From Microbacterium sp. SL75 (GTDB lineage Bacteria; Actinomycetota; Actinomycetes; Actinomycetales; Microbacteriaceae): a stretch of DNA of 64,000 bases. The notes beneath the pieces were generated by a model. That model saw only the letters and a list, made by a program, of their open reading frames with translations, had not been told where the DNA came from and searched no databases. A program made the translations under genes and the position numbers. Within the stretch, counting starts at the first letter, position 1. The number at the start of each line of letters is the position of its first letter. The stretch is from assembly GCF_026625865.1 (NCBI RefSeq), contig NZ_CP113067.1:124001-188000 (forward strand). The letters are read 5' to 3'. Below, piece by piece: positions 1-64,000 of the stretch.

Positions 1-811
1 CACGGTGCTCGACCCCGACCGGCGGCGAGCCGCCTTCCTCGACCTCGGTGACGCCGTCGACAGTCTCGGTGGCCTGTACCGCACCGCCGAAGACGTGGGC
101 TCGACGACCGAGGACATGCTCGTCGTGAGCGAGCGCACCCCGCACGTCGTCGGCCTGCCCGACACCGTGGGCGGCTCGGGCGAGCCCGCGGGCCCGACGA
201 GCCTCGGCGTCTACGCCTCTCTCATCGCGACCCTCGAACGCGCCGTCGGCACGCGTGACGTCGCCGATCGCCGCATCACGATCGCCGGCCTCGGGCAGGT
301 CGGCGGACGCCTCGCCGAGCGCCTCGCCGCCGAGAACGCCGTCCTCACCGTCACCGACGTGAACCCCGCCAAGCGCGCCCTCGCCGCCGAGCTGGGCGCG
401 TCGTGGGTCGAGCCGAGCGAGGCGCACCTCATCCCCGCCGATGTCTTCGTCCCCGCGGGCATCGGCGGCGTCCTCACCGACGAGGTGATCGACGCCCTCG
501 ACGCCCGCGCCGTGTGCGGCCCCGCGAACAACCCGCTGGCCGACCGCTCCGGTGCCGACCGGCTCGCGGCCCGCGGCATCCTCTACGCCCCCGACTTCGT
601 GGTCAACGCCGGAGGGGTCATCTATCTCGACCTGGTGGCCAAGCAGCGCGGCACTCTCGACGAGATCATGGGTCGCGTCGCCGGGATCGGCGACACCGTC
701 CGTCGCGTGTTCGACGAAGCCGCGACCCGGGGCGTGACACCGCTCGCCGCTGCGGAGGGGCTCGCCGCCGAGCGACTCGCCGCGGGCGCAGGTCGCACCG
801 CGCTCGTCTAG
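1..811 (+). CDS. Glu/Leu/Phe/Val-type amino acid dehydrogenase, 5' end cut by window edge
   Basis: Probable NAD-dependent oxidative deaminase of branched-chain or aromatic amino acids, cytoplasmic. The frame is open at the left edge, so the N-terminal catalytic part containing the active-site lysine lies outside the window. The visible 268 residues begin just after it: a GGSGEPAGPTS stretch, then a Rossmann dinucleotide site (IAGLGQVGGRLAERL, about residue 93 of the visible part) and the conserved C-terminal motif CGPANNPL. The family is normally about 350-370 residues, so roughly 90 are missing. The gene ends in a clear hairpin terminator. Substrate cannot be decided from this portion; valine or leucine dehydrogenase is the likeliest reading. 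Confidence 0.85.
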   Translation, partial: TVLDPDRRRAAFLDLGDAVDSLGGLYRTAEDVGSTTEDMLVVSERTPHVVGLPDTVGGSGEPAGPTSLGVYASLIATLERAVGTRDVADRRITIAGLGQVGGRLAERLAAENAVLTVTDVNPAKRALAAELGASWVEPSEAHLIPADVFVPAGIGGVLTDEVIDALDARAVCGPANNPLADRSGADRLAARGILYAPDFVVNAGGVIYLDLVAKQRGTLDEIMGRVAGIGDTVRRVFDEAATRGVTPLAAAEGLAAERLAAGAGRTALV

Positions 812-830
812 ATCGCGGCGGGAAAGAAGA

Positions 831-864
831 AGAACCGGATGCCGCTCGCGCGGCATCCGGTTCT
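831..864. terminator. Bidirectional hairpin terminator
   Basis: A 15-bp perfect inverted repeat (831-845 with 850-864, loop TCGC) is followed by TTTGTT on the plus strand and by a T/C-rich tract on the minus strand. It sits between the convergent dehydrogenase and lsr2 genes. Both arms contain the heptamer GGATGCC/GGCATCC. Confidence 0.8.
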
Positions 865-878
865 TTTGTTCGAGAACG

Positions 879-1217
879 TCAGTGAGCGGCGTCGTAGGCC
901 GCGAGAACGGTAGCGGAGATGCGTCCCCGATCATTGATGGGGAAACCATTCTTCTGCGCCCACGATCGCACGTCGATCAAATCTCGGGTGGGAATGGCGC
1001 GTCCCCGGGGAGTGCGTCGAGGGGTGGCCGGAGACGACCCGATCGGTCGTGCGGCAGAAATGAACGGCCGAAACGCGTCGCGCAGTATCTCGGCATTCTG
1101 GGGAGACAGATCGATCTCGTAGGAACGCCCTTCCAGAGAGAAGGTCAGAGTGGTTCCGTCTTCGATGACCGATCCGTCGAGATCATCGATCGTCTGCGTG
1201 ATGTGCTTTTTCGCCAT
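879..1217 (-). CDS. lsr2: Lsr2-family nucleoid-associated protein (copy 1)
   Basis: Lsr2 is the actinobacterial H-NS-like protein that bridges AT-rich DNA and silences foreign genes. This 112-residue protein has the N-terminal dimerisation part (MAKKHITQTIDDLDGS) and the C-terminal DNA-binding part with the RSWAQKNGFPINDRGRIS segment. The usual AT-hook-like RGR core of the family appears here as DRGRI. Length matches the family. A second paralogue lies directly upstream on the same strand. No Shine-Dalgarno is visible, and a TATGGT box lies six bases before the ATG, so the message is probably leaderless. Confidence 0.9.
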   Translation of the reverse strand: MAKKHITQTIDDLDGSVIEDGTTLTFSLEGRSYEIDLSPQNAEILRDAFRPFISAARPIGSSPATPRRTPRGRAIPTRDLIDVRSWAQKNGFPINDRGRISATVLAAYDAAH

Positions 1218-1223
1218 GCCGCG

Positions 1224-1229
1224 ACCATA
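1224..1229 (-). promoter_or_regulatory. Candidate -10 box for leaderless lsr2 copy 1
   Basis: TATGGT on the minus strand fits the actinobacterial TAnnnT -10 consensus and is exactly six bases from the ATG. That would place the transcription start at the start codon. No convincing -35 is seen. Confidence 0.5.
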
Positions 1230-1376
1230 TGCCGCCGACGAGGCGCATTCCGGGCCGCGCTTTCAAATTTCACCCGTCAGCTCGCCTGCTTTCACCGGCC
1301 CCGACCGCCGACCGGCCGTTCCGCGATTCCCTGCGGGTTCGGCGGCTTTGGTCGAGACGGTCTGGCGAACGTAGGA

Positions 1377-1415
1377 ATCCTCTCGGCCGGTGCTCTCACA
1401 TCCGGCCGAGAGGAT
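1377..1415 (-). terminator. Hairpin between the two lsr2 genes
   Basis: A 14-bp inverted repeat (1377-1390 with 1402-1415, arms ATCCTCTCGGCCGG) lies just after the stop of the upstream lsr2 paralogue. It would end that transcript before copy 1, so the two are probably expressed separately. There is only a weak T-tract. Confidence 0.6.
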
Positions 1416-1427
1416 CGGGACCGAAGA

Positions 1428-1775
1428 TCAGGAATTCGCCTCGGCGTACGCGTCGAGAATGGTGGCGGGTACGCGGCCGCGGTCGCTGACCGTGTGGCCG
1501 TTCGCGCGCGCCCATTCCCGGACGGCTCCGAGATCGACGTCATTCGAACGGCGAGCGGCCCGGGGCCGACGCGCGGCCGAATTGCCACGGGACACCGAGC
1601 GAGCGGCATCCACGAACGGAGCGATCGCCGAGTAGAACTTGTCGGCATTGCGGTCGGAGAGGTCGATCTCGTAAGCGCGACCTTCGACGGAGAAGGTGAT
1701 CTGCTTTCCCTGCCCGTCTTCGAGAACGGAGCCGTCGAGGTCGTCGACGAGGTGCGTGATGTGCTTCATAGCCAT
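1428..1775 (-). CDS. Lsr2-family nucleoid-associated protein (copy 2)
   Basis: A second Lsr2-like protein of 115 residues. The N-terminus (MAMKHITHLVDDLDGS) aligns residue by residue with copy 1, which supports the first of two possible ATGs. The middle linker is basic and differs from copy 1 (RRPRAARRSN), and the C-terminal DNA-binding part keeps the VSDRGRVP core. As an H-NS-like bridging protein it should silence AT-rich acquired DNA, of which there is a large block a few kilobases downstream. A hairpin separates it from copy 1. The upstream region is AT-rich and shared divergently with the amino acid permease. A TAAGGT box at 1786-1791 lies ten bases before the ATG with no ribosome site. 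Confidence 0.88.
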   Translation of the reverse strand: MAMKHITHLVDDLDGSVLEDGQGKQITFSVEGRAYEIDLSDRNADKFYSAIAPFVDAARSVSRGNSAARRPRAARRSNDVDLGAVREWARANGHTVSDRGRVPATILDAYAEANS

Positions 1776-1944
1776 AATACGAAAAACCTTACACCCGCAT
1801 TCAATGAATTTCCCGCATAAGTCCTCTCCGGTAAAAGCACCGGGTGTCCAGCGCGCCGCGAGATAGGCACGACCGCCGTCGGGGGACTATCCTCCACGGG
1901 TGGTGTTCGCTCCCAGGACCCACTCGAGACAGAGGATGCGTCGC

Positions 1945-3444
1945 GTGAGTCTTTTCCGTACCAAGTCGGTGGAGCAATCCATCGCCGACACCGATGAGCC
2001 CGAGTTCCGCCTCAAGAAATCCCTCAGCGCCGTCGACCTGACCGTCTTCGGCGTCGGCGTCGTGATCGGTGCGGGCATCTTCACGCTGACCGGTCGAGCC
2101 GCCCATGACGTCGCCGGTCCCGCCGTGGTGATCAGCTTCATCATCGCGGCGATCGCCTGTGGTCTGGCGGCCATGTGTTACGCCGAGTTCGCCTCGACCG
2201 TCCCCGTATCGGGATCGGCGTACACCTTTTCGTATGCCTCTCTCGGTGAGCTGTTCGCCTGGATCATCGGGTGGGACCTCATTCTCGAGATGTTCCTCGG
2301 CGCGAGCGTCGTCGCCCAGGGGTGGAGTGCTTACCTCGGCACCTTCCTCCAGCAGCTGGGAATCATCCTTCCCCCGGAGATCTCGTACGGCGGTGTCGTC
2401 GACCTTCCGGCGATCCTGCTCGTCCTGGTGCTCGGTGGGCTGATGACCCTCGGCATCAAGGAATCCCTGCGGGTGAACCTCGTTCTCGTGGCCGTCAAGC
2501 TCTTCATCGTGCTCTTCGTGATCATCGCGGGCATCATGTTCATCAACCCGGCCAACTACAGCCCCTTCGTTCCGGACTCCGTGCCGACCGAGTCGGCATC
2601 CGGGCTCACCCAGCCGCTCCTGCAATTCCTCTCTGGGCTGCAGCCCGCCACCTTCGGTGTGGGTGGCATCCTGGCCGGCGCCGCCCTGGTGTTCTTCGCC
2701 TACATCGGTTTCGATGTGGTGGCGACGACGGCTGAAGAGACCAAGCGCCCCCAGCGCGACCTGCCGATCGGCATCATCGCCTCGCTCATCATCTGCACGA
2801 TCCTCTATTGCGCCGTCGCAATCGTCGTCACCGGCATGGTGCCCTACTCCGAGCTCAACCCCTCCGCGGCCCTCGCCAACGCTTTCGCATTCCACGGTCA
2901 GACGTGGATGGCCACCGTCATCGCCGCGGGCGCCGTCGCCGGTCTCACCACCGTGGTGCTGACGTTGATGATCGGTGCGACCCGCATCATCTTCGCGATG
3001 TCGCGTGACCGCCTGCTCCCCGGTGCCCTCGCCAAGGTGCACCCGCGCTTCCGCACCCCGTGGGTCATCTCGATCCTCGTCACCGTCATCGTCGCGATCG
3101 TGGCCGGTGTCACACCCATCGGCGTGCTGGAAGAGATGGTCAACATCGGAACGCTCTCCGCGTTCGTCCTGGTTTCGATCGGCGTGATCGTGCTCCGCCG
3201 GAAGCGCCCCGACCTCAAGCGCGGTTTCCGTGTGCCGTGGAGCCCGGTGCTGCCGATCCTCTCTGCACTCATCTGCACCTACCTCATGCTCAACCTGTCG
3301 GTCGAGACGTGGCTGCGCTTCCTCATCTGGCTGGCCCTGGGCTTCGCGATCTACTTCGCCTACTCGCGGAGCCACGCGCGCGTCGGCACGGGCGCCCCGC
3401 TCGGCCCGACCGCGCCTCGAGTGGTCTCGCCGCCGAAGGAGTAA
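1945..3444 (+). CDS. APC-superfamily amino acid permease (cationic amino acid transporter type)
   Basis: Inner-membrane amino acid transporter of the APC superfamily, YhdG/CAT-like. The protein is about 499 residues with roughly 12-13 hydrophobic helices. TM1 carries the family signature GVGVVIGAGIFTLTG near residue 40, where substrate is bound in APC transporters, and a conserved FFAYIGFD segment followed by ATTAEE occurs mid-protein. I chose the GTG at 1945 because AGAGG lies nine bases upstream and the conserved sequence starts there (SLFRTKSVEQSI). A longer frame begins at 1900 without better support. It is monocistronic, ending in a hairpin. The exact substrate cannot be read. Confidence 0.87.
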   Translation: MSLFRTKSVEQSIADTDEPEFRLKKSLSAVDLTVFGVGVVIGAGIFTLTGRAAHDVAGPAVVISFIIAAIACGLAAMCYAEFASTVPVSGSAYTFSYASLGELFAWIIGWDLILEMFLGASVVAQGWSAYLGTFLQQLGIILPPEISYGGVVDLPAILLVLVLGGLMTLGIKESLRVNLVLVAVKLFIVLFVIIAGIMFINPANYSPFVPDSVPTESASGLTQPLLQFLSGLQPATFGVGGILAGAALVFFAYIGFDVVATTAEETKRPQRDLPIGIIASLIICTILYCAVAIVVTGMVPYSELNPSAALANAFAFHGQTWMATVIAAGAVAGLTTVVLTLMIGATRIIFAMSRDRLLPGALAKVHPRFRTPWVISILVTVIVAIVAGVTPIGVLEEMVNIGTLSAFVLVSIGVIVLRRKRPDLKRGFRVPWSPVLPILSALICTYLMLNLSVETWLRFLIWLALGFAIYFAYSRSHARVGTGAPLGPTAPRVVSPPKE

Positions 3445-3457
3445 CCGCAGAAGTCAT

Positions 3458-3506
3458 CGGATGCCACGCCCCGTCGTTCTCAGAACGCTCGGGAGCGTGG
3501 CATCCG
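3458..3506 (+). terminator. Hairpin terminator after the permease
   Basis: A 12-bp inverted repeat (CGGATGCCACGC at 3458-3469 with its complement at 3495-3506) starts 14 bases after the permease stop. Both arms carry the GGATGCC heptamer. The loop itself has a small GTTCTCAGAAC inverted repeat. Confidence 0.6.
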
Positions 3507-3582
3507 TCGTTCTACAGGTACCGGCGATCCCGCGATGGCGAAGCCCTGGTCATCGCGCCCGCGGCGTTCGAGACTGGCCTCC

Positions 3583-4338
3583 ATGAACATCACCGGAAAC
3601 ACCGTCTTCCTCCCCGGCGCTACGAGCGGGATCGGCCTGGCCCTCGCCGAACGACTTCGTGACGCCGGCAATACCGTCGTCGTGGGCGGGCGGCGCCGGG
3701 AGCGTCTCGATGAGGTCGCGGCCGCGGGCGGGTTCGACACCGTCCTCATCGACACGGCCGACGCCGAGTCCATCCGCGCGGCGAGCGCCGAGGTCGTTCG
3801 TCGTCACCCCGACCTGAACGTGGTCATCGCCATGGCGGGGATCATGCGCGTCGAGGACTGGACCGCGGGCCCCGAGGTCCTGGCATCCGCTGAGGAGACC
3901 GTCATGACGAACGTGCTCGGTCCCCTGCGGCTCATCGCGCACCTGCTCCCTCACCTGCAGAGCCGACCGGATGCCACGATCATGACCGTCTCATCGGGTC
4001 TGGCGTTCGTGCCGCTGCGCGCAACCCCCACCTACAATGCGACGAAGGCCGCCATCCACCTCTTCAGCGAGTCGCTCCGTCTGCAGCTCGAGGGGACGAG
4101 CGTCTCGGTACTCGAACTGGAACCGCCGTCGGTCGCCACCGACCTGCTGCCCGGGCAGCGCGAGAGCTCCTTCGCCATGAACCTTGAGGACTTCGCGGAC
4201 GAAGTGATGACGATCCTCCGCGAGCAGCCCGACGTGACCGAGGTGCAGGTCGAGCGTCTCGGGTTCCTCCGCCGGGCCGAAGCCGAGGGACGCTACGCCG
4301 AGACGGTGCGCCAGCTCAACGCCGCAGACCCGCACTGA
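3583..4338 (+). CDS. DltE/YdfG-like short-chain dehydrogenase
   Basis: Classical SDR oxidoreductase of about 251 residues, cytoplasmic. It has the Rossmann motif PGATSGIGLALAERL near residue 12, a basic NAD(P)-selecting GGRRRER after the second strand, an AMAGIM (NAG-like) motif and the catalytic pair YNATK preceded by serines (VSSGL). The C-terminal helix layout resembles DltE-type oxidoreductases. The start at 3583 is where the conserved fold begins (MNITGNTVFLPGA); a longer frame from 3535 adds a basic, unconserved leader. Substrate unknown. It stands alone between two terminator or intergenic regions. Confidence 0.85.
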   Translation: MNITGNTVFLPGATSGIGLALAERLRDAGNTVVVGGRRRERLDEVAAAGGFDTVLIDTADAESIRAASAEVVRRHPDLNVVIAMAGIMRVEDWTAGPEVLASAEETVMTNVLGPLRLIAHLLPHLQSRPDATIMTVSSGLAFVPLRATPTYNATKAAIHLFSESLRLQLEGTSVSVLELEPPSVATDLLPGQRESSFAMNLEDFADEVMTILREQPDVTEVQVERLGFLRRAEAEGRYAETVRQLNAADPH

Positions 4339-4498
4339 ACCGCCCCGGGCGATACCCATCCGGGTGGACGGGGCGGCCTCCGCGATTCCCGCGGGCGGCA
4401 CGACGGCCGTCGCCGTGCGAGCGGAGGTCGTCGACGCCATCCGGTACGGAGAACGAAAAGTTCCGCGGCGGGGCTGGGATCGCCCCGCCGCCCGCCGA

Positions 4499-4504
4499 TA
4501 GGTT
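4499..4504 (+). promoter_or_regulatory. Candidate -10 box, leaderless ABC transporter operon
   Basis: TAGGTT matches TAnnnT and lies exactly six bases before the GTG start at 4511. No ribosome-binding site is visible in between. Confidence 0.5.
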
Positions 4505-4510
4505 CGGGAC

Positions 4511-5341
4511 GTGACCGACATTCCCCGCGACGTTCCTCCGCCGTCCGCTCTGCCCGAGGCGGTCGCCCCGCCCACCTCGAGCGACTCGCTTCCGGCGATG
4601 CAGCTGGCGGGCCTGGCGAAGCACTTCGGGCAGAAGGTCGCGGTGGCCGGTCTCGACCTCACCGTCCCCACCGGGTCGTTCTACGGCCTGGTCGGTCCCA
4701 ACGGCGCGGGCAAGACCACGACGCTGTCGATGGCGACCGGACTTCTGAGACCGGATGCCGGCACCGCCCGCATCCACGGAGTGGACGTCTGGACCCACCC
4801 GGTCGAGGCGAAGAGACTCATCGGCAACCTCGCCGACGGCGTGCGCCTCTTCGACCGGCTCACCGGCGAACAGCTCGTCACCTACACCGGCATGATGTTC
4901 GGCCTCACGCGTGACGAGGTCGGCGCCCGCACGGCCGACCTGCTGCAGATCATGGACCTCACCGAGGCCGCAGGCACCCCCGTCGTCGACTACTCCGCGG
5001 GCATGACCAAGAAGGTCGCCCTCGCCTGCGCCCTCGTGCACGCCCCGCGACTGCTCGTTCTCGACGAGCCCTTCGAATCGGTCGACCCCGTCTCTGCCGC
5101 CAACATCGAGGACATCCTCCGCGGCTACACCGCCTCGGGCGGCACGGTCATCGTCTCGAGCCACTCGATGGACCTCGTGCAGCGCATGTGCGACCACGTC
5201 GCCGTCATCGCGCAGGGCCGATTGCTGGCATCCGGGACCGTCGACGAGGTCCGCGGCGCACAGACCCTGCAGGACCGCTTCGTCGAGCTGGTCGGCGGAC
5301 GCCACCACGCGGAGGGGCCGCAGTGGTTGCGACAGTCCTGA
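4511..5341 (+). CDS. ABC transporter ATP-binding protein
   Basis: Nucleotide-binding subunit of an ABC transporter, 276 residues, acting with the membrane protein encoded just downstream. It shows Walker A GPNGAGKTTT (about residue 62), Walker B LLVLDEPF, an H-loop SSHSMDLV and a D-loop region ESVDPVS. The signature motif reads YSAGMTKK instead of LSGGQ, which is degenerate but seen in CcmA-type ATPases. A proline-rich leader of about 30 residues precedes the domain. The GTG start has a TAGGTT box six bases upstream. It overlaps the permease gene by 19 bases, so the two are co-translated. Substrate is unknown; the arrangement is that of drug or lipid exporters. Confidence 0.88.
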   Translation: MTDIPRDVPPPSALPEAVAPPTSSDSLPAMQLAGLAKHFGQKVAVAGLDLTVPTGSFYGLVGPNGAGKTTTLSMATGLLRPDAGTARIHGVDVWTHPVEAKRLIGNLADGVRLFDRLTGEQLVTYTGMMFGLTRDEVGARTADLLQIMDLTEAAGTPVVDYSAGMTKKVALACALVHAPRLLVLDEPFESVDPVSAANIEDILRGYTASGGTVIVSSHSMDLVQRMCDHVAVIAQGRLLASGTVDEVRGAQTLQDRFVELVGGRHHAEGPQWLRQS

Positions 5342-6909
5342 GGATCCGGTTCCGCGTCCTGGGCAACACCCTGATGCGGAGCCCGATGCAGATGGTCGGC
5401 TTCATCTTCGGGGTGATCGGCGCGCTGTGGATGCTGCTGCTCGCGGGCGTCGGGCTCTTCTTCGTCGGCACGCTCGACCTCGACATCGCGCGGTCCGTGA
5501 TCACCGTCGCGGGGGCGCTGCTGACCCTCGGGTGGGTCGTGGGCCCGATCTTCGCCGCGGGGCTCGATACGACCCTCGACCCCGCCAAGCTCGCGCCCTT
5601 CCCGATGACGACGCGGCAGATGATGGTCGCGATCACCGTCGGAGGGCTCACGGGGGTGCCGGGCATCACGACCGCGGTCGGTTCGCTCGCCGTGTTCCTC
5701 GTGTGGGCGCGGTACCCGGTCGCGGCTGTCGCCGCGCTCGTGTGCGTGCCGCTCGGCGTCGTGATCTGCGTCGTCGCCTCGCGCGCGGTGGCCGCCCTCG
5801 CCGCCGGCATCGGCGGCGGCCGCCGCACCCGCGAGATCATCGGCCTCGTCGGCTTCGTCCTCGTCATCTTCGCGAGCCCGATCTTCATCGGCATCACCGG
5901 CGCTCTGGTCTCGGCGAGCGAGCAGGGGGTTGAGATGCAGGCCCTCGTCACGGGTCTGTCGTGGACGCCGATCGCCGCCGCGTGGGCCGTGCCCGGAGAC
6001 CTCGCCGCGGGCGCCTGGATCACGGGTGTGCTGAAGCTCGTGATCGCCGTCGTCACCCTCGCGGTGCTTTGGTGGCTCTGGCAGCGGAGCCTGTCGGCAT
6101 CCGTCGTCGGTCCTCCCGCCCGCGCGGCCACCCGTCGCCGTTCCGGGTCGCTCGGCTGGTTCGGCGTCATGCCGTCGAACCCCGTCGGCGCCACCTGGGC
6201 GCGCTCGCTCACCTCGTGGACGCGCGACTTCCGCTACCTGCGGCAGCTGCTGCTGATCCCCTTCGCTCCCGTCCTCGTGCTGGTCTACTCGCGCGGCGAC
6301 CTCGACGGGCCGTTCTTCGCCGCCTCGGGCCTGCTGGTGGGCTTCTTCGCCGGCATCCTGGCGTATACCGATGTTTCGTACGACGGCACCGCCTTCGCCA
6401 CGGTGCTGCAGACCGGCATCCGGGGGCGTGCCGATCGCCTCGGCCGCATGCTGGGCTCGGCGACCGTGAGCGTGCCGCTCGTGCTGCTCGCCGACGTGGT
6501 GACACTGGCGATCGCCGACAAATGGCAGCTCCTTCCCGCCGTCGTCGGCGGCTCGATGGGACTCACGCTCGTGGGGCTCGGCGTGAGCGCCGTCAGTTCG
6601 GCGCTGCTCGTCGTACCCACACCCGCGCCGGGCGACTCGCCCTTCAAGCGGGTGCCCGGTTCGACGTTCACGATGTTCCTGGCGTTCTTCCTCTGCTGGG
6701 CCCTGGTCGCCGTGCTGGCGCAGCCCGCTGTCGTACCTGCCGTGATGGCGATCTTCTTCGGGGTGACGGACGCCGGCTGGGTCTCCCTCGCGATCGGACT
6801 CGTCTGGGGCGTCATCGTCTTCGCGGGCGGCGTACTCATGGGCGGCGCGCGCTTCGACGCGAGCACGCCGAGGCTGCTCGCGCAGCTGCGGACGTTCAAG
6901 GGCGCCTGA
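5323..6909 (+). CDS. ABC transporter permease, large multi-pass membrane protein
   Basis: Membrane partner of the preceding ATPase, about 528 residues. It has roughly twelve hydrophobic segments in two halves separated by a hydrophilic linker near residues 265-300 (PPARAATRRRSGSLGWF). The GTG at 5323 is preceded by GGAGGGG with five-base spacing and begins a hydrophobic protein (MVATVLRIRFRV). The much longer open frame from 5188 overlaps the ATPase and is not the real start. It lacks a binding-protein partner, so export is more likely than import. I cannot name the substrate. Confidence 0.85.
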   Translation: MVATVLRIRFRVLGNTLMRSPMQMVGFIFGVIGALWMLLLAGVGLFFVGTLDLDIARSVITVAGALLTLGWVVGPIFAAGLDTTLDPAKLAPFPMTTRQMMVAITVGGLTGVPGITTAVGSLAVFLVWARYPVAAVAALVCVPLGVVICVVASRAVAALAAGIGGGRRTREIIGLVGFVLVIFASPIFIGITGALVSASEQGVEMQALVTGLSWTPIAAAWAVPGDLAAGAWITGVLKLVIAVVTLAVLWWLWQRSLSASVVGPPARAATRRRSGSLGWFGVMPSNPVGATWARSLTSWTRDFRYLRQLLLIPFAPVLVLVYSRGDLDGPFFAASGLLVGFFAGILAYTDVSYDGTAFATVLQTGIRGRADRLGRMLGSATVSVPLVLLADVVTLAIADKWQLLPAVVGGSMGLTLVGLGVSAVSSALLVVPTPAPGDSPFKRVPGSTFTMFLAFFLCWALVAVLAQPAVVPAVMAIFFGVTDAGWVSLAIGLVWGVIVFAGGVLMGGARFDASTPRLLAQLRTFKGA

Positions 6910-6942
6910 GACCGGATGCCACGTGCCGGTCCCGGCGTCGGC

Positions 6943-7320
6943 TCAGTCGTCGTAGGGGTAGTCGAAGACGAAACCCGGGACCGCCGCAGGATCGAGCACC
7001 AACACCTGGCCGGGTTGAATGGCGGTGCTGCCCGGGATGCCGTTGAGCGTGGTGAGGGACATACCGTTCCAGATGCAGAACCGGTCGCCGATCGCGGCGG
7101 GGGTGTCACCGGGGGCCACGGTGTACGTAGCGATGAGTCCATCTTCCGTTAACGTGGGGGTTCCCGCCGCGAACTCACGGACGCCCGTGTCGACGAGCTT
7201 TCCCGACAGACTCGCGGTGGGGGCCTGTCCGTCCTGACTGCCCATGTGGATGTAAGCGGATTCCGCGCAGTCGCCGAACCCTCCACCGGGGATGTACGTA
7301 CCGTTGGGTCGCGGCGTCAT
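6943..7320 (-). CDS. LysM-domain protein, N-terminally truncated remnant
   Basis: A 125-residue frame whose C-terminal half is a LysM-like peptidoglycan-binding domain (YTVAPGDTPAAIGDRFCIW near residue 65, then LNGIPGSTAIQPGQVLVLDP). The N-terminal part (NGTYIPGGGFGDCAESAYIHMG) looks like the inside of a secreted protein, but there is no signal peptide. The ATG is immediately preceded by an in-frame TAG, and the upstream hypothetical gene reads through it in another frame for 146 bases. I infer that the secretion signal and linker were lost when the neighbouring region was inserted or deleted. Whether it is still expressed is unclear. Confidence 0.6.
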   Translation of the reverse strand: MTPRPNGTYIPGGGFGDCAESAYIHMGSQDGQAPTASLSGKLVDTGVREFAAGTPTLTEDGLIATYTVAPGDTPAAIGDRFCIWNGMSLTTLNGIPGSTAIQPGQVLVLDPAAVPGFVFDYPYDD

Positions 7321-7888
7321 CTATCATCCTCGCCCTCCGGAGAAGCTCAGCCTGCTCATCGCGGAACCGCCCAGCAGCGACCATTGCCCTGTATCGCTCG
7401 GCCCACTCCGCGGAACTCATCGTGAAAACCGGGTCTGCCACTGCGAGTGCACTGCCAGACTGCGGTTCGTCATCGATCTGAGCCTCGAGCACTTCCTGGA
7501 GTTCGACCGGGTCGACGGTCCCGGCTGCTGTCGGAGTTGCCCGACAAGTCACGCGACTCCATGCCTGCCTCATTGCGGGTAGTGCGGTCTCAACCCACCA
7601 TCGCTGCACGTGCGGTGCTGCGAGCTGTGCTCCAACGACGATCAGGGTGAGAACGAGGGCCGTGATCTGCTCGATCAGCTCCTCCTCTTCTCGCGTAAGC
7701 GGACGAGTCGATGAGCCTTCGTAACGGGCTGAGTATGAATCGTCGGGCTCGTCGTCAACGAGCCGCCACGCTGCGTGCCCTTGCAGCTTGTTGTCCTCGT
7801 CGAACAGGTGCCCTGTGACGGCACCGTCGTGCTCGTGTGAGGCTCCGAGGTGTTGGCCCTCGGGGATGATCGGTTCATAGCGTGGCAT
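7175..7888 (-). CDS. Hypothetical single-pass membrane protein, C-terminus probably fused to foreign sequence
   Basis: About 237 residues from the ATG at 7888 (MPRYEPIIPEGQHLG). One hydrophobic segment lies at residues 75-95 (ITALVLTLIVVGAQLA). A conserved-looking segment SSAEWAERYRAMVAAGRFRDEQ at about residue 163 is followed by LLRRARMIDD. After that the sequence becomes arginine- and histidine-rich (RWRVRRLRG) and overlaps the LysM frame, so the natural C-terminus seems to be missing. I recognise it only as a type of hypothetical protein found in Microbacteriaceae and give no function. A longer frame up to 8023 has no supporting start. Confidence 0.55.
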   Translation of the reverse strand: MPRYEPIIPEGQHLGASHEHDGAVTGHLFDEDNKLQGHAAWRLVDDEPDDSYSARYEGSSTRPLTREEEELIEQITALVLTLIVVGAQLAAPHVQRWWVETALPAMRQAWSRVTCRATPTAAGTVDPVELQEVLEAQIDDEPQSGSALAVADPVFTMSSAEWAERYRAMVAAGRFRDEQAELLRRARMIDDAATQRYVHPRWRVRRLRGIRLHPHGQSGRTGPHRESVGKARRHGRP

Positions 7889-8075
7889 GCGCCGATCGTA
7901 TCCGCGTGAGGTCCATCCAGGTTCGAGCGGGTTTGCCTCACCGCGAACGACGGTCCCGCTGCGGGATGTCGCCTGAGCAATGTCGGAGGTTGGTGCTCCA
8001 ATAGGTCCAAGACGCTCGGACATTCAGACATTCGAGAGACCGGGACGGGTGCTACATAAGGTTGGGAGGATCCAG

Positions 8076-9221
8076 ATGACATCCACGGACCCCATCGTCG
8101 CATCTGGCGACAATGAGAACACACCGCAGGCAAACAGTCACCTTCGCGCTTCTACGGCACTCGGAACCGATGTGCCGTCGATACTCGCTGCGTACACGGC
8201 ATCGATGCCGAAGTTCGACTTTTCGGCACTCTTGCCAGTGTCGAACATTGCTTCCTCGACGTTGAAGATTGATACGACCGCAATCGCTGCGATCGCGAGC
8301 ACACGAAGCATCTCGTCCAGGCTCGGCACGCTCATAGCTTTGTCAGGCTCTGCGGTTTCGATTCCGAAATCGAACTACGCGTCGCTCATACCGGAGACCG
8401 GCATCGCCGCAATCACGCGCGCCCAGGGGGCGCTGGTCGCGGGACTTCCTGTTTACTCCAAGATGCTTGGCGGGTTCCGCACGGACTTGTTCACCGGGGT
8501 TCGACCGCAGATTGACTTGACAGCAACGCTGCAGCCCCTCCTGGAACTGTTTCGGTCGTTCGACTGGGACTCGATTACGAAGCCCCTGCGCGTTCCGGAC
8601 AACTGGCCTGATGATGTTCACGACCGCCTTCCCGAGCTGCTTGAAGTGGTGAACCGTGACGGTATCCCGGCTGCCTGGGTTCCTCGAGTCGACGTGCTGA
8701 CGCTTCTGCTCAACGCGACGGACGGCGACGAACGGTCTGAGGTGCTCGTTGAGCACCGCGATGAGATCCTCGAGGACTGTTCGAACTGGCTCGATGATCT
8801 CTGCGATCCGGTCCTGAATTCGGTCCTTCCGATCGCGCGCGAGGTGCTCGATGCATGTCACGATGGCTACTGGAAGGTCGGGGCAATCTCCGCGGTACAA
8901 GTGGTGCACAGCGTCGTAGAGTCTCTCCACTGGGTCAGCGATCGGCAACGAGTCGCCAAGCATCACGTCTTGACGATGGACACGCCCTATTCGCGGATGC
9001 TCGAGCAGGCAGCCCGAGCGCCGCTCGTTCTGTTTTACGACGACTGGAACCCTCTGTCAGGAAAACCGCGCCCCGCCCATCTGACCCGTCATGTGGTCTC
9101 TCACCGTCTTGGCGAAGACCAAGTCAACGATCGGAACTGCATCGTGGCGGTGATGCTTATGGCTTCACTTCTTGTCACCGTGTACCAGCTCGACCTCGGC
9201 CAAAAGGAGCTCGCCGCATGA
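8076..9221 (+). CDS. HEPN-like protein of unknown function
   Basis: 381 residues from the ATG at 8076, with GGGAGGA five bases upstream. The N-terminal 150 residues are rich in small and hydrophobic residues with no clear domain. The C-terminal part is helical and ends with RHVVSHRLGEDQVNDRNC followed by a hydrophobic helix. RHVVSH fits the RX4H active-site motif of HEPN ribonuclease domains, and the arrangement resembles the C-terminus of abortive-infection-type HEPN proteins. Its stop overlaps the next start (ATGA at 9218), so it is the first gene of a cassette leading to a Schlafen-AlbA protein. Defence or toxin function is an inference; no homologue is identified by search. Confidence 0.6.
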   Translation: MTSTDPIVASGDNENTPQANSHLRASTALGTDVPSILAAYTASMPKFDFSALLPVSNIASSTLKIDTTAIAAIASTRSISSRLGTLIALSGSAVSIPKSNYASLIPETGIAAITRAQGALVAGLPVYSKMLGGFRTDLFTGVRPQIDLTATLQPLLELFRSFDWDSITKPLRVPDNWPDDVHDRLPELLEVVNRDGIPAAWVPRVDVLTLLLNATDGDERSEVLVEHRDEILEDCSNWLDDLCDPVLNSVLPIAREVLDACHDGYWKVGAISAVQVVHSVVESLHWVSDRQRVAKHHVLTMDTPYSRMLEQAARAPLVLFYDDWNPLSGKPRPAHLTRHVVSHRLGEDQVNDRNCIVAVMLMASLLVTVYQLDLGQKELAA

Positions 9222-9436
9222 GTGGGATTCAATCTAGCCAAGACCTCTGGGACCAGCTCGATCGTGGTTCGACCGGCCTGCTTCGTGTATTCGAGACGAT
9301 GCAGTCGAAGTACTCACCCGATGGCCGGACCGCGGCAGTAGATCCGCCGCTTTCGCTAACGGCCGGCACGCCCAACAGTCGACCACGACACGGGATGCTC
9401 GCAGTACCTCGCGGGCACGTCTTGAGGCACTCTTAG
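9218..9436 (+). CDS. Small unknown protein, possible severed N-terminus of the next gene
   Basis: 72 residues (MSGIQSSQDLWDQLDRG...), starting in a 4-base ATGA overlap with the HEPN-like gene. It is unrecognised. The first 28 residues look helical and the rest is low in structure. It ends at a TAG (9434-9436) that is in the same frame as the following Schlafen-AlbA gene, whose GTG comes only three bases later. The two may therefore have been one protein now split by a single amber codon, or may be genuinely separate, translationally coupled genes. Confidence 0.5.
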   Translation: MSGIQSSQDLWDQLDRGSTGLLRVFETMQSKYSPDGRTAAVDPPLSLTAGTPNSRPRHGMLAVPRGHVLRHS

Positions 9437-9439
9437 AAC

Positions 9440-10432
9440 GTGGTGCTCAACATCGACTCAAGTCGAGCGCTCCGCACACATGACCAGTTGGCGCACCTGG
9501 CGGATGCAGTCCTCTCGGCCGACTCGAGCGACGAAAGTCGATCAATCGAGTGGAAGTCGCAGTACGCAAATCTGTTGGCACCGGAAGCCGGCTTTGCAAT
9601 TGGACGTGCCGTACTTGGCATGGCCAACCGTCCTATCGCGGCCGCCCAGTCCCACTTTGAAGGCGTGGGGTACGTTCTTGTTGGCGTCGAACCTGGACAC
9701 CTCCACGGGCAAATCGTGCCTGACAGCGCGACCGTTGCAAACTCAATCGGCAGATACGCCGGTAATAGTTGGCCGCTTTGGGACACGCGCACGGTTGGCC
9801 TCCGTGGTCAGCAGATACTCGTCGTGACCGTTGAGCCTCCCCGCCCCGGCGATCGCATTGCGCTCCTACAGAAGAGTTTCCAGCCTGCGCGCGGCCCGGA
9901 AGTGACAGAGGGCACCATTTTCGTCCGCCAGTCTGGCTTCACTGACCGCGCAAAGAGGCATGACATCGAGCAGCTGCAGGAGCGCCTCCTCGCGGGTGCG
10001 GCTACGCAGGCCGAAGCTACCCGTGGATTAGATCGAGACCGCCAGCTGAGAAGTCTCGTCGCCGAGATGGTTCATGCGATACACCACTGGGCGTCGGTGA
10101 TGGAGACACTCGTCATCATGACTGCGCGCGAGACATGGGGACAGCAGTCGCTCATGGATTGGACCACCACCGCACCGGCATCAACCTCGGGCGATGCGAT
10201 GCAGCTCGCGAAGCTCAACATGTCGAAGATACGACTTGAAACAAAAGACTCCCAACTGCTCGAGCTCGTTACGCGCGCGGAGCAAGCAATCGAAGCCATG
10301 TCGCTTGGGGATGCCCTGAGGTCCGGCCCAAGCGCACCGGAAGCCAGGGAAATTGCATACGGCCACATCCGAAACGTCAAAGAGGCATTCGACAATATTG
10401 CGTCGGCAGCGAGGACCGTTTTTGCCGATTAG
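9440..10432 (+). CDS. Schlafen AlbA_2-domain protein
   Basis: 330 residues. Residues 30-170 match the Schlafen/AlbA_2 layout: an E-x-K motif (SIEWKSQYANLL), then IGRAVLGMANRP, a GYVLVGVEPG turn, IGRYAG, a strand ILVVTVEPPRPGD and the closing TIFVRQSGFTDRA. AlbA_2 domains bind nucleic acid and occur in several antiviral and toxin systems. The C-terminal half is helical with no recognised domain. GTG at 9440 has only a distant GAGG (12 bases); frame continuity with the upstream 72-residue ORF is notable. It is the third member of the HEPN-like cassette. Confidence 0.7.
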   Translation: MVLNIDSSRALRTHDQLAHLADAVLSADSSDESRSIEWKSQYANLLAPEAGFAIGRAVLGMANRPIAAAQSHFEGVGYVLVGVEPGHLHGQIVPDSATVANSIGRYAGNSWPLWDTRTVGLRGQQILVVTVEPPRPGDRIALLQKSFQPARGPEVTEGTIFVRQSGFTDRAKRHDIEQLQERLLAGAATQAEATRGLDRDRQLRSLVAEMVHAIHHWASVMETLVIMTARETWGQQSLMDWTTTAPASTSGDAMQLAKLNMSKIRLETKDSQLLELVTRAEQAIEAMSLGDALRSGPSAPEAREIAYGHIRNVKEAFDNIASAARTVFAD

Positions 10433-10516
10433 GTACGGATGACTGCCGCGTGGACCAAGCGGACACAGGTCGACAAGAAAGGGGCGGCGATCATCCATCT
10501 GACCACCGCCCCATCG

Positions 10517-11023
10517 TCAAGGCTTACGCGCGCCGCCGCCATATCCGATGCACGCGATCTGCACCTCCAGCGCCGACGACATCTCCATCAGTAGCGTCGC
10601 CCAGATGACCGTCTCGAGATAATCGTCGCGGTCGATCGGCTCCTCGTGCCACCGACCTCCACCTCGCTCTCGGCTCCGAACTCGATAGACGCCGGGTTCG
10701 AGCAGTTGTCGCCGAATTTCGATGGTCAGGTCGGCACTCTCCTCCTCATTGTGGGCGAGTCCAACAAGCACGATGTCCCCCAAGAGCCGCGCTTCCCCTC
10801 GTACACCCGGGATGTAAAACCACCAAAGGAACGTTGCGCGCCGGTTGTAAGACAACTGGCGATTAGATCCCTCTAGGTTTAGATGCATCCTGACGCCGAC
10901 GTGTGGAATGTGGACTGCCTCGGCCCACTCGTCGACAGCTCGGTCGAAGTCCTCCGGCTTCTCGAACGTCGCGGCCCTAAGCGGAGCTTTATCGTCAGCC
11001 GGGATGATGATGCCTTGCACCAT
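10517..11023 (-). CDS. DUF3846-like mobile-element protein
   Basis: 168 residues beginning MVQGIIIPADDKAPLRAATF, which resembles the start of DUF3846-type proteins found on actinobacterial plasmids, phages and conjugative elements. Function is unknown. Nothing catalytic is recognised. The ATG has an unusually complete ribosome site (AAAGGAGG, about eight bases upstream), as does the RHH gene upstream, suggesting a common plasmid-like origin. It faces the Schlafen gene convergently across an 84-base gap. Confidence 0.55.
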   Translation of the reverse strand: MVQGIIIPADDKAPLRAATFEKPEDFDRAVDEWAEAVHIPHVGVRMHLNLEGSNRQLSYNRRATFLWWFYIPGVRGEARLLGDIVLVGLAHNEEESADLTIEIRRQLLEPGVYRVRSRERGGGRWHEEPIDRDDYLETVIWATLLMEMSSALEVQIACIGYGGGARKP

Positions 11024-11190
11024 GGTGGTGTTCCTCCTTTGTACGTGCGACCGGGAACCGGGGTGGTTTTCGTGGAATCGCAGAGCACAAACGAGTAGCG
11101 TTCATCGCTCGGAACGGGGGTGAGGGGGCGGCCGGCGAACAGCGTCCTGGAATGGACGTGCTCAAGCCGGCCGCCGGGTCAGAGGAACCG

Positions 11191-11532
11191 TCAGCTCGTG
11201 GCGGCCTTCGCACGCGTGGTCTTCTGCGCCGGTGTGGCGTCGAAGATGGCGGCGATGGCATCGCGTTTGCCTGCTGCCTCGCGTTCGATCTCTTCGCGGG
11301 CGCTCTGGGCGAGCTGTTGCAGGGCTGGGTCGGCCTTGGCGCGCTCGATCCAGGCGTCGATGGCGAGCCGTACCTCGTCGGTGACGTTGCGGTCGCGCAA
11401 CTGGGCGATGATGTCCAGCTGGGTGCGGGTGGACTCGTTGAGTTTGACCGCGAGGGGTTTGATCGGGCCGTAGCCGAGTCCGTTGGCGGACGCAGCCGAG
11501 GCGGGCGGGGTGTTGACGTTGGACTCGCTCAT
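11191..11532 (-). CDS. Ribbon-helix-helix-like small DNA-binding protein
   Basis: 113 residues. The strand and helices of a CopG-like fold can be seen at residues 25-70: KPLAVKLNESTRTQLDIIAQ, then RNVTDEVRLAIDAWIERA. A charged C-terminal helix and an alanine/lysine tail follow. Such proteins regulate mobilisation or toxin genes on mobile elements. A near-perfect Shine-Dalgarno (AAGGAGGTGA) precedes the ATG by eight to nine bases, much stronger than in the surrounding chromosome. It is 167 bases upstream of the DUF3846-like gene on the same strand. Confidence 0.65.
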   Translation of the reverse strand: MSESNVNTPPASAASANGLGYGPIKPLAVKLNESTRTQLDIIAQLRDRNVTDEVRLAIDAWIERAKADPALQQLAQSAREEIEREAAGKRDAIAAIFDATPAQKTTRAKAATS

Positions 11533-11688
11533 GTGGGCGGGTCACCTCCTTGACGGGTGCGGCCGAGAACTCAGGACGAGTTCTCTACGAGACCGCAGAC
11601 CGGCAACGAGGGCTCGGGCAGTCGCTCCTTGAGCTAACAATGAACGTAAATGGCAAGCAACCGTCCGATCGCACCGCAGATTAGATGT

Positions 11689-12813
11689 CTAGACAGTCGC
11701 GCCGGTCGTCTCGGTACCACGAGCCCCGCCGACATGAAACGACGCAAGCAACTCGCCCGCCGTCGGACCGTCGATTCCCGGGAACGCCACCGATATGCCC
11801 GACGGTATCCGCCATGGGTCACGCAAGAAGGAACCAAGAAACAGCTCTGCTTCGATCCGCGCCAGTGTCAAATTAGCGCTCATAAGTACGCCCACGATCT
11901 GTCGGCAGGCGCTCCCATCGGTCGCATAGCCAACGAATGCCGCCATACTTCGGCGAGACCATGGGCCGACTCGAGCGCGCGCTCTCTGAGTTGCTTCTGA
12001 GAACGCCCCTGGGCTCGGAATATGACGGTCGGCGGGCAAAATTCGCTGCGACCAAGCGGACCAATTCTCTTCATTGGACCCAGATCGTATGTCTACCGCC
12101 GACGTCTGCGCTGACTTTGAACCAACAGAGTCCACCAATTTAGCTAGCTCAAGCCAGCGGTCGTCCGCGTATCGAGTAGAGATTCCCGGCGACTGGAACG
12201 ACTGAAAGTAGGCAGTTTCACCCGCAGCGACAACCTCACAGCGGAGCGCGAGGGAAGCGTCCAAAGAATCACTCGCCTCCGCGCGGTTCCAGCGTGGGTC
12301 GTCTAGCGCCCTGAGTTTGTATCGGAACGCACGCTGAAACGCCTGTCGGTCGGGTCGACCCAACTTGTTCAGCCGGTCGCTTATCGTCGCGAAGTAGAAG
12401 GGGGTTGGCGAGGCGTCTGTCACAGCTAAAACGCGCCAGAACTGTTCGTCTCCCATAACATCGACCGCGCGCCTGTCGGTGCGCCCTTCCATTCGAAGGG
12501 ATGCTGACAGTGAGCGAGCCCGCTCAGGGGCATCGGTCGCGTTGGCTAGGACGATCTGGTCAGAGACGACGGTCGGGCCAAGGGAAGGGGGTTCGTTGAT
12601 AACAAAGGTGTCCAGGAGCTCAGCCCCGCTGGCCGCAGCGATGTCCTGAGCCTCGGGCAGCGACTGCGCGAACAACACATACTCACGCAGGCGCCCTTTA
12701 TCCCGCTTTTGTAACCGCGCCGCGTGTCCAGCAAGACGGCCGTCCGCGCGAAACCCGTGATTGGCGATTACGGCAGCCGGAACCGGAGCAGACTGTTCGG
12801 GGAAATCACGCAT
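11689..12813 (-). CDS. Unknown protein directly downstream of the RHS gene; candidate immunity or accessory protein
   Basis: 374 residues from the ATG at 12813 (MRDFPEQSAPVPAAVIANHG), ten bases after the RHS stop on the same strand, so it is almost certainly co-transcribed with it. No signal peptide or membrane helix is seen. It is a soluble protein with an arginine-rich middle (about residues 150-200) and no motif I recognise. Position is what suggests immunity to the RHS C-terminal toxin, but immunity proteins are usually shorter (about 100-250 residues). A longer frame from 12873 would overlap the RHS coding end. Confidence 0.55.
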   Translation of the reverse strand: MRDFPEQSAPVPAAVIANHGFRADGRLAGHAARLQKRDKGRLREYVLFAQSLPEAQDIAAASGAELLDTFVINEPPSLGPTVVSDQIVLANATDAPERARSLSASLRMEGRTDRRAVDVMGDEQFWRVLAVTDASPTPFYFATISDRLNKLGRPDRQAFQRAFRYKLRALDDPRWNRAEASDSLDASLALRCEVVAAGETAYFQSFQSPGISTRYADDRWLELAKLVDSVGSKSAQTSAVDIRSGSNEENWSAWSQRILPADRHIPSPGAFSEATQRARARVGPWSRRSMAAFVGYATDGSACRQIVGVLMSANLTLARIEAELFLGSFLRDPWRIPSGISVAFPGIDGPTAGELLASFHVGGARGTETTGATV

Positions 12814-12823
12814 GGCTGTCACC

Positions 12824-15800
12824 CTACTTGCACCCCCCGTACGGGCAGTGGCCGTGCTCGATCGCGTAGTCAACGATCAGGCCGTATTCGATGACCCGAG
12901 CATTGTAGTAACCGGTTGTCTCCGCCACCCTCCGCCAGGAGCAGGGGCCCGACTCCGGCCGATCGTCCCGACCACATTTGCCGATTTGGCTTTGCGGCCT
13001 GTTCTCTAGCGGATTGCCACTTGAGATTCCATACTTCCACGTTTCGCCACTTCCGTTTTTGTAAATTTCGTACACGATGTACTTCTCGGAAGAGCGATAG
13101 GTCGTGAACTGGGGCTTTGGTATTGTCTGCGGAATTGGTTTTGTTTGCGGTTTTGGGGTGGCATTTGGCTTGGGGAACTGCGGCATCGCAAAGCGTGTCC
13201 AGGGAATTGCAGGTGGATTACGGAGGAGGTACTGGTAGGCGATCATGAGGACGATTGCCGCGATCACGTACAGCACGACCAACAGCACGTGAGCAAAGTT
13301 GCCTGACAGGTCGTGTTGATTAATGGGATCAGCTGGCCAGGAGTAGGCGTTGTCGGATCCTCCTTCCACCGGGTCGACGCTGAGGAACCTGCCCAGGGCG
13401 GGCACGTACAGTCGTGAACCCATCTCGAGCACGGCTGTTGTTCCGACTGTATGAGCATCTCTGCTCGCTGATTGATGCCATCCTGTCGTACCCAAGCTCG
13501 TTGCTCGGTCATCGGCGGACGACGTTCCGATGGCGAGGGTGGATGCGTCGAGCGGCTGACCGAAGGGGTCGTATGCCTGCAGTCCAGTCGTCTTCTTGCC
13601 GTCGGAGCTCGTCACGGCATGGTCGCCGATGCCCGGGTATGTCCATTCCTCCCCAGCGGACGAGAGAGCCACGGTGACGCCGCCGGGAAGAGACGCCCGG
13701 AACTGTCGTGCAGAACCATCAGCGTCAGTTGCCCACACTCCCCCGGTACCGGCTGCGAACCTGTACGTCGTTGTGGTTGGCGGAGGACTTCCTGCCGGGT
13801 CGAGCACCCGCTTGATCACGCGGTCCGTCGCATCACGTGTCAGCGTCATGACGGTGCCGTCGTTCCACGCCGTCTTCACATGCCTATTCGCGGCATCGAA
13901 GGTGAAAGTCATGTCCGCGAGACGAACGACGTTGCCTCGAGCGTCGTACGCTATTTCGCTGCTCGATAATCCGTCAGCAACTGTATTGGCCCCCGCGACC
14001 GGGTTTGTGACGTTAGTGGAGGTTAGACGATCGGACCAGTCGTAGCAGTACTTCGTGTCGGTGGTTTTTGCAGCAGCTCCGGGAGCGGTGTAGACGTCCG
14101 TAAGCGACGTTCTGTTTCCGGAAGCTCCTGCGGAAGGGTTAATGCCGCACCCGCCCGATGCGGCATACCCATAGGTCAAGTTGTGACCGGGAATTTGCGC
14201 CGATGTGAGACGCCCCGCCGAATCGTACCCGTAGGTGTAGTCGTGTTGAAGGGTGCCTTGCTTGACGAAGCTCTTTAGAATCTTTCCGCTTTGCGATCGG
14301 ACGACTTTCGTGGTGATGGTCTCCGATTGTGGGAAGGTCCACTCCGTCCCATCGAGCCGCGCAGCGAGGTCGCGAGAGAGGACCTTGAATGTCGCCCCTC
14401 CGGCGTAGACAACGGATTTTAGGCTGCCGTCGTAAGCGTATGTCGCATTAGCAAGCTCACGGCCATTGCGGAAAACAGACTTCACCTGGCCGCCACCGCC
14501 ACGTTCGTATGCGTAACGTGTGATGTCGGCGGCTGAGCTCTCCTGCACGTCGATCTGCCGGCTGAAGGTCGATGTGCCCATGACCTGCGTAATTGTGTAG
14601 CGACCGGGCTGCTGGTAGGTATGCGTGGCAACGGTGCCTGTCGACCGGGGCGACCCATCACCCCAGTCCCACTCTGAAGCTGGCATCCATGGTTGATTAC
14701 GCACCGACACGGTCCGGCCGTCCCCCGCAACATCGTTCTGGTAGCTCCTTGTGGACCAGTCTCCCGGCTCGTAATTGCGCGTGGCAGGAAGCGTTTGCCG
14801 GAAGGACACCTTCGCGTTCCTGCCTTCGGAATCCGACACTGACGCGGTGATCACGTAGTCGGCCTTCGATGCATATTTGTGGGACACGACGGTCCCCTGC
14901 GATGTTGAACCGTCGCCCCAGTCCCAATCGAAGCTTCGCTCGGACAGTCCACCTGAGCCTCCAACCTGCGCTTCCTTAGCGAGGTATGAACCCTGAAGTT
15001 GCTCCTCCCAGTACACCTCACTGATGGAGTATTTTGGCTGCGTCTTTGGCACCTCGGTCAATTCCTCAGTAGTGCTCGTCGCCGACGCGAGAAGTCGTCC
15101 AGTCAGCGGCTCGTATTCCGAGACGGTGGTAGTACCGAGCGCATCGCGGTATCGAGTCACTTGCCCGAGGAAGTTGGAATCTGTCGTCAATCTTGTGACG
15201 TCTGCGGTTCCTGTGCCTGGGTCGTCCTCTACAACGATTCGTGCTCCGCCGTCGCTTACGAAGTAGGTGGTGGATACGGTGCGTTGCGGGCCTGTGGCGC
15301 CGTTGAAGGTCTGCTTTACCACGCGCCCTCTCGCGTCGTAGGTAGTGCACGACCAGGCAGCATCGCCGCTCTTGCGGGAGCCGATCGGTCGCCCCATGAT
15401 GTCGTAAACGTATTCGGTGCGCACCGCGGCCGCTGAGGATCCGGCTGGCCCGACCGTTGCTTTTTGGAATCCGTATTGCCGCACGCCGCCTGCCCCACAT
15501 ACTGCTGGCGCTGTTTCAAGGTCCCCCCAGTACTCGTGCGTCGTGGCGGCTGTGGTGGGCGCCTGGCCTGAGTTGGCTCCCGGCAGAATCTTCTTCGTGC
15601 GGCGCAGCCATCCACCGCCTGACGGCTGCTCGTATTGAACCGACGTTCGCATTGCCTGTCCCCCGGGGTCGACCACCGTCGAAGTCGCTTGCCCAAGCCA
15701 GGGGTGAGCGAACTGCGAGTCGACGCTCATGTTGCCAACCTGATTTGCGGTTGTACCGGACGATCCACCCGGTGCCGAGTCATCTGTCGTGATGCGCGTG

Positions 15801-18800
15801 GCGTTGCCATAATCCGGACGCAATTGCGTTCCGGGTACAACGCTGGCAGTCGTGCTCCCCGGTGGATACCAGCGGAGCTGGAGAGAGGCGGCGCCTGTGT
15901 TCTCGTAGTATTCGACCTTTATCCTCTTTGTCTCACCGGCCGTCACAGTGATCGCTTCCCCAGCGTTAGTGAAGGACGCCTGGCCCTGCCACTTGTCGAT
16001 GTTCAGTGCATCGTTGATCCAGACCCGTACACCATCGTCCGCAACCGTTTCCAGCTTGTAGATACCTGATTGAGGGAACGTGATAAGTCCGGTGAGCCTG
16101 ATTGAGAACCTGTCCGCGCTGACTCCCGCTGCGGGAGAGCTGGCTCCCCAGGATGAATTGATGGCTCCTCCGGAACTCCCGTTCAGTCCCATGCTGAATG
16201 TAACGGGGGATCCCCCTAGATAAGCCGTGTTCGCTTTCTCGGTGTAATACGCCGCGTGCAGCCCGAACGCGCCGTCGTCGTAGGACGTTTTTGTGTGCGC
16301 TGGCGTGATACCGCAACCGAGAGTACCAAGGGGGTTGGAGACGGGCCTGTTGTCCGATTGGAAGCACAACGTTGGGGCGGGACCCCACACATCGGTGAGA
16401 CGGTCGGTCGCCGGGTCATAACCGCTGGTTTCACGAAGGTCACGGGTCGTCTTCGCAAGTACCAGATCCTTCGTGGGGTCCCACGTCTGGGTGGTTTCAA
16501 CGCCCTCGTCGGTGCGCGTCTGTCGCCAGAATGAGTCGTATGTGACACTCTTCTGACTGCCCAGCGAATATACGGTTGTTCGCGAAATCTCCGTGTCATA
16601 AGAATAAAGTTTGGATTGGCTTTGCGCTTTTCCATCCGCAGGCGGGAGGCTTACCGCCACGACCTTCTTGTTTGAGTAAGAGATAGTGACCTGAGGGGGC
16701 GCGAAGTTAGCTGGCTCGGCTCGACTAGCGAAGAAATCAGATGTGACCGAGTCCTGAATCTTCGTCAGCATCCTGTCTTGGTAGCCAAACCAGGTTCTTT
16801 CGCCGCCTGGGTCGTCGATCATCCACAGCGATTCATTCGGCCCGTAATAGAGACGCGTCTCGGACGAGTCGGGATAACCGATCTTGCATAGCATGCCTTC
16901 CGGTGCGAGCCAGTAGCTCGGCTCAAGAGAGGGGCAGTTGCTCGACGCGGGCGTGGATCCGTTGTTCGCGTAGGTGAATGTGATTTTTCGCTCGTAGGAG
17001 GTTCCGTTTTTGGATACGGGGTCGGCAAGCTCGACTATGCGCCCGTTTGAGTCGTAGACGCTGATCGGCGCGGCGGGTTTGAGGGCGTCGGACGGGGGTG
17101 TTGAAGAAAGGACTCGCCCCTCTACATTGAACTGATACACGACACCGTCTGGGCCGCTGTATACCACCCTCCCCGCGGAATCGAGACTGACTGTTCCGTA
17201 TTCACCGGCAGGAGGCGAGTAGCCTCCTGCACCCTTTGCGAACGTTTTGACAGCGCCAGTCGCATCCGTCAGGACGATCGACGACTCCGAGACTGCTGCG
17301 CGCGACCAAGCGCTCGCTGTTCCCAGCATGGGTGTGGAGGCGCCCCAGCCCTCTGGGAGGATTGTCGGCTTTTGCGTGAGCCAGTTTGACGGTACCGGTA
17401 CCGGGGCAATCCCATCGTCTGGATCGTCGGCCCATAGTTCTACGGCTGCGCCGCCCGTTGCTTCGAAGTATTCGAGCGAGATCGGCATCTGCGCCGTACC
17501 GAAATTGAAGTCTCCGCTCCATTCGAGCCCGCAGCCGCAGGGAGCCCATTTGTCCATGACGGATTGACCATCGATTCGTAGTCGCACGCCATCGTCGTGG
17601 CGGAGACCGAAGCGCCACTTGCCCGAGCCCTGCGGTAGGCGGATGTAGCCCGTCCAACGCACCATGAAGTGGTCACTATTCTGAATCGCTGGCCCAGGTG
17701 ATCCTCCTGCCCAGTCGAATGACACGTTCGAGTCTGTTCGAGACATGAGCGGCTGCTTACCATCGAACGTGTACTCCCCGGCCGAGGCTGGCGTGGTACC
17801 GCCCAGGGTGCGTCCATCGAAATACTGCCCAGTCAGACCGTAATTGCTCGACCGGACCGCCTGTGAGTTGTAGACGAACGACATCCCCATCGGCCCGCCC
17901 AGCGTCTGGACGGTCGGTGACTCGAAGGAGACGTTCGCGTTCCCATTTGCAAGGTTGACCATAACCGGGCCCACTTTGTCAAACGGTGAAGGACCGGACG
18001 ACCCGAGCCGGCGGTCTACCTTAAATCGCTTCGTCCAGGTCGGCCATCGGTTCTGAGAGAGCCCGTCGTGGGGCTGAACGATCCAGCTGTATACGCCGCC
18101 GTCCTGCAGAGTTCCCTCGGGCACCGTCCATCGAACCTTGCCATCTGCGCCCGCGGGAACTAAGCCCGAGCTGAAGAAAGACCCCGTCCTTCCATCCGCT
18201 CCAGTCGCCAGCTTGAATTCGTATCGCACCTGGCCGTTTGCGGGAACTGCGTCTGCATCCTGTACTGCATCGACTTGCAGGGTCGGAGTGAGCGTCGTCA
18301 CCATTTGTGGCTGGCCCGCACTATTCCCGGGCGACCCGCTCGACTCGGGGGGCGTGGGCGGCACCTTCTGTGTGGTGAAGGACCATGCACCACTCCATCG
18401 GTCGGTGTTCTGCCCGAGGTGTCCGTTGTGTCCGTCGACCGTGCGGACCTGCCAGTAGTAACGGGTGTCGGGTCGGAGGACGTCGTCGGGCACGGTGAGA
18501 GCCGATGCTCCCGTCCAGCCTGATTCCCAGATGGGGCCGCTCATGTCCGGGTTCGAGGAGATCTTGTACCAGTAGCTAAGACCTGAGTACGGGGAGTGGT
18601 TTGACGCCCCCAGCTGCAGGGTGGGCGTCAGACTTGTACCACCCGCGCCGTCGGCAGGGGAAGTTTGCCAGGCTGAAGGGAATGGCCAATAACGGACGAA
18701 CATCTGAGACGTGATCCGTTTGTGACTGTATGTCGAGCCTTCATCGCCTGTGATGATGAAAGAAATGCCAGTGTCACCCATCGCAAAACGATCAACCAGC

Positions 18801-20185
18801 TTTTGGGAGACTCCCAACCCAGACGTCCACGTCGAGTCGCTGCCCACACTATAGTTGGCGACAAGCCCGTATCCCGTACAGGAGTAGCACTCGCCATTCG
18901 CGTGATAGATCGCCCCACCGAATGAGCGAGTCGACCCGTACCCGTCATATGCAATCCCGATTTGCGCTTCGTGAATAAAATTCCCTGGGATCGAATCGTA
19001 TGGGTAGCGAATGAAAGAGCGCCAATAAATGTTTTGGGGCTGCTGCGTGTTACCGACGTGCGACTGATTGTAGTAGACGGTTCCGTCCGATTTGAACGAC
19101 TTCACGTAGGCGGGGCCACGCTGAACGGAGGGGTCAACGTAGATTGGATAAACGCGTTCTGAGGAGTTCAGCCAGGACTGATCGAGATTGATTACGTAGG
19201 ACCAGTCTCCCCCACCTGCGTGGACCAGTTCCACGACCGGATTTGTAACGGCGTCGCTCTTCTCCTCTGCAACCCCGGCCGAGTCCCACGCCACAGGCGC
19301 CGGAATGTGCAGCTTGATGTCGCCTTGGTCGTCCACCATGTTCACAAGACCGTCGGCCTCGAGACGAGGTATCAAGCCCTCCGCACCAAGGTTCCAGACG
19401 AAGCGTGTTCGGCTGGCACTGGCATCGCGGAGAATCAAGGTTTCCTTGACGGAGCCCGTCGAGAGCACGTATTCGAGGTCCGCTCCAGAAGTGACCTCAC
19501 GATAGATAAGACGGTTGCGGATCCCTGAATCGCTGTCGGTCACCACAGGCTCGCCGCCGTCGATCCCAGTCAAACCGAATGCCAAGGACCCTTCGGCAAC
19601 TTTTACCTTGAGGGATTCCTTATCGTCGGCATCCGAGCTAAAAGTTGGCGCGAGTGGGTGTTTCTCAACCGTCCAGCCGTCAGCCTGCGCTTTCAGCTCC
19701 GTTGACGCTTCCTCCCAGGACGAGCCGACGCGAACGTTCATTGGTTCCGTGGACGTCTTGTCGACACGGGTGCCGTCGTCGTCCTGGAAAGTCGTTGAGT
19801 ACTCCGAACGTTCGACGGCATCCATTCCCTTCACTTCCTCGGCCAATGATTCCGAGTTGGAAGGCGCGGTCGGCGCTGCGGTAGGCGTAACCGACTGAAT
19901 CGGGCCAGTCGCAGGCTGAAGGGCACTGTAATCGCCGACGGGCATAGCAACCGCGGGCTCAGGGGAGGTGATGTCCGCTAAACCAAGTTTGAGTACTTCC
20001 TCAGCGGACAATGCTCCCTGATCTACGCTTCGGGCATCCCACCCTGCAGGCGCCAGCAACTTCTCGAAGTTGATTTCCCATTTTCCGGCGAGAGTTGAGG
20101 CGACCGAAGAATGCACCGGAGTGATAGCAGTTATCAGGACCACGACGAAGCTGATAGTCATCAACAGAATGCGGTTGCGCAGCAT
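12824..20185 (-). CDS. Secreted RHS/YD-repeat polymorphic toxin with PA14 and PKD domains
   Basis: 2453 residues, WapA/RHS-like. A signal peptide covers residues 1-36. Next come a DNRLRE-like region (about 345-480), FN3-like modules (530-730), PA14 domains at 785-920 and 1307-1440, and YD-repeat stretches. Two PKD-like modules with DWGDGS motifs lie near 1751 and 1837, and the RHS core ends in [13 protein letters not shown] (about 2268). After the core come one hydrophobic helix (2298-2321), a proline-rich linker and an 88-residue tip (2365-2453). The tip has [16 protein letters not shown], a following arginine and a glutamate in ARVIEYGL, consistent with a GIY-YIG/URI-type nuclease. The start at 20185 has GGGGGA upstream; a frame to 20218 is longer but lacks this. 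The product probably acts at the cell surface on competitors. Confidence 0.85.
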
Positions 20186-20495
20186 GATTCCCCCGGTGAC
20201 GCGCGATGGCTGTCCCACCGCTCACGTTCAGCGAAAACATAACAGCATGAAAGATCGCTCTCAGGACCACCGCAGAGCCGCTCTCCTGGGCTACACGCGC
20301 TCCGCTCAAGCTCCAGCACTTGAGGAGCGAGATTTGCACTGCACCGCGCCCACTCGTTGCGCATTTTGGCCATCGCGAGGTGCCCCGACGTCTGCTCGAT
20401 CCCGGAGCGTTCACTTGGTGTTCACTCGATGCTTCGCAGGGCTCGGTTTCACGCCGCGCAAGCGAAGCCCGGTCTACCGAGCGACATGAGAGGGG
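20186..20495. other. Non-coding stretch upstream of the RHS gene
   Basis: No credible gene is seen on either strand. The part next to the RHS start must hold its promoter on the minus strand, but I find no convincing -10/-35 pair. Short open frames here have no ribosome sites and unnatural composition. Confidence 0.5.
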
Positions 20496-20549
20496 TTGCA
20501 CGAAGGGGCAGCACTGGCAGGGCTGAACGCCCCATCCCAGACTGGTCGC

Positions 20550-21220
20550 GCGAGCCTTTCACTCAACAATGCCCAGCTCGCTGCTCTGCGCTCTGCGCCG
20601 GGTCACGGGGGGCACGGATGTGAACGCCGCTCCATCCCCGGACTCCAGGACGTCGGCTGTTGCCATTGCCAACCGCGGGCTGATCGAGTTGGAACGCAGG
20701 CGAGGACGCTGGAGCGCTACGGTCACTGCGAAGGGACGCGCGTACCTCGAACAAGGTCACCATCCGGACGATGTGCCGACGGGAGAATTGAGCGAACCAT
20801 CGACGCAACTGCTTGGCAGGAAAAACAGCAACGCCCGCGACGTCGACATCCCCTCGGTCGACGACACACCGGCCCAAAAATGAGACACCCTCCGTGGCGG
20901 TGGCTCTTCCTTCCCAGATCAGGAAGCCGCACGCTGCGATTCGCGAGTTGATCGACTATCCGGCTCGAATCGATATGCCCGTCGAGGTTCGTCGCCGAGC
21001 CCAGCTCATCCTGCACGCGCTCGCCCGAGAGGCGCTACAACGGAGGTGGACAGTGACTCCGGTGCTGTCGAGGATGAGTCGGGGTCGCTGGACCACTCGA
21101 CGCACACGGACGTGGCCGAATGAGAACCTCCTCGTCATTGACGTAGGCGCCGTGCCGGCGCCGGTACGCCTGCACATGAGCAGCGGCAGGTCGATCACGT
21201 TCCCACAAAAGACGAGATAG
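20550..21220 (+). pseudogene. Frameshifted remnant of an actinobacterial mobile-element protein
   Basis: Protein-like segments continue in order but in three frames. First comes LNNAQLAALRS (frame of 20496), then TSAVAIANRGLIELERRR with VTAKGRAYLEQGHHPDD (frame of 20569, a winged-helix-like module). Last is PSQIRKPHAAIRELIDYPARI with ALAREALQRRWTVTPVLS and NLLVIDVG (frame of 20813). This order matches a family of helix-turn-helix proteins that I know from actinobacterial integrative elements. At least two frameshifts break it, and its end is truncated next to the recombinase remnant. It is not expected to make a functional product. Confidence 0.6.
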
Positions 21221-22071
21221 ACCGCGAAGAACGCTACGGCTAGAAGTAATACCGGGCGCACGATCTCGTGCCAACCGACAGGATCGTACTACCTCGGCAT
21301 CGACACTTTCCAGGGAAAAAGCTACCCGGGACGGCACATACCCCTGGTCGATCAAGCCACCTGGCAGAAATGCCAGCAGGCATTCGCGTCACGGTCGACC
21401 GGCGAGAAGGCTCGCATCCATAACCACTATCTGAAGAGCTCCGTTTTCTGCGGCCAGTGCAAGAGCAAATTCATCATCCACTACGCCAAGAACTCCGCAG
21501 GAGTGATCTACCCGTACTTCGTTTGCATCGGTCGCCACCAGAAGCGCACGGACTGCACGATGTCAGCCATCAACATCCACGACGTCGAACGGCAGATCGA
21601 GAACCTCTACAAGCTCGTCGCCCTCACTCCCGAAGGTGCGGCGATGACCAAATCCCGACTCAAAGCAACCATGGAAGCCGGTGCCGCAGAAGCCAAGCGC
21701 GCACAGCAGATGCTCCTCACTCAGCAGACAAGCCTGATGGAACGCAGCAAGAAGCTGCTCGACGGCCACCTCGACGGCACTATCCCTGCTCAGCTCCACC
21801 GCGAGGAACAGCAGCGCGTGAACCAGGAGATGACCGTCGTAGGCGAACGCCTCAGCGCCCTCAAAACCGAGTTCGAAGTGCTGGAGCAGAACCTCGACGA
21901 TGCGATCACCCTCGCAGAGAACTGCTACGAGGCATACCGCCGCGCCCCGGATGCGCTCCGCCGCACCTACAACCAGGCGTTCTTCAAGCGAATTTTGATT
22001 ACCCGCGACGAGAGCGTCGAAGGGGTACTTGCCGAGCCGTTCGCCTGCATCGTCACGGCGATGAAAACCAC

Positions 22072-22105
22072 ATACGGCGCCCCTCCCGAAGGAGAGGCGC
22101 CGTAT
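22072..22105. repeat. Inverted repeat near the recombinase 3' end
   Basis: 15-bp arms (22072-22086 with 22091-22105) with one mismatch and a CGAA tetraloop. It lies inside the recombinase frame, 44 bases before the tRNA. It could be a terminator for the tRNA transcript or part of the attachment region; no T-tract follows. Confidence 0.5.
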
Positions 22106-22148
22106 GAAGGTGGCTCTTACAAGGTCATTTGTTCTAAAGAGACCGATT

Positions 22149-22224
22149 TGGTGGACCTGAGGGGATTCGAACCCCTGACCTCCTCGATGCGAACGAGGCG
22201 CGCTACCAACTGCGCCACAGGCCC
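22149..22224 (-). tRNA. tRNA-Ala (anticodon CGC)
   Basis: 76 bases with the 3' CCA encoded. Acceptor stem GGGCCTG pairs with CAGGTCC, including the G3:U70 pair that identifies alanine tRNAs. D-arm TAGCGCAGTTGG type, anticodon stem CCTCG/CGAGG with loop TTCGCAT (anticodon CGC, reading GCG) and T-arm GGGGTTCGAATCCCC are all intact. Its 3' end abuts the recombinase remnant, so this is the likely integration site of the island to the left. Confidence 0.95.
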
Positions 22225-22384
22225 GGAAACCTCGACAACACTATCACGTCGCACGCGCCCACCTTGACGCGGGGTGGGCACCTGGCATCCGTCGTATACC
22301 GCGAGACGTATGCCGACGGATTGCCGCCAGAGCCGGAGAAGACGAGCCCCAGGCACGGGGCCCACAGGGGTCACAGCGAAGCGG

Positions 22385-23446
22385 TTACTCCCCCGACGCG
22401 CGACGCGCCAGAAGCCGCTGCACGTGATCCTGGATCTCGGAGTCGTCCACGTACCCCATCGCGGCATACGGCGACGGAGCGGGGGCGACAGCGGCCGGAC
22501 GAGCCGTCTCGATGGGGGTGGGAGCCTGCTCGGCGGCGAGCTCGCGAGCGGCCTCTTCGCGAGCGGCGGCACGCAGCGCCTCGCGAGCGAGCTGCTCGTC
22601 GACGACGGCTGCTGCGCGAGAGCCGGCCGATGCCACCAGGGGGCGCGGCAGCTCGCGCGGAGTCCAGGTCGGACGCGGCTCGGGCACGAGGGCGACGTCC
22701 TGCACCTCGACGGCGACGGTGCGCTTCACCGCGGTCGCGACCAGCGCCGGCGAAGCCGTGCGTGCCGCGACCACCGAGATACGGCGGAGAACGATGAGGG
22801 ATGCCAGAACCACAGCAACCCCGGCGATGAGAAGCGCGGGTGCTCCCCCGGCGATGACCGGCCCGAGACCGACCAGGGCAGCAGCGAGACCGACCAGGCC
22901 CACCGTGGTGACGCCGAGACGGAAACGACGACGGGCACGCGCGCGACGTGCCTCGGGTCGGGCCACGGCTGCGGCACGCTCCGCGTGTGCGCGCTCGACG
23001 GCGGCGGCACGCTCGGCGCGGGTCTTCTCCAGTGCGGCGGCACGTTCGGCCCGAGCGACCTCGACGGCGGCGGCGCGTTCCGCACGAGCAAGATCGACCG
23101 CGGCGGCGCGCTGTTCCTTCACGACGTCGCGATCGCGGGCGCTCTCGACGCGAGCGACCTCGAGCCGTGCCTTCGCCGCGGCCAATTCGATCTGTGCCTT
23201 CTGGGCCTGGATCTGGCGCGCGAGCTTCTGCTGCTGGTGAGCGGTACGTGCCGTCAGCTCGAGCCGTACCTCGCGCGGCGTCTCGGCCGTCTCGGCGAGC
23301 ACGCGGAGGGCCTGGTTGAGGCGCACGGCGTTGCGTTCGGCGGAGGTGAAGCGATGACGGCTCTGCCACGACGGAAGCAGGTACACGAGCCAGAGCGCGA
23401 CCGCGACGAAGAAGATCACGCCGCCGCTGAGAACCTGCCCACCCAT
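22385..23446 (-). CDS. Hypothetical membrane protein with heptad-like alanine/glutamate/arginine repeats
   Basis: 353 residues from ATG 23446. It has an N-terminal transmembrane helix (residues 6-25, VIFFVAVALWLVYLLPSW) and a long charged coiled coil with repeated ARAERAAAVE-like units (about 90-170). Two adjacent hydrophobic helices follow (about 180-225), then a cytoplasmic alanine-rich tail. It resembles proteins often labelled large exoprotein in Microbacteriaceae; function is unknown. A TACCTT box lies six bases before the ATG, suggesting leaderless expression. The frame extends upstream to 23665 but without protein-like sequence. Confidence 0.75.
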   Translation of the reverse strand: MGGQVLSGGVIFFVAVALWLVYLLPSWQSRHRFTSAERNAVRLNQALRVLAETAETPREVRLELTARTAHQQQKLARQIQAQKAQIELAAAKARLEVARVESARDRDVVKEQRAAAVDLARAERAAAVEVARAERAAALEKTRAERAAAVERAHAERAAAVARPEARRARARRRFRLGVTTVGLVGLAAALVGLGPVIAGGAPALLIAGVAVVLASLIVLRRISVVAARTASPALVATAVKRTVAVEVQDVALVPEPRPTWTPRELPRPLVASAGSRAAAVVDEQLAREALRAAAREEAARELAAEQAPTPIETARPAAVAPAPSPYAAMGYVDDSEIQDHVQRLLARRASGE

Positions 23447-23452
23447 GCCATA

Positions 23453-23458
23453 AAGGTA
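23453..23458 (-). promoter_or_regulatory. Candidate -10 box of the membrane protein gene
   Basis: TACCTT on the minus strand, six bases before the ATG at 23446, fits TAnnnT-N6-start. No Shine-Dalgarno is present. Confidence 0.45.
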
Positions 23459-23546
23459 GGTCACCGAGAGATCACACCTCGGCATCCCCCGGCGTGTCGT
23501 GGCGAGACTCTCACCGATGGAGCGAGAAAGGGCGTAGCCGGGTCGC

Positions 23547-24170
23547 TCAGAGCCGGTCGGCCGGCGGAACGCGGGCCGCGTCGGGCGGCACCTGTCCCCG
23601 CACGAACCGGTCGAGTACCCCGTACGGAACCTCTTCGCGCACCAGGGCGAAGGCGTAGTGATCACGCCAATCGCCGTCGATGTGGATGTACTTGCGCCGC
23701 AGGCCCTCGTACCGGAAGCCGAGCTTCTCGACGACGCGCAGACTGGCGTGGTTCTCGGGGCGGATGCAGATCTCGACGCGATGCAGGTTCAGCTCGGTGA
23801 AACACACGTCGGTCGCCATCGCCACGCCGATCGTGGTGATGTTGCGACCGGCGAACTCCTCTGCCACCCAGTACCCGATCGTCGCCGAGGCGAGCGACCC
23901 GCGCGAGACACCCCACACGTTCAGCTGCCCGGCGACGTCGTCGTCCCACGCCATCACGAAGGGGACGCCGACGCCGTCACGGTACTGCTGCAGAAGACGA
24001 CGGATGCCGAGGCGCATGTCGAACGACACAGGGCCGTCGGGACTGGTGGCCTCCCACCGCTTCAGCCACGAGCGGTTGTCGATCAGCTGCTGCTGAAGGA
24101 CTCGCGCGTCGCGGTTGCGGATGAGACGGATCGACACGTCGCCGTGCCGCCGAGGGACGGACAGATCCAT
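23547..24170 (-). CDS. GNAT acetyltransferase, RimJ/RimL type
   Basis: 207 residues with a single GNAT domain. The acetyl-CoA-binding region is seen around residues 90-125 (SATIGYWVAEEFAGRNITT) and the C-terminal RimJ-like signature at about 140 (IRPENHASLRVVEKLGFRYEG). Proteins of this subgroup acetylate ribosomal protein N-termini or small amines; the substrate here is not determinable. It lies 14 bases downstream of galU on the same strand and is probably co-transcribed with it. AGGA is a few bases before the ATG. Confidence 0.87.
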   Translation of the reverse strand: MDLSVPRRHGDVSIRLIRNRDARVLQQQLIDNRSWLKRWEATSPDGPVSFDMRLGIRRLLQQYRDGVGVPFVMAWDDDVAGQLNVWGVSRGSLASATIGYWVAEEFAGRNITTIGVAMATDVCFTELNLHRVEICIRPENHASLRVVEKLGFRYEGLRRKYIHIDGDWRDHYAFALVREEVPYGVLDRFVRGQVPPDAARVPPADRL

Positions 24171-24184
24171 GGCATCCTGCCGGG

Positions 24185-25078
24185 TCAGAGACCCTGCGCG
24201 AACTCCTTGAACCAGGGGCGGAGGGCGGGGCCGAGGTCGTCGCGGTCGGCCGCGAGCTGCACGATCGCCTTGATGTAATCGACGCGGTCGCCCGTGTCGT
24301 AACGGCGGCCGCGGAACACGACGCCGTAAACGCCGCCGCCGTCGCCACCACCCGTCGCGAGCTCTTCGAGGGCATCGGTCAGCTGGATCTCGCCACCCTT
24401 GCCGGGCTCGGTGCGCTCGAGGATGTCGAACACGTCGGGACCGAGCACGTAGCGACCGATGATCGCGAGGTTCGAGGGGGCGTCTTCGGCCTTGGGCTTC
24501 TCGACGAGCTGGGTGACCTTGACGACGTCTTCTTCGTCGGTCGCCTCGACAGCGGCCACACCGTAGAGGTGGATGTGCGCGGGGTCGACCTCCATGAGCG
24601 CGATGACGGTGGCACCGCCGCGCTTGTCGTACTCCTCCATCATCTTGGTGAGCAGCGGGTCGCGCTCGTCGATGAGGTCATCGCCGAGAAGGACGGCGAA
24701 GGGGTGATCGCCCACGTGGCTGCGGGCGCGCAGCACCGCGTGACCGAGGCCCTTGGGCTCACCCTGACGGACCATGTGGATGTCGGCGAGGTCGGACGAG
24801 TGCTCGACCTTGGCGAGCTTGTCGTCGTCGCCCTTCTCGCGCAGCTTCGCTTCGAGCTCGGGCATGGAGTCGAAGTGGTTCGCGATGTTGTTCTTGTTGC
24901 GGCCGATGATGATCAGCACGTCTTGGATACCGGCACCGGTCGCCTCTTCGACGACGTACTGGATGGCCGGCTTGTCGACGACGGGCAGCATCTCTTTGGG
25001 CATCGCCTTCGTGGCGGGCAGGAAGCGCGTACCGAGTCCGGCGGCCGGGATGACGGCCTTGAAGGGCTTGTGAGGCAT
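24185..25078 (-). CDS. galU: UTP-glucose-1-phosphate uridylyltransferase
   Basis: Makes UDP-glucose from UTP and glucose-1-phosphate for cell envelope and exopolysaccharide synthesis; cytoplasmic. 297 residues from ATG 25078. It contains the nucleotidyltransferase signature AAGLGTRFLPATKAMPKEM near residue 12, DKPAIQYVVEEA, GLGHAVLRA, the metal-binding LLGDDLI, a VEKP motif and GKGGEIQLTDAL near residue 215. I prefer the second ATG, since a TAGGGT -10-like box lies six bases upstream of it; an ATG two codons earlier (25084) is the alternative. It is divergent from the 5-formyl-THF cyclo-ligase gene. Confidence 0.93.
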   Translation of the reverse strand: MPHKPFKAVIPAAGLGTRFLPATKAMPKEMLPVVDKPAIQYVVEEATGAGIQDVLIIIGRNKNNIANHFDSMPELEAKLREKGDDDKLAKVEHSSDLADIHMVRQGEPKGLGHAVLRARSHVGDHPFAVLLGDDLIDERDPLLTKMMEEYDKRGGATVIALMEVDPAHIHLYGVAAVEATDEEDVVKVTQLVEKPKAEDAPSNLAIIGRYVLGPDVFDILERTEPGKGGEIQLTDALEELATGGGDGGGVYGVVFRGRRYDTGDRVDYIKAIVQLAADRDDLGPALRPWFKEFAQGL

Positions 25079-25084
25079 GGGCAT

Positions 25085-25090
25085 ACCCTA
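25085..25090 (-). promoter_or_regulatory. Candidate -10 box of galU
   Basis: TAGGGT on the minus strand, six bases from the ATG at 25078, decides for the shorter galU start if the mRNA is leaderless. Confidence 0.45.
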
Positions 25091-25128
25091 GCGGGGTCCC
25101 GCGCCACCGGCGGCAACGCGCCCGCCCC

Positions 25129-25134
25129 TAGACT
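25129..25134 (+). promoter_or_regulatory. Candidate -10 box of the cyclo-ligase gene
   Basis: TAGACT six bases before the ATG at 25141, same TAnnnT-N6-start spacing as at four other genes in the window. Confidence 0.5.
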
Positions 25135-25140
25135 TATCGC

Positions 25141-25737
25141 ATGCCGGATCGTATCGAGCAGGCCAAGCGCGCACTCCGCGCCGATCTGCGCGAACGCCGC
25201 CAGACCATCTCCGCGCATGCCCGCGAGGTGGCCGAGGCCGGCGTCACAGAGCAACTCGACGCCCTCGTCGCGCGTCTCGGAGCCCGCAGCATCTCGTGTT
25301 TCCTGTCGACACCCACCGAACCCGGCACCCACGCCTTCGTGCGCGCGGCCGTGGATCGCGGCATCCGGGTGCTTCTTCCGATCACCCGCGAGGACGGCCT
25401 GCTCGACTGGAGCGTCGCCACGGCCGACACCGAGATCACCGAGGGGCTGTTCGGTGTTCCCGAGCCGGTCGGCGACGTGCTGGGGCCCATCGCGGTCAAC
25501 GACGTCGACCTGCTGATCATCCCCGCGGCCGCCGTCGATCATCACGGCATGCGCCTCGGATGGGGCCGCGGCTACTTCGACAAGACCCTCGGCTCGATGG
25601 AGAAGTGCCCGCCCGTCTACGCGGTCATCTTCGACACCGAGCTCATCGACGACGTGCCGCGCGACGTGCACGACCAGCCCGTCACGGGCGTGGTCACCCC
25701 CACGCGCACCCTGCCGCTCGCCGCCCACACCTCCTGA
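25141..25737 (+). CDS. 5-formyltetrahydrofolate cyclo-ligase
   Basis: Converts 5-formyl-THF to 5,10-methenyl-THF with ATP, returning the folate to one-carbon metabolism. 198 residues, the usual size. The N-terminal helix has KRALRADLRERRQT, where substrate phosphate is bound. The C-terminal signature MRLGWGRGYFDKTL near residue 138 is the Mg-ATP site. It is followed 17 bases later by the FmdB-like gene and then mscL, an order common in actinobacteria. Confidence 0.92.
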   Translation: MPDRIEQAKRALRADLRERRQTISAHAREVAEAGVTEQLDALVARLGARSISCFLSTPTEPGTHAFVRAAVDRGIRVLLPITREDGLLDWSVATADTEITEGLFGVPEPVGDVLGPIAVNDVDLLIIPAAAVDHHGMRLGWGRGYFDKTLGSMEKCPPVYAVIFDTELIDDVPRDVHDQPVTGVVTPTRTLPLAAHTS

Positions 25738-25754
25738 ACACCCGAAGGACGCTC

Positions 25755-26024
25755 ATGCCCACCTATTCCTATGCCTGCAAGCAGTGCGGCCATCGTTTCG
25801 ACGCCCAGCAGTCGTTTTCGGATGCCGCTCTCACCGAGTGCCCCGAATGCGGCGGCGAGGTGCGCAAGCAGTACGGGTCGATCGGTGTGACCTTCAACGG
25901 GTCGGGCTTCTACCGCACCGACTCGCGCAGCTCGTCCTCGGGCGCAAGCGGTGGCGGCTCGTCCACTTCTTCGACATCATCGAAGTCGGAATCGACGTCG
26001 TCCGCCTCGCCCTCGGCTTCTTGA
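25755..26024 (+). CDS. FmdB-family zinc-ribbon protein
   Basis: 89 residues. The start is MPTYSYACKQCGHRF and the ribbon has two CxxC knuckles (CKQC at residues 8-11 and CPEC at about 32-35), typical of FmdB/CxxC_CXXC_SSSS regulatory proteins. A conserved VTFNGSGFYRTDSR motif follows at about 50, and the tail is pure serine/glycine/alanine. GAAGGA precedes the ATG. It lies in an operon-like row with the cyclo-ligase and mscL. Function in the family is poorly known. Confidence 0.88.
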   Translation: MPTYSYACKQCGHRFDAQQSFSDAALTECPECGGEVRKQYGSIGVTFNGSGFYRTDSRSSSSGASGGGSSTSSTSSKSESTSSASPSAS

Positions 26025-26058
26025 GCCCGAGTCGGCGCGGCCTGAGAGGAACCAGCGC

Positions 26059-26478
26059 ATGATCAAGGGATTCAAGGAGTTCATTCTCCGCGGGAATGTC
26101 ATCGACCTCGCCGTCGCGGTGGTCATCGGAGCCGCGTTCACCGCGGTCGTGAATGCCATCGTCGCCGCGGTGATCACGCCGCTGATCTCGGTGTTCTACA
26201 AGCCCGCCGAGAACGGCGAGATCGGGCCCACGATCACCGGCATCTACGGCCAGGAAGTGGTCTTCCCCCTGCCCACCCTGTTGTCGGCGATCATCAGCTT
26301 CTTCGCCGTCGCGCTCGTGGTGTACCTCGTGTTCGTCTACCCCATGAACCGGTGGAAGGCCATCGCCGCCGCCCGCGCGGGAGTGAACGAGCCCGCCTCG
26401 GACGAGCCCAAGCTGCCGACCGAGCAGGAACTGCTCGTGCAGATCCGCGACCTGCTGGAGCGACAGAACAAGCTCTGA
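26059..26478 (+). CDS. mscL: Large-conductance mechanosensitive channel
   Basis: Pentameric membrane channel that opens under hypo-osmotic shock. 139 residues. The amphipathic N-terminus MIKGFKEFILRGN leads into TM1 (about 14-45, VIDLAVAVVIGAAFTAVV) with the pore-lining alanine/glycine pattern. The periplasmic loop is short, TM2 is at about 70-97 and the C-terminal bundle is charged (EQELLVQIRDLLERQ). GAGAGGA precedes the ATG. It is last in the operon, ending at a strong hairpin. Confidence 0.94.
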   Translation: MIKGFKEFILRGNVIDLAVAVVIGAAFTAVVNAIVAAVITPLISVFYKPAENGEIGPTITGIYGQEVVFPLPTLLSAIISFFAVALVVYLVFVYPMNRWKAIAAARAGVNEPASDEPKLPTEQELLVQIRDLLERQNKL

Positions 26479-26493
26479 GCCGACCGACGGATC

Positions 26494-26548
26494 ACGCGAA
26501 ACGGCGCCCGCGCCGGGACCACGTCCCGGACCGGGCGCCGTTTCGCGT
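26494..26548. terminator. Bidirectional terminator between mscL and the convergent operon
   Basis: 17-bp perfect inverted repeat (ACGCGAAACGGCGCCCG at 26494-26510 with its complement at 26532-26548). The AAA/TTT at the stem base lies between convergent genes ending at 26478 and 26561. Confidence 0.75.
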
Positions 26549-26560
26549 ACGCCCTGCGGG

Positions 26561-26797
26561 TCAGTAGTGCGGGGGGACATCGCGCATCATGCGCTCGTCG
26601 TTGGGCCCGGATGCCGTGGGCCGAGCGCCCGTGCCACGCGCCGGGTCGTCCGCGGGTGCGGGCTCCGCGGTCGTGCCCGGGGCGGCGAGCAAACGCGCGC
26701 GCCGCGCACCGCGCACGCGAACGACCGGCTGCCGCTCCGTACGTGGATCGGGAGCGCCCGCGGCGTCCGGCCCGGTGCTCTCGGGCGTCTCGCTCAT
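26561..26797 (-). CDS. Small hypothetical protein
   Basis: 78 residues, proline- and arginine-rich and probably disordered, ending NDERMMRDVPPHY. Such a C-terminus is shared by small proteins that I associate with Microbacteriaceae, and this supports it as real. It starts seven bases after the stop of the helicase-like gene, so the two are probably co-transcribed. No function can be given. Confidence 0.6.
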   Translation of the reverse strand: MSETPESTGPDAAGAPDPRTERQPVVRVRGARRARLLAAPGTTAEPAPADDPARGTGARPTASGPNDERMMRDVPPHY

Positions 26798-26804
26798 CGG
26801 CTTC

Positions 26805-29800
26805 TCAGTCGGGGAGGTCGAGCGACTCGGTGGTCGCGTCGGGAGCGGCCGCGTCGTCGGGCGCGATGCCGAGCAGCTCCCCGATCCGCGAGGCCACGCC
26901 CGCAGGGTCGCTGTAGAGATCGAAAGCGTGCACCCGCACGTAGTGCCACCCGAGACGACGGAGGATCTGCGGGCGGAGGCGAAGGGTCTCGCGGAGCGAT
27001 TCGCCGATGGTCTCGGGGTCGCTCTCGGCGACGACGGCCTTGCCCTGGTATCGGGCGACGATGGGGAGCAGACCGCGGTAGTCGACGTCGACCTCGACGC
27101 CGAGGCGTCGAAGCTCGCGCGCCAGGGCGCGGGTCAGCGGGTCGGCGAGGTCTTCGAGCCGCATCTCGCGGCTCCGCGACGCCACGTTGCCGAGGATTCC
27201 CATCAGGGTGGCGGCACCGTGCTCGAGACGACCGTCGTCGAACGCCGAGGGACGAATGGACGACACGATCACCATCGAGCGCCGCGCGCGCGTCATACCG
27301 ACGGTGAGCAGCCGCTCGCCGTCGGGCGTCGACAGGTCGCCGAAGTCGCTCAGGACACGACCGTGGCGCGTGAGACCGAAGCCGAGCGAGAACACCACGC
27401 GGTCCCGGCTCTCGGCCACCGACTCTTCGAGGGTCAGGACGGCGAAGGGCTCCGCGGCATCCCGCGAGATGAACTCCGCGACATCGGACCGGCCGGCCAG
27501 TGCCGTCACGACCGAGGCGCGCACGCGCTCGGCATGCTTGCGGCTCGCGGTGACGACCATGAGCGACTCGGAGGCGCGGTTGACGGCGTGCTCGACCACG
27601 AGGGTGACCACGCGGGCGACCTCGGCATCGGGGCTCTCGACGGCGCCGCTGACGGGGTCGGGGGCGCCGACGCCGCCCTCGACGTAGTCGACGCTGAGGC
27701 TGCCGCGACCGAGGTACGACCCTGCCCACGGGAGCGAGACGATCTCGCCGCCGTAGAAGGCATCGTTGACCAGCTGCGAGAGGTCCTCGCCGCCCGCGCG
27801 GTAGCTGCGCGTGAGGGTCTCGACGGGCAGGAGCTCCGCGATGCGCTCGAAGACCGAGGTGCCGTCGAAGGGCACTTCGTCGGCCTCGTCGGGCGCGCCG
27901 ATGATCGAGGCACTGACCCGGAAGGGGGTGGGCTTCTGCACCACGGGGTCGCCGAACAGCACGACCTGGCGAGCGCGGCGCAGCGCCGGGGCCGCCTCCG
28001 CGAGGCACAGGGCCGCGGCATCCGCGATGATCACGACGTCGAACGCCAGGTCGGTCGGAACGTCGGGGACCTCGTACGGCGACGCGAGCCACACCGGCGC
28101 GAGCGTGCGCAGCAGGGTGGGCGCGGCATCCGACATCTCCTGCGCCGTGTGCAGGCCGTCTTTCAGGACGCGTTTGAGGGCGGCCGCTTCGTCGGCGTGG
28201 TCGACGATGCCGATACGCCACTGCGTCGCGAGCTGCGCGGCAAGGAGGGGGCCCGCGGCGGCGGCGTGCGCCTCGTCAACGAGCCGGAAGTCGCGCTCGA
28301 GACGGTCGACGACGCTCGTGTTGGCACCGAGCAGGGCACGATCGGTGCGAAGCAGGTGCTCGAGGGCCGACTGCCACCAGGCGAACTCGAGCTCGGCGCC
28401 GACGCGGTCTTCGGGGACGTGGCGCACCGAGAGCTCGACGAGCAGCTGCTCGAGGCCCAGACGGGCGAGCTCGGAGCGCAGCTGGGCGCGCTCGACGAGG
28501 TTGTCGAAGAAGGTGGATTCTGCCGCAAGGCCCGCGAGCGTGCGCACCAGACGCTGCACCGGGAGGGTGGCCAGGCGTTCCGAGCCCTGGCGGCCGAGGA
28601 TCCGGTCGAGTTCTCCGAGCAGGGCATCGGTGCGTTGCCACGCGACGTTCACATCGGCGAGTCCGAGAGGCACCTCGGGGGTCACGCCGGCGTCGACCAC
28701 GCGCTGCCACTCGGTGCGCTGCTGCTGGATGCGCACGAGCGCCTCGTACATGTCGGGCACGTGGACGCCCGGGCGCACGTACTCCTTCGACAGACGCTTG
28801 AGCCGGCGACGGTTCGGACCGCTCATCGCGGACGCGTCGCGGCGCGGCGAGTGCGCGTCGATCAGCTCGCCGAGGGGGCGCTCGAAGACACTCGGGCTGA
28901 AACGGTCGAGGGACTCGCGGATGCCCTGCAGCAGCTTCAGATACGACCCGAGCTCCGACACCGTCTGGAACGGTCGCATGCGCGTCTGCGCGATGAGCTC
29001 GTAGCCGCGCTCGAGCAGGCGCGGCACATCACTGGTGTGGAGCTTGCCGGCGAGGTCGTGCGCCGCGCGGGCGTCTTCGGTGCGCGAGAAGCTGACGCCG
29101 TACCAGGGCGAATCGTCGGGGCCGAAGCGGAACTCGCCGAGGCGTGCCGCCATCGCGAGGGCCCGGGCCGCGGCATCCCGTCGCCCGGCCAGACGCTCGA
29201 GGGTCGCCAGATCGAAACGGGCCTCGGTCGAGGGAGCCGGAGAGGTGGATGCCAACGACGTGAGCGCGCGGAGGATGTCGAGCGCCGAGACGCCCAGGGC
29301 CAGATGCGGCTCGGTCACAGCGGAGCGATAGTCGCGCAGGACCGTACGCAGGCGCACGAGCGCGTCGTCGATCTCGGCGACCTTGGGCTGCTCGGCCTTC
29401 TCATTGCGGCCGATCGCGCGAATGAGGTCGCGGCGGACGTGGTTCGGCGAGACGGCCAGCCCGGTGAGACCGACCCCGGCGAGACGGTGACGGATGCCAT
29501 CGAGCGTCGACCGACGAGCACTCACGACCAGCACGCGCTTGTTGTCGTGGACGAGCTGACCGATCGCGTTGATGACCGTCTGCGTGCCACCGGTTCCCGG
29601 GAGCGTGTGCACGGCGAGCGAGTGACCGGCGGCGATGCGCGCGAGGACCCGCTCTTGCTCGGCATCCGCATCGAGCAGGAGGGTGTCGGCGGCGGGGGTG
29701 CGCTCGTCGGGGCTCACCACCTGCGGGTCGTCGCGGCGGACCGTGATGCGCGCGCGATCGTCGGGGTGGCCGGCGAGCGCGTTCAGCAGCGTGTGATCGA

Positions 29801-30509
29801 GGTCGTGGGTGTCGCGGGCCATGCCCGAGCCGACGTCGGCGAAGGACGAGATCACCAACCGCGGGTGCACGACGAAGGTCGGCACGTGCGAGGTGAGGCG
29901 ACGGATGTGGTCGATGACCGGCTGCGGCTTGAACACGCCCTGGTCGTACGCCAGTCCCGCGAGAGCGGCGGAGTCGATCTGGATGCCGAGATGGGTGCGG
30001 AACGCCCGGGCGAGCTCGGGATTCATCACGAACGCGCCGTGCAGCTTCAGCTCGAAGTCGCCGTGGTGACGGCGGATCGCCAGCGGGCGGAGGAGCACGG
30101 GGGCAGACCACTCCACTCCCCCGATCTTCCACGCCGAAAGACCCACGGCGAGGTGCACGGGCTCGAGGCCACGGGCGGTGCGGAGCTCGACGTTCTTGGC
30201 CGTGATGCGCTCGGCGGCCATGCGCGCGGTGCGCAGAGCCACCTCGTCTCGGAAGAGATTGGAGAGCATGGTCGCTCGGCCCGTGATGAACTGCGGGAGG
30301 GAACCGGGGTGGGCCTTGGTGATGTCGATGCCCGCGTCGCGCGCATCGTCGAAACGCAACAGGGTCGAGCGCCCGCCCAGGGCCGCCGCCTCGGCGCGGA
30401 TGCGATCGCGTTCGGGGTCGGCCACGTGGCGAACCACGATGCCGGGTTCCGACAATCGCAGCTCGCCGGGATCGACGGACGACACCGTCTCGTCTCCGTC
30501 AGTGCCCAT
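26805..30509 (-). CDS. Large superfamily 1 helicase-like protein with degenerate P-loop
   Basis: About 1234 residues from ATG 30509; a longer frame reaches 30617. The N-terminal 270 residues have a DUF4011-like character (TRATMLSNLFRDEVAL, WSAPVLLRPLAIRR). The motif I region at residue 303-312 reads LPGTGGTQTV, with glutamine in place of the P-loop lysine. A VIIADAA motif stands where DExx is expected. The C-terminal part has TRARRSMVIVSS (motif VI-like). The last 100 residues (VEVDYRGLLPIVARYQGKAVVAES, then GWHYVRVHAFDLYSDP) look like a nuclease-like fold of the type at the end of such helicases. The role is probably in DNA processing; catalytic ATP use is doubtful. Confidence 0.7.
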   Translation of the reverse strand: MGTDGDETVSSVDPGELRLSEPGIVVRHVADPERDRIRAEAAALGGRSTLLRFDDARDAGIDITKAHPGSLPQFITGRATMLSNLFRDEVALRTARMAAERITAKNVELRTARGLEPVHLAVGLSAWKIGGVEWSAPVLLRPLAIRRHHGDFELKLHGAFVMNPELARAFRTHLGIQIDSAALAGLAYDQGVFKPQPVIDHIRRLTSHVPTFVVHPRLVISSFADVGSGMARDTHDLDHTLLNALAGHPDDRARITVRRDDPQVVSPDERTPAADTLLLDADAEQERVLARIAAGHSLAVHTLPGTGGTQTVINAIGQLVHDNKRVLVVSARRSTLDGIRHRLAGVGLTGLAVSPNHVRRDLIRAIGRNEKAEQPKVAEIDDALVRLRTVLRDYRSAVTEPHLALGVSALDILRALTSLASTSPAPSTEARFDLATLERLAGRRDAAARALAMAARLGEFRFGPDDSPWYGVSFSRTEDARAAHDLAGKLHTSDVPRLLERGYELIAQTRMRPFQTVSELGSYLKLLQGIRESLDRFSPSVFERPLGELIDAHSPRRDASAMSGPNRRRLKRLSKEYVRPGVHVPDMYEALVRIQQQRTEWQRVVDAGVTPEVPLGLADVNVAWQRTDALLGELDRILGRQGSERLATLPVQRLVRTLAGLAAESTFFDNLVERAQLRSELARLGLEQLLVELSVRHVPEDRVGAELEFAWWQSALEHLLRTDRALLGANTSVVDRLERDFRLVDEAHAAAAGPLLAAQLATQWRIGIVDHADEAAALKRVLKDGLHTAQEMSDAAPTLLRTLAPVWLASPYEVPDVPTDLAFDVVIIADAAALCLAEAAPALRRARQVVLFGDPVVQKPTPFRVSASIIGAPDEADEVPFDGTSVFERIAELLPVETLTRSYRAGGEDLSQLVNDAFYGGEIVSLPWAGSYLGRGSLSVDYVEGGVGAPDPVSGAVESPDAEVARVVTLVVEHAVNRASESLMVVTASRKHAERVRASVVTALAGRSDVAEFISRDAAEPFAVLTLEESVAESRDRVVFSLGFGLTRHGRVLSDFGDLSTPDGERLLTVGMTRARRSMVIVSSIRPSAFDDGRLEHGAATLMGILGNVASRSREMRLEDLADPLTRALARELRRLGVEVDVDYRGLLPIVARYQGKAVVAESDPETIGESLRETLRLRPQILRRLGWHYVRVHAFDLYSDPAGVASRIGELLGIAPDDAAAPDATTESLDLPD

Positions 30510-30711
30510 CACGGCACCGTCCTCAGCTCGCCACACACCTGTCAGACTAAGCCGGGCAGTGCGGGATCGTGCGCAGCGGGCCCGAGTTTCGCGGGAATCA
30601 GCGACACGCCGCGTCATCGGCTCTTCCTCCCCAGGGCGAGACTTCGCGGCATCCTCCCCCTTCGCGTTCGATCCGCCAGCACGGCCACGGCACGGTCACG
30701 AGGATGGGCGC

Positions 30712-31245
30712 ATGAACAGAGTCACCAGCACCGCATACGACAGCCCCGTCGGGCCGATCCTGCTGACCTTCGTCGATGAGGCCCTCGTTCGGCTTCACGT
30801 GTGCCACGACGGCATCGACCTCGCGCGCGCAGAGATCGCGCAGCGCCTGGGGATCGTGCCCGAGCCCGATGCCTCGGTCGGCCGGGGGCTCGTCGCGCAG
30901 CTCGACGAGTACTTCGACGGCGCGCGGCGGGCGTTCGACGTCTCCCTCGACTGGCGCTTCGTCCGCGGCTTCACCCGTGCGGCGCTCGAAGCGACCCGGC
31001 AGATCCCCTACGGGGAGGTGGCCTCGTACGGGGAGGTGTCGATGATGGCCGGAGCCCCGCGGGCCGCGCGGGCGGTGGGAACGGCCTGCGCCTCGACGCC
31101 CTTCTCGATCGTCGTCCCGGTGCACCGCGTCGTTCGCGCCGACGGCTCGATCGGTGAATACGGCGGGCACCCCGAGGTCAAGGAGTACCTGCTCTCGCTC
31201 GAGAGCGACGCGATGCTCGCCGAGACGCTGCTCACCTCGACCTGA
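30712..31245 (+). CDS. MGMT-like protein lacking the acceptor cysteine (alkyltransferase-like)
   Basis: 177 residues with the full Ogt/MGMT layout: an N-terminal ribonuclease-H-like part (SPVGPILLTF), IPYGEVASYGEV at about residue 98 (the DNA-recognition helix region), ARAVGTACASTPF and IVVPVHRVVRADG at 133-145. In active alkyltransferases the motif is PCHRV. Here the cysteine is valine (codon GTG at 31120-31122), so it cannot accept alkyl groups. Proteins with such a replacement (ATL, usually tryptophan) bind O6-alkylguanine and hand it to nucleotide excision repair. A similar role is inferred. It is monocistronic and ends at a hairpin. Confidence 0.8.
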   Translation: MNRVTSTAYDSPVGPILLTFVDEALVRLHVCHDGIDLARAEIAQRLGIVPEPDASVGRGLVAQLDEYFDGARRAFDVSLDWRFVRGFTRAALEATRQIPYGEVASYGEVSMMAGAPRAARAVGTACASTPFSIVVPVHRVVRADGSIGEYGGHPEVKEYLLSLESDAMLAETLLTST

Positions 31246-31274
31246 GCCCGAGTGGACGTCGGCGCCCGGGCACG

Positions 31275-31310
31275 ACGATGCCCGGCCCCGCCGCAGCGAG
31301 ACCGGGCATC
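31275..31310. terminator. Hairpin between convergent genes
   Basis: 10-bp inverted repeat (CGATGCCCGG at 31275-31284 with 31301-31310) between the alkyltransferase-like gene and the symporter stop at 31317. Confidence 0.55.
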
Positions 31311-31316
31311 GGTCGG

Positions 31317-32933
31317 TCAGTGGCTCGACGCCTTCTCGGCGCCGTAGCCGGTGAGGGAGCGGACGTCCATCTCCGCGGCTTTACGCGGGTCTTCCGGTGT
31401 GCGCGAGGTGACCGAACCGAGCCAGCCGAGGAAGAACCCGAGCGGGATCGAGACGATTCCGGGGTTGTTCAGCGGCCAGATCGCCACGCCCGTGTCGGCG
31501 AACACGCTCGTGGGGGTTCCCCAGAACACCGGCGAGAGGAAGATCAGCACGAGAGCCGAACCGAGACCGCCGTACATGCTCCAGACCGCACCGCGGGTGG
31601 TGAAGCGGCGCCAGAACAGCGAGAAGAGGATCGTCGGCAGGTTGGCCGACGCCGCCACGGCGAAGGCCAGGGCGACGAGGAACGCGACGTTCTGCCCCTG
31701 CACGCCGATGCCGCCGAGGATCGCGAGCACACCGATCACGATGACCGTGCGCCGCGCGACCTTGACCTCGCCGTCCGGGGGCACGTTCCCCTTCTTCACG
31801 ACGTTCGCGTAGATGTCGTGAGCGAACGAGGCGGCAGCGGTGATCGTGAGACCCGCCACCACCGCGAGGATCGTCGCGAACGCCACCGCCGAGATGAAGC
31901 CGAGAAGCAGCGGTCCGCCGAGGGCCAGGGCGAGCAGCGGAGCTGCGGCGTTGACGCCGCCGGGGGCGCCGAGGATCGTCTCGGCTCCGACCATCGCGCC
32001 GGCGCCGTAGCCGAGCACCAGGGTGAGGATGTAGAACAGCCCGATCAGCCAGATGGCCCACACGACCGAGCGACGCGCCTCTTTGGCGGTCGGCACCGTG
32101 TAGAAGCGCATCAGCACGTGGGGAAGACCCGCGGTACCCAGCACGAGGGCGAGGGCGAGCGAGATGAAGTCCCACGGGTTCTTGCCGTATTGCAGGCCCG
32201 GCGCCAGGATCGCATCGCCCTTGGGAGAGGCCGCGACGGCGCTCTCGAGCAGCGTGTTCAGGTTGAAGCCGTTGATCGCGAGCACCCAGACCGTCATCAC
32301 GATCGCGCCGCCGATGAGCAGGAACGCCTTGACGATCTGCACCCAGGTGGTTCCCTTCATGCCGCCGATGAGGACGTACACGATCATCAGGATGCCGACC
32401 ACGGCGACGACGATCGACTGACCGACGCGCTCCGTGATGCCCAGCAACAGCGACACGAGGCCACCGGCTCCGGCCATCTGCGCGAGGAGGTAGAAGAAGC
32501 AGACCGCGAGCGTGGTGATGGCCGCGGCCATCCGGACCGGCCGCTCCTTGAGGCGGAACGACAGCACGTCGGCCATCGTGAACTTGCCGGTGTTGCGCAT
32601 GAGCTCGGCGACCAGCAGCAGCGCGACCAGCCACGCGACGAGGAACCCGATCGAGTAGAGGAAGCCGTCGTAGCCGTTGATCGCGATGGCCCCGACGATC
32701 CCGAGGAACGACGCCGCCGAAAGGTAGTCACCGGCGATCGCGAAGCCGTTCTGCGGACCGGTGAACGAGCGGCCCGCCGCGTAATAGTCGGCCGCCGTCT
32801 TGCTGTTGCGACTGGCCCGGATGACGATGAACAACGTCACGGCCACAAAGGCGCCGAAGATCGAGATGTTCAGCACGGGATTGTTCTCGACGGTCTGCAC
32901 GGCCGCCTCGACGCTCGTGAGGATGTCGTTCAT
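31317..32933 (-). CDS. Sodium:solute symporter, cation/acetate (ActP) type
   Basis: 538 residues with about 13 transmembrane helices. SSS-family marks include AGRSFTGPQNGFAIAGDYLSAASFLG near residue 48 and VLIGGMKGTTWVQIVKAF near 170. The arrangement with an upstream DUF485 gene is that of ActP acetate permeases, so uptake of acetate, pyruvate or another short carboxylate is likely. The true start is ATG 32933, overlapping the DUF485 stop by four bases (ATGA). The open frame continues far upstream only by chance. A GAF-LuxR regulator is divergent from the pair. Confidence 0.88.
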   Translation of the reverse strand: MNDILTSVEAAVQTVENNPVLNISIFGAFVAVTLFIVIRASRNSKTAADYYAAGRSFTGPQNGFAIAGDYLSAASFLGIVGAIAINGYDGFLYSIGFLVAWLVALLLVAELMRNTGKFTMADVLSFRLKERPVRMAAAITTLAVCFFYLLAQMAGAGGLVSLLLGITERVGQSIVVAVVGILMIVYVLIGGMKGTTWVQIVKAFLLIGGAIVMTVWVLAINGFNLNTLLESAVAASPKGDAILAPGLQYGKNPWDFISLALALVLGTAGLPHVLMRFYTVPTAKEARRSVVWAIWLIGLFYILTLVLGYGAGAMVGAETILGAPGGVNAAAPLLALALGGPLLLGFISAVAFATILAVVAGLTITAAASFAHDIYANVVKKGNVPPDGEVKVARRTVIVIGVLAILGGIGVQGQNVAFLVALAFAVAASANLPTILFSLFWRRFTTRGAVWSMYGGLGSALVLIFLSPVFWGTPTSVFADTGVAIWPLNNPGIVSIPLGFFLGWLGSVTSRTPEDPRKAAEMDVRSLTGYGAEKASSH

Positions 32934-33283
32934 GAACGGCCCCCGTCCGCGCGCTCGAGCTCGACGCGCAGCGCCTCGGCGCCCGGGTCGAGGCGCCGGT
33001 TGGCGTAGGCCACGTAGCCCATGGTGATGGCGAACGTGGTGACGAACTGCGCGAGGCCCAGCACGAGCCCCACGGTGATGGCGCCCGACACCGGCTGCGC
33101 CATGAACTCCGGCGCGAACGACGACAGCAGAACGTAGACGAAGTACCAGACGAGGAACGCCACCGCGAGCGGGAAGACGAAGCTGCGCTGGCGCTTCTTC
33201 AACTCCCGGAACGGGGCGGACTCCTCGACCGCGATGTAGTCGACGCCGCCCTGGTGGGCTTCGTCGATGCGACGGTCCGTCAT
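32930..33283 (-). CDS. DUF485 membrane protein
   Basis: 117 residues with two transmembrane helices (about 36-58 and 70-95). The DUF485 pattern FRELKKRQRSFVFPLAVAFLV is followed by YVLLSSFAPEFM. These small proteins accompany ActP-type symporters and are thought to help them. It overlaps the symporter start by four bases. I prefer ATG 33283, which has AGGAGG upstream; a frame from 33301 adds six residues. Confidence 0.88.
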   Translation of the reverse strand: MTDRRIDEAHQGGVDYIAVEESAPFRELKKRQRSFVFPLAVAFLVWYFVYVLLSSFAPEFMAQPVSGAITVGLVLGLAQFVTTFAITMGYVAYANRRLDPGAEALRVELERADGGRS

Positions 33284-33423
33284 GTGGCCTCCTTGCCTCA
33301 TGAGTACGGCGCAACGCTGCGCCGAACGGCGGAAAAGTCCGGGTCGGCCGCTGCTTCCCCGGTGATAGGGTCGACGCTACGAAACGCGGCGACGAAGCCG
33401 TCACCCCCGGAAGTAGGTAGTGC

Positions 33424-34275
33424 GTGACTGCACACTCCACACTTCGAGACGATGCGACGCTCGTGTCGCACGCCGTCACCGAGCTCGCCCGTCGCACGCA
33501 TTTTCCCGTCGCTTTCGGCGGCCTGGAGCACGACGGCGCCGTCCACGTCACCACCATCGTCGGCGCGCGCACGCGCAGCATCGAAGGGCTCGTCGTGCAC
33601 GCATCGCGCGGACTCGGCGGTCGCGCGCTCGTCGAACGACGCCCGCGCATGACCCTCGACTACCGCACCTCACGCTCCATCACCCACGATTACGACCGCG
33701 CCATCCTCGGCGAGGGGATCGCGACCCTGTTCGCGGTTCCCGTGCTCGTCAGCGGGGCTGCGCGCGGCGTCCTCTACTGCGGGTCGTGGGCGCAATCGCC
33801 GGTCGGCGATGTCGAGGCGCGCCCCGCGTTCGATGTGGCCGGCGAGCTCGGCACCGAGCTGCGGGTGCGTGCCGAGGTCGACCGGCGCCTCGCCTCGACC
33901 CCCGGTCCCGAGGGCCGTCTCGGAGCCGGCGCCCGCGAAGAGATCCGCGAGAGCTATGCCCAGCTGCGCAGCATCGCGGCGACGGTCAACGACGACGAGG
34001 TACGGCGCCGACTCGAGGACGTCGAGGCGCGTCTCGCCGCCCTGACCGGGGACGCCGGTGAGACGGCATCCGATCCCGATATCCACCTCTCGCGGCGAGA
34101 GATCGACGTGCTCGCCTGTGCCGCGGTGGGGTCGACGAACGGCGAGATCGCCGCGTCGCTGCACCTGCGGGAGACCACCGTGAAGTCGTACCTGGCCTCG
34201 GCGATGGCGAAGCTCGACGCGTCCACCCGCCACGCCGCGGTGACCCGCGCGCGGCGCGCCGGGCTCCTCCCCTGA
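33424..34275 (+). CDS. GAF-LuxR transcriptional regulator
   Basis: 283 residues. An N-terminal GAF-like sensor (about 10-150) precedes a LuxR-type helix-turn-helix at about 220-280 (LSRREIDVLACAAVGSTNGEIA, then TTVKSYLASAMAKLDASTRHAAV). GAF-LuxR proteins divergent from carboxylate transporters in actinobacteria control uptake or CoA-activation genes, so regulation of the neighbouring symporter is likely. The GTG start at 33424 has only a weak upstream purine stretch. The intergenic 140 bases should carry its operator, but I see no clear palindrome. Confidence 0.82.
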   Translation: MTAHSTLRDDATLVSHAVTELARRTHFPVAFGGLEHDGAVHVTTIVGARTRSIEGLVVHASRGLGGRALVERRPRMTLDYRTSRSITHDYDRAILGEGIATLFAVPVLVSGAARGVLYCGSWAQSPVGDVEARPAFDVAGELGTELRVRAEVDRRLASTPGPEGRLGAGAREEIRESYAQLRSIAATVNDDEVRRRLEDVEARLAALTGDAGETASDPDIHLSRREIDVLACAAVGSTNGEIAASLHLRETTVKSYLASAMAKLDASTRHAAVTRARRAGLLP

Positions 34276-34390
34276 GAGCCGTCGAGGGGCCGGTGGGAAA
34301 ACCCTGGCAATGGTCGCGTGAGCTTGAGGACGACCGGGATTCTCGGCATCGTGGCTGATTCCTGTCGTCGATCAGAGAAGGAGAGTCACC

Positions 34391-34675
34391 ATGCTGACGC
34401 TCACCGAAGAGGCCACGACCGCCGTGAAGACCATCACCGCCCAGTTCCCGGATGCCGCCCAGGGCGGCGTCCGCATCGAAGGTGCGGGCTCCCCCGAGTC
34501 GCAGTTCGCGCTGTCGGTCGTCGACGGCCCCCAGCCGGACGACGCCGTCGTCGAGAACGCCGGAGCGCGCGTCTTCCTCGACAGCGATGCTGCGGCCGTG
34601 CTCGACGACCGCGTGCTCGACGCGCAGATCGACCCGCAGGGGTCGGTTCAGTTCGCCGTCACCAGCGCCGCCTGA
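34391..34675 (+). CDS. HesB/IscA-fold protein without cysteines
   Basis: 94 residues starting MLTLTEEATTAVKTI, as in HesB/IscA-type iron-sulfur assembly proteins, with the fold continuing through VRIEGAGSPESQFALSV. The family's three iron-sulfur-binding cysteines are all missing; there is no cysteine in the protein. It therefore probably has another, unknown role. GAAGGAGAG precedes the ATG. It stands alone and ends at a strong hairpin. Confidence 0.75.
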   Translation: MLTLTEEATTAVKTITAQFPDAAQGGVRIEGAGSPESQFALSVVDGPQPDDAVVENAGARVFLDSDAAAVLDDRVLDAQIDPQGSVQFAVTSAA

Positions 34676-34692
34676 GGCGCTTCATCGTGTGA

Positions 34693-34723
34693 ACGATGCC
34701 CCGGCCTCGTGCCGGGGCATCGT
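34693..34723 (+). terminator. Hairpin terminator
   Basis: 13-bp perfect inverted repeat (ACGATGCCCCGGC at 34693-34705 with 34711-34723, loop CTCGT) starting 18 bases after the HesB-like stop. No T-tract is seen. Confidence 0.65.
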
Positions 34724-34822
34724 CGCGTCCGGCGGCGGCCTCCGCGGGGGGCTCCCGCCTGCGAAATGGTCGCAGCTCGACGAGGGGTCTTCCGCGGTTC
34801 ACGGCCTCCCCCGCGCTCACCC

Positions 34823-35542
34823 TCAGCCGCGGAAAACGACGATCTCGTCGTTCGTCTTGTCGTAGACGAAGTGCAAAGAGGTGCCCGCGGGCAGATCCGT
34901 CGCGCGGATCTCCGCCGAGTCCTCGCTGAGCTGGAGCATGGTGTTGGCGGGAAAGACGCCGGCTCCGCACGAGGTCAGGAAGAACCGGCCGTCGTAGGAG
35001 AAGCCGCCCCCGGAGATGTCCAGCAGATCGGGTTGCCAGACCGTCATGCACTTCGCCGCATCGTCGCCCGTGTCGAACGACGCGTACGTGGCGACGCGGA
35101 AGCCCTCGTACTCGGCGTACCCCGTGGTGCCGCTGTTCACTCCCGGGGTGAGGACGCTCGGCACATCGAACGACGGGTCCGCCGCAAGACGTGCCACCTG
35201 CGTCGCCCCCGCCTGCAGCGGGTCGGTCTGGGTGCGCTGCACCACGATTAGCGCGGTCGCGGCGCACACGACGACGAGTACCGCCGCCGAGAGCAGGATG
35301 ACGCTCGATCGACGCAGTCGCGGCATCCGGCGCCTCGGAGGCGCCTGCGGCTCCCGCTCATCTTCGGGAGGGGCCTGCGGGGTTTCGGGCACTCGGTCAG
35401 CGGCGTCTTCGACGACGGCTTCTCGCTGCTCCAGTTCCATCAGGCGGCGCAGGGCGGCGGGGTCGGAGGAGATGTCGGCTCCGGGCGCGTAGGCCCTGCG
35501 GCGCAGCGCCGCGAGTTCGTCATCGTCGTCGATGCTCGTCAT
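34823..35542 (-). CDS. Hypothetical membrane-anchored protein
   Basis: 239 residues from ATG 35542. An acidic N-terminal cytoplasmic part (about 1-85, with YAPGADISSDPAALRRLMELE) precedes one transmembrane helix (about 92-112, SVILLSAAVLVVVCAATALI). The remaining 125 residues would be outside the cell. They contain two widely spaced cysteines (DDAAKCMTVW and LTSCGAGVFP) that could form a disulfide. The family is not recognised beyond being an actinobacterial exported protein. It is monocistronic. Confidence 0.65.
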   Translation of the reverse strand: MTSIDDDDELAALRRRAYAPGADISSDPAALRRLMELEQREAVVEDAADRVPETPQAPPEDEREPQAPPRRRMPRLRRSSVILLSAAVLVVVCAATALIVVQRTQTDPLQAGATQVARLAADPSFDVPSVLTPGVNSGTTGYAEYEGFRVATYASFDTGDDAAKCMTVWQPDLLDISGGGFSYDGRFFLTSCGAGVFPANTMLQLSEDSAEIRATDLPAGTSLHFVYDKTNDEIVVFRG

Positions 35543-35731
35543 GCCCCGATTCAATCAGGGTCTTCTCCGCCGTCGCGGCTTTCTCCGCCGAGGCCACGCT
35601 GATACGTCCGCCGAATCCTGGTCGGAGTGCGCTTCGCGGCCGGATCCGTTCGCGCGGGGTCGTCCTCGCCTCGCTCGCCGACCGCGTGGCCGGACCGTGC
35701 CTCGTCGGTTCTCAGCCCATCGTCGAACCCG

Positions 35732-36511
35732 TCATCGACCCGTGAACTCCGGCGGACGCTTCGCCTGGAACGCGGCGAAACCCTCGCGGTAATCCTCGGT
35801 GGTCGCGAGCGCCGCCTGGGCGCGGTTCTCGAGCGCCATCGCCTCCCACAGCCCCAGACGCTCGCCGCGGATCGCGCTGACGATGCGCTTGCTGGCGCGG
35901 AACGCCTGCGTGGGACCGGCAGCGGCCCCGCGGGCCGCGGAGGTCGCGGCATCCTGGATCTCCCCCACCGGGAAGGCGCGAGAGAAGAGTCCGGCACGAA
36001 CGGCTTCGAGCCCCGACATCAGCCGACCCGTGTAGATGAGATCGAGGGTGACGTGGGCGCCGAGACGCTCGACGAAGAGCGCGTGACCGCCGGAGTCGAG
36101 GGTCGCGCCGAGGGCGGCGAAGGGCGAGCCGATCTTGGCGTCCTCGGCGACGTAGACCACGTCGGTGGCGATGAGCAGGCCCAGGCCCACACCCAGGCAG
36201 GCCCCATGGGCGGCGGCGAACGTCGGCGCGGGAAAGGCCGCGATGCGGTGCAACAGCGGTGCCAGCGTGTCGTCGAGATAGCCCGCGACGTCGTCGGTGC
36301 GGGGATCGACCCCCGAGATGTCGCGCCCGGCGCAGAACGACGGACCCTCGCCGCGCAGCAGGAGGGCGCGGGCGCCGTCGACCTCGGCCCGCTCGTAGGC
36401 GTCGGCGAGCGCGTGCAGACCCTCGAGGCCCAGGGCGTTACGGCGAGCGGGAGCGTTCAGGACGATCTCGGCCACACCGGCGTCGAAGCGGTAGTCGATC
36501 ACCGCGCTCAC
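35732..36511 (-). CDS. paaG: Enoyl-CoA isomerase/hydratase PaaG
   Basis: Crotonase-family enzyme of 259 residues. In the phenylacetate pathway PaaG isomerises ring-1,2-epoxyphenylacetyl-CoA to the oxepin and later shifts double bonds. Visible are FCAGRDISGVD near residue 60 (first oxyanion-hole strand) and HGACLGVGLGLLIATDV near 105, with an aspartate in GATLDSGG at the catalytic position as expected for isomerase-type members. The GTG start overlaps the paaE stop (GTGA). It is the last gene of the paaABCDE-G unit. Confidence 0.83.
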   Translation of the reverse strand: MSAVIDYRFDAGVAEIVLNAPARRNALGLEGLHALADAYERAEVDGARALLLRGEGPSFCAGRDISGVDPRTDDVAGYLDDTLAPLLHRIAAFPAPTFAAAHGACLGVGLGLLIATDVVYVAEDAKIGSPFAALGATLDSGGHALFVERLGAHVTLDLIYTGRLMSGLEAVRAGLFSRAFPVGEIQDAATSAARGAAAGPTQAFRASKRIVSAIRGERLGLWEAMALENRAQAALATTEDYREGFAAFQAKRPPEFTGR

Positions 36512-37632
36512 CCGTCGTAGTCCACGCGGACGGCGTCGGACGTGGGGTGCGACTGACAGGTGAGGACGTAGCCGCGCTCGATCTCATCGGGCTCGAGCGC
36601 GTAGTTCTCGGTCATCGTGACCGCACCCTCGATCACCCGCGCGCGGCAGGTGCCGCACACCCCGCCCGCGCACGCGAAGGGGACGTCGGGGCGCACGCGC
36701 AGGGCGGCGGCGAGGATTGTCTCGTTCGCCGCGACGGGGCTGTCGACGCGGGCCGACTGGCCGTCGAGGGTGAAGTCGATCGAGCGCACCGGCTCGTCGT
36801 CGCGGACCCGCACGGGGTGAGCTCCGCCGGTCTGGGCGGGGGCGTCTGCGTCTCCCGCGGTGAACAGCTCGAATCGCACGCGCTCGCGCGCGACACCGAC
36901 CTCGGCGAGCGTGGCGCGGCAGAGTTCGACGAGCGCGAAGGGTCCGCACAGGAACCACTCGTCGACGGATGCCGGATCGATCAGCCGCGACAGGATCAAG
37001 CGCAGCCGCTCCTGGTCGATGCGCCCCGAGAACACGGGCGCCGCGCGCTGCTCGCGCGAGAGCACGTGATGCAGCGTGAGACGCGAGGGGTAGCGGTCTT
37101 TGAGGTCGGCGAGCTCGTCGACGAACATGACGTCGGTCGAGGACCGGTTGGCGTACACGATCGTCATGCGCGCGTCGGCGGAACGCTCGAGCACGCTGGC
37201 CGCGAGCGCCATGATCGGGGTGATTCCGGAGCCGGCGGCGATCGCGACCACGTGCCCCATCGAGGTCGACGCCTTCGAGACGAAAGTGCCCGACGGGCTC
37301 ATGACCTCGATCTCGTCGCCGGGGCGCAGGCGCTCGTGCGCCCAGGTCGAGAAGCGCCCGTCGGGGTCGCGCTTGATACCGACGCTGACGCTCCCGTGCG
37401 CCGGCGGCCGGCAGATCGAGTACGAACGGCGCAGTTCCTCTCCGTCGACGACGGCGCGCAGCGCCACGTACTGCCCGGGTGCGTAGTCGAACGCCGCGGC
37501 GAGCTCAGCGGGGACGGCGAAGGTCACCTCGATCGCCGTGGGAGTGAGGGGCCGCACGGCCGCGACACGCAAGGTGTGAAAGCGTGCGCGGGTGCGCGCG
37601 GCGGCCGGGGTCGTGGCATCCGTCATCGTCAT
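36508..37632 (-). CDS. paaE: Phenylacetyl-CoA epoxidase reductase subunit
   Basis: Supplies electrons from NADPH to the PaaA di-iron centre. 374 residues. The FAD-binding domain has RRSYSICRPP near residue 68, the NAD-binding domain IAAGSGITPIMALA near 132, and the C-terminal plant-type [2Fe-2S] domain has CAGGVCGTC at about 318 with a fourth cysteine in LTCQSHP. ATG 37632 overlaps the paaD stop by one base (TGATG). A second ATG two codons in is possible. Confidence 0.93.
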   Translation of the reverse strand: MTMTDATTPAAARTRARFHTLRVAAVRPLTPTAIEVTFAVPAELAAAFDYAPGQYVALRAVVDGEELRRSYSICRPPAHGSVSVGIKRDPDGRFSTWAHERLRPGDEIEVMSPSGTFVSKASTSMGHVVAIAAGSGITPIMALAASVLERSADARMTIVYANRSSTDVMFVDELADLKDRYPSRLTLHHVLSREQRAAPVFSGRIDQERLRLILSRLIDPASVDEWFLCGPFALVELCRATLAEVGVARERVRFELFTAGDADAPAQTGGAHPVRVRDDEPVRSIDFTLDGQSARVDSPVAANETILAAALRVRPDVPFACAGGVCGTCRARVIEGAVTMTENYALEPDEIERGYVLTCQSHPTSDAVRVDYDG

Positions 37633-38114
37633 CAGAGGGCCTTGAAGTGGTCGAAGGGTTCGAGGCAGGCTCGGCATTCCCACAGCGCCTTGCACGAGGT
37701 GGAGCCGAAGCGCGAGACTTCCCGCGTATCGAGCGAGCCGCAACGGGGACAGGCGACGCTGAGCGTGAGCCGGATGGGTCCGGCCGGCGCGCGCCCGGTG
37801 GGCGGGGCGATGCCGTACTCGGTGAGCTTGCGCTTTCCGGCGTCGCTCATCCAGTCGGTCGTCCATGCGGGGCTGAGCGTCGTCTGCACGACAGCACGGT
37901 CGAAGCCGGCCGAGGTGAGGGCCAGCACGATGTCGTCGCGGATCGCGTCGACCGCGGGGCAGCCCGAGTAGGTCGGCGTGATCGTGACGGTGACGGTGCC
38001 GCCGTCGAGACGCACGTCGCGGAGCACGCCGAGGTCGTCGATCGTCAGCACCGGCACCTCGGGATCGACGACGGCGGCGACCACCTCGCGGGCGTGCTCG
38101 AGGGTCGCGGTCAC
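37632..38114 (-). CDS. paaD: Phenylacetate pathway protein PaaD (DUF59/MIP18 type)
   Basis: 160 residues: a DUF59 domain (EVPVLTIDDLGVLRDV, then PTYSGCPAVDAI) and a C-terminal zinc ribbon (CPRCGS, then CKALWECRAC). PaaD is needed for the epoxidase, probably in maturing its iron-sulfur or di-iron centre. The GTG start overlaps the paaC stop by four bases. A much longer open frame to 38777 is a shadow of paaC. Confidence 0.9.
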   Translation of the reverse strand: MTATLEHAREVVAAVVDPEVPVLTIDDLGVLRDVRLDGGTVTVTITPTYSGCPAVDAIRDDIVLALTSAGFDRAVVQTTLSPAWTTDWMSDAGKRKLTEYGIAPPTGRAPAGPIRLTLSVACPRCGSLDTREVSRFGSTSCKALWECRACLEPFDHFKAL

Positions 38115-38944
38115 CACGTCGCTCCCGGGTGGCGGCGAGCGAGCACCTGCATCTCGGCGAGGAGCGGACCGAACGCGGGATGGTGGAGGCCGCGGCGACC
38201 GCCGGCGGAGGACCCGGGAACCGTCGGCACGGCCACGTCCTCTTCCGCCAGCACGGCGGCGAGGACGTCGTCGACACGAGCGCGCAGGGTCGAGGGACGC
38301 ACGGCGACGCCGTCGAGGCGGTCGTGCACGGGCTGGTCGCGGAACAGCTCGTCGAGGTACGGCCACGCGTCGTCGAGGCCGACGAGGAACCGGCGCCGAG
38401 ACTCCTCGGTGCCCCCGGCCAGGCGCAGCGTCCACTGCACGGCGTGGTCGCGGTGGTAGTCGACCTCTTTCTCGGCCTTCGCCGCGACGGCGGCGAGAAC
38501 GGGATCCGCGGATGCCGCGAGCTCTCGGTACAGCTCGAGAAGATAGGTGGATGCCAGCAGCTGGCGGGCGATCGTGTGCGCGAAGTCGCCGTTGGGGAGC
38601 TCGAACAGCCAGGCGCTGCGGAACTCCGACTCGTCGCGCCAATAGGCGAGATCGTCTTCGCTGCGACCGTCGTACGATCCCGCGTAGCGCAGGAGCGAAC
38701 GCGCGTGACCGAGCAGGTCGAGGGCGATGTTGCCGAGGGCCACGTCTTCTTCGAGCTCGGGGGCCCGGGCGACCCATCCGCAGAGATTCTGCGCGAGGAT
38801 CAGCGCGTCGTCGCCGAGGCTCAGGGCGTACGCCGCCACGTCGGGGTCGGTGGCGCGGGCCTCTCCCCCGGCGAACTCGGCGGAGAGCTCGCGGGCGTCG
38901 AGGGCGACGTCGCCGTGCGGGTCGGCATCGGTCGAAGTGCTCAC
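38111..38944 (-). CDS. paaC: Phenylacetyl-CoA epoxidase structural subunit
   Basis: 277 residues, ferritin-like, partner of PaaA in the epoxidase heterodimer but without a working di-iron site. Recognisable stretches are LSLGDDALILAQNLCGW near residue 42, NIALDLLGHARSLL, and KAEKEVDYHRDHA near 160. It starts with GTG overlapping paaB (GTGA). Like other Microbacteriaceae PaaC it carries a short acidic leader (DADPHGDVALD). Confidence 0.92.
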   Translation of the reverse strand: MSTSTDADPHGDVALDARELSAEFAGGEARATDPDVAAYALSLGDDALILAQNLCGWVARAPELEEDVALGNIALDLLGHARSLLRYAGSYDGRSEDDLAYWRDESEFRSAWLFELPNGDFAHTIARQLLASTYLLELYRELAASADPVLAAVAAKAEKEVDYHRDHAVQWTLRLAGGTEESRRRFLVGLDDAWPYLDELFRDQPVHDRLDGVAVRPSTLRARVDDVLAAVLAEEDVAVPTVPGSSAGGRRGLHHPAFGPLLAEMQVLARRHPGATW

Positions 38945-39246
38945 AGGTGCGGCACCCCCTCGGACGCGGTGTAGTACACCGCGTGCCGGTAGTTCTTTCC
39001 GGCCGGCGACTCGAAGAACGCGCCCTTGGCTCCGGGGTCGCTGGTGGTCACGGCATCCGAGGGGACGACCCAGACCGACACACCCTCACCGCGACGGGTG
39101 TACAGGTCGCGGGCGTTACGGACGGCGAGTTCTGCATCGGGTGCGTGGAGCGAGCCGACGTGCACGTGGCTGAGGCCGCGGTTCGCGCGCACGAAGACCT
39201 CCCAGAGCGGCCAGGTCTCAACGGGGGTCCCGCCGGGGGTGGCCAT
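38941..39246 (-). CDS. paaB: Phenylacetyl-CoA epoxidase small subunit
   Basis: 101 residues, PaaB family: WPLWEVFVRANRGLSHVHVGSLHA near residue 12 and ARDLYTRRGEGVSVWVVPS near 45. It bridges the PaaAC heterodimers. The ATG at 39246 directly abuts the paaA stop, overlapping by one base. A longer frame from 39306 overlaps paaA and is not needed. Confidence 0.93.
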   Translation of the reverse strand: MATPGGTPVETWPLWEVFVRANRGLSHVHVGSLHAPDAELAVRNARDLYTRRGEGVSVWVVPSDAVTTSDPGAKGAFFESPAGKNYRHAVYYTASEGVPHL

Positions 39247-40205
39247 CAGGCGGCCGCCTTCGCGTTCTTCTTCGCCGCGTACGCCGCGGCCGCCTCGCGC
39301 ACCCACGCGCCCTCTTCGTGGGCATCGCGTCGGTGCTGGCGACGCATCGTGTTGAGGGGGCCGCGGCCCGCGAGCACCTCGTGGAACTCGGTCCAGTCGA
39401 TCTCGCCCATGTCGTACTCGCCCGTCTCGTCGTTGAACCGCAGCTCGGGGTCGGGCAGGGTCACCCCCAGCACCGCCGCCTGCGGCACCAGCATCGAGAC
39501 GAACCGCTGGCGCAGGACATCGTTGCTGAACCGCTTAATGTTCCACGCCATCGACTGCGCCGAGTTGGGCGAATCGTCGTCCGGGGGCCCGAACATCATC
39601 AGGCTCGGCCAGTACCAGCGGTCGACGGCATCCTGCGCCATCCGACGCTGCTCGTCGGTGCCCTGCATGAGGGTGAGCAGGATCTCGAACCCCTGGCGCT
39701 GGTGGAACGACTCCTCCTTGCAGATGCGCACCATGGCGCGACCGTACGGACCGTACGAGGCGCGGCACAGGGGCACCTGGTTGCAGATCGCGGCGCCGTC
39801 GACGAGCCAGCCGATCGCTCCCATGTCCGCCCAGGTCGGGGTCGGGTAGTTGAAGATCGAGGAGTAGCGCGCCTTGCCGTCGACGAGCTGCTGCGTCATC
39901 TCGTCGCGCGTGATGCCGAGGGTCTGCGCGGCGGAGTAGAGGTAGAGGCCGTGCCCCGCCTCGTCCTGCACTTTCGCGAGCAGGATCGACTTGCGCTTGA
40001 GGCTCGGGGCGCGGGTGATCCACGCCCCCTCCGGCTGCATCCCGATGATCTCGGAGTGCGCGTGCTGCGAGATCTGCCGGATGAGCGTGCGACGGTAGCC
40101 GTCCGGCATCCAGTCCCGCGGTTCGATCCGGCCGTCGGCCTCGATGAGGGCGTCGAACATCGCCTCGCCGTCCAGGGCATCCGTGGGGGGTGCGGTCATC
40201 GTCAT
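39246..40205 (-). CDS. paaA: Phenylacetyl-CoA epoxidase catalytic subunit
   Basis: 319 residues, di-iron oxygenase that forms the ring epoxide of phenylacetyl-CoA. Iron ligands are in [11 protein letters not shown] near residue 80 and [11 protein letters not shown] near 160. The C-terminal helices are rich in alanine and lysine. AAAGGAG lies six bases before the first ATG (40205). It is first in the ABCDE-G transcription unit; a 17-bp operator-like sequence lies 18 bases upstream of the start, ideally placed to block transcription. Confidence 0.95.
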
Positions 40206-40222
40206 CGTCGACTCCTTTTACA

Positions 40223-40239
40223 GACCGATCGTTCAGTAA
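40223..40239. promoter_or_regulatory. Operator-like site upstream of paaA (PaaR/TetR-type)
   Basis: GACCGATCGTTCAGTAA is repeated exactly at 47204-47220 in front of the other paa unit. Its core ACCGATCGTTCAGT is an imperfect 14-bp palindrome of the ACYGAWCGWTCRGT kind typical of TetR-family operators. Phenylacetate genes are usually repressed by PaaR and induced by phenylacetyl-CoA. Confidence 0.75.
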
Positions 40240-40408
40240 AACTGTAGCCGAGGGGGTCGCGGACCGCAACGGCCGTGACCCCGAACCCCGATCTCGGCGG
40301 CGCCATGCGCGCGCGAGCCTACGACCGGGCGCGGGTGGTCGTCGGGCCCGCACCAGATCGACCGGGTGCGGTCCCGACGATGCGCCGCGTCTTCGGCGGT
40401 CGTCGCCC

Positions 40409-41719
40409 TCAGCGCAGGTCGTACACCCGCTTGTACTTCCCCTCGCTGCGCGGGAGGACACCGGGCTCCTCGACACAGACGTCGACGCTCGTGCCGATGA
40501 GCACCTTGATGCGCTGCCGCAGTACGACGCCCGCCGCCTCGCACACCTCGCGCTCCAGGGCCGGGTGCCTCTCGATGCGGACGGTCATGGCATCCATCCG
40601 CCCCTCGCGGCGCAGCTCGAGCACGAAGTGCGGGGTGAGCTTCTCGATGCCGAGCACGATCTCCTCGATCTGCGTCGGGAAGAGATTCACCCCGCGCAGG
40701 ATGATCATGTCGTCGTTGCGTCCGGTGATCTTCTCGATGCGGCGCATGGCCGGGAACGCGGTGCCGGGCTGCAGGCGGGTGAGATCGCGCGTACGGTAGC
40801 GGATGACCGGGAACGCCTCCTTGGTGAGGGAGGTGAAGACCAGTTCGCCGAGATTGCCATCGGCCACGGGCTCCCCCGTATCGCCGTCGATCGTCTCGGG
40901 GAGGAAGTGGTCCTCCCAGATGTGCGGGCCGTCCTTGGTGAGCGCACTCTCGGAGGCCACGCCCGGGCCCATCACCTCGCTCAGGCCGTAGATGTCGACG
41001 GCGGTGAGGTCGAGACGACGCTCGATCTCGCGGCGCATCTCGTTGGTCCATGGTTCGGCCCCGAGGACGGCGACCCGAAGCGACGTCGAGCGCGGGTCGA
41101 TGCCCGCGGACTCGAGCGCGTCCGCGATGGTCAAGAGGTAACTGGGCGTGCAGAGGATGGCATCGGGTGCGAAGTCCTGGATGAGCTGCGCCTGGCGTGC
41201 CGTCTGCCCACCCGACATCGGAATGACCGTCGCGCCGAGGCGTTCGATGCCCGCGTGCGCGCCGAGGCCGCCGGTGAACAACCCGTACCCGTAGGCGTTG
41301 TGGACGCGATCGCCGGGGCGGATGCCGGCGGCAGACAGCGAGCGCGCGACGAGGTCGGCCCAGCGGTCGAGGTCGCCGCCGGTGTAGCCGACGACCGTGG
41401 GGCGCCCGGTCGTGCCCGACGAGGCGTGGATGCGGCGAACATCCGCCATCGGCACCGCGAACATGCCGAAGGGATACGTCTCGCGCAGGTCGGCCTTTGT
41501 CGTGAAGGGCAGCAGGCGGATGTCGTCGAGGCTGCGGATGTCGTCGGGGTGCACACCCGCCTCGTCGAACTTGTGCCGGTACAGGGCGACGTTCTCGTAG
41601 GCGTGGCGGACCGTCCACTGCAGGCGCTCGAGCTGCAGCGCGCGCAGGTTCTCGAGCGCGATGCCGGCCGGGTCGACGGATGCCAGAAGGCCGGGGCGCG
41701 AGGAAACGGTCACGGTCAT
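40409..41719 (-). CDS. paaK: Phenylacetate-CoA ligase
   Basis: 436 residues, adenylate-forming enzyme that activates phenylacetate as CoA thioester, the pathway's entry step. AMP-binding motif ASSGTTGRPTVVGYT near residue 100, DIYGLSEVMGPGVA near 240, and the C-terminal RSEGKYKRVYDLR carrying the catalytic lysine at the end. ATG 41719 overlaps the paaI stop (ATGA). It is the last gene of the upstream paa unit; 200 bases with the operator separate it from paaA. Confidence 0.94.
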   Translation of the reverse strand: MTVTVSSRPGLLASVDPAGIALENLRALQLERLQWTVRHAYENVALYRHKFDEAGVHPDDIRSLDDIRLLPFTTKADLRETYPFGMFAVPMADVRRIHASSGTTGRPTVVGYTGGDLDRWADLVARSLSAAGIRPGDRVHNAYGYGLFTGGLGAHAGIERLGATVIPMSGGQTARQAQLIQDFAPDAILCTPSYLLTIADALESAGIDPRSTSLRVAVLGAEPWTNEMRREIERRLDLTAVDIYGLSEVMGPGVASESALTKDGPHIWEDHFLPETIDGDTGEPVADGNLGELVFTSLTKEAFPVIRYRTRDLTRLQPGTAFPAMRRIEKITGRNDDMIILRGVNLFPTQIEEIVLGIEKLTPHFVLELRREGRMDAMTVRIERHPALEREVCEAAGVVLRQRIKVLIGTSVDVCVEEPGVLPRSEGKYKRVYDLR

Positions 41720-42303
41720 CGGAACACCTCCGTGGTGGAGAGCGCGGCGTTGCGCTCGGGGGCGGGGTCGTGGGGTGTGCGGGGGTCGGTCGCGCGCGCG
41801 GGGTCGGGGTCGGTCGCGCGCGCACCCTCAGCGATCTGCACATCCTCAGTCGCGGTCGCGGCGTGTGGCGCTGAGCTTGTGCGAATCGCTGAGGTTGCGG
41901 CGGCGGGCGTCGGCGGGCGCCGATCCGTCGTGATGCTCCGGCCGCGTACCTCGGCGACCAGGTCGCCGCTCTCGTCGGTGACGCGGATGTCGTACAGGCC
42001 GGTCCGGCCGCTCCGGGCGCGCCGCGCGGCGGTCGCCGTGAGCGTCTGTCCGGACGTCGTCGACTTCAGGAACGTGATGTCCGCCCCACCGGCGACGGTG
42101 ACGCGCTCGTCCTCGTTGCACGCGATCGCGAACGCCGTGTCGGCGAGGGTGAAGACGAGCCCGCCGTGGGTGATGGCGAAGCCGTTGAGCATGTCGTCGC
42201 GCACGGTCATCGACACCCGCGACTCCCCCGGCGCGTCGTGCTCGACGACCATGCCGAGCATGGCCGATGCCTGATCGCGCTGCATCATCGGCCGCAGGCT
42301 CAT
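41716..42303 (-). CDS. paaI: Hydroxyphenylacetyl-CoA thioesterase PaaI with extended tail
   Basis: Hot-dog thioesterase that rescues CoA from dead-end pathway intermediates. The catalytic part (residues 1-130) shows NGFAITHGGLVFTLADTAFAIA near 45 with the family's aspartate. The protein is 195 residues, whereas PaaI is usually about 130-150. The last 60 residues are low-complexity (ATDPDPARATDPRTPHDPAP), encoded by a GTCGCGCGCGC-rich repetitive stretch at about 41780-41825. The tail is probably disordered. It overlaps paaZ and paaK by ATGA at both ends. Confidence 0.85.
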   Translation of the reverse strand: MSLRPMMQRDQASAMLGMVVEHDAPGESRVSMTVRDDMLNGFAITHGGLVFTLADTAFAIACNEDERVTVAGGADITFLKSTTSGQTLTATAARRARSGRTGLYDIRVTDESGDLVAEVRGRSITTDRRPPTPAAATSAIRTSSAPHAATATEDVQIAEGARATDPDPARATDPRTPHDPAPERNAALSTTEVFR

Positions 42304-44354
42304 GCGAGCACCGCCGCGGGAGCAGGCTGCCATGTCTTCGCCACGAGCGTCAGCACGTCGTACTGCGCGACGATCTCGTCGTGCTGGTTGCGGATCACGG
42401 CGTCCCAGCGCACCTCGCCGTAGTCGTCGGTCTCGCGTGGGGTGATCTGCTTCGCCGTCAGGGCGACGCGGATGCGGTCTCCGGGTGAGACGGGGGTGAC
42501 GAAGCGGAGGTTCTCGAGCCCGGAGTTGGCAAGCACCGGCCCCGGCGCCGGATCGACGAACAGCCCCGCCGCCCACGAAACGAGCAGGTAGCCGTGCGCG
42601 ACCCGCCCCGGGAAGAAGGGGTTGGCCGCGGCCGACTCCTCGTCCATGTGCGCGTAGAACGTGTCGCCGGTGAAGTTCGCGAAGACCTCGATGTCGTCGA
42701 GGGTGACTTCGCGCTCGACCGACTCCACGGCATCCCCGATCCGAAGGTCGGCGAGGGGTTTGCGGAAGGGGTGCGCCCCCGCGGTGTCGGTGTCGGCTCC
42801 CGGATGCCACACCCCGGTCAACGCGGTGAGCATGCGGGGCGAGCCCTGGATCGCCGTGCGCTGCATGTAGTGGAGCACCGAGCGGATGCCGCCGAGCTCC
42901 TCGCCGCCGCCGGCGCGACCGGGCCCGCCGTGGACGAGGTGCGGGACGGGTGCCCCATGCCCGGTGGAGGTGCGGGCATCGTCGCGGTCGAGGAACAGCA
43001 CGCGGCCGTTCATCGCCCCCATGCGCGTGAGCAGTTCGGTGGCGACGTCGGGGTCGTGGGTGGCGACGCTCGTGACGAGCGAGCCGCCGCCGCGACCGAC
43101 GATCTCGGCCGCCTCGGCGACGTCGGCGTACTCGACGATGCTGGCGACGGGACCGAAGGCCTCGATGTCGTTGACGGCCGGTGTCGCGGCATCCGCGAAG
43201 GCGAAGAGCATGGGCTGCAGGAAGGCGCCATCGGCGGGCACCCCCGAAGGTGCCTCCGCCGAACCGACGACGAAGCGACCGCCGGCGCCTGCGAGGGCGC
43301 GAACCTGGCGCAGCACCTCGTCGCGCTGCTCGATCGAGACGACCGGGCCCATCGTCACGCCCTCGGCGCGCGGATCGCCGATGACCACGCGCTCGGCGAT
43401 CCTGTCGCGCAGCGCCTGCGCCACGGCATCCGTCATCCCCTTCGGCACGATCGCGCGGCGGATCGCGGTGCACTTCTGGCCCGCCTTGGTGGTCAGTTCG
43501 ACGAGCAGCTGCTTGACGTACGCGTCGAACTCGGGGGTGCCGGGCACGGCATCGGGACCGAGGATCGAGGCATTGATCGAGTCGGTCTCGCTCGTGAAGC
43601 GCACACCGGGCTTGGCGTGGGCGCGCAGCCGCTCGGCGGTCGAGGCGCTGCCGGTGAAGCCGACCGTGTCGCCGAGGTCGAGCAGATCGAACAGACCCGG
43701 GACGCTCCCGCTCACCAGCTGCAGCGAGCCCTCGGGAAGCAGGCCGGTCTCGACGACGATGCGCACCCACGCCTCGGCGATGTAGGCCGTGGGGGTCGCG
43801 GGCTTGACGATCGTGGGAAGGCCGGCGAGGAAGGCGGGAGCGAACTTCTCGAGCGCGCCCCACATCGGGAAATTGAAGGCGTTGATCTGCACCGCGATTC
43901 CCGGCAGACGCGTGTAGACGTGCCTCCCGAGGAACGTGCCGTCCTTCGACAGGGGCTCGATCGGACCGTCGAGCACGACCCTGCCGGCGGGAAGCTCGCG
44001 CCGCGCCTTCGACGAGAAGGTGAAGAGCACCCCGATGCCGCCGTCGACGTCGCTGAGGGAGTCGCGCCGCGTCGAGCCGGAGCGCTCCGACAGGACGTAG
44101 AGCTCCTCGCGACGCTCGTTCAACGCGATGGCGAGGTTCTTCAGCACCATCGCGCGCTCGTGGAAGGTGAGGGCGCCGAGGCTCTTCTGACCGGTCTCGC
44201 GGGCGTAGGCGACGGCGGCGGCGAGGTCGAGACCCGTCGTGCTGATGCGCACGATCTCGACGCCCGTCGACGCGTCGCGGACGATCGCGGCATCCGGGTC
44301 GCCTTCGGGGACCCACCAGTGGCCGTTCACGTAGCTGGGGAGAAACGTCATCAT
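42300..44354 (-). CDS. paaZ: Bifunctional oxepin-CoA hydrolase / aldehyde dehydrogenase
   Basis: 684 residues. The N-terminal aldehyde dehydrogenase domain (about 1-520) oxidises the semialdehyde; its active-site cysteine is in TKAGQKCTAIRR near 295. The C-terminal MaoC-like hydratase domain opens the oxepin ring, with catalytic residues in FTGDTFYAHMDEES (near 565) and GRVAHGYLL. Both activities therefore look intact. ATG 44354 overlaps the paaH stop (ATGA); an ATG three codons upstream (44363) is a weaker alternative. Confidence 0.93.
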   Translation of the reverse strand: MMTFLPSYVNGHWWVPEGDPDAAIVRDASTGVEIVRISTTGLDLAAAVAYARETGQKSLGALTFHERAMVLKNLAIALNERREELYVLSERSGSTRRDSLSDVDGGIGVLFTFSSKARRELPAGRVVLDGPIEPLSKDGTFLGRHVYTRLPGIAVQINAFNFPMWGALEKFAPAFLAGLPTIVKPATPTAYIAEAWVRIVVETGLLPEGSLQLVSGSVPGLFDLLDLGDTVGFTGSASTAERLRAHAKPGVRFTSETDSINASILGPDAVPGTPEFDAYVKQLLVELTTKAGQKCTAIRRAIVPKGMTDAVAQALRDRIAERVVIGDPRAEGVTMGPVVSIEQRDEVLRQVRALAGAGGRFVVGSAEAPSGVPADGAFLQPMLFAFADAATPAVNDIEAFGPVASIVEYADVAEAAEIVGRGGGSLVTSVATHDPDVATELLTRMGAMNGRVLFLDRDDARTSTGHGAPVPHLVHGGPGRAGGGEELGGIRSVLHYMQRTAIQGSPRMLTALTGVWHPGADTDTAGAHPFRKPLADLRIGDAVESVEREVTLDDIEVFANFTGDTFYAHMDEESAAANPFFPGRVAHGYLLVSWAAGLFVDPAPGPVLANSGLENLRFVTPVSPGDRIRVALTAKQITPRETDDYGEVRWDAVIRNQHDEIVAQYDVLTLVAKTWQPAPAAVLA

Positions 44355-45226
44355 TCGCTCCATTCGTAGAATCCGCGGCCGGTCTTTCGGCCCAGGTGCC
44401 CCTGGGCGACGAGATCGCGCAGCAAGGCGGGCGGGGTGAAGCGCGCGCCGTACGCGCGCTCGAGCTCCTCGGCGATGCCCAGGCGCACATCGAGCCCGAC
44501 GACGTCGGTGGTGCGGAGGGGGCCCATCGGATGCCGGTAGCCCAGCTCCATCGCGGTATCGATGTCTCGCGCCGAGGCGACGCCCTCCTCGAGCATGCGG
44601 ATGGCCTCGAGGCCCAGGGCGACCCCGAGGCGGCTCGACGCGAAGCCCGGCGCATCGCGCACGACGACAGCGGTCTTGCCGATGGCCTCCACCCATCGGG
44701 TCGCGCGCGTCACGACCTCGGGCGCGGTGTCGGCGCCCGTCACGACCTCGACCAGCGCCGATGCCGGCACGGGGTTGAAGAAGTGCAGGCCGAGGAAGCG
44801 TCGGGGGCGTCGGAGCGACGCGGCGAGCGCGTCGATCGAGATGGAGGAGGTGTTGGATGCCACGACCGCCTCGCCGCGCACGGTCTCCTCGATGCGCGCG
44901 AGGGCGTCGAGCTTGAGAGCGCGGTCTTCGGGGACGGCCTCGATCACGAGGCCCGCCTCGGCGAACGCGTCGGTGTCGGTGCCGGTCGTGAGGGTGCCGG
45001 CATCCGGGATCCGCATGCCCCTCTGGGCGGAACGCGTCAGTGCCGCCTCGACGCGTTCGCGAGCGGCGGCAGCTGCGGCGGTGTCGCGCTCGACCACGTG
45101 CACGCGGGCTCCCGCGATCAGGAACGCGTGGGCGATGCCGGCCCCCATGCGGCCGCCGCCGAGCACACCGACGACGGCGGGGACGGATGCCGTGTCTTGG
45201 ACCGTGGTGGTGACGGGGGAGGTCAT
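44351..45226 (-). CDS. paaH: 3-hydroxyacyl-CoA dehydrogenase PaaH
   Basis: 291 residues; oxidises 3-hydroxyadipyl-CoA in the lower pathway. NAD-binding GVLGGGRMGAGIAHAF near residue 19, the second glutamate-rich loop IEAVPEDRALK, the catalytic histidine in LGLHFFNPVP near 145 and the PGFASSRLGVAL linker to the helical domain. Where many homologues have asparagine (NR) this one has SSR, which I believe is common in this group. ATG-type overlaps on both sides place it in the operon. Confidence 0.9.
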   Translation of the reverse strand: MTSPVTTTVQDTASVPAVVGVLGGGRMGAGIAHAFLIAGARVHVVERDTAAAAAARERVEAALTRSAQRGMRIPDAGTLTTGTDTDAFAEAGLVIEAVPEDRALKLDALARIEETVRGEAVVASNTSSISIDALAASLRRPRRFLGLHFFNPVPASALVEVVTGADTAPEVVTRATRWVEAIGKTAVVVRDAPGFASSRLGVALGLEAIRMLEEGVASARDIDTAMELGYRHPMGPLRTTDVVGLDVRLGIAEELERAYGARFTPPALLRDLVAQGHLGRKTGRGFYEWSE

Positions 45227-45960
45227 CTCTTCTTCCTCTCGAGGAACGCGGTCATGCGGGCGTGCTTGTCTGCGCTGTCGAAGAGCTCCGCCTGCAGCTC
45301 GCCGTCGATGGTGGGGTGCGCGTTGCGCGGGGCGAGCAGGGCGCGCTTGGTGAGGATCGTCGCGCGTGCGGAGTTCGCGGCGATCCGGTCGGCGACCGCG
45401 TGAGCGGAGTCGAGCAGGTCCTGGGGCTCGTGGATGCTCGAGAGCAGCCCCCAGGCGAGCGCTTCGTCGGCGTCGATCACGCGGGCGGTGAGCAGCAGTT
45501 CACTCGCTCGGGAGTGGCCGACGATCTCGGGCAGACGCCACGAGGCCCCCGCTGCGGCGATGATGCCGAGACCGGGTTCGGGGTTGCCGAAACGCACCCG
45601 CGGGGTTCCCAGACGGAGGTCGGCGGCGTAGGCGAGCTCCGCTCCCCCGCCCAGCGCGTACCCGTCGACGGCCGCGATGACGGGCATCGGAAGGTGGCGG
45701 ATGCGGTCGAACACCGTGGCGTTGATCCCTCGGCGGGCGTCATCGCCGGTGCGGTCGCGGAGCTGGGCGATGTCGGCCCCCGCGGCGAAGACGCCGCCGG
45801 CTCCGGTGAGGATGAGGGTGCGCGGGTGCTCCTCGAGCTCACCGCAGAGCGCATGCAGCTCGTCGACCATCGCCTGATCGATCGCATTGCGGCGCTCCGG
45901 TCGATCGAGCGTGGCGACGACGCGGTCGCCACGGGCCTCGATGCGGAGGGACTCAGCCAT
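45223..45960 (-). CDS. paaF: Enoyl-CoA hydratase PaaF
   Basis: 245 residues, crotonase family, hydrating 2,3-dehydroadipyl-CoA. It has FAAGADIAQL near residue 60 (oxyanion hole), GYALGGGAELAYAADLR near 100 with one catalytic glutamate, and NPEPGLGI near 123 with the second glutamate, so a true hydratase is expected. It overlaps the thiolase gene by eight bases and paaH by four. Confidence 0.88.
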   Translation of the reverse strand: MAESLRIEARGDRVVATLDRPERRNAIDQAMVDELHALCGELEEHPRTLILTGAGGVFAAGADIAQLRDRTGDDARRGINATVFDRIRHLPMPVIAAVDGYALGGGAELAYAADLRLGTPRVRFGNPEPGLGIIAAAGASWRLPEIVGHSRASELLLTARVIDADEALAWGLLSSIHEPQDLLDSAHAVADRIAANSARATILTKRALLAPRNAHPTIDGELQAELFDSADKHARMTAFLERKKR

Positions 45961-47149
45961 CGACCCGCTCCACGATCATCGCCGTCCCCTGCCCCACGCC
46001 GACGCACATCGTCGCCAGGCCGTACCGCGCGTCCTCGCGCTCGAGCCGCCCCAGCAGCGTCACAAGCAGACGCGACCCGCTCGACCCGAGGGGATGCCCC
46101 AGCGCGATCGCCCCGCCGTCGGCGTTGACGATCCGGGGGTCGAGTCCGAGTCGACGCATGCACGCCAGCGACTGCGAGGCGAATGCCTCATTGAGTTCGA
46201 CGGCCCCCAGGTCGGATGCCGACAGCCCGGCCTTCGCGAGCGCCTTCTCGGTCGCGGGCACCGGACCGAGCCCCATGATCTCTGGCGCCAGCGCGGCGGA
46301 GGCGTGCGCGACGATCCGGGCGCGAGGGCGCAGGCCATGGCGTTCGACCGCCTCGGCACTGGCCACCACGATCGCCGATGCCCCGTCGTTGAGCGAGCTG
46401 GAATTGCCCGCGGTCACGACCTCGCCGCCCGTCACGACCGGCCGGAGCCCCGCGAGCGCAGCCAGGGATGTGTCGCGGCGCGGGCCCTCGTCGGTATCGA
46501 CCACGCCGCGAGCGGTCTCGACGGCGACGATCTCGTCGCGGAAGTGCCCGGCATCCTGAGCCCGGACCGCCCGCTCGTGGCTGCGGAGCGCGAAGGCGTC
46601 GGCATCGGAGCGCGAGACGCCGTCGATCCGGGCGACCTCTTCGGCCGTCTCGGGCATGGTGAAGGTGGCTTTGTCGCGCGCGGCGAGGCGCGGATTGGTG
46701 AAGCGCCAGCCGATCGACGTGTCGTACGCCGCCCCGGGTTTCGCCCACGCCCTCTCGGGCTTCGCCTGCACCCAGGGAGCACGAGTCATGGATTCGACGC
46801 CGCCCGCGACGATCACGTCGGCATCGCCCGCGCGGATCGCCTGCGCGGCGAGCGCGATCGCGCTCATGCCCGAGGCGCAGAGGCGGTTGACGGTGAGGCC
46901 GGGGATGGAGTCGGGCAGCCCCGCGAGCAGAACGGCCATGCGGGCGACGTTGCGGTTGTCCTCACCGGCCTGATTCGCGGCGCCCAGGATGACCTCGTCG
47001 ATCGCCTCGGCGGGAACGCCCGCGCGGGCCGCCGCTTCGCCGACCACGAGCGCCGCCAGGTCGTCGGGCCGAACGGATGCCAGAGCCCCGCCGTACCGCC
47101 CGACCGGGGTGCGCGCACCGCCGATGAGAAACGCATGCGCCATCGTCAT
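45953..47149 (-). CDS. paaJ: 3-oxoadipyl-CoA thiolase PaaJ
   Basis: About 398 residues, releasing acetyl-CoA and succinyl-CoA at the end of phenylacetate degradation. The acylated cysteine lies in VNRLCASGMSAI near residue 88, with GHPLGSSGSR near 350 (histidine) and MCVGVGQG near 380 (second cysteine), all canonical. Two ATGs are possible, 47149 and 47143; the second has the better spacing to GGGGGAGAGG. It is first in its transcription unit, with an operator-like site 55 bases upstream. Confidence 0.91.
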   Translation of the reverse strand: MTMAHAFLIGGARTPVGRYGGALASVRPDDLAALVVGEAAARAGVPAEAIDEVILGAANQAGEDNRNVARMAVLLAGLPDSIPGLTVNRLCASGMSAIALAAQAIRAGDADVIVAGGVESMTRAPWVQAKPERAWAKPGAAYDTSIGWRFTNPRLAARDKATFTMPETAEEVARIDGVSRSDADAFALRSHERAVRAQDAGHFRDEIVAVETARGVVDTDEGPRRDTSLAALAGLRPVVTGGEVVTAGNSSSLNDGASAIVVASAEAVERHGLRPRARIVAHASAALAPEIMGLGPVPATEKALAKAGLSASDLGAVELNEAFASQSLACMRRLGLDPRIVNADGGAIALGHPLGSSGSRLLVTLLGRLEREDARYGLATMCVGVGQGTAMIVERVDG

Positions 47150-47203
47150 CCTCTCCCCCGCCGACTCTGGCGGGGCCCGTCCACCTCGCCCGCGAGGTTT
47201 TCC

Positions 47204-47220
47204 GACCGATCGTTCAGTAA
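47204..47220. promoter_or_regulatory. Operator-like site upstream of paaJ (PaaR/TetR-type)
   Basis: Exact second copy of GACCGATCGTTCAGTAA. It lies between the thiolase gene and the RND pump stop, in the only intergenic gap able to hold the promoter of the paaJ-F-H-Z-I-K unit. Confidence 0.75.
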
Positions 47221-47285
47221 TCTTGGCAGAAGGTGTCGCCGGAGGCAACGACGCACGTTCTCACACCGCCGCGATGGGCGAGCGC

Positions 47286-50200
47286 TCACGCCCCGTCGGC
47301 GGCGGGGGCGGTCGACCCTTCTCGCGCGCGACGCTGTTGAGCGCGGCGCTCTTTGCGGCGCTCCACGAGCAGGTACAGCACCGGCACGAGAACGAGCGTC
47401 AGCAGCGTCGACGAGATCAGCCCGCCGATGACCACGATCGCCAGCGCGCGCGAGACGAAGACGCCGCCACCCGTGAACCCCAGCGCCATCGGAACGAGCG
47501 CGAGCACCGTCGCGGCCGCCGTCATGAGGATCGGGCGCAGACGGAGCCGGGCGCCGTCGATCACCGCCGACAGCAGGTCGTGGCCCGCAGCACGACGGCC
47601 GTTGACGAGGTCGACGAGCACGATGGCGTTGGTGACGACGATGCCGACGAGCATGAGCATGCCGATCATGGCGGGGATCCCCAGCGGCGTGTCGGTCGCC
47701 AACATGAGGGCGATGGCGCCCGTGGCCGCGAACGGGATCGACACGAGCAGGATCAGCGACTGCGCGAGACTCCGGAAGGTTGCGGCCATGATCAGGAACA
47801 CGATGGCGATGGCAGCGAGCATCGCGAGGGCGAGGTGGGCCAGCGAGGCATCCTGCTCGGTGGCGCCACCGCCCAGACTCACGGTGACGCCGTCGGGCAG
47901 CTCCACGAGACCGAGAGCGGCCTCCACGTTGAGGAGCACGCCCCCGGGGTCGCCGCCCGTCGGTGTCGCGGTGAGGGTGATCGCGCGCATCCCGTCGGTA
48001 CGGGTGATCGAGGAAGGACCGGTCGAGGTCGCGACGGTGGCGATGTCTCCGACCTCGATGGGGGTCGCCCTCACATCGGCGAGGGCCTTCTGCTGATCGG
48101 CGAGGGCGGCCGCGCGGGCCCGCTGCGCCACGGTCTCGTCGCGGGTCTCGATGAGGCCGTCGATCTGCGTGCCGAGCTGCGCGATCGATGCCCGCACCTG
48201 AGCGATGCTCTGCTGCAGCTGAGCGATCTGCTCGTGACGCTGCGCCTCGCCGAGGCTGTCGGCGAGAGCGTCGACGCTCGCCTGCGCCGCGGCCGCCTGC
48301 TGAGCGGCGGCGGCGGGATCTGGGGCCGGATCGGCCGGGGGCGTCGTCGACGCCGGCGGCGGGCTCGCGGTGAGGAGCGTGTTCAGCTGAGCGACCAGAT
48401 CGGCGAGCTGCGTCTGCGCGGAGGAGCGCGCCGACCGCGTCTCGGCGAGTTGATCGCTCAGGCTCTCGTCCTGTCGCGCTTCAGCGGCGGCCTGCTCAGC
48501 GTTCTGCGCGACGACGAGCGCATCGGAGGCCCGCTTCTGCGCGGTCGCCTGCTGGAGGGCCGAGACCGGGAGCTCGAAGCCGGCGATCTGCGCCGGGGTG
48601 GCGTCGTTGGCCTGACCACGCAGGACCACCTCGTGGCGATGTCCGTCGAGCTCGACGGTGCCGACGCTCGCTCCCCGCAGACTGTCGTGGATCGCCCGGC
48701 CCACCTCCGCCTGCGTGAAGCCGTACTGGGCGGCGCGACGCTGGTCCACGCTCACCGCAAGGATCGGCTCGTCGGCGACGGCATCGGTGCGAAGGCCCTC
48801 GAGATCGCGCAGCTCGGCGAGCGCCGCCCGCACCTGCTCGGCTCCGGCGGCGAGGGACTTCTCAGAAGCACCCGACACCGTGACGGTGAGGTCGGAGTTT
48901 CCTGTCGAAGAGGTGCCGTGCACGGCGATCTGACCGACGCCCTGGACCGACGACAGCTCCGCCCGGAGCCTCGCCACGGCGATCTGGGGGTCGGCATCGT
49001 CGTTCAGGATCACGGTGTGGGTGACAGATTTCTCGGTCACGTTGGTGAGGGCGGTCGCGACATCGTCGTCGGCATCGAGGATCTCCTCGATCTGCGCGGC
49101 TCGCTCGCTCGCTGCGGGCAGAGACAGGCCGGGAGGCATGGCCTGCGTCACCGAGACCGTGCGCTGACCGTCGTCGTCGAAGAAGCTCTCACGCAGCGCA
49201 CCCGACGCGACGACGGTGAGCACGAAGACGACGACGGCGACGGCCAGGGTGCCCGCCGGCCGGCGAAGGGCGAGATGCAGGAGCGGAACGTACGCGGCCT
49301 GGAGACGGTCGAGGGGCTCGGTCCCCTGCCCGGCGACGATGCCGGGCACGCCACGACGACGGCGACGCTCGTTCTCTCGCTCGACCACCTGTCGACGGCG
49401 CTCCGCCTCTCGGTCCTCCCGCTGGCGGCGACGTCGTTGGAGAGCGGCGAACCTCTCCGGAGAGAGCGGACGGGGCGGCCTCCGCATGACCCATGACGCC
49501 AGCACCGGCACGACGGTGAGAGACACGAGCAGAGACGCGAGCAGAGCGATCGTGACGGTGACCGCGAACGGTCGGAACAGCTCACCCGTGATGCCCGGCA
49601 CGAAGGCGATCGGCGCGAAGACCGCCACCGTGGTGAGCGTGGAAGCCGTGATGGCGCCGGCCACCTCACGCACCGCCTGCACGATGCCAGGGTCCGTCGA
49701 TACCCCGGTTTCGCGATGCCGAGCGATGTTCTCGATCACCACGATCGAGTCGTCGACCACGCGGCCGACGGCGATGGTGAGCGCGGCGAGGGTCAGGATG
49801 CTCAACGAGAAGCCGCCGACGGCGAGACCGATCATGGCGATGAGCAGCGAGAGCGGGATCGAGATCGCGGTGATGATCGTGGCCCGCACCGACAGCAGGA
49901 ACAGCAGGATCACGCCGATGGCGAAAGCCAGGCCCAGCGCTCCCTCGGTCGACAGGTCGTGGATGGACTGCTCGATGTACGGTGCCTGATCGAAGATCGT
50001 GGTGAACGCGACGTCGGAGCCGAGCGCGTCGCGCCGGTCGTCGAGAACGCGGGCGACCTCGTGCGAGACCTCCACCACCCCGGCCTGCGGCGTCTTCGTC
50101 ACCGAGATCGTCACCGCGGGCACGCCGTCGACGCGCGCGAGCGAGGTCTCGGGTGCGCTCTCGAGCGCGACGTCGGCCACCTCGCCGACCGATACGGGGC

Positions 50201-50945
50201 CGTTCTCACCCGGAATCACCAGTGCCGCCACCTGATCGGTGGAGGTCGGAACGCTACCGACCTCCACCGCGAGGGCGGTGTCGCCCTCACGGCTGGTTCC
50301 GGCCGCTGTTACCGAGAGCGACGCGGCCAGCACGTCCTGCACCTGCGAGGCCGTGACGTCCTTGGCGGTGGCGTCGGACGGACGCATCGTCACCACGAGA
50401 CGCTCCTCGTCGACGCCGGTCACCGTCACCTCGCGCACGCCGTCGACGGCCCTGAGGGCGGGCACCAGCACTCGCTGCACCTCATCGCCCAGCAACGCGG
50501 CGTCGCCGGCCGACGTCACGGCCACCTGCACGGCGGGAAGGTCGTCGGTCGACCCGGCGTACACCTCGGTGACCACGTCCCTCGGGAGGGCGGCCTGGGC
50601 CGCACCGACCGCCGACCGCAGGTCTTGCACCACCTTCTCGGCATCCAATCCGTACGGCCACTCGACGCTCACTCTCGAGACGCCGCCACCCGTGGTCGAG
50701 GTGACCCGGTCGACGCCCGGCACGGCCTTCACCGCGTCTTCGAGGGGAACCGTCACCTCTTTCTCGACCGAGGCCGACGAGGCTCCCGCGTAGGTCGCGA
50801 CGACCGACGCGGTGGGCGGCTGAAGCGAGGGGAGGAGTTCCTGCCGGAGCCCGGACGCGGCGATCAGCCCCGCGGCGACGATGAAGATCGAGACGAGGAC
50901 GACGAGGAGACGGTTGGCGAGGCTCAGCCTCGTCAGCGAAGACAC
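47286..50945 (-). CDS. RND (HAE1-like) efflux permease with a long coiled-coil insertion
   Basis: 1219 residues with the two-fold RND layout: TM1, a large external loop, TM2-6, then a repeat. The proton-relay aspartates are in TM4 (GRVVDDSIVVIENIARH, about residue 400). Unusually, the second external region contains about 165 hydrophilic residues (about 795-960) of heptad-like alanine/glutamine/glutamate sequence with a proline-rich break (SPPPASTTPPADPAPDP), probably coiled coil. The GTG at 50945 has GAGAGGA upstream; the long frame to 51275 overlaps the ketosynthase. It starts 14 bases after the ketosynthase gene, so it is likely co-transcribed with the biosynthetic cluster and may export its product. 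Confidence 0.86.
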   Translation of the reverse strand: MSSLTRLSLANRLLVVLVSIFIVAAGLIAASGLRQELLPSLQPPTASVVATYAGASSASVEKEVTVPLEDAVKAVPGVDRVTSTTGGGVSRVSVEWPYGLDAEKVVQDLRSAVGAAQAALPRDVVTEVYAGSTDDLPAVQVAVTSAGDAALLGDEVQRVLVPALRAVDGVREVTVTGVDEERLVVTMRPSDATAKDVTASQVQDVLAASLSVTAAGTSREGDTALAVEVGSVPTSTDQVAALVIPGENGPVSVGEVADVALESAPETSLARVDGVPAVTISVTKTPQAGVVEVSHEVARVLDDRRDALGSDVAFTTIFDQAPYIEQSIHDLSTEGALGLAFAIGVILLFLLSVRATIITAISIPLSLLIAMIGLAVGGFSLSILTLAALTIAVGRVVDDSIVVIENIARHRETGVSTDPGIVQAVREVAGAITASTLTTVAVFAPIAFVPGITGELFRPFAVTVTIALLASLLVSLTVVPVLASWVMRRPPRPLSPERFAALQRRRRQREDREAERRRQVVERENERRRRRGVPGIVAGQGTEPLDRLQAAYVPLLHLALRRPAGTLAVAVVVFVLTVVASGALRESFFDDDGQRTVSVTQAMPPGLSLPAASERAAQIEEILDADDDVATALTNVTEKSVTHTVILNDDADPQIAVARLRAELSSVQGVGQIAVHGTSSTGNSDLTVTVSGASEKSLAAGAEQVRAALAELRDLEGLRTDAVADEPILAVSVDQRRAAQYGFTQAEVGRAIHDSLRGASVGTVELDGHRHEVVLRGQANDATPAQIAGFELPVSALQQATAQKRASDALVVAQNAEQAAAEARQDESLSDQLAETRSARSSAQTQLADLVAQLNTLLTASPPPASTTPPADPAPDPAAAAQQAAAAQASVDALADSLGEAQRHEQIAQLQQSIAQVRASIAQLGTQIDGLIETRDETVAQRARAAALADQQKALADVRATPIEVGDIATVATSTGPSSITRTDGMRAITLTATPTGGDPGGVLLNVEAALGLVELPDGVTVSLGGGATEQDASLAHLALAMLAAIAIVFLIMAATFRSLAQSLILLVSIPFAATGAIALMLATDTPLGIPAMIGMLMLVGIVVTNAIVLVDLVNGRRAAGHDLLSAVIDGARLRLRPILMTAAATVLALVPMALGFTGGGVFVSRALAIVVIGGLISSTLLTLVLVPVLYLLVERRKERRAQQRRAREGSTAPAADGA

Positions 50946-50959
50946 GGTGGAAGTTCCTC

Positions 50960-52090
50960 TCAGCCGAGTTCCGGGGACTCGGTCGTGTGGTGCGGGGTGG
51001 CGGGACTGATCCGTCGGAGGAGCACGCTGGCGTTGTTGCCGCCGAATCCGAAGGCGTTGACCAGGGCGTGCTCGACCGGCCGGTCGCGGCGGAGCGCAGG
51101 TCCCTCGACGGGGAGGTGAACGCCCTCGACCTCGACGGGATCGCGCAGCCCCACGGTCGTCGGTATGCCCCCTTCCCGCACGGCGGCGACGGCCACGGCG
51201 ATGCCGGGGAAGGCAGAGGCGTGCAGCAGGTGGCCGAGAGCGCCCTTGTGCGACGAGACGGCGACCGCCGGCCACCCGCGCTCCGCGACGAGTCGCGACA
51301 CGGCCTCGAGCTCGGCCGCATCACCCTGCACCGTGCCGGTCGCATGCGCGTGCACGTAGTCGACTCCGGTCGCGCCGGCCTCGTCGAGCGCTCGTGCCAT
51401 GCAGGCGTAGACGACATCCGGGTCGGAGGCGACCGAGGAACGCCCGCCGATCTCGGCGACCGATGCTGCGAGCGCGGCGAGGGGCGTGGCGCCACGAGCG
51501 GCCGGGGCCGCCGCGCGCTCCAGAAGAACCGCACCGGCACCCTCGCCGACCAGGATGCCGTCGCGCTCGCGATCGAAGGGACGCGAGGGCGCGGTCCCGA
51601 TCGCCTTGACCACCCGCAGGCTCTCGCTCGCATAGGGATTGCACACCGACGCCCCCGCGACGAGGACGGCGTCGTGGATGCCGGCGCGGATCAGTCTCGC
51701 GGCGAGGTGGATCGCGAACAGCGCGCTCGCGCACGCGTGCGAGACGACGAGCGGCCGTTCCCAGCGCCGCGCGTCCGCCACGACGGTGATCGGCGCGTAG
51801 AGAGCGTTCTGCTCGCCGGGCGGCGCCTCGGCCTGGGCCGCGAGCAGCAGGAGGGGCGGCGGCGAGTTCTCCGGCCACCGCGCCTCGGCGAGGGCCTCAC
51901 CGATCGCCGACGCGAGCCATGAGGACGGGGCGGCACCGTCGAGTACGGCGCGATCGATGGGCCGCGTCGCCGCGTCATCGCTCGCGCCGACGGCGGGCGC
52001 GCGGCCGGCGAAGAGGCCGTCGAGCAGTGCCGGTACTCCGCGGCCATAGGCCGACACCAGCCCGACACCCGTGACGACGACATCGCTCAT
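50960..52090 (-). CDS. Beta-ketoacyl synthase (KAS/PKS ketosynthase type)
   Basis: 376 residues, stand-alone condensing enzyme. The complete catalytic triad is present: cysteine in HACASALFAIH near residue 120, histidine in HAHATGTVQGD near 250, and lysine-histidine in SSHKGALGHLL near 285; the C-terminal NAFGFGGNNAS is also canonical. It should extend an acyl chain on a carrier protein, but no carrier protein gene is in the window. ATGA overlap with the unknown gene upstream. The open frame to 52675 is a shadow. Confidence 0.88.
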   Translation of the reverse strand: MSDVVVTGVGLVSAYGRGVPALLDGLFAGRAPAVGASDDAATRPIDRAVLDGAAPSSWLASAIGEALAEARWPENSPPPLLLLAAQAEAPPGEQNALYAPITVVADARRWERPLVVSHACASALFAIHLAARLIRAGIHDAVLVAGASVCNPYASESLRVVKAIGTAPSRPFDRERDGILVGEGAGAVLLERAAAPAARGATPLAALAASVAEIGGRSSVASDPDVVYACMARALDEAGATGVDYVHAHATGTVQGDAAELEAVSRLVAERGWPAVAVSSHKGALGHLLHASAFPGIAVAVAAVREGGIPTTVGLRDPVEVEGVHLPVEGPALRRDRPVEHALVNAFGFGGNNASVLLRRISPATPHHTTESPELG

Positions 52091-52626
52091 GCTCCGCTCC
52101 CCACGAACGAGGGGCAGTCGACATGCGCAGCCAGGAGGTCGCAGTCCTCGGGGTGCGGCCCGTGCAGCTCGTATCGCACGACGAGCGCCGACCGGCATCC
52201 CTCGAGCAGGGATGCCACGAGCCCCGCGTCGAACGCGGACGCCAGCACGAGACAGGATCGCGGCCGCCCGCTTCCCCGGGCGGCAAGCGCCGCACGGACG
52301 GACTCGGAGGTCTCCATACCCGTCGAGTCGGTGGGACGCACGCGGGCCGTCTCGTCGTCGACCGTGACGACCAGACGCCGCGCGAAGGCCGTGGCGAACG
52401 CGCCGGCGAAGACGAGCAGGAGGTCGACGGCGTCGAAAGACTCGCCCACGACGGGGGCGAGAAGGTCGAAGGACCGCCGCACCGCGGTCTCGGGCACGCG
52501 CCGGGTGCCCTCGGGGAGCGTCTCGATCGCGAGCGGGGAACCCGAGAACGGGTACTCCGCCGCAGCGAACCGGTGGGCCAGGCCCGGCCGCGGGCTCACG
52601 CCTACCCAGGAACAGCCGGCAGTCAT
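52087..52626 (-). CDS. Unknown protein in the biosynthetic cluster
   Basis: 179 residues, not recognised. No signal peptide; there is a hydrophobic stretch at about 68-85 (AVDLLLVFAGAFATAFARR). The alternation of strands and helices, and its position just before a ketosynthase, suggest a divergent ketosynthase-like or dehydratase-like partner, but no motif supports it. It overlaps the MFS gene and the ketosynthase gene by ATGA at each end, so it is surely part of the operon. Confidence 0.6.
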   Translation of the reverse strand: MTAGCSWVGVSPRPGLAHRFAAAEYPFSGSPLAIETLPEGTRRVPETAVRRSFDLLAPVVGESFDAVDLLLVFAGAFATAFARRLVVTVDDETARVRPTDSTGMETSESVRAALAARGSGRPRSCLVLASAFDAGLVASLLEGCRSALVVRYELHGPHPEDCDLLAAHVDCPSFVGSGA

Positions 52627-53822
52627 GATGCCTCCCCCGCCTCGGCGACCATCGGTGCGGGCCGGTCAGCGGCATCCATCGCCCGCAGTGCCCACGGCGC
52701 CGCCAGACCTCCCAGCAGGGCGATCGCCGCGAGGACGACGCACGCGACCTGCCACGAACCGACCTCGTAGGCGATCCCCGCGAGAGCCGTGCCGACCGCG
52801 CCTCCCGCGAGGGCGGCGGCCTCGTAGGCGCCCATCGCGGTCCCGAACCGCGAGCGACCGGTCGACTCGGCGACGACGGCCTGCTCGACGGGCATCACGA
52901 TGGCCCAGGCCACGGCGCTCAGCACCCACAGGATCCCGATGACCGTCGGGGTGGGGGCGAACGCCAGGCCCACCGCGAAGGCGCAGCTCAGACCGGCGGC
53001 GATCAGCAGAGCCCTGCGGCGGCCGATACGGACGACGACGACGTGCAGCGGCTTCGGCAGGACCGCGAGCGCGATGGCCCCCGGGAGAAAGACCCACGCG
53101 GCCTCGATCACGCCGAGCTCGAAGTGCTTCTGCAGATGGATCAGGAGCACGATGCCGATGCCCGCCTCGGCAGCCGTCGAGCCCACGACCGCGCCGAGCA
53201 GGGGTGCGAGCCGCCGGACGAGCCCGCGGGCCGGGCCGGGAGAGCGTTCCTGACGAGACCGCTCGGCGGGCAGGAGCGCCACGAGCACCGCACCGGCCAG
53301 ACAGGCGAGGGCAGACAGCAGGAACAGGCCGGTGTACCCGACGGCGCCCAGCGCCGACAGCCCAGCGACGAAGGCGATCCACGCACCGGTCTCTTCCGCC
53401 GACACCAGGCTCGCGAACGCCGTCGCGTCCGACACGTACTGCTCGCTCACCATCGCGCGCAGCGCCACCCACAGCACGGAACCGCCCACCCCGCTCACGA
53501 CGGCCGCGGCGAACGCGACCGCGACGACGCCGTCCGTCGCGAGAGCGTACCCCGCGACCCCCAGACCGTAGATCACGGCACCGAAGGCCGCGACCACGCG
53601 CCGGTCGGCGCGATCCGCCGCCCAGCCCGCCAGCGGGCGGGCCGCGCACGACACCACCAGCTCGAGGGCCACGAGAAGACCGATGGCCGTGGCATCCAGA
53701 CCGAGGGCCAGGCCCGCCCAGAGGGGAACGACGAAGTCCAGCAGGTCAGCGGGGCCCCGCGTCAACGCCGCGGCACAGCGCAGGAACGACCACCTCGATT
53801 CCCGCGGATCACGAGCTGACAT
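52623..53822 (-). CDS. MFS transporter
   Basis: 399 residues with 12 hydrophobic segments and a basic loop in the middle (about 188-205). The typical MFS loop 2-3 motif is ARPLAGWAADRADRR near residue 61. It resembles drug exporters, and in this setting probably exports a cluster product or precursor. It overlaps the stop of the SDR-AMP-ligase gene by 14 bases and the next gene by four. Confidence 0.83.
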   Translation of the reverse strand: MSARDPRESRWSFLRCAAALTRGPADLLDFVVPLWAGLALGLDATAIGLLVALELVVSCAARPLAGWAADRADRRVVAAFGAVIYGLGVAGYALATDGVVAVAFAAAVVSGVGGSVLWVALRAMVSEQYVSDATAFASLVSAEETGAWIAFVAGLSALGAVGYTGLFLLSALACLAGAVLVALLPAERSRQERSPGPARGLVRRLAPLLGAVVGSTAAEAGIGIVLLIHLQKHFELGVIEAAWVFLPGAIALAVLPKPLHVVVVRIGRRRALLIAAGLSCAFAVGLAFAPTPTVIGILWVLSAVAWAIVMPVEQAVVAESTGRSRFGTAMGAYEAAALAGGAVGTALAGIAYEVGSWQVACVVLAAIALLGGLAAPWALRAMDAADRPAPMVAEAGEAS

Positions 53823-56001
53823 CGGCGACGGTTTCCTTTCGCGCGGCGGCCCGTCCGGCTTCCGCTTCGGCGGCGAGACGTGCGCGGTCGATCTTGCCGG
53901 TGCCGAGCCGGGGCACCTCGGCGACGAGGACCACCCGGTTGGGCCACTCGTGTTCGGGGAGCGCGGCTCTCACCCGCTCTGCCACCCACTCGGCCCGCGT
54001 GTGCGTGCCGGCGTCCTCGATGAACGCGGTGAGGTGAGCGCCCCGACGCTCGTCGGCCAGAGCAATCAGCGTCAACGGAACGCCCGCTCGATCGGCGCGA
54101 TCTTCGAGGTGGGCGGGATAGATGGTGTGGCCCCCGCGATGCACGGCCCCCGCCCGGCCGATCACGCGCAGGGCGCCGTGGGCATCGACGGAGCCGATGT
54201 CTCCGGTGCGGTACCAGCCGTCCTCGACCTCAGCGGGCCGATCGTCGCCGATCGTCGCGGTGAACAGAGCTTTCGAACGGATCCACAGCTCGCCCGTCTC
54301 ACCGGGCTCCACCAGCGCCCCATGGGGTCGGCGGACCGACAGTTCGACGCCCGGCAGAACCCGCCCCAACCCCTCGGGCCGTTCGAGCGTCGCGAGAGAG
54401 ACGTTGCCCAGCTCGGTCGAGCCGTAGCCGTCGAGCAGCGACCGCCCGGTGATCCGCAGGAACCGCTCGGCGAGCGACGGCCTCAGCGGAGACCCACCGA
54501 CGCACCACATGCGCACGCGCGGTGCCATCTCGACGCAGCCGCGTTCCTCCAGCAGATCGAGGATGTCGGCGATGACGGGCGGAGTGGCATCCACCACCGT
54601 CACGCCGCGGGGAAGCGCGGCCCGCAACGTCTGGACCGGACGGCGATGGTTGCCCATCACCAGGGTGCACCCCACGAGCCACCACGCGAGCACGAGCGAG
54701 AGACCGTACTGGTGGCTCAGTGGCAGCAACGGCAGCAGAACGTCGTCGGCGCGGTACCCCATGGCGTCGACGGTCGCCCGGACGTTCTCGAGCACGGAGG
54801 AACCGGAGCGCACCACACCGCGCGGTCGCCCCGACGAGCCGGAGGTCCACAGGACGATGCCGTCATCGCGGTCCTCCCACGCGGGGAAGCCCGCCGTGGT
54901 ACGGCGATCGCACCCGCAGTCGAGGTGCGCGCCGACCGCGGCGACGACCGGGCCGGCACCACCGAGGTCGACGCGATCCCGCACGGGCGGCAGGCCCCGG
55001 GCCGTGATCGTGGCCGCACATCCGGTGCGCGCGGCGATCTGCTCCACGTCAACGGCGGGAAGGCCGGGGTCGAGCAGCACGATCGAGACCCCGGCATCCA
55101 TCAGGGCGAGAAGGACGAGTGCTGTCTCGGGTGTCGACTCGTCGCATACGAGCACGCGGGAGAACGTCCGCAGACCCCGATCTTCGAGATGCTCGCGGAT
55201 ACGACCGACCATGTCCGAGGCGCAGAACGAGCGGCCCTCCACTCGCCGGACGCGCGGGCATTTTGTCGTCGCCGCACGCTCGAGGAACCACGCCGCGCCG
55301 CCGTGGAACACGATCTCGCCGTTGCGGTGGGGCCGGGCGATGGCTTCGATCACCGTCTGCGCGACGTCGGAGGTCGTCGCGAGCCTGCCGATCTGCCTCC
55401 GTCGTTCCGCGGTGGAGCCCGGCCGCAGCCGTTCCATCAGCAACGTCGTCGCGGAATCGACCACGACATCGGCCGAGACGACCACCAGTCGTGCCCCGAC
55501 GGCGGCGATGCGCTCGGTGAGCGCGAGCAGCGCATCCTGTCCCGCGCGCTTGGATGCGGCGACCGTCTCGTACTCCGGCTCCGGCGCGACCTCGCGGCTG
55601 AAGTGCGCCTGATGGCTGGTGAGGTACACGATCACACCGCCGTCGCTCATCACGGGCAGGGCGTCGCCGACGAGTTGGGCCAGAGCATCCCGGTTCAGCG
55701 CGAAGGCGTCGTGCGCGGTGCTCCCCTCCTCCATTCCCCCGGATGCCGCGAGCACGAGGACGTCGATGCGCTCGAGGCCCGAGATGAGGTGTCGCCGCGC
55801 TCGCGGATCGCGCAGGTCTCCGACGCGCACGTCGATCTCGTGCGCGCCCTCGGCGACGGCCCTGTCGGAGAGACGACGGGCACGCGCGAGCTTCTGCCGG
55901 CAGCCGACGACGACCCGCTCCCCCGCGACGGCGAGTCGGCGGGCGACTTCTGCGCCGATCCCGCGCGAGCCGCCCGCGACCACGACGGTGCGCCCCGTCA
56001 C
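53809..56001 (-). CDS. Fusion of a short-chain dehydrogenase and an acyl-AMP ligase
   Basis: 730 residues. Residues 1-235 are an SDR domain: GGSRGIGAEVARRL near 10 and NRDAL near 103. In the active-site stretch ETVAASKRAG the tyrosine expected four residues before Lys151 is valine. From about 300 an adenylating domain follows: LWTSGSSGRPRGVVRSG (P-loop, near 370), LLDGYGSTELGNVS, GWYRTGDIGSVD and LGTGKIDRARL with the catalytic lysine. The ligase half looks active and should load a fatty or aryl acid onto CoA or a carrier protein. The GTG start overlaps the AT gene (GTGA). Confidence 0.82.
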   Translation of the reverse strand: MTGRTVVVAGGSRGIGAEVARRLAVAGERVVVGCRQKLARARRLSDRAVAEGAHEIDVRVGDLRDPRARRHLISGLERIDVLVLAASGGMEEGSTAHDAFALNRDALAQLVGDALPVMSDGGVIVYLTSHQAHFSREVAPEPEYETVAASKRAGQDALLALTERIAAVGARLVVVSADVVVDSATTLLMERLRPGSTAERRRQIGRLATTSDVAQTVIEAIARPHRNGEIVFHGGAAWFLERAATTKCPRVRRVEGRSFCASDMVGRIREHLEDRGLRTFSRVLVCDESTPETALVLLALMDAGVSIVLLDPGLPAVDVEQIAARTGCAATITARGLPPVRDRVDLGGAGPVVAAVGAHLDCGCDRRTTAGFPAWEDRDDGIVLWTSGSSGRPRGVVRSGSSVLENVRATVDAMGYRADDVLLPLLPLSHQYGLSLVLAWWLVGCTLVMGNHRRPVQTLRAALPRGVTVVDATPPVIADILDLLEERGCVEMAPRVRMWCVGGSPLRPSLAERFLRITGRSLLDGYGSTELGNVSLATLERPEGLGRVLPGVELSVRRPHGALVEPGETGELWIRSKALFTATIGDDRPAEVEDGWYRTGDIGSVDAHGALRVIGRAGAVHRGGHTIYPAHLEDRADRAGVPLTLIALADERRGAHLTAFIEDAGTHTRAEWVAERVRAALPEHEWPNRVVLVAEVPRLGTGKIDRARLAAEAEAGRAAARKETVADVSS

Positions 56002-56906
56002 GCGAGGGCCTCCGACACGGCCGCGGGCGAGATCGGAACGGTCTCGAAGCGGTCGCCGCCGTGCCTGCGGAAGGCCGACGACGGGCCGGGCACGATGAGA
56101 CCCGTCACGCCGACGGCCTCCAGGCCGTCGTACAGCGTCGTGCCCACCGTCGGGTGCGTCCACCCGTCGAGCAGGTCGGTGCGCACCTCCTCGGCCGTGT
56201 TCAGCACCGCGCCGGTGACGTCGGAGACGATCGGCACGGCGGGGTCGTCGAAGACCACGCCCGCGTAGGCCTCGAGCTCCACCCGCTCGCGCACGGGCAT
56301 CATCCGGGGGCAGTGCTCGGCCCGATCGATCGTGTAGTAGACGATTCCGCGGCGCGCGCGCACCGCGTTGTCGAGGCGTGCGATCGCCGCGGCCGTTCCC
56401 GAGACCGCGTACACGCCCCGATCGCCCCGCACCGAGACCTCCGCCCACCCGTCGGGCTCTCCCGCCGCGCGCACGAGCGCCTCGATGTCGGCATCCGCCA
56501 CCCGTGAGAAGAAGATGCACGCGAGCGGCACGTCGAGACCGGCGAAGAACGCCCTCTCCGCCGCGGTGCTCCGCGACAACAAGCCGACCATCTCACCGAG
56601 TGGCAGACAGCCCGCGGCAACGGCTCCGGCGAACGCGCCGAAGCTCTGACCGCAGATCGCTTGCGGGCGCAGGCCTCTCTCGTCGCGAGCCCACTCGGCG
56701 AGAGCGAGGTTGATCGCGAGGAAGGCCGTCTGGTACGGCTCCCAGTCGTAGATGTCGGCGTTCGCGTAGGCCTCCTCGAGGTCGTACCCCAACGCCTCGC
56801 TGCACTCGTCGAACAGGCGCCGGGCGACCGAGAACCGGTCGAGGAAGCGACGCACGTGACGGTGACGCGCCGGCGTGAGACCGGGGAAGAGAAGAGCGTG
56901 CATCAT
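55998..56906 (-). CDS. Acyltransferase, malonyl-CoA:ACP transacylase-like
   Basis: 302 residues with an FabD/PKS-AT fold. The nucleophile elbow reads CGQSFGAFAGAVAAG near residue 83 (GQSxG in place of GHSxG), and the second catalytic histidine is in DRAEHCPRMMPV near 200. LLFPGLTPAR at the N-terminus corresponds to the FPGQG start of AT domains. It would load malonyl or a similar extender onto a carrier protein for the ketosynthase. It overlaps its neighbours by four bases on both sides. Confidence 0.8.
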   Translation of the reverse strand: MMHALLFPGLTPARHRHVRRFLDRFSVARRLFDECSEALGYDLEEAYANADIYDWEPYQTAFLAINLALAEWARDERGLRPQAICGQSFGAFAGAVAAGCLPLGEMVGLLSRSTAAERAFFAGLDVPLACIFFSRVADADIEALVRAAGEPDGWAEVSVRGDRGVYAVSGTAAAIARLDNAVRARRGIVYYTIDRAEHCPRMMPVRERVELEAYAGVVFDDPAVPIVSDVTGAVLNTAEEVRTDLLDGWTHPTVGTTLYDGLEAVGVTGLIVPGPSSAFRRHGGDRFETVPISPAAVSEALA

Positions 56907-58579
56907 CGGCCCTCCCCCGCTGTCGCGGGCGGTCGCGGCAGCGGAAAGTCACCGGCCAGTTCCTCGAAGCCCGGCGCGACATCGTCGAGCGAGACGGCGA
57001 CGTCGAGCACGACCGCACGGCCCGTCGCGGCCCGCCCCCAGGCCCGACGCACGGCCTCGGCGAGCTCCGCGGCATCGTCGCACCCCTCGTAATCGAGCGC
57101 GTACGCGGCGCACAGGCCGCGCACGACCGTGCGGCTCCCCACGAACGAGAACGGTGCGCCGGCGCGGCGCCGGTTCGCTTCGAGCCACCCGAAACCCCCG
57201 TTGGTGAGGACCACGACGAGAACCGCGCTGTCGATCTCGGCGAGGGCCGCGAGGTCGGGCCCGATCGAGCTGAAGGCGCCGTCACCGCCGATGACGACCA
57301 CCGGACGCGGGTCGCCCAGGGCCACGCCGCGGACCGCGGCCATGCCGAACCCGAGCGGGGTCTGCTCGCTCGGAACGAGACACGCGGCGTCGCGACGCAC
57401 GATCCAGTGCGGGAAGACGTACGACCAGATGTCCTGCAGGCCGTTCTCATGGATGCTGACCCGTGCCGTCGGCACGGCGGCGTCCACTTCGCGCAGCACG
57501 TCCTTCACTCGCGGAATCGCTCCGTGTGCCGTCACCGGCGCCGGGTCATCCCCCGCCCGGAGCGCCACGTGCGCGGCGGCGACGGCGGCCGACCAGCTCG
57601 AATCAGCAGGGACGGTCGGCAGGGCGGTACGCCAGGCGCGCACCACGTCGGCGACATCGGCCACGATCCGTTCCGTCGCCCAGGCCGGGGTGAACTCGCT
57701 CTCGTCGTCGAGCACCTGAACGATCCGGCATCCGGGGGCCAACCCGGTATCCCAGCCGAAAGTCGCTGTCTCTTCCAACCGGGAGCCGAGCGCGACGATC
57801 ACGTCGACGCTCCGCAGGATCGCGGCGGCCCCGTCCGGTGCGTAGAGACCGCTGACCCCGAGGAATGCCGGGTGCGTCTCATCGATCACTCCCCGACCGG
57901 ATGCCGTGACGGTGACGGCCGCGCCGAGCCGGTCGACCAGTGCGACGATGTCGTCGCCGAGCCCGGTGTCGGAGCAGCCGCCCCCGACCACGACGAGGGG
58001 CCGTCTCGCGTCGCGGACGACGTCGGGCAGGGGCACGTCGGGGCTCGTCCGCCTGCGCTGCGGTGGGCGGACGCGCGCCGCAGATGACGGTGGAAGACCC
58101 TCCGGGACCTCGAGGATCACCGGTCCGCGGCCCCGACCCCGGCTCAGCCGGAACGCTTCGGCCAGCCCGCCGGCGACCGTGTCCTCGTCGACGCGGATCG
58201 TGCCGACGGTCAGCGCTCCCAGCGCCTCGATCGGATCCAGCTCCTGGAAGGCGCCCGTTCCGAGCCGGTCCAGGGGCACGCCCGAGCTGATGAGCACGAG
58301 CGGGTGACGCTGAGAGCGCGCTTCGAGCAGTCCGGTGGCCGCGTGGGTGAGGGCCGGCCCCTTGCCCACGAAACAGACCGACGGCCGGCCCGAGATCCGC
58401 CCGTACCCGATGGCCTGATAGGTGGCGTGTCGCTGGTCGCGAGCAAGCACGACCCGGATGCCGCTGCGCTCGAGCGCTCCGAGGATCGTCATGTCGTCGC
58501 CGGGCAGCCCGAAGACCGTGTCGACGCCGTGCGCCGTGAGCCCCTCGGCGACCCGATCCCACACGGTGTCGCGCGTCAT
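56903..58579 (-). CDS. Thiamine-diphosphate-dependent enzyme, acetolactate synthase-like
   Basis: 558 residues with the three-domain layout of ThDP decarboxylases and carboligases. The N-terminal pyrimidine-binding domain has FGLPGDDMTI near residue 23; the central domain is at about 190-340. The C-terminal domain has the ThDP/Mg motif GGDGAFSSIG (about 435), ending in LTNGGFG. The glutamate that normally activates the cofactor (RHEQ-type motif) is replaced: the sequence reads ARDQRHATYQAIGYGR with Gln49. It may join acyl units or decarboxylate a keto acid in the pathway. ATGA overlap with the ALDH-like gene. Confidence 0.8.
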   Translation of the reverse strand: MTRDTVWDRVAEGLTAHGVDTVFGLPGDDMTILGALERSGIRVVLARDQRHATYQAIGYGRISGRPSVCFVGKGPALTHAATGLLEARSQRHPLVLISSGVPLDRLGTGAFQELDPIEALGALTVGTIRVDEDTVAGGLAEAFRLSRGRGRGPVILEVPEGLPPSSAARVRPPQRRRTSPDVPLPDVVRDARRPLVVVGGGCSDTGLGDDIVALVDRLGAAVTVTASGRGVIDETHPAFLGVSGLYAPDGAAAILRSVDVIVALGSRLEETATFGWDTGLAPGCRIVQVLDDESEFTPAWATERIVADVADVVRAWRTALPTVPADSSWSAAVAAAHVALRAGDDPAPVTAHGAIPRVKDVLREVDAAVPTARVSIHENGLQDIWSYVFPHWIVRRDAACLVPSEQTPLGFGMAAVRGVALGDPRPVVVIGGDGAFSSIGPDLAALAEIDSAVLVVVLTNGGFGWLEANRRRAGAPFSFVGSRTVVRGLCAAYALDYEGCDDAAELAEAVRRAWGRAATGRAVVLDVAVSLDDVAPGFEELAGDFPLPRPPATAGEGR

Positions 58580-59805
58580 GCGCTCACGTCCTCTGCCCGG
58601 AGCCGCGGAAGGTAGGCGGAGAGGCCTTTCGACAACAGGATCGGTTCGGGGCGGACGACGCCGTCCACGGCGATGTAGTTCGCCATCGCGCCGCGGCCGC
58701 CCAAGGGGGCGTTCCCGTCGTCGACGGCGAGCAGCGTCTCGTCGACGGTCAGCGTGTGACGGCGCGAGAGCGCCGATACCAGCCGATTCGTGGGCCCGAA
58801 CACCGTCGCGCCCATCGCACGCTCGTGGTATTTGCCGGAATCGAGCGTCTCCACGACCGCGGATTCGTCGTCGTACAGGCCGACGTTGAAGATCGGGGAG
58901 AAGAACTCGAGGATCTCCATCCGTCGCGCGTCGTCCCAGACGAGCACCGTGGGCTCGATGTGACGCGAGCCGAAGTGGATGCGGCCCCCGCGATGGATAC
59001 GGCCCTGGTGGCGGTCGAGGTAGTCCGCGATGTCGCGCACGATCCCCGGATAGCAGATGTCGCCGTAGTCGCTCCGCGGGTCGTCGTAGGCACCGTAGCG
59101 CACCTCGTCCAGGCGTCGATCCAGCGCCGCGAGCAGACCATCGGCCGCGTCGCGCTCCACCCAGATCGCGTCGGGTCCGAGGCAGTCCTGGCCGGAGTTC
59201 AACAGGCGGATGTCGACGATGCCGCGCGCCGCGTGTTCCAGGTCGGCGGTCGCCGTGACGACGATGGGGTTGATCCCCGAGCCGAGGAAGAACATCATCT
59301 GATCGCGACGCAGGCGCGCCCGGATGCGCTCGGCGTTCTGGTATGCGCCGGCGAAGACGACGACGGGCGCGGTGGGCACCGTGCGTTCGACGAACTGGCG
59401 CTGCGTCTCGTCGCGGATCTCGATCGCGAAACCGTGCTCGGGCGCGAGCAGCGCGTGCAGACGCGCCACGGTGTCTCGGACGTGGGATGCCGGGCGGACG
59501 AGGACGCGCGAGGCGTAGAGCGAGGGCACGAGCGCGTAGAGGACGTACGAGTAGAGCACCACGTTCGACGGCAGGAAGACCGCGATGGCCGATACGCGGG
59601 GCGGGCGATGCTCGGCGACCTCGGCACCGGCTCCTCGCAGCGCTGCGACGGCGGCATCCACCTCGTAGTCCGCCGCCTTCCTCGTACAGATGACCGTGAG
59701 GATGGCCAGGACCTCCGCCCGGCGCGCCTCGATGACGTCGGCGAGCGCGGAGAGCTGTTCGGGCATGGCGAAGCGCGCCGCGGGCGAGGCGTGGGTCTTC
59801 TGCAT
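58576..59805 (-). CDS. Aldehyde dehydrogenase / acyl-CoA reductase-like enzyme
   Basis: 409 residues with an ALDH-superfamily fold but shorter than typical ALDH (about 480). Visible are VAIFLPSN-like strands (IAVFLPSNVVLYSYV near 73), FLGSGINPIVVTATAD near 175 and the catalytic cysteine in NSGQDCLGPDAIWVE near 210. C-terminal landmarks are LEFFSPIFNVGLYDD near 302 and GRGAMANYIAVDG near 374. It would interconvert an acyl group and an aldehyde. AAGGA precedes ATG 59805, 24 bases after the ABC exporter stop. Confidence 0.75.
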   Translation of the reverse strand: MQKTHASPAARFAMPEQLSALADVIEARRAEVLAILTVICTRKAADYEVDAAVAALRGAGAEVAEHRPPRVSAIAVFLPSNVVLYSYVLYALVPSLYASRVLVRPASHVRDTVARLHALLAPEHGFAIEIRDETQRQFVERTVPTAPVVVFAGAYQNAERIRARLRRDQMMFFLGSGINPIVVTATADLEHAARGIVDIRLLNSGQDCLGPDAIWVERDAADGLLAALDRRLDEVRYGAYDDPRSDYGDICYPGIVRDIADYLDRHQGRIHRGGRIHFGSRHIEPTVLVWDDARRMEILEFFSPIFNVGLYDDESAVVETLDSGKYHERAMGATVFGPTNRLVSALSRRHTLTVDETLLAVDDGNAPLGGRGAMANYIAVDGVVRPEPILLSKGLSAYLPRLRAEDVSA

Positions 59806-59829
59806 GGTGTCCTTCGAGAAGAGAGGCGG

Positions 59830-61554
59830 CTATCTCGCGAGCGAGAGGCGAGCCAGACGGGAGTAGGAGCGGGAGGTACGAACGAGGTGGGAGTGGGTGC
59901 CGGTGGAGATCGTGCCGTCGCGGCGCAGGTAGACCACCTGGTCGGCCCCCGCCGCCGTGTGCAGGCGGTGCGTGACGACGAGCACCGTCCGCGTGCCCGC
60001 GAGTCCGCCGATCACCGCGTTGATGCGCGCCTCGGACTCGGGATCGAGCCGCGAGGTCGGCTCGTCGATGAGGACGATCGAGCCCGGCGACAGCAGCGTT
60101 CGAGCGAGTGCGAGGCGTTGCGCCTCACCCCCTGACAGCGCGCGCCCGGTCTCGCCGAGAGGGACATGGATGCCACGGGGATCTTCGTCGACGAGGTCGT
60201 CGAGGCCCATGGCGTTCAGCGCCCGCATGAGCTGCTCGTCGTCGGCGTGCGGCGCTCCCAGACGCAGGTTGTCCGCGAGCGAACCGTCGATGAGGGGTGC
60301 GTTCTGTTCCATGTAGGCCACGCGGCGGCTCACCTCTCGACGGTCCATCTGCGCCAGGTCGGCTCCGCCGAGCAGGATGCGTCCACTGTCGGGATCGTGC
60401 AGGCGGGCGAGGAGGTCGAGGATCGTCGACTTCCCGCTTCCCGATGGCCCGACCAGGGCGCAGATGCTGCCGGCGCGAACGGTGAGGCTGACGTCGCTGA
60501 CACCGCCCGCGCCGTGCGGGTGGCCGAATCCGACCCCCTCGAGGCGGATGGGTCCGGGGGCGGACACCTCGCTCTCCCCCGCGGGCCGCGCGATGCGCTC
60601 GTCGCTCTGGGGGTCCTCGACCGGAACCCGGAGGGCGGCGCTGATCCTGTCCCACGAGGCGCGCGCTCTCTGCAGCACGGGCACGGCGCGCAAGGCGTTC
60701 TCGACGGGCGAGAGCACCAGGACGACGTACATCAGGAAGGCCAGCAGCTCGGAGAACGCCATCGTCCCCTGACCGACCTGGATCGCGCCCACCGCCAGAA
60801 CGGCGAGGAAAGCGCACTGCGTCGCCATCTGGCCGATCGGCGAGACGATGGCCGTGCGGTTGCCGAGGGCGACGGCAGCGTCTCTGGCGCGGACGGCGGG
60901 TTCGATCAGACGCGCCACGTACCTTTCGGTCGCCCCGGCCGTGCGGATCGTCCGCATGGCGCGCAGCGAGCTGGCCAGCTCTGATCCCATCTGCGCGGTC
61001 GCGTCCTGACTGCGGCGACTCAGCGTCCGCACCGGCCCCGAGGCGAGGGTGACCACCGCACCCGAGACGATGATCGCCACGACCGTCACGAGGAAGAGCA
61101 GAGGGCTCAGGATGAACATGAGCGTGCATGCCCCGAGAGTGAGGGCGGCCGCGGTGACGATCTCGAACACCCCGCCGACCACCATGGTGTGCACCTGGGC
61201 CGTGTCGGTCGTCAGCAGGCTGACCAGTTCGCCGTGCCGCTCCTCGGAGTAGCGCCGCACCGGCCAGCGGAGGAGCCGGTCGGCGAGCCCGCGCCGCACG
61301 TCGAACACCGCCCGCGCGCCCGTGCGTTCGAGCAGGACGGTGTGAAGGCCCGCGGCGACCGCCTCGACGGCGATGACCGCCACCAGCACGACCAGGCTGA
61401 GGACGATCGCATGGTTCGTGCGCACCGCCTCGATCACCGCCTGGGCGGCGAGCGGCTGCGCCAGAGCGCATCCGACGGCCACGAACGCCGTTGCGACGAT
61501 GACGACGAGACGGCCCCGGTGCGGTCGGATGAACGTGTGGAAGAAGGATGCCAA
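59830..61554 (-). CDS. ABC exporter, fused membrane and ATPase domains
   Basis: 574 residues. Six transmembrane helices lie in the first 300, then an ATPase domain: Walker A ALVGPSGSGKSTILDLL near 370, Q-loop region YMEQNAPL, signature ALSGGEAQRLALARTLL, Walker B VLIDEPTSRLD and H-loop VVTHRLH. No peptidase domain is present, so it does not cleave a leader. The start is a TTG at 61554 with GGGAGG six bases upstream, two bases after the LanKC stop. It probably exports the modified peptide made by LanKC. Confidence 0.87.
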   Translation of the reverse strand: MASFFHTFIRPHRGRLVVIVATAFVAVGCALAQPLAAQAVIEAVRTNHAIVLSLVVLVAVIAVEAVAAGLHTVLLERTGARAVFDVRRGLADRLLRWPVRRYSEERHGELVSLLTTDTAQVHTMVVGGVFEIVTAAALTLGACTLMFILSPLLFLVTVVAIIVSGAVVTLASGPVRTLSRRSQDATAQMGSELASSLRAMRTIRTAGATERYVARLIEPAVRARDAAVALGNRTAIVSPIGQMATQCAFLAVLAVGAIQVGQGTMAFSELLAFLMYVVLVLSPVENALRAVPVLQRARASWDRISAALRVPVEDPQSDERIARPAGESEVSAPGPIRLEGVGFGHPHGAGGVSDVSLTVRAGSICALVGPSGSGKSTILDLLARLHDPDSGRILLGGADLAQMDRREVSRRVAYMEQNAPLIDGSLADNLRLGAPHADDEQLMRALNAMGLDDLVDEDPRGIHVPLGETGRALSGGEAQRLALARTLLSPGSIVLIDEPTSRLDPESEARINAVIGGLAGTRTVLVVTHRLHTAAGADQVVYLRRDGTISTGTHSHLVRTSRSYSRLARLSLAR

Positions 61555-61556
61555 GC

Positions 61557-64000
61557 TCAGCCTCCCGCTCGCGGAAGATCGAGACCGGGGAACGCGGGGC
61601 GCCCGGTCGCCACCGATGAGAGCACGGCCGCGACCCCGGCGGCGCCGGTCGCGTAGTCCATCGAGACGCGAGACAGTCCGCGACCGAGCACTCCGACTCC
61701 GTCGCGGTAGGCGACGCCGTGCCAGTCGAGTGCGCGCGCGTGCATGTCGATAGGCGCTCGGGTGTCGGCCACGCCCGCGCGCTGCAGCTGATCGAGCGCG
61801 ATCATCAGGCCCGCCCGACCGTCGAAGACCCCGGGCTCGATGACGATCGTGGGGCTGAGCGCGCGGACCAGACCCTCGACCTGCGAAGCGGTGAGCGCGT
61901 CACGGCCGGCGCGTGCCAGGCGGGCGCCGGCTACCGCGATACCGGCAGAACCGTGTGCGAGATAGGGGTAGAGCACGCCACGTTCCTCGACGAGCAGTGC
62001 GCCGTCGGGCCCGGCAGAACACACGAGTAGGTCTCGTGCAAGGCACCGCTGCGCCTGATCGAGGTAGCGGTGGTCGCCCGTCGCCTCGGCGAGTGCAGTG
62101 AGGAACACGGCGACACCCGACCAACCGTCGACCAAGCCCGCCGCGGCGCCGGTAACCGTTCCTGCGGCGGCGACGCGCCGGTCGAGGATCCCGTCTGCGA
62201 GTCGGGCGGCGGTGTCGATCCCCTCCGCGCCCGCATCGATCAACGCGAGACCGACCCCCGCTCGGCCGCTGTAGAGCGTCGCGTCGTCGGAGGTCGAGAT
62301 CCGCTCCGCTGCTTCGGCCAGGAGAGCCCGCGCCTCCTCGACGCGGCCGCGAGCGCCGAGGGCGAGCGCCATTCCGGCCTGTCCGCTCAGCAGGCCCGGA
62401 TCGGCGATCCCGCGCGCACCGCTCGCGAGCCAGTCGACCCACGCCTCGGGCACGTCTTCGCCGAGCTGATGCAGGCTCCACAGGACGCCCGCGGCCCCGG
62501 CAGCGAATTGCCGGCCGTTCTCGAGGTACAGCAGCACGTCGCCGGGGAAGAGCCGATCCGCTCTGTCCGGGGTCGCAGACGCCCGGACCGCCTGCACGAG
62601 CGACGCGGGGCCGAGAGGCTCGAGCGGAACGGACGGCGCCGAAAGACCGTAGCTGCGCTCGACGAGGTCGCGCCAGTGCGAAGGCAGATCGAAGGTGTCC
62701 TGCGCCCATGCGATGTGCTGACCGGCCCGCGCAGGATCGAAAGCGAGCACGATCGCAATGGGGAGGAACAGCCAGAGCGCGAGGGCGCCCAGGGCGTAAT
62801 GGTCGTCGTCGACGCCCGTCGGCTCGTCGCGGCCCCGCCTCGGCCGAGCGAACCCCGGACAGCCCAGTCCGACCGGCACGCTCGACCCGGCGGCGGCCGC
62901 CAGCTCGAAGTCGACGATGCTCAGCCGTCCGTGCGCGTCGACCAGCACGTTCCCGGGGTGCAGGTCGCCGTGGGCCCAGCTGCTCGCATGAAGAGCACCG
63001 ACGCAGGCCGTCAGCGAGCGCAGGATTCCGAGCGCCCGCTCCCGGTAGACCGCCACGGCCGCACCGTCCGCCGGAAATCCCGCGCGCACGCCGGGGTGAT
63101 GAACGGCCACCCAGTGCTGCAACGTATCGGCGTCGGAGTACGCCGACACCAGGAAGACGTGCCCACCCAGCTGGAACCGGTCGATCAGCGCGGGCACGCC
63201 GTGGAGCCCGTCCAGCGCGATGTGCGCCTGATACTCCCGTTCCAGTCGCTCCACGGCATCCGTTCCGAATCCGTCGAGGCCCGCGTTCGGTCGCGCCTCT
63301 TTCAGCACGACCGGCAGACCATCCGAGCGCCGGCGGCCCCGGTACACCCCGCCCGCGTTCGAGAAGTGCAGGGCCTCATCGAAGGTGTACTCGCACTCCG
63401 CGAGCTCCGCCCTGCCCTCCTCCGCGAGGCGGAGACGACCGGGCACGTCGACCCACTCCGGGATGACCACGTACGGTCGCCGCTGGTCGGGCACGAGCGA
63501 GCCGTCGGGCGCCTCGATGGCATGCACGCGGTGCCCCTCCTCGTCGTCGCACCAGCGTTCGACGAAGCCGCCGTATCGCACGTGCAGAGGCCCCTCCTGC
63601 CAGCGCAGGTCGCTCAGAATGGTCGGTCCCGCCAGGCCGCCGATCCGCTCCTGGAGGGCGTCCAGAGCAGCGAAGAGCTCGCCCTCGTCGCGGGGGTAGA
63701 TGGTGACGAACTTGCCGCTCGCGCTGCGCGAGGCGTACTTCGCCCCGCAGACCAGCAGCACCAGCTCCGAGCGCAGGTACTTGAAAGCGACACCGCGTGG
63801 GACGCAGTGCTCGACCACGGCATCGAGAACGGCTCGCGCCGTGCGGGGAATCGCCGCGACGTGGATCTTCCAGCCCTGCGCCGGCCCCTGCCAGCAGACG
63901 GGGAACGCGGTGTTCCACTCCCGCGCCGTGCCGTGGGACCATCCGTCGGGGAGGACGACCTCGTAGGGGCGCATCCTCTCATCGCCGCGGGCATCCATCC
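61557..64000 (-). CDS. Class III lanthionine synthetase (LanKC), 5' end at window edge
   Basis: At least 813 residues; the frame stays open to the right edge, and class III enzymes usually have some 30-40 residues before the PDGW motif, so the true start may lie outside. The N-terminal lyase region has ASGKFVTIYPRDE near 92 and LHVRYGGFVERWC. The kinase domain (about 220-480) has PVVLKEARP, catalytic loop HGDLHPGNVLVD and VDFELA. The cyclase region (about 490-813) has the repeated GxAG elements LYSGRAGVGLAL, DGWSGVAVFL, AHGSAGIAVA and TGAAGVAAVL. It lacks the zinc-ligand cysteines and histidine of class IV, so class III. It would dehydrate and cyclise a ribosomal precursor peptide not present here. 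Confidence 0.88.
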   Translation of the reverse strand, partial: MDARGDERMRPYEVVLPDGWSHGTAREWNTAFPVCWQGPAQGWKIHVAAIPRTARAVLDAVVEHCVPRGVAFKYLRSELVLLVCGAKYASRSASGKFVTIYPRDEGELFAALDALQERIGGLAGPTILSDLRWQEGPLHVRYGGFVERWCDDEEGHRVHAIEAPDGSLVPDQRRPYVVIPEWVDVPGRLRLAEEGRAELAECEYTFDEALHFSNAGGVYRGRRRSDGLPVVLKEARPNAGLDGFGTDAVERLEREYQAHIALDGLHGVPALIDRFQLGGHVFLVSAYSDADTLQHWVAVHHPGVRAGFPADGAAVAVYRERALGILRSLTACVGALHASSWAHGDLHPGNVLVDAHGRLSIVDFELAAAAGSSVPVGLGCPGFARPRRGRDEPTGVDDDHYALGALALWLFLPIAIVLAFDPARAGQHIAWAQDTFDLPSHWRDLVERSYGLSAPSVPLEPLGPASLVQAVRASATPDRADRLFPGDVLLYLENGRQFAAGAAGVLWSLHQLGEDVPEAWVDWLASGARGIADPGLLSGQAGMALALGARGRVEEARALLAEAAERISTSDDATLYSGRAGVGLALIDAGAEGIDTAARLADGILDRRVAAAGTVTGAAAGLVDGWSGVAVFLTALAEATGDHRYLDQAQRCLARDLLVCSAGPDGALLVEERGVLYPYLAHGSAGIAVAGARLARAGRDALTASQVEGLVRALSPTIVIEPGVFDGRAGLMIALDQLQRAGVADTRAPIDMHARALDWHGVAYRDGVGVLGRGLSRVSMDYATGAAGVAAVLSSVATGRPAFPGLDLPRAGG

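Follow-up and report, generated by a model that had tools for sequence, protein, structure and literature searches.

What compound is made by a locus of Microbacterium sp. SL75 in which a class III lanthionine synthetase gene stands among fatty-acyl genes, and are any of the enzymes new to the compound class? Avionin-type lipolanthines are distinguished by a class III synthetase (LanKC), a flavin-dependent cysteine decarboxylase (LanD), a precursor with a C-terminal cysteine, and fatty acid or polyketide genes for the acyl chain. A preliminary description of the window (the whole stretch of 64,000 nucleotides analysed) had proposed a peptide-lipid hybrid, which is supported by the occurrence of precursors, an acyl carrier protein (ACP), two ketosynthases (KS), an acyltransferase (AT), a GNAT protein and LanKC in one island. 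The likely product of this island is a class III lanthipeptide whose N-terminus bears a polar fatty acid, most probably one with an omega-guanidino group; we infer the guanidine, the ring type, the acyl transfer and every chemical step from sequence.

Extent and organisation of the island

The cluster is a compact, acquired biosynthetic island, organised nearly as one operon, with its in-window part at 47257..64000 (minus strand) and its right end at the window equivalent of ~69.4 kb. The whole stretch is absent from a congener with an empty site (G006), and the cluster thus constitutes a single island of ~22 kb. Among 398 genomes drawn from the family, a fusion of a short-chain reductase to an AMP-forming ligase (SDR-AL) was encoded in one, that of SL75 itself, and the island is therefore called rare. 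The ten minus-strand genes described previously are all present, open and in the order claimed, although the wording that they mostly overlap by four bases is somewhat strong. Five of the nine junctions overlap in this manner, one overlaps by 14 bases and three have gaps, of 2 bases between LanKC and the ABC exporter, 24 between the latter and the aldehyde dehydrogenase (ALDH), and ~14 between the short KS and the RND pump, for which the GTG start is an inferred choice. The RND efflux pump (47286..50945, minus strand; 1219 aa from this start; Pfam ACR_tran, 614.3 bits) is the first gene within the island at its left edge. Two further transporters are encoded, an MFS transporter (52623..53822, minus strand; 399 aa; MFS_1) and an ABC exporter that carries its membrane and ATPase domains on a single polypeptide (59830..61554, minus strand; 574 aa; ABC_membrane and ABC_tran).

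The cluster runs past position 64000, with genes for the GNAT, a KS, a small membrane-type protein, two precursors, an ACP and a diiron oxidase within ~4 kb. These are given below by their positions in L004 (G000:C1:186001-206000), to which 62000 is added to obtain the window coordinate. The small protein (L004:4023-4277, minus strand) has two hydrophobic stretches, and the diiron oxidase (L004:4992-6014, minus strand) is followed by an XRE regulator (L004:6437-6841, plus strand) and an M78 peptidase (L004:6852-7289, plus strand). Apart from the M78 protein, which is read as the partner of the regulator and not as a leader protease, no leader protease was seen among the island proteins. Scans for promoters and terminators around the precursor genes returned nothing.

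A fusaricidin-like set of acyl-chain enzymes

The available part of PMC6829208 describes how fusB-G build the lipid of fusaricidin, 15-guanidino-3-hydroxypentadecanoic acid, and reports that deletion of each of these genes results in the loss of fusaricidin. A C16 guanidino fusaricidin also exists, according to a passage of PMC8621861, and the argument from odd chain length is weakened as a result. In Paenibacillus ottowii (L036), frames matching the lengths of fusF, fusE and fusD (1461, 1224 and 1701 bp), as printed in the portion of PMC6829208 that includes Table 1, occur in the fus order; in-frame starts also fit the printed fusG, fusC and fusB lengths, and an NRPS gene lies downstream. Homologues of FusC, FusD, FusE and FusF are all found together in the SL75 island, where the AMP ligase (AL), ALDH, thiamine diphosphate (ThDP) enzyme and KS are 35, 42, 35 and 40 % identical to the L036 FusF, FusE, FusD and FusC proteins, respectively.

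The set includes the FusE-like ALDH (58576..59805, minus strand; 409 aa; Pfam Aldedh) and the FusD-like ThDP enzyme, a member of the acetolactate synthase superfamily (56903..58579, minus strand; 558 aa; TPP_enzyme N/M/C). The earlier description had taken the ThDP enzyme and a reductase to be absent from described clusters, and the acyl group to be possibly new on account of such parts. Neither suggestion is supported. Two congeners have microvionin-type loci that encode an ALDH, a ThDP enzyme, an AMP ligase and a KS, and the lipid genes of fusaricidin consist of homologues of the SL75 enzymes, every one of them required for production according to PMC6829208. The presence of both the ALDH and the ThDP enzyme in microvionin-type and fusaricidin loci rules out that they are new to the compound class. 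A literature search, exclusive of Wiebach 2018/2020, Kozakai 2020, Asamizu 2022 and Ijichi 2023, yielded no paper joining a ThDP enzyme or ALDH with a guanidino chain; at least two papers, PMC12076493 and PMC12607544, mention fusaricidin with one other related term.

A survey through the ALDH recovered 64 loci, 26 of them with LanKC. The ALDH and ThDP enzyme occur together in 61/64 loci; of the loci with LanKC, all but one (25/26) have these two and a KS. Matches to the SDR-AL query are present in only 14/26 LanKC loci, so that the flanks examined do not always include the ligase, and five of the 26 have no GNAT match at E 1e-5.

Alignment with PDB sequences places Gln49 of the ThDP enzyme at the position of the expected catalytic Glu, and this replacement is found in 62/62 linked ThDP enzymes in the alignment. 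Similarly, Cys208 and Asn81 are invariant in the ALDH alignment, where the segment of the canonical general base has no Glu (retained in 0/32 ALDHs). On the basis of these two losses, the starter chemistry of the pair is probably unusual. The microvionin-type ThDP enzymes keep the Glu in their motif (SDER), and their reaction may therefore differ from that of the enzymes with Gln. BbmA and CsmA are among the PDB relatives of the ThDP enzyme, and the literature search turned up no paper plainly about either; the ALDH profile had no PDB match at E 1e-40 and 64 at 1e-15.

The remaining acyl-chain genes include a malonyl transacylase-like AT (55998..56906, minus strand; 302 aa), which scores below the cut-off for both NCBIfam fabD (63.2 bits; cut-off 260.9) and Pfam Acyl_transf_1 (26.2 bits). 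The SDR-AL protein (53809..56001, minus strand; 730 aa) joins an SDR with a YX6K motif to an AMP-forming acyl ligase and looks like a fusion of FusG with FusF, the SDR domain having a weak match to the L036 enoyl reductase (24 % over 87 residues, E 0.007). ACP, KS and GNAT domains were found in the proteins encoded beyond position 64000, namely an ACP (L004:4702-4995, minus strand), a FabF-type KS (L004:2741-4030, minus strand) and the GNAT (L004:2079-2744, minus strand; 41.9 bits, cut-off 25.4), by its domain and position a candidate N-acylation enzyme. The second, short KS (50960..52090, minus strand; 376 aa; ketoacyl-synt) retains its Cys120 and His249 motifs, and likely pairs with a 179-aa protein (52087..52626, minus strand) described previously as unknown. 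The family of the latter gave no convincing Pfam match even at E 1; its predicted model, of moderate confidence, has a half-thiolase fold matching ApeC, and it is perhaps a chain length factor of that kind. A Pfam scan of 19 island proteins detected no dehydratase family member that might correspond to FusB, and no amidinotransferase or methyltransferase turned up in the island proteins scanned.

These observations also bear on a plainer product, in which the acyl chain is unmodified or aryl-polyene-like and has no guanidine, the ThDP enzyme and ALDH making another starter. The short KS and its predicted ApeC-like neighbour resemble aryl polyene synthases, no guanidine-specific gene is seen in the island, and the AMP ligase may use a substrate of another kind. 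However, the best-characterised relatives of the ligase, ALDH and ThDP enzyme belong to the guanidino-fatty-acid pathway described in PMC6829208 and to the microvionin-type locus, and we regard a chain without guanidine as unlikely, if the strongest of the alternatives.

LanKC, the precursor peptides and the decarboxylase

LanKC (61557..63998, minus strand; 813 aa; Pfam RamC_N, Pkinase and LANC_like) scores 780.8 bits against NF038151, the curated NCBIfam class III synthetase model (cut-off 575). In a LanKC tree of 40 rows, the SL75 protein groups with L023 on a long branch that is separate from L121-L129; many branches are long and the joining fork is weakly supported (82/77, drawn open). Descent from the common class III clusters of congeners is disfavoured by this tree, which only suggests a different ancestry for the SL75 enzyme.

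Two precursor genes lie upstream, LanA1 (L004:4538-4630, minus strand; 40.0 bits against its class III precursor model, cut-off 22) and LanA2 (L004:4401-4493, minus strand; 29.2 bits, cut-off 27), and AAAGGAGG precedes both LanA1 and LanA2. Chance open reading frames are ruled out, as both pass the class III models and are kept in a same-species MAG (L023/L117) together with the whole cluster. LanA1 had no Pfam match, and neither precursor matched the microvionin precursor family NF038376 at E 0.1. The SxxSxxC cores, ASTVSNHC-VR in LanA1 and SSISTHC-F in LanA2, share the S-x-x-S-x-x-C ring spacing given for nocaviogua in the available text of PMC10435860. In neither is Cys the last residue, LanA1 ending in HCVR and LanA2 in HCF.

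Of the precursor, ACP and LanD sought beyond position 64000, the first two were found, and the lack of any precursor or carrier protein within ~10 kb upstream, which was to have counted against the cluster, does not apply. A search of the genome for LanD (PF02441 Flavoprotein, E 0.001) found none, its single match being CoaBC. The earlier assignment to the lipolanthine type thus stands as regards LanKC and the acyl-chain genes, and fails on the decarboxylase and the position of the Cys. Given these two features, the genes are best read as those for an N-acylated class III lanthipeptide that falls outside the avionin lipolanthines, strictly defined.

For a true avionin lipolanthine to form, the C-terminal residues would have to be cleaved off and the Cys thus exposed would need decarboxylation, whether by CoaBC or by some other flavoprotein of the host. 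The LanKC, the genes for a polar fatty acid and the spacing of SxxSxxC would all suit this, and CoaBC (C1:194401) is located outside the island, ~1 kb past its right edge. Against it, CoaBC belongs to the housekeeping genes, with matches in 24/28 genomes (SL75 included) at E 1e-100, and microvionin-type loci bring their own flavoprotein. Furthermore, L077 and L079 have terminal-Cys precursors even though the sole PF02441 match in each genome is one CoaBC-sized frame. We consider this route improbable.

Proposed biosynthesis

For the N-acylated lanthipeptide, the FusD/FusE/FusF-like trio would make and activate a polar starter, to be extended by the AT and ACP together with two KSs, the FabF-type one and the short one that pairs with the ApeC-like protein. 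The SDR domain would serve as reductase, the remaining reductive steps being supplied by host fatty acid synthesis, and the diiron oxidase may oxidise the chain or head group. LanKC would phosphorylate, dehydrate and cyclise the SxxSxxC of LanA1 and LanA2 to labionin or lanthionine, not avionin. Following removal of the leader by a host protease, the GNAT could transfer the acyl chain from the ACP to the new N-terminus, and the product would be exported by the ABC, MFS and RND transporters.

A more specific version can be offered only tentatively, as a proposal more open to doubt than the general one. The ThDP carboligase without catalytic Glu and the ALDH without general base would form a C-C bond to assemble an omega-guanidino starter, the same module being carried between NRPS antifungals and ribosomal lanthipeptides and here feeding an ApeO/ApeC-type type II synthase. 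The product would be a labionin peptide with a guanidino-polyene chain and with residues that follow the ring. The ALDH would then be thioester-forming or acyl-reducing, not hydrolysing, and the chemistry of the pair new to both superfamilies. No description of a guanidino-polyene labionin peptide subtype with residues past the ring was found.

It is very improbable that the genes merely lie clustered and give two separate products, a class III lanthipeptide in free form and a polar lipid unrelated to it, for although class III precursors adjoin LanKC with no match to the SL75 lipid proteins in congener loci L123-L126, L128 and L129, LanA1 starts 71 bases after the end of the ACP gene, KS, GNAT and LanKC are consecutive, and LanKC occurs in 26/64 ALDH loci and 12/12 diiron loci.

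Lipolanthines act on Gram-positive bacteria, as stated in the accessible text of PMC10435860, and the passages covered gave no explanation of the way in which synthesis of their guanidino chain begins. The portable set of fusC-fusF homologues, with its two conserved active-site losses, provides a genetic marker for such lipids in Actinomycetota and Bacillota and in at least one Bradyrhizobium, and the starter chemistry is opened to direct test with a handful of purified enzymes.

Comparison with known systems

The microvionin-type loci of the same genus (G332/G333; NF038376) share LanKC, a small class III precursor, ALDH, AMP ligase, KS, ACP, SDR and ThDP enzyme with the SL75 island, the precursor of G332 (L120) scoring 61.3 bits against NF038376 (cut-off 33). 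They differ in having a LanD-like flavoprotein and a Cys-terminal precursor, where SL75 has no LanD and residues past the Cys, in a distant LanKC (112-115 bits to that of SL75), and in the Glu of their ThDP motif. The GNAT of SL75 had no match in either at E 1e-4, and SL75 adds a pair of precursors, another KS accompanied by the ApeC-like protein, the diiron oxidase and the SDR-AL fusion.

The solabiomycins, polar-functionalized fatty-acylated RiPPs of Streptomyces (Asamizu 2022, Ijichi 2023), resemble the proposed product in being ribosomal peptides whose ring derives from labionin and which bear a polar fatty acyl chain, in a comparison by description from part of PMC13192320. The SL75 cluster has the solabiomycin-like combination of an SxxSxxC class III core without LanD. 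That type is further marked by a GNAT that links peptide and acyl chain, a role for which the SL75 GNAT is a candidate, and by sulfoxidation of the labionin by SolS. Among the precursors of S. nigrescens HEK616 (L034), two end in STVSTGC and one in STLSGGC, with no obvious fit to the solabiomycin sequence printed in the available part of PMC13192320, and the loci of S. lydicus L032 and S. nigrescens L034 are at most possible solabiomycin clusters. A class III "michivionin" cluster has also been named in Clavibacter (PMC11521342, available in part).

Outside the species, the best match of the SL75 LanKC (545 bits) is in Streptomyces loci with LanKC and a diiron oxidase (L024 noursei, L066 albus, L028 and others), which likewise encode ALDH, ThDP enzyme, AT and KS and in some cases the pair of 179-aa protein and short KS. 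Their precursors, where found, are Cys-terminal, gene order and strands differ, and L024, L028 and L066 have no SDR-AL match in the flanks examined. The aryl polyene KS-chain length factor ApeO/ApeC has a similar short KS beside a half-thiolase partner, as predicted for SL75 by the moderate-confidence model, in a different pathway context. Finally, the fusaricidin peptide is made by an NRPS and that of SL75 is ribosomal; fusaricidin loci have separate enoyl reductase and ligase genes, which are fused in SL75, and a FabA-like FusB, where the SL75 island has no dehydratase. The cluster thus looks like an apparently rare, distinct version of a known peptide-lipid hybrid type, with chain-making enzymes in common with an unrelated antifungal lipopeptide.

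Gene content and genomic context

The ten minus-strand genes listed in the preliminary description (LanKC, ABC exporter, ALDH, ThDP enzyme, AT, SDR-AMP ligase fusion, MFS protein, a 179-aa protein, ketosynthase (KS) and RND pump) are all present as stated, on reading of the sequence and by Pfam and NCBIfam scans. The genome comprises a single contig of 3.44 Mb, of which the window covers positions 124001-188000, and past window position 64000 the minus strand encodes, in 5' to 3' order, a diiron oxidase (340 aa), an acyl carrier protein (ACP; 97 aa, DSL motif), the class III precursors LanA1 (MQAILNLQKLEAATDVSAMAASTVSNHCVR) and LanA2 (MSILDLQKLETARETADGFAAVSSISTHCF), a small protein bearing two hydrophobic segments, a FabF-type KS, a GNAT protein and LanKC. 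Domain scans showed that two divergent plus-strand genes encode a regulator of the XRE type and an IrrE-like M78 protein. The precursor peptide and ACP sought in this region were thus found, the former in duplicate, while the LanD flavoprotein was not, the only PF02441 match in the genome being CoaBC. LanA1 and LanA2, both preceded by AAAGGAGG, matched NF038154 (40.0 bits; cut-off 22) and NF038160 (29.2 bits; cut-off 27), respectively. An inverted repeat with 15-base arms (93 % complementary) and a 4-base loop lies between LanA2 and the next gene (L004:4316-4349; window coordinates are 62000 higher), and perhaps limits read-through downstream of the precursors.

In the congener G006 the match to window positions 47098-47256 ends at 15314 of the extracted locus and the match to 69507 onward begins at 15939, with approximately 0.6 kb where SL75 carries approximately 22 kb. 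As the matches stop and resume there, the island borders can be placed immediately outside the RND pump gene at one end and the M78 gene at the other. The island is neighboured by thiolase and enoyl-CoA hydratase genes on the left and coaBC on the right. The thiolase gene beside the left border is also absent from G006, where the counterparts of 45949 and 47098 are 14 bases apart, indicating that the left flank is variable in itself. Elsewhere in the window, positions 8001-22000 have a GC content of 59-62 %, against 66-73 % in the remainder. This stretch includes a 2464-aa PA14/PKD protein (12824-20218, minus strand) and ends near a tRNA-Ala (22149-22224), of whose 3' end no repeat was found for the stretch.

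The cluster is real and rare, and looks complete. True ALDH family members (E 3e-56 or better) occur in five of 366 genomes of the genus, namely SL75, a same-species MAG, G077, G332 and G333, while the partial, far weaker matches of 92 others at E 1e-20 are read as ordinary ALDHs. Among 398 genomes sampled from the family, SL75 alone has the SDR-AMP ligase fusion at E 1e-70, and a protein search with the 179-aa protein returned ten relatives, including Candidatus Lumbricidophila eiseniae and Rathayibacter agropyri.

Distribution and active sites of the lipid module

The SL75 ALDH was aligned with 31 of the 56 homologues matched, and a search of the genome collection with this alignment gave 64 loci, in which partner genes were scored with the SL75 proteins as queries (E 1e-5). 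The ThDP enzyme occurs in 61 (absent from L073, L085 and L086), KS in 55, an AMP ligase/SDR match in 49 and LanKC in 26, of which 21 carry GNAT and 12 the diiron oxidase; all loci with the latter also carry LanKC. In P0012 and similar proteins (Saccharothrix, Amycolatopsis and others) ALDH and AMP ligase domains share a single chain, which suggests that the two activities may hand over directly. ThDP-ALDH pairs whose examined flank lacks a LanKC match occur in L063 (Bradyrhizobium uaiense), L062 (Salinispora vitiensis), L074 and L071, and possibly make polar lipids not yet known. Furthermore, locus L118 (G077:C9:38000-57999) encodes ALDH, KS, ACP, a Gln-type ThDP enzyme and diiron oxidase; no LanKC match occurs in its 20 kb, that of G077 being situated on a different contig.

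ThDP enzymes generally have a glutamate that activates the cofactor. In the HMMER alignment, ARDQRHA of the SL75 enzyme lies opposite ARHEQGA of acetolactate synthase, so that Gln49 occupies the place expected for this residue. Gln is found here in all 62 aligned rows (SL75 and 61 loci); by the motif alone, L118 has Gln and the microvionin-type congener loci L119 and L120 have Glu. ALDH residues Cys208 and Asn81 are invariant (32/32 rows), and Glu occurs in none of the 32 in the segment opposite ELGG of class 3 ALDH. In terms of the ALDH mechanism, the missing Glu makes hydrolysis less likely than the formation of a thioester or an aldehyde. Six Glu/His positions, inferred to be metal ligands, are constant in all 13 rows of the diiron protein, whose solved structural relatives include ribonucleotide reductase small subunits, R2-like oxidases, a VlmB homologue and aldehyde deformylating oxygenase.

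Ring type

An avionin ring would involve LanD and a precursor whose last residue is Cys. A motif script detected precursors in nine of 33 ALDH loci, several of which are cut at LanKC, so that some may be missed. The script-detected precursors of all eight loci outside the species (L024, L043, L045, L057, L066, L073, L077 and L079) end exactly in Cys, as do those of L119, L120 and Streptomyces nigrescens HEK616. Cys is not last in the SL75 precursors, in that of the congener locus L130 (...GSSVSYNCG), or in class III precursors of congeners lacking the lipid genes (L123, L124, L126 and L131). A single PF02441 match is present in each of the genomes of L077 and L079, while in S. noursei and HEK616 all such matches lie outside the locus despite the terminal-Cys precursors. 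Since terminal Cys occurs without a local LanD, the latter is no fixed part of this group, and a labionin or lanthionine ring, rather than avionin, is expected in the SL75 product.

Beside LanKC, HEK616 encodes three near-identical 28-aa precursors (L141:5256-5707) with core MDLQGLEVPGERDAQALGST, ending in Cys. L130 (G113:C1:1807500-1827499) combines GNAT and LanKC with large ketosynthase-containing ORFs, which are read as type I PKS, and is perhaps goadvionin-like. The congener loci L123-L126, L128 and L129 had no match to the SL75 lipid proteins; they encode LanKC together with precursors of 38-43 aa, the majority of which contain two Cys motifs.

Comparison with fusaricidin and lipolanthine clusters

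The Paenibacillus ottowii locus L036 encodes an enoyl reductase, AMP ligase, ALDH, ThDP enzyme, KS, FabA-like protein and an NRPS with condensation, adenylation and carrier domains. The SL75 AMP ligase, ALDH, ThDP enzyme and KS share 35, 42, 35 and 40 % identity with their counterparts, whereas the SDR domain and the L036 enoyl reductase show no more than 24 % identity across 87 residues (E 0.007). YX6K, a mark of enoyl reductases, is present in both and in all six fusion homologues checked. Each L036 gene has an in-frame start giving exactly the length listed in Table 1 of PMC6829208 (fusG 771, fusF 1461, fusE 1224, fusD 1701, fusC 1242 and fusB 408 bp). According to that paper, fusB-G build the lipid moiety of fusaricidin, every single deletion abolishes the product, and the side chain is 15-guanidino-3-hydroxypentadecanoic acid. 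Nocaviogua carries a 13-carbon chain, and its ring is Avi2-x-x-Avi5-x-x-Avi8 (PMC10435860). The fusaricidin and nocaviogua chains are both odd-numbered (C15 and C13), which would be consistent with a starter of three or five carbons; however, a C16 fusaricidin variant (PMC8621861) speaks against strict parity.

Microvionin originates from Microbacterium arborescens (PMC11521342). In the congeners G332 and G333 a single locus matches LanKC, flavoprotein, ALDH, AMP ligase, KS, ACP, SDR and ThDP enzyme, with the precursor MMSLEQLEALDASSEAAEMAASLGSQSC. In G332 the precursor matches the microvionin family (61.3 bits; cut-off 33), and Pfam confirms the AMP ligase and, at 30.6 bits against a cut-off of 22.7, the flavoprotein. 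The preliminary description had thus recognised the kind of cluster correctly but misplaced its novelty, as the ThDP enzyme and ALDH are shared with the fusaricidin and G332/G333 loci. The SL75 cluster probably belongs to the polar fatty-acylated class III lanthipeptide group, of which it would be a new version.
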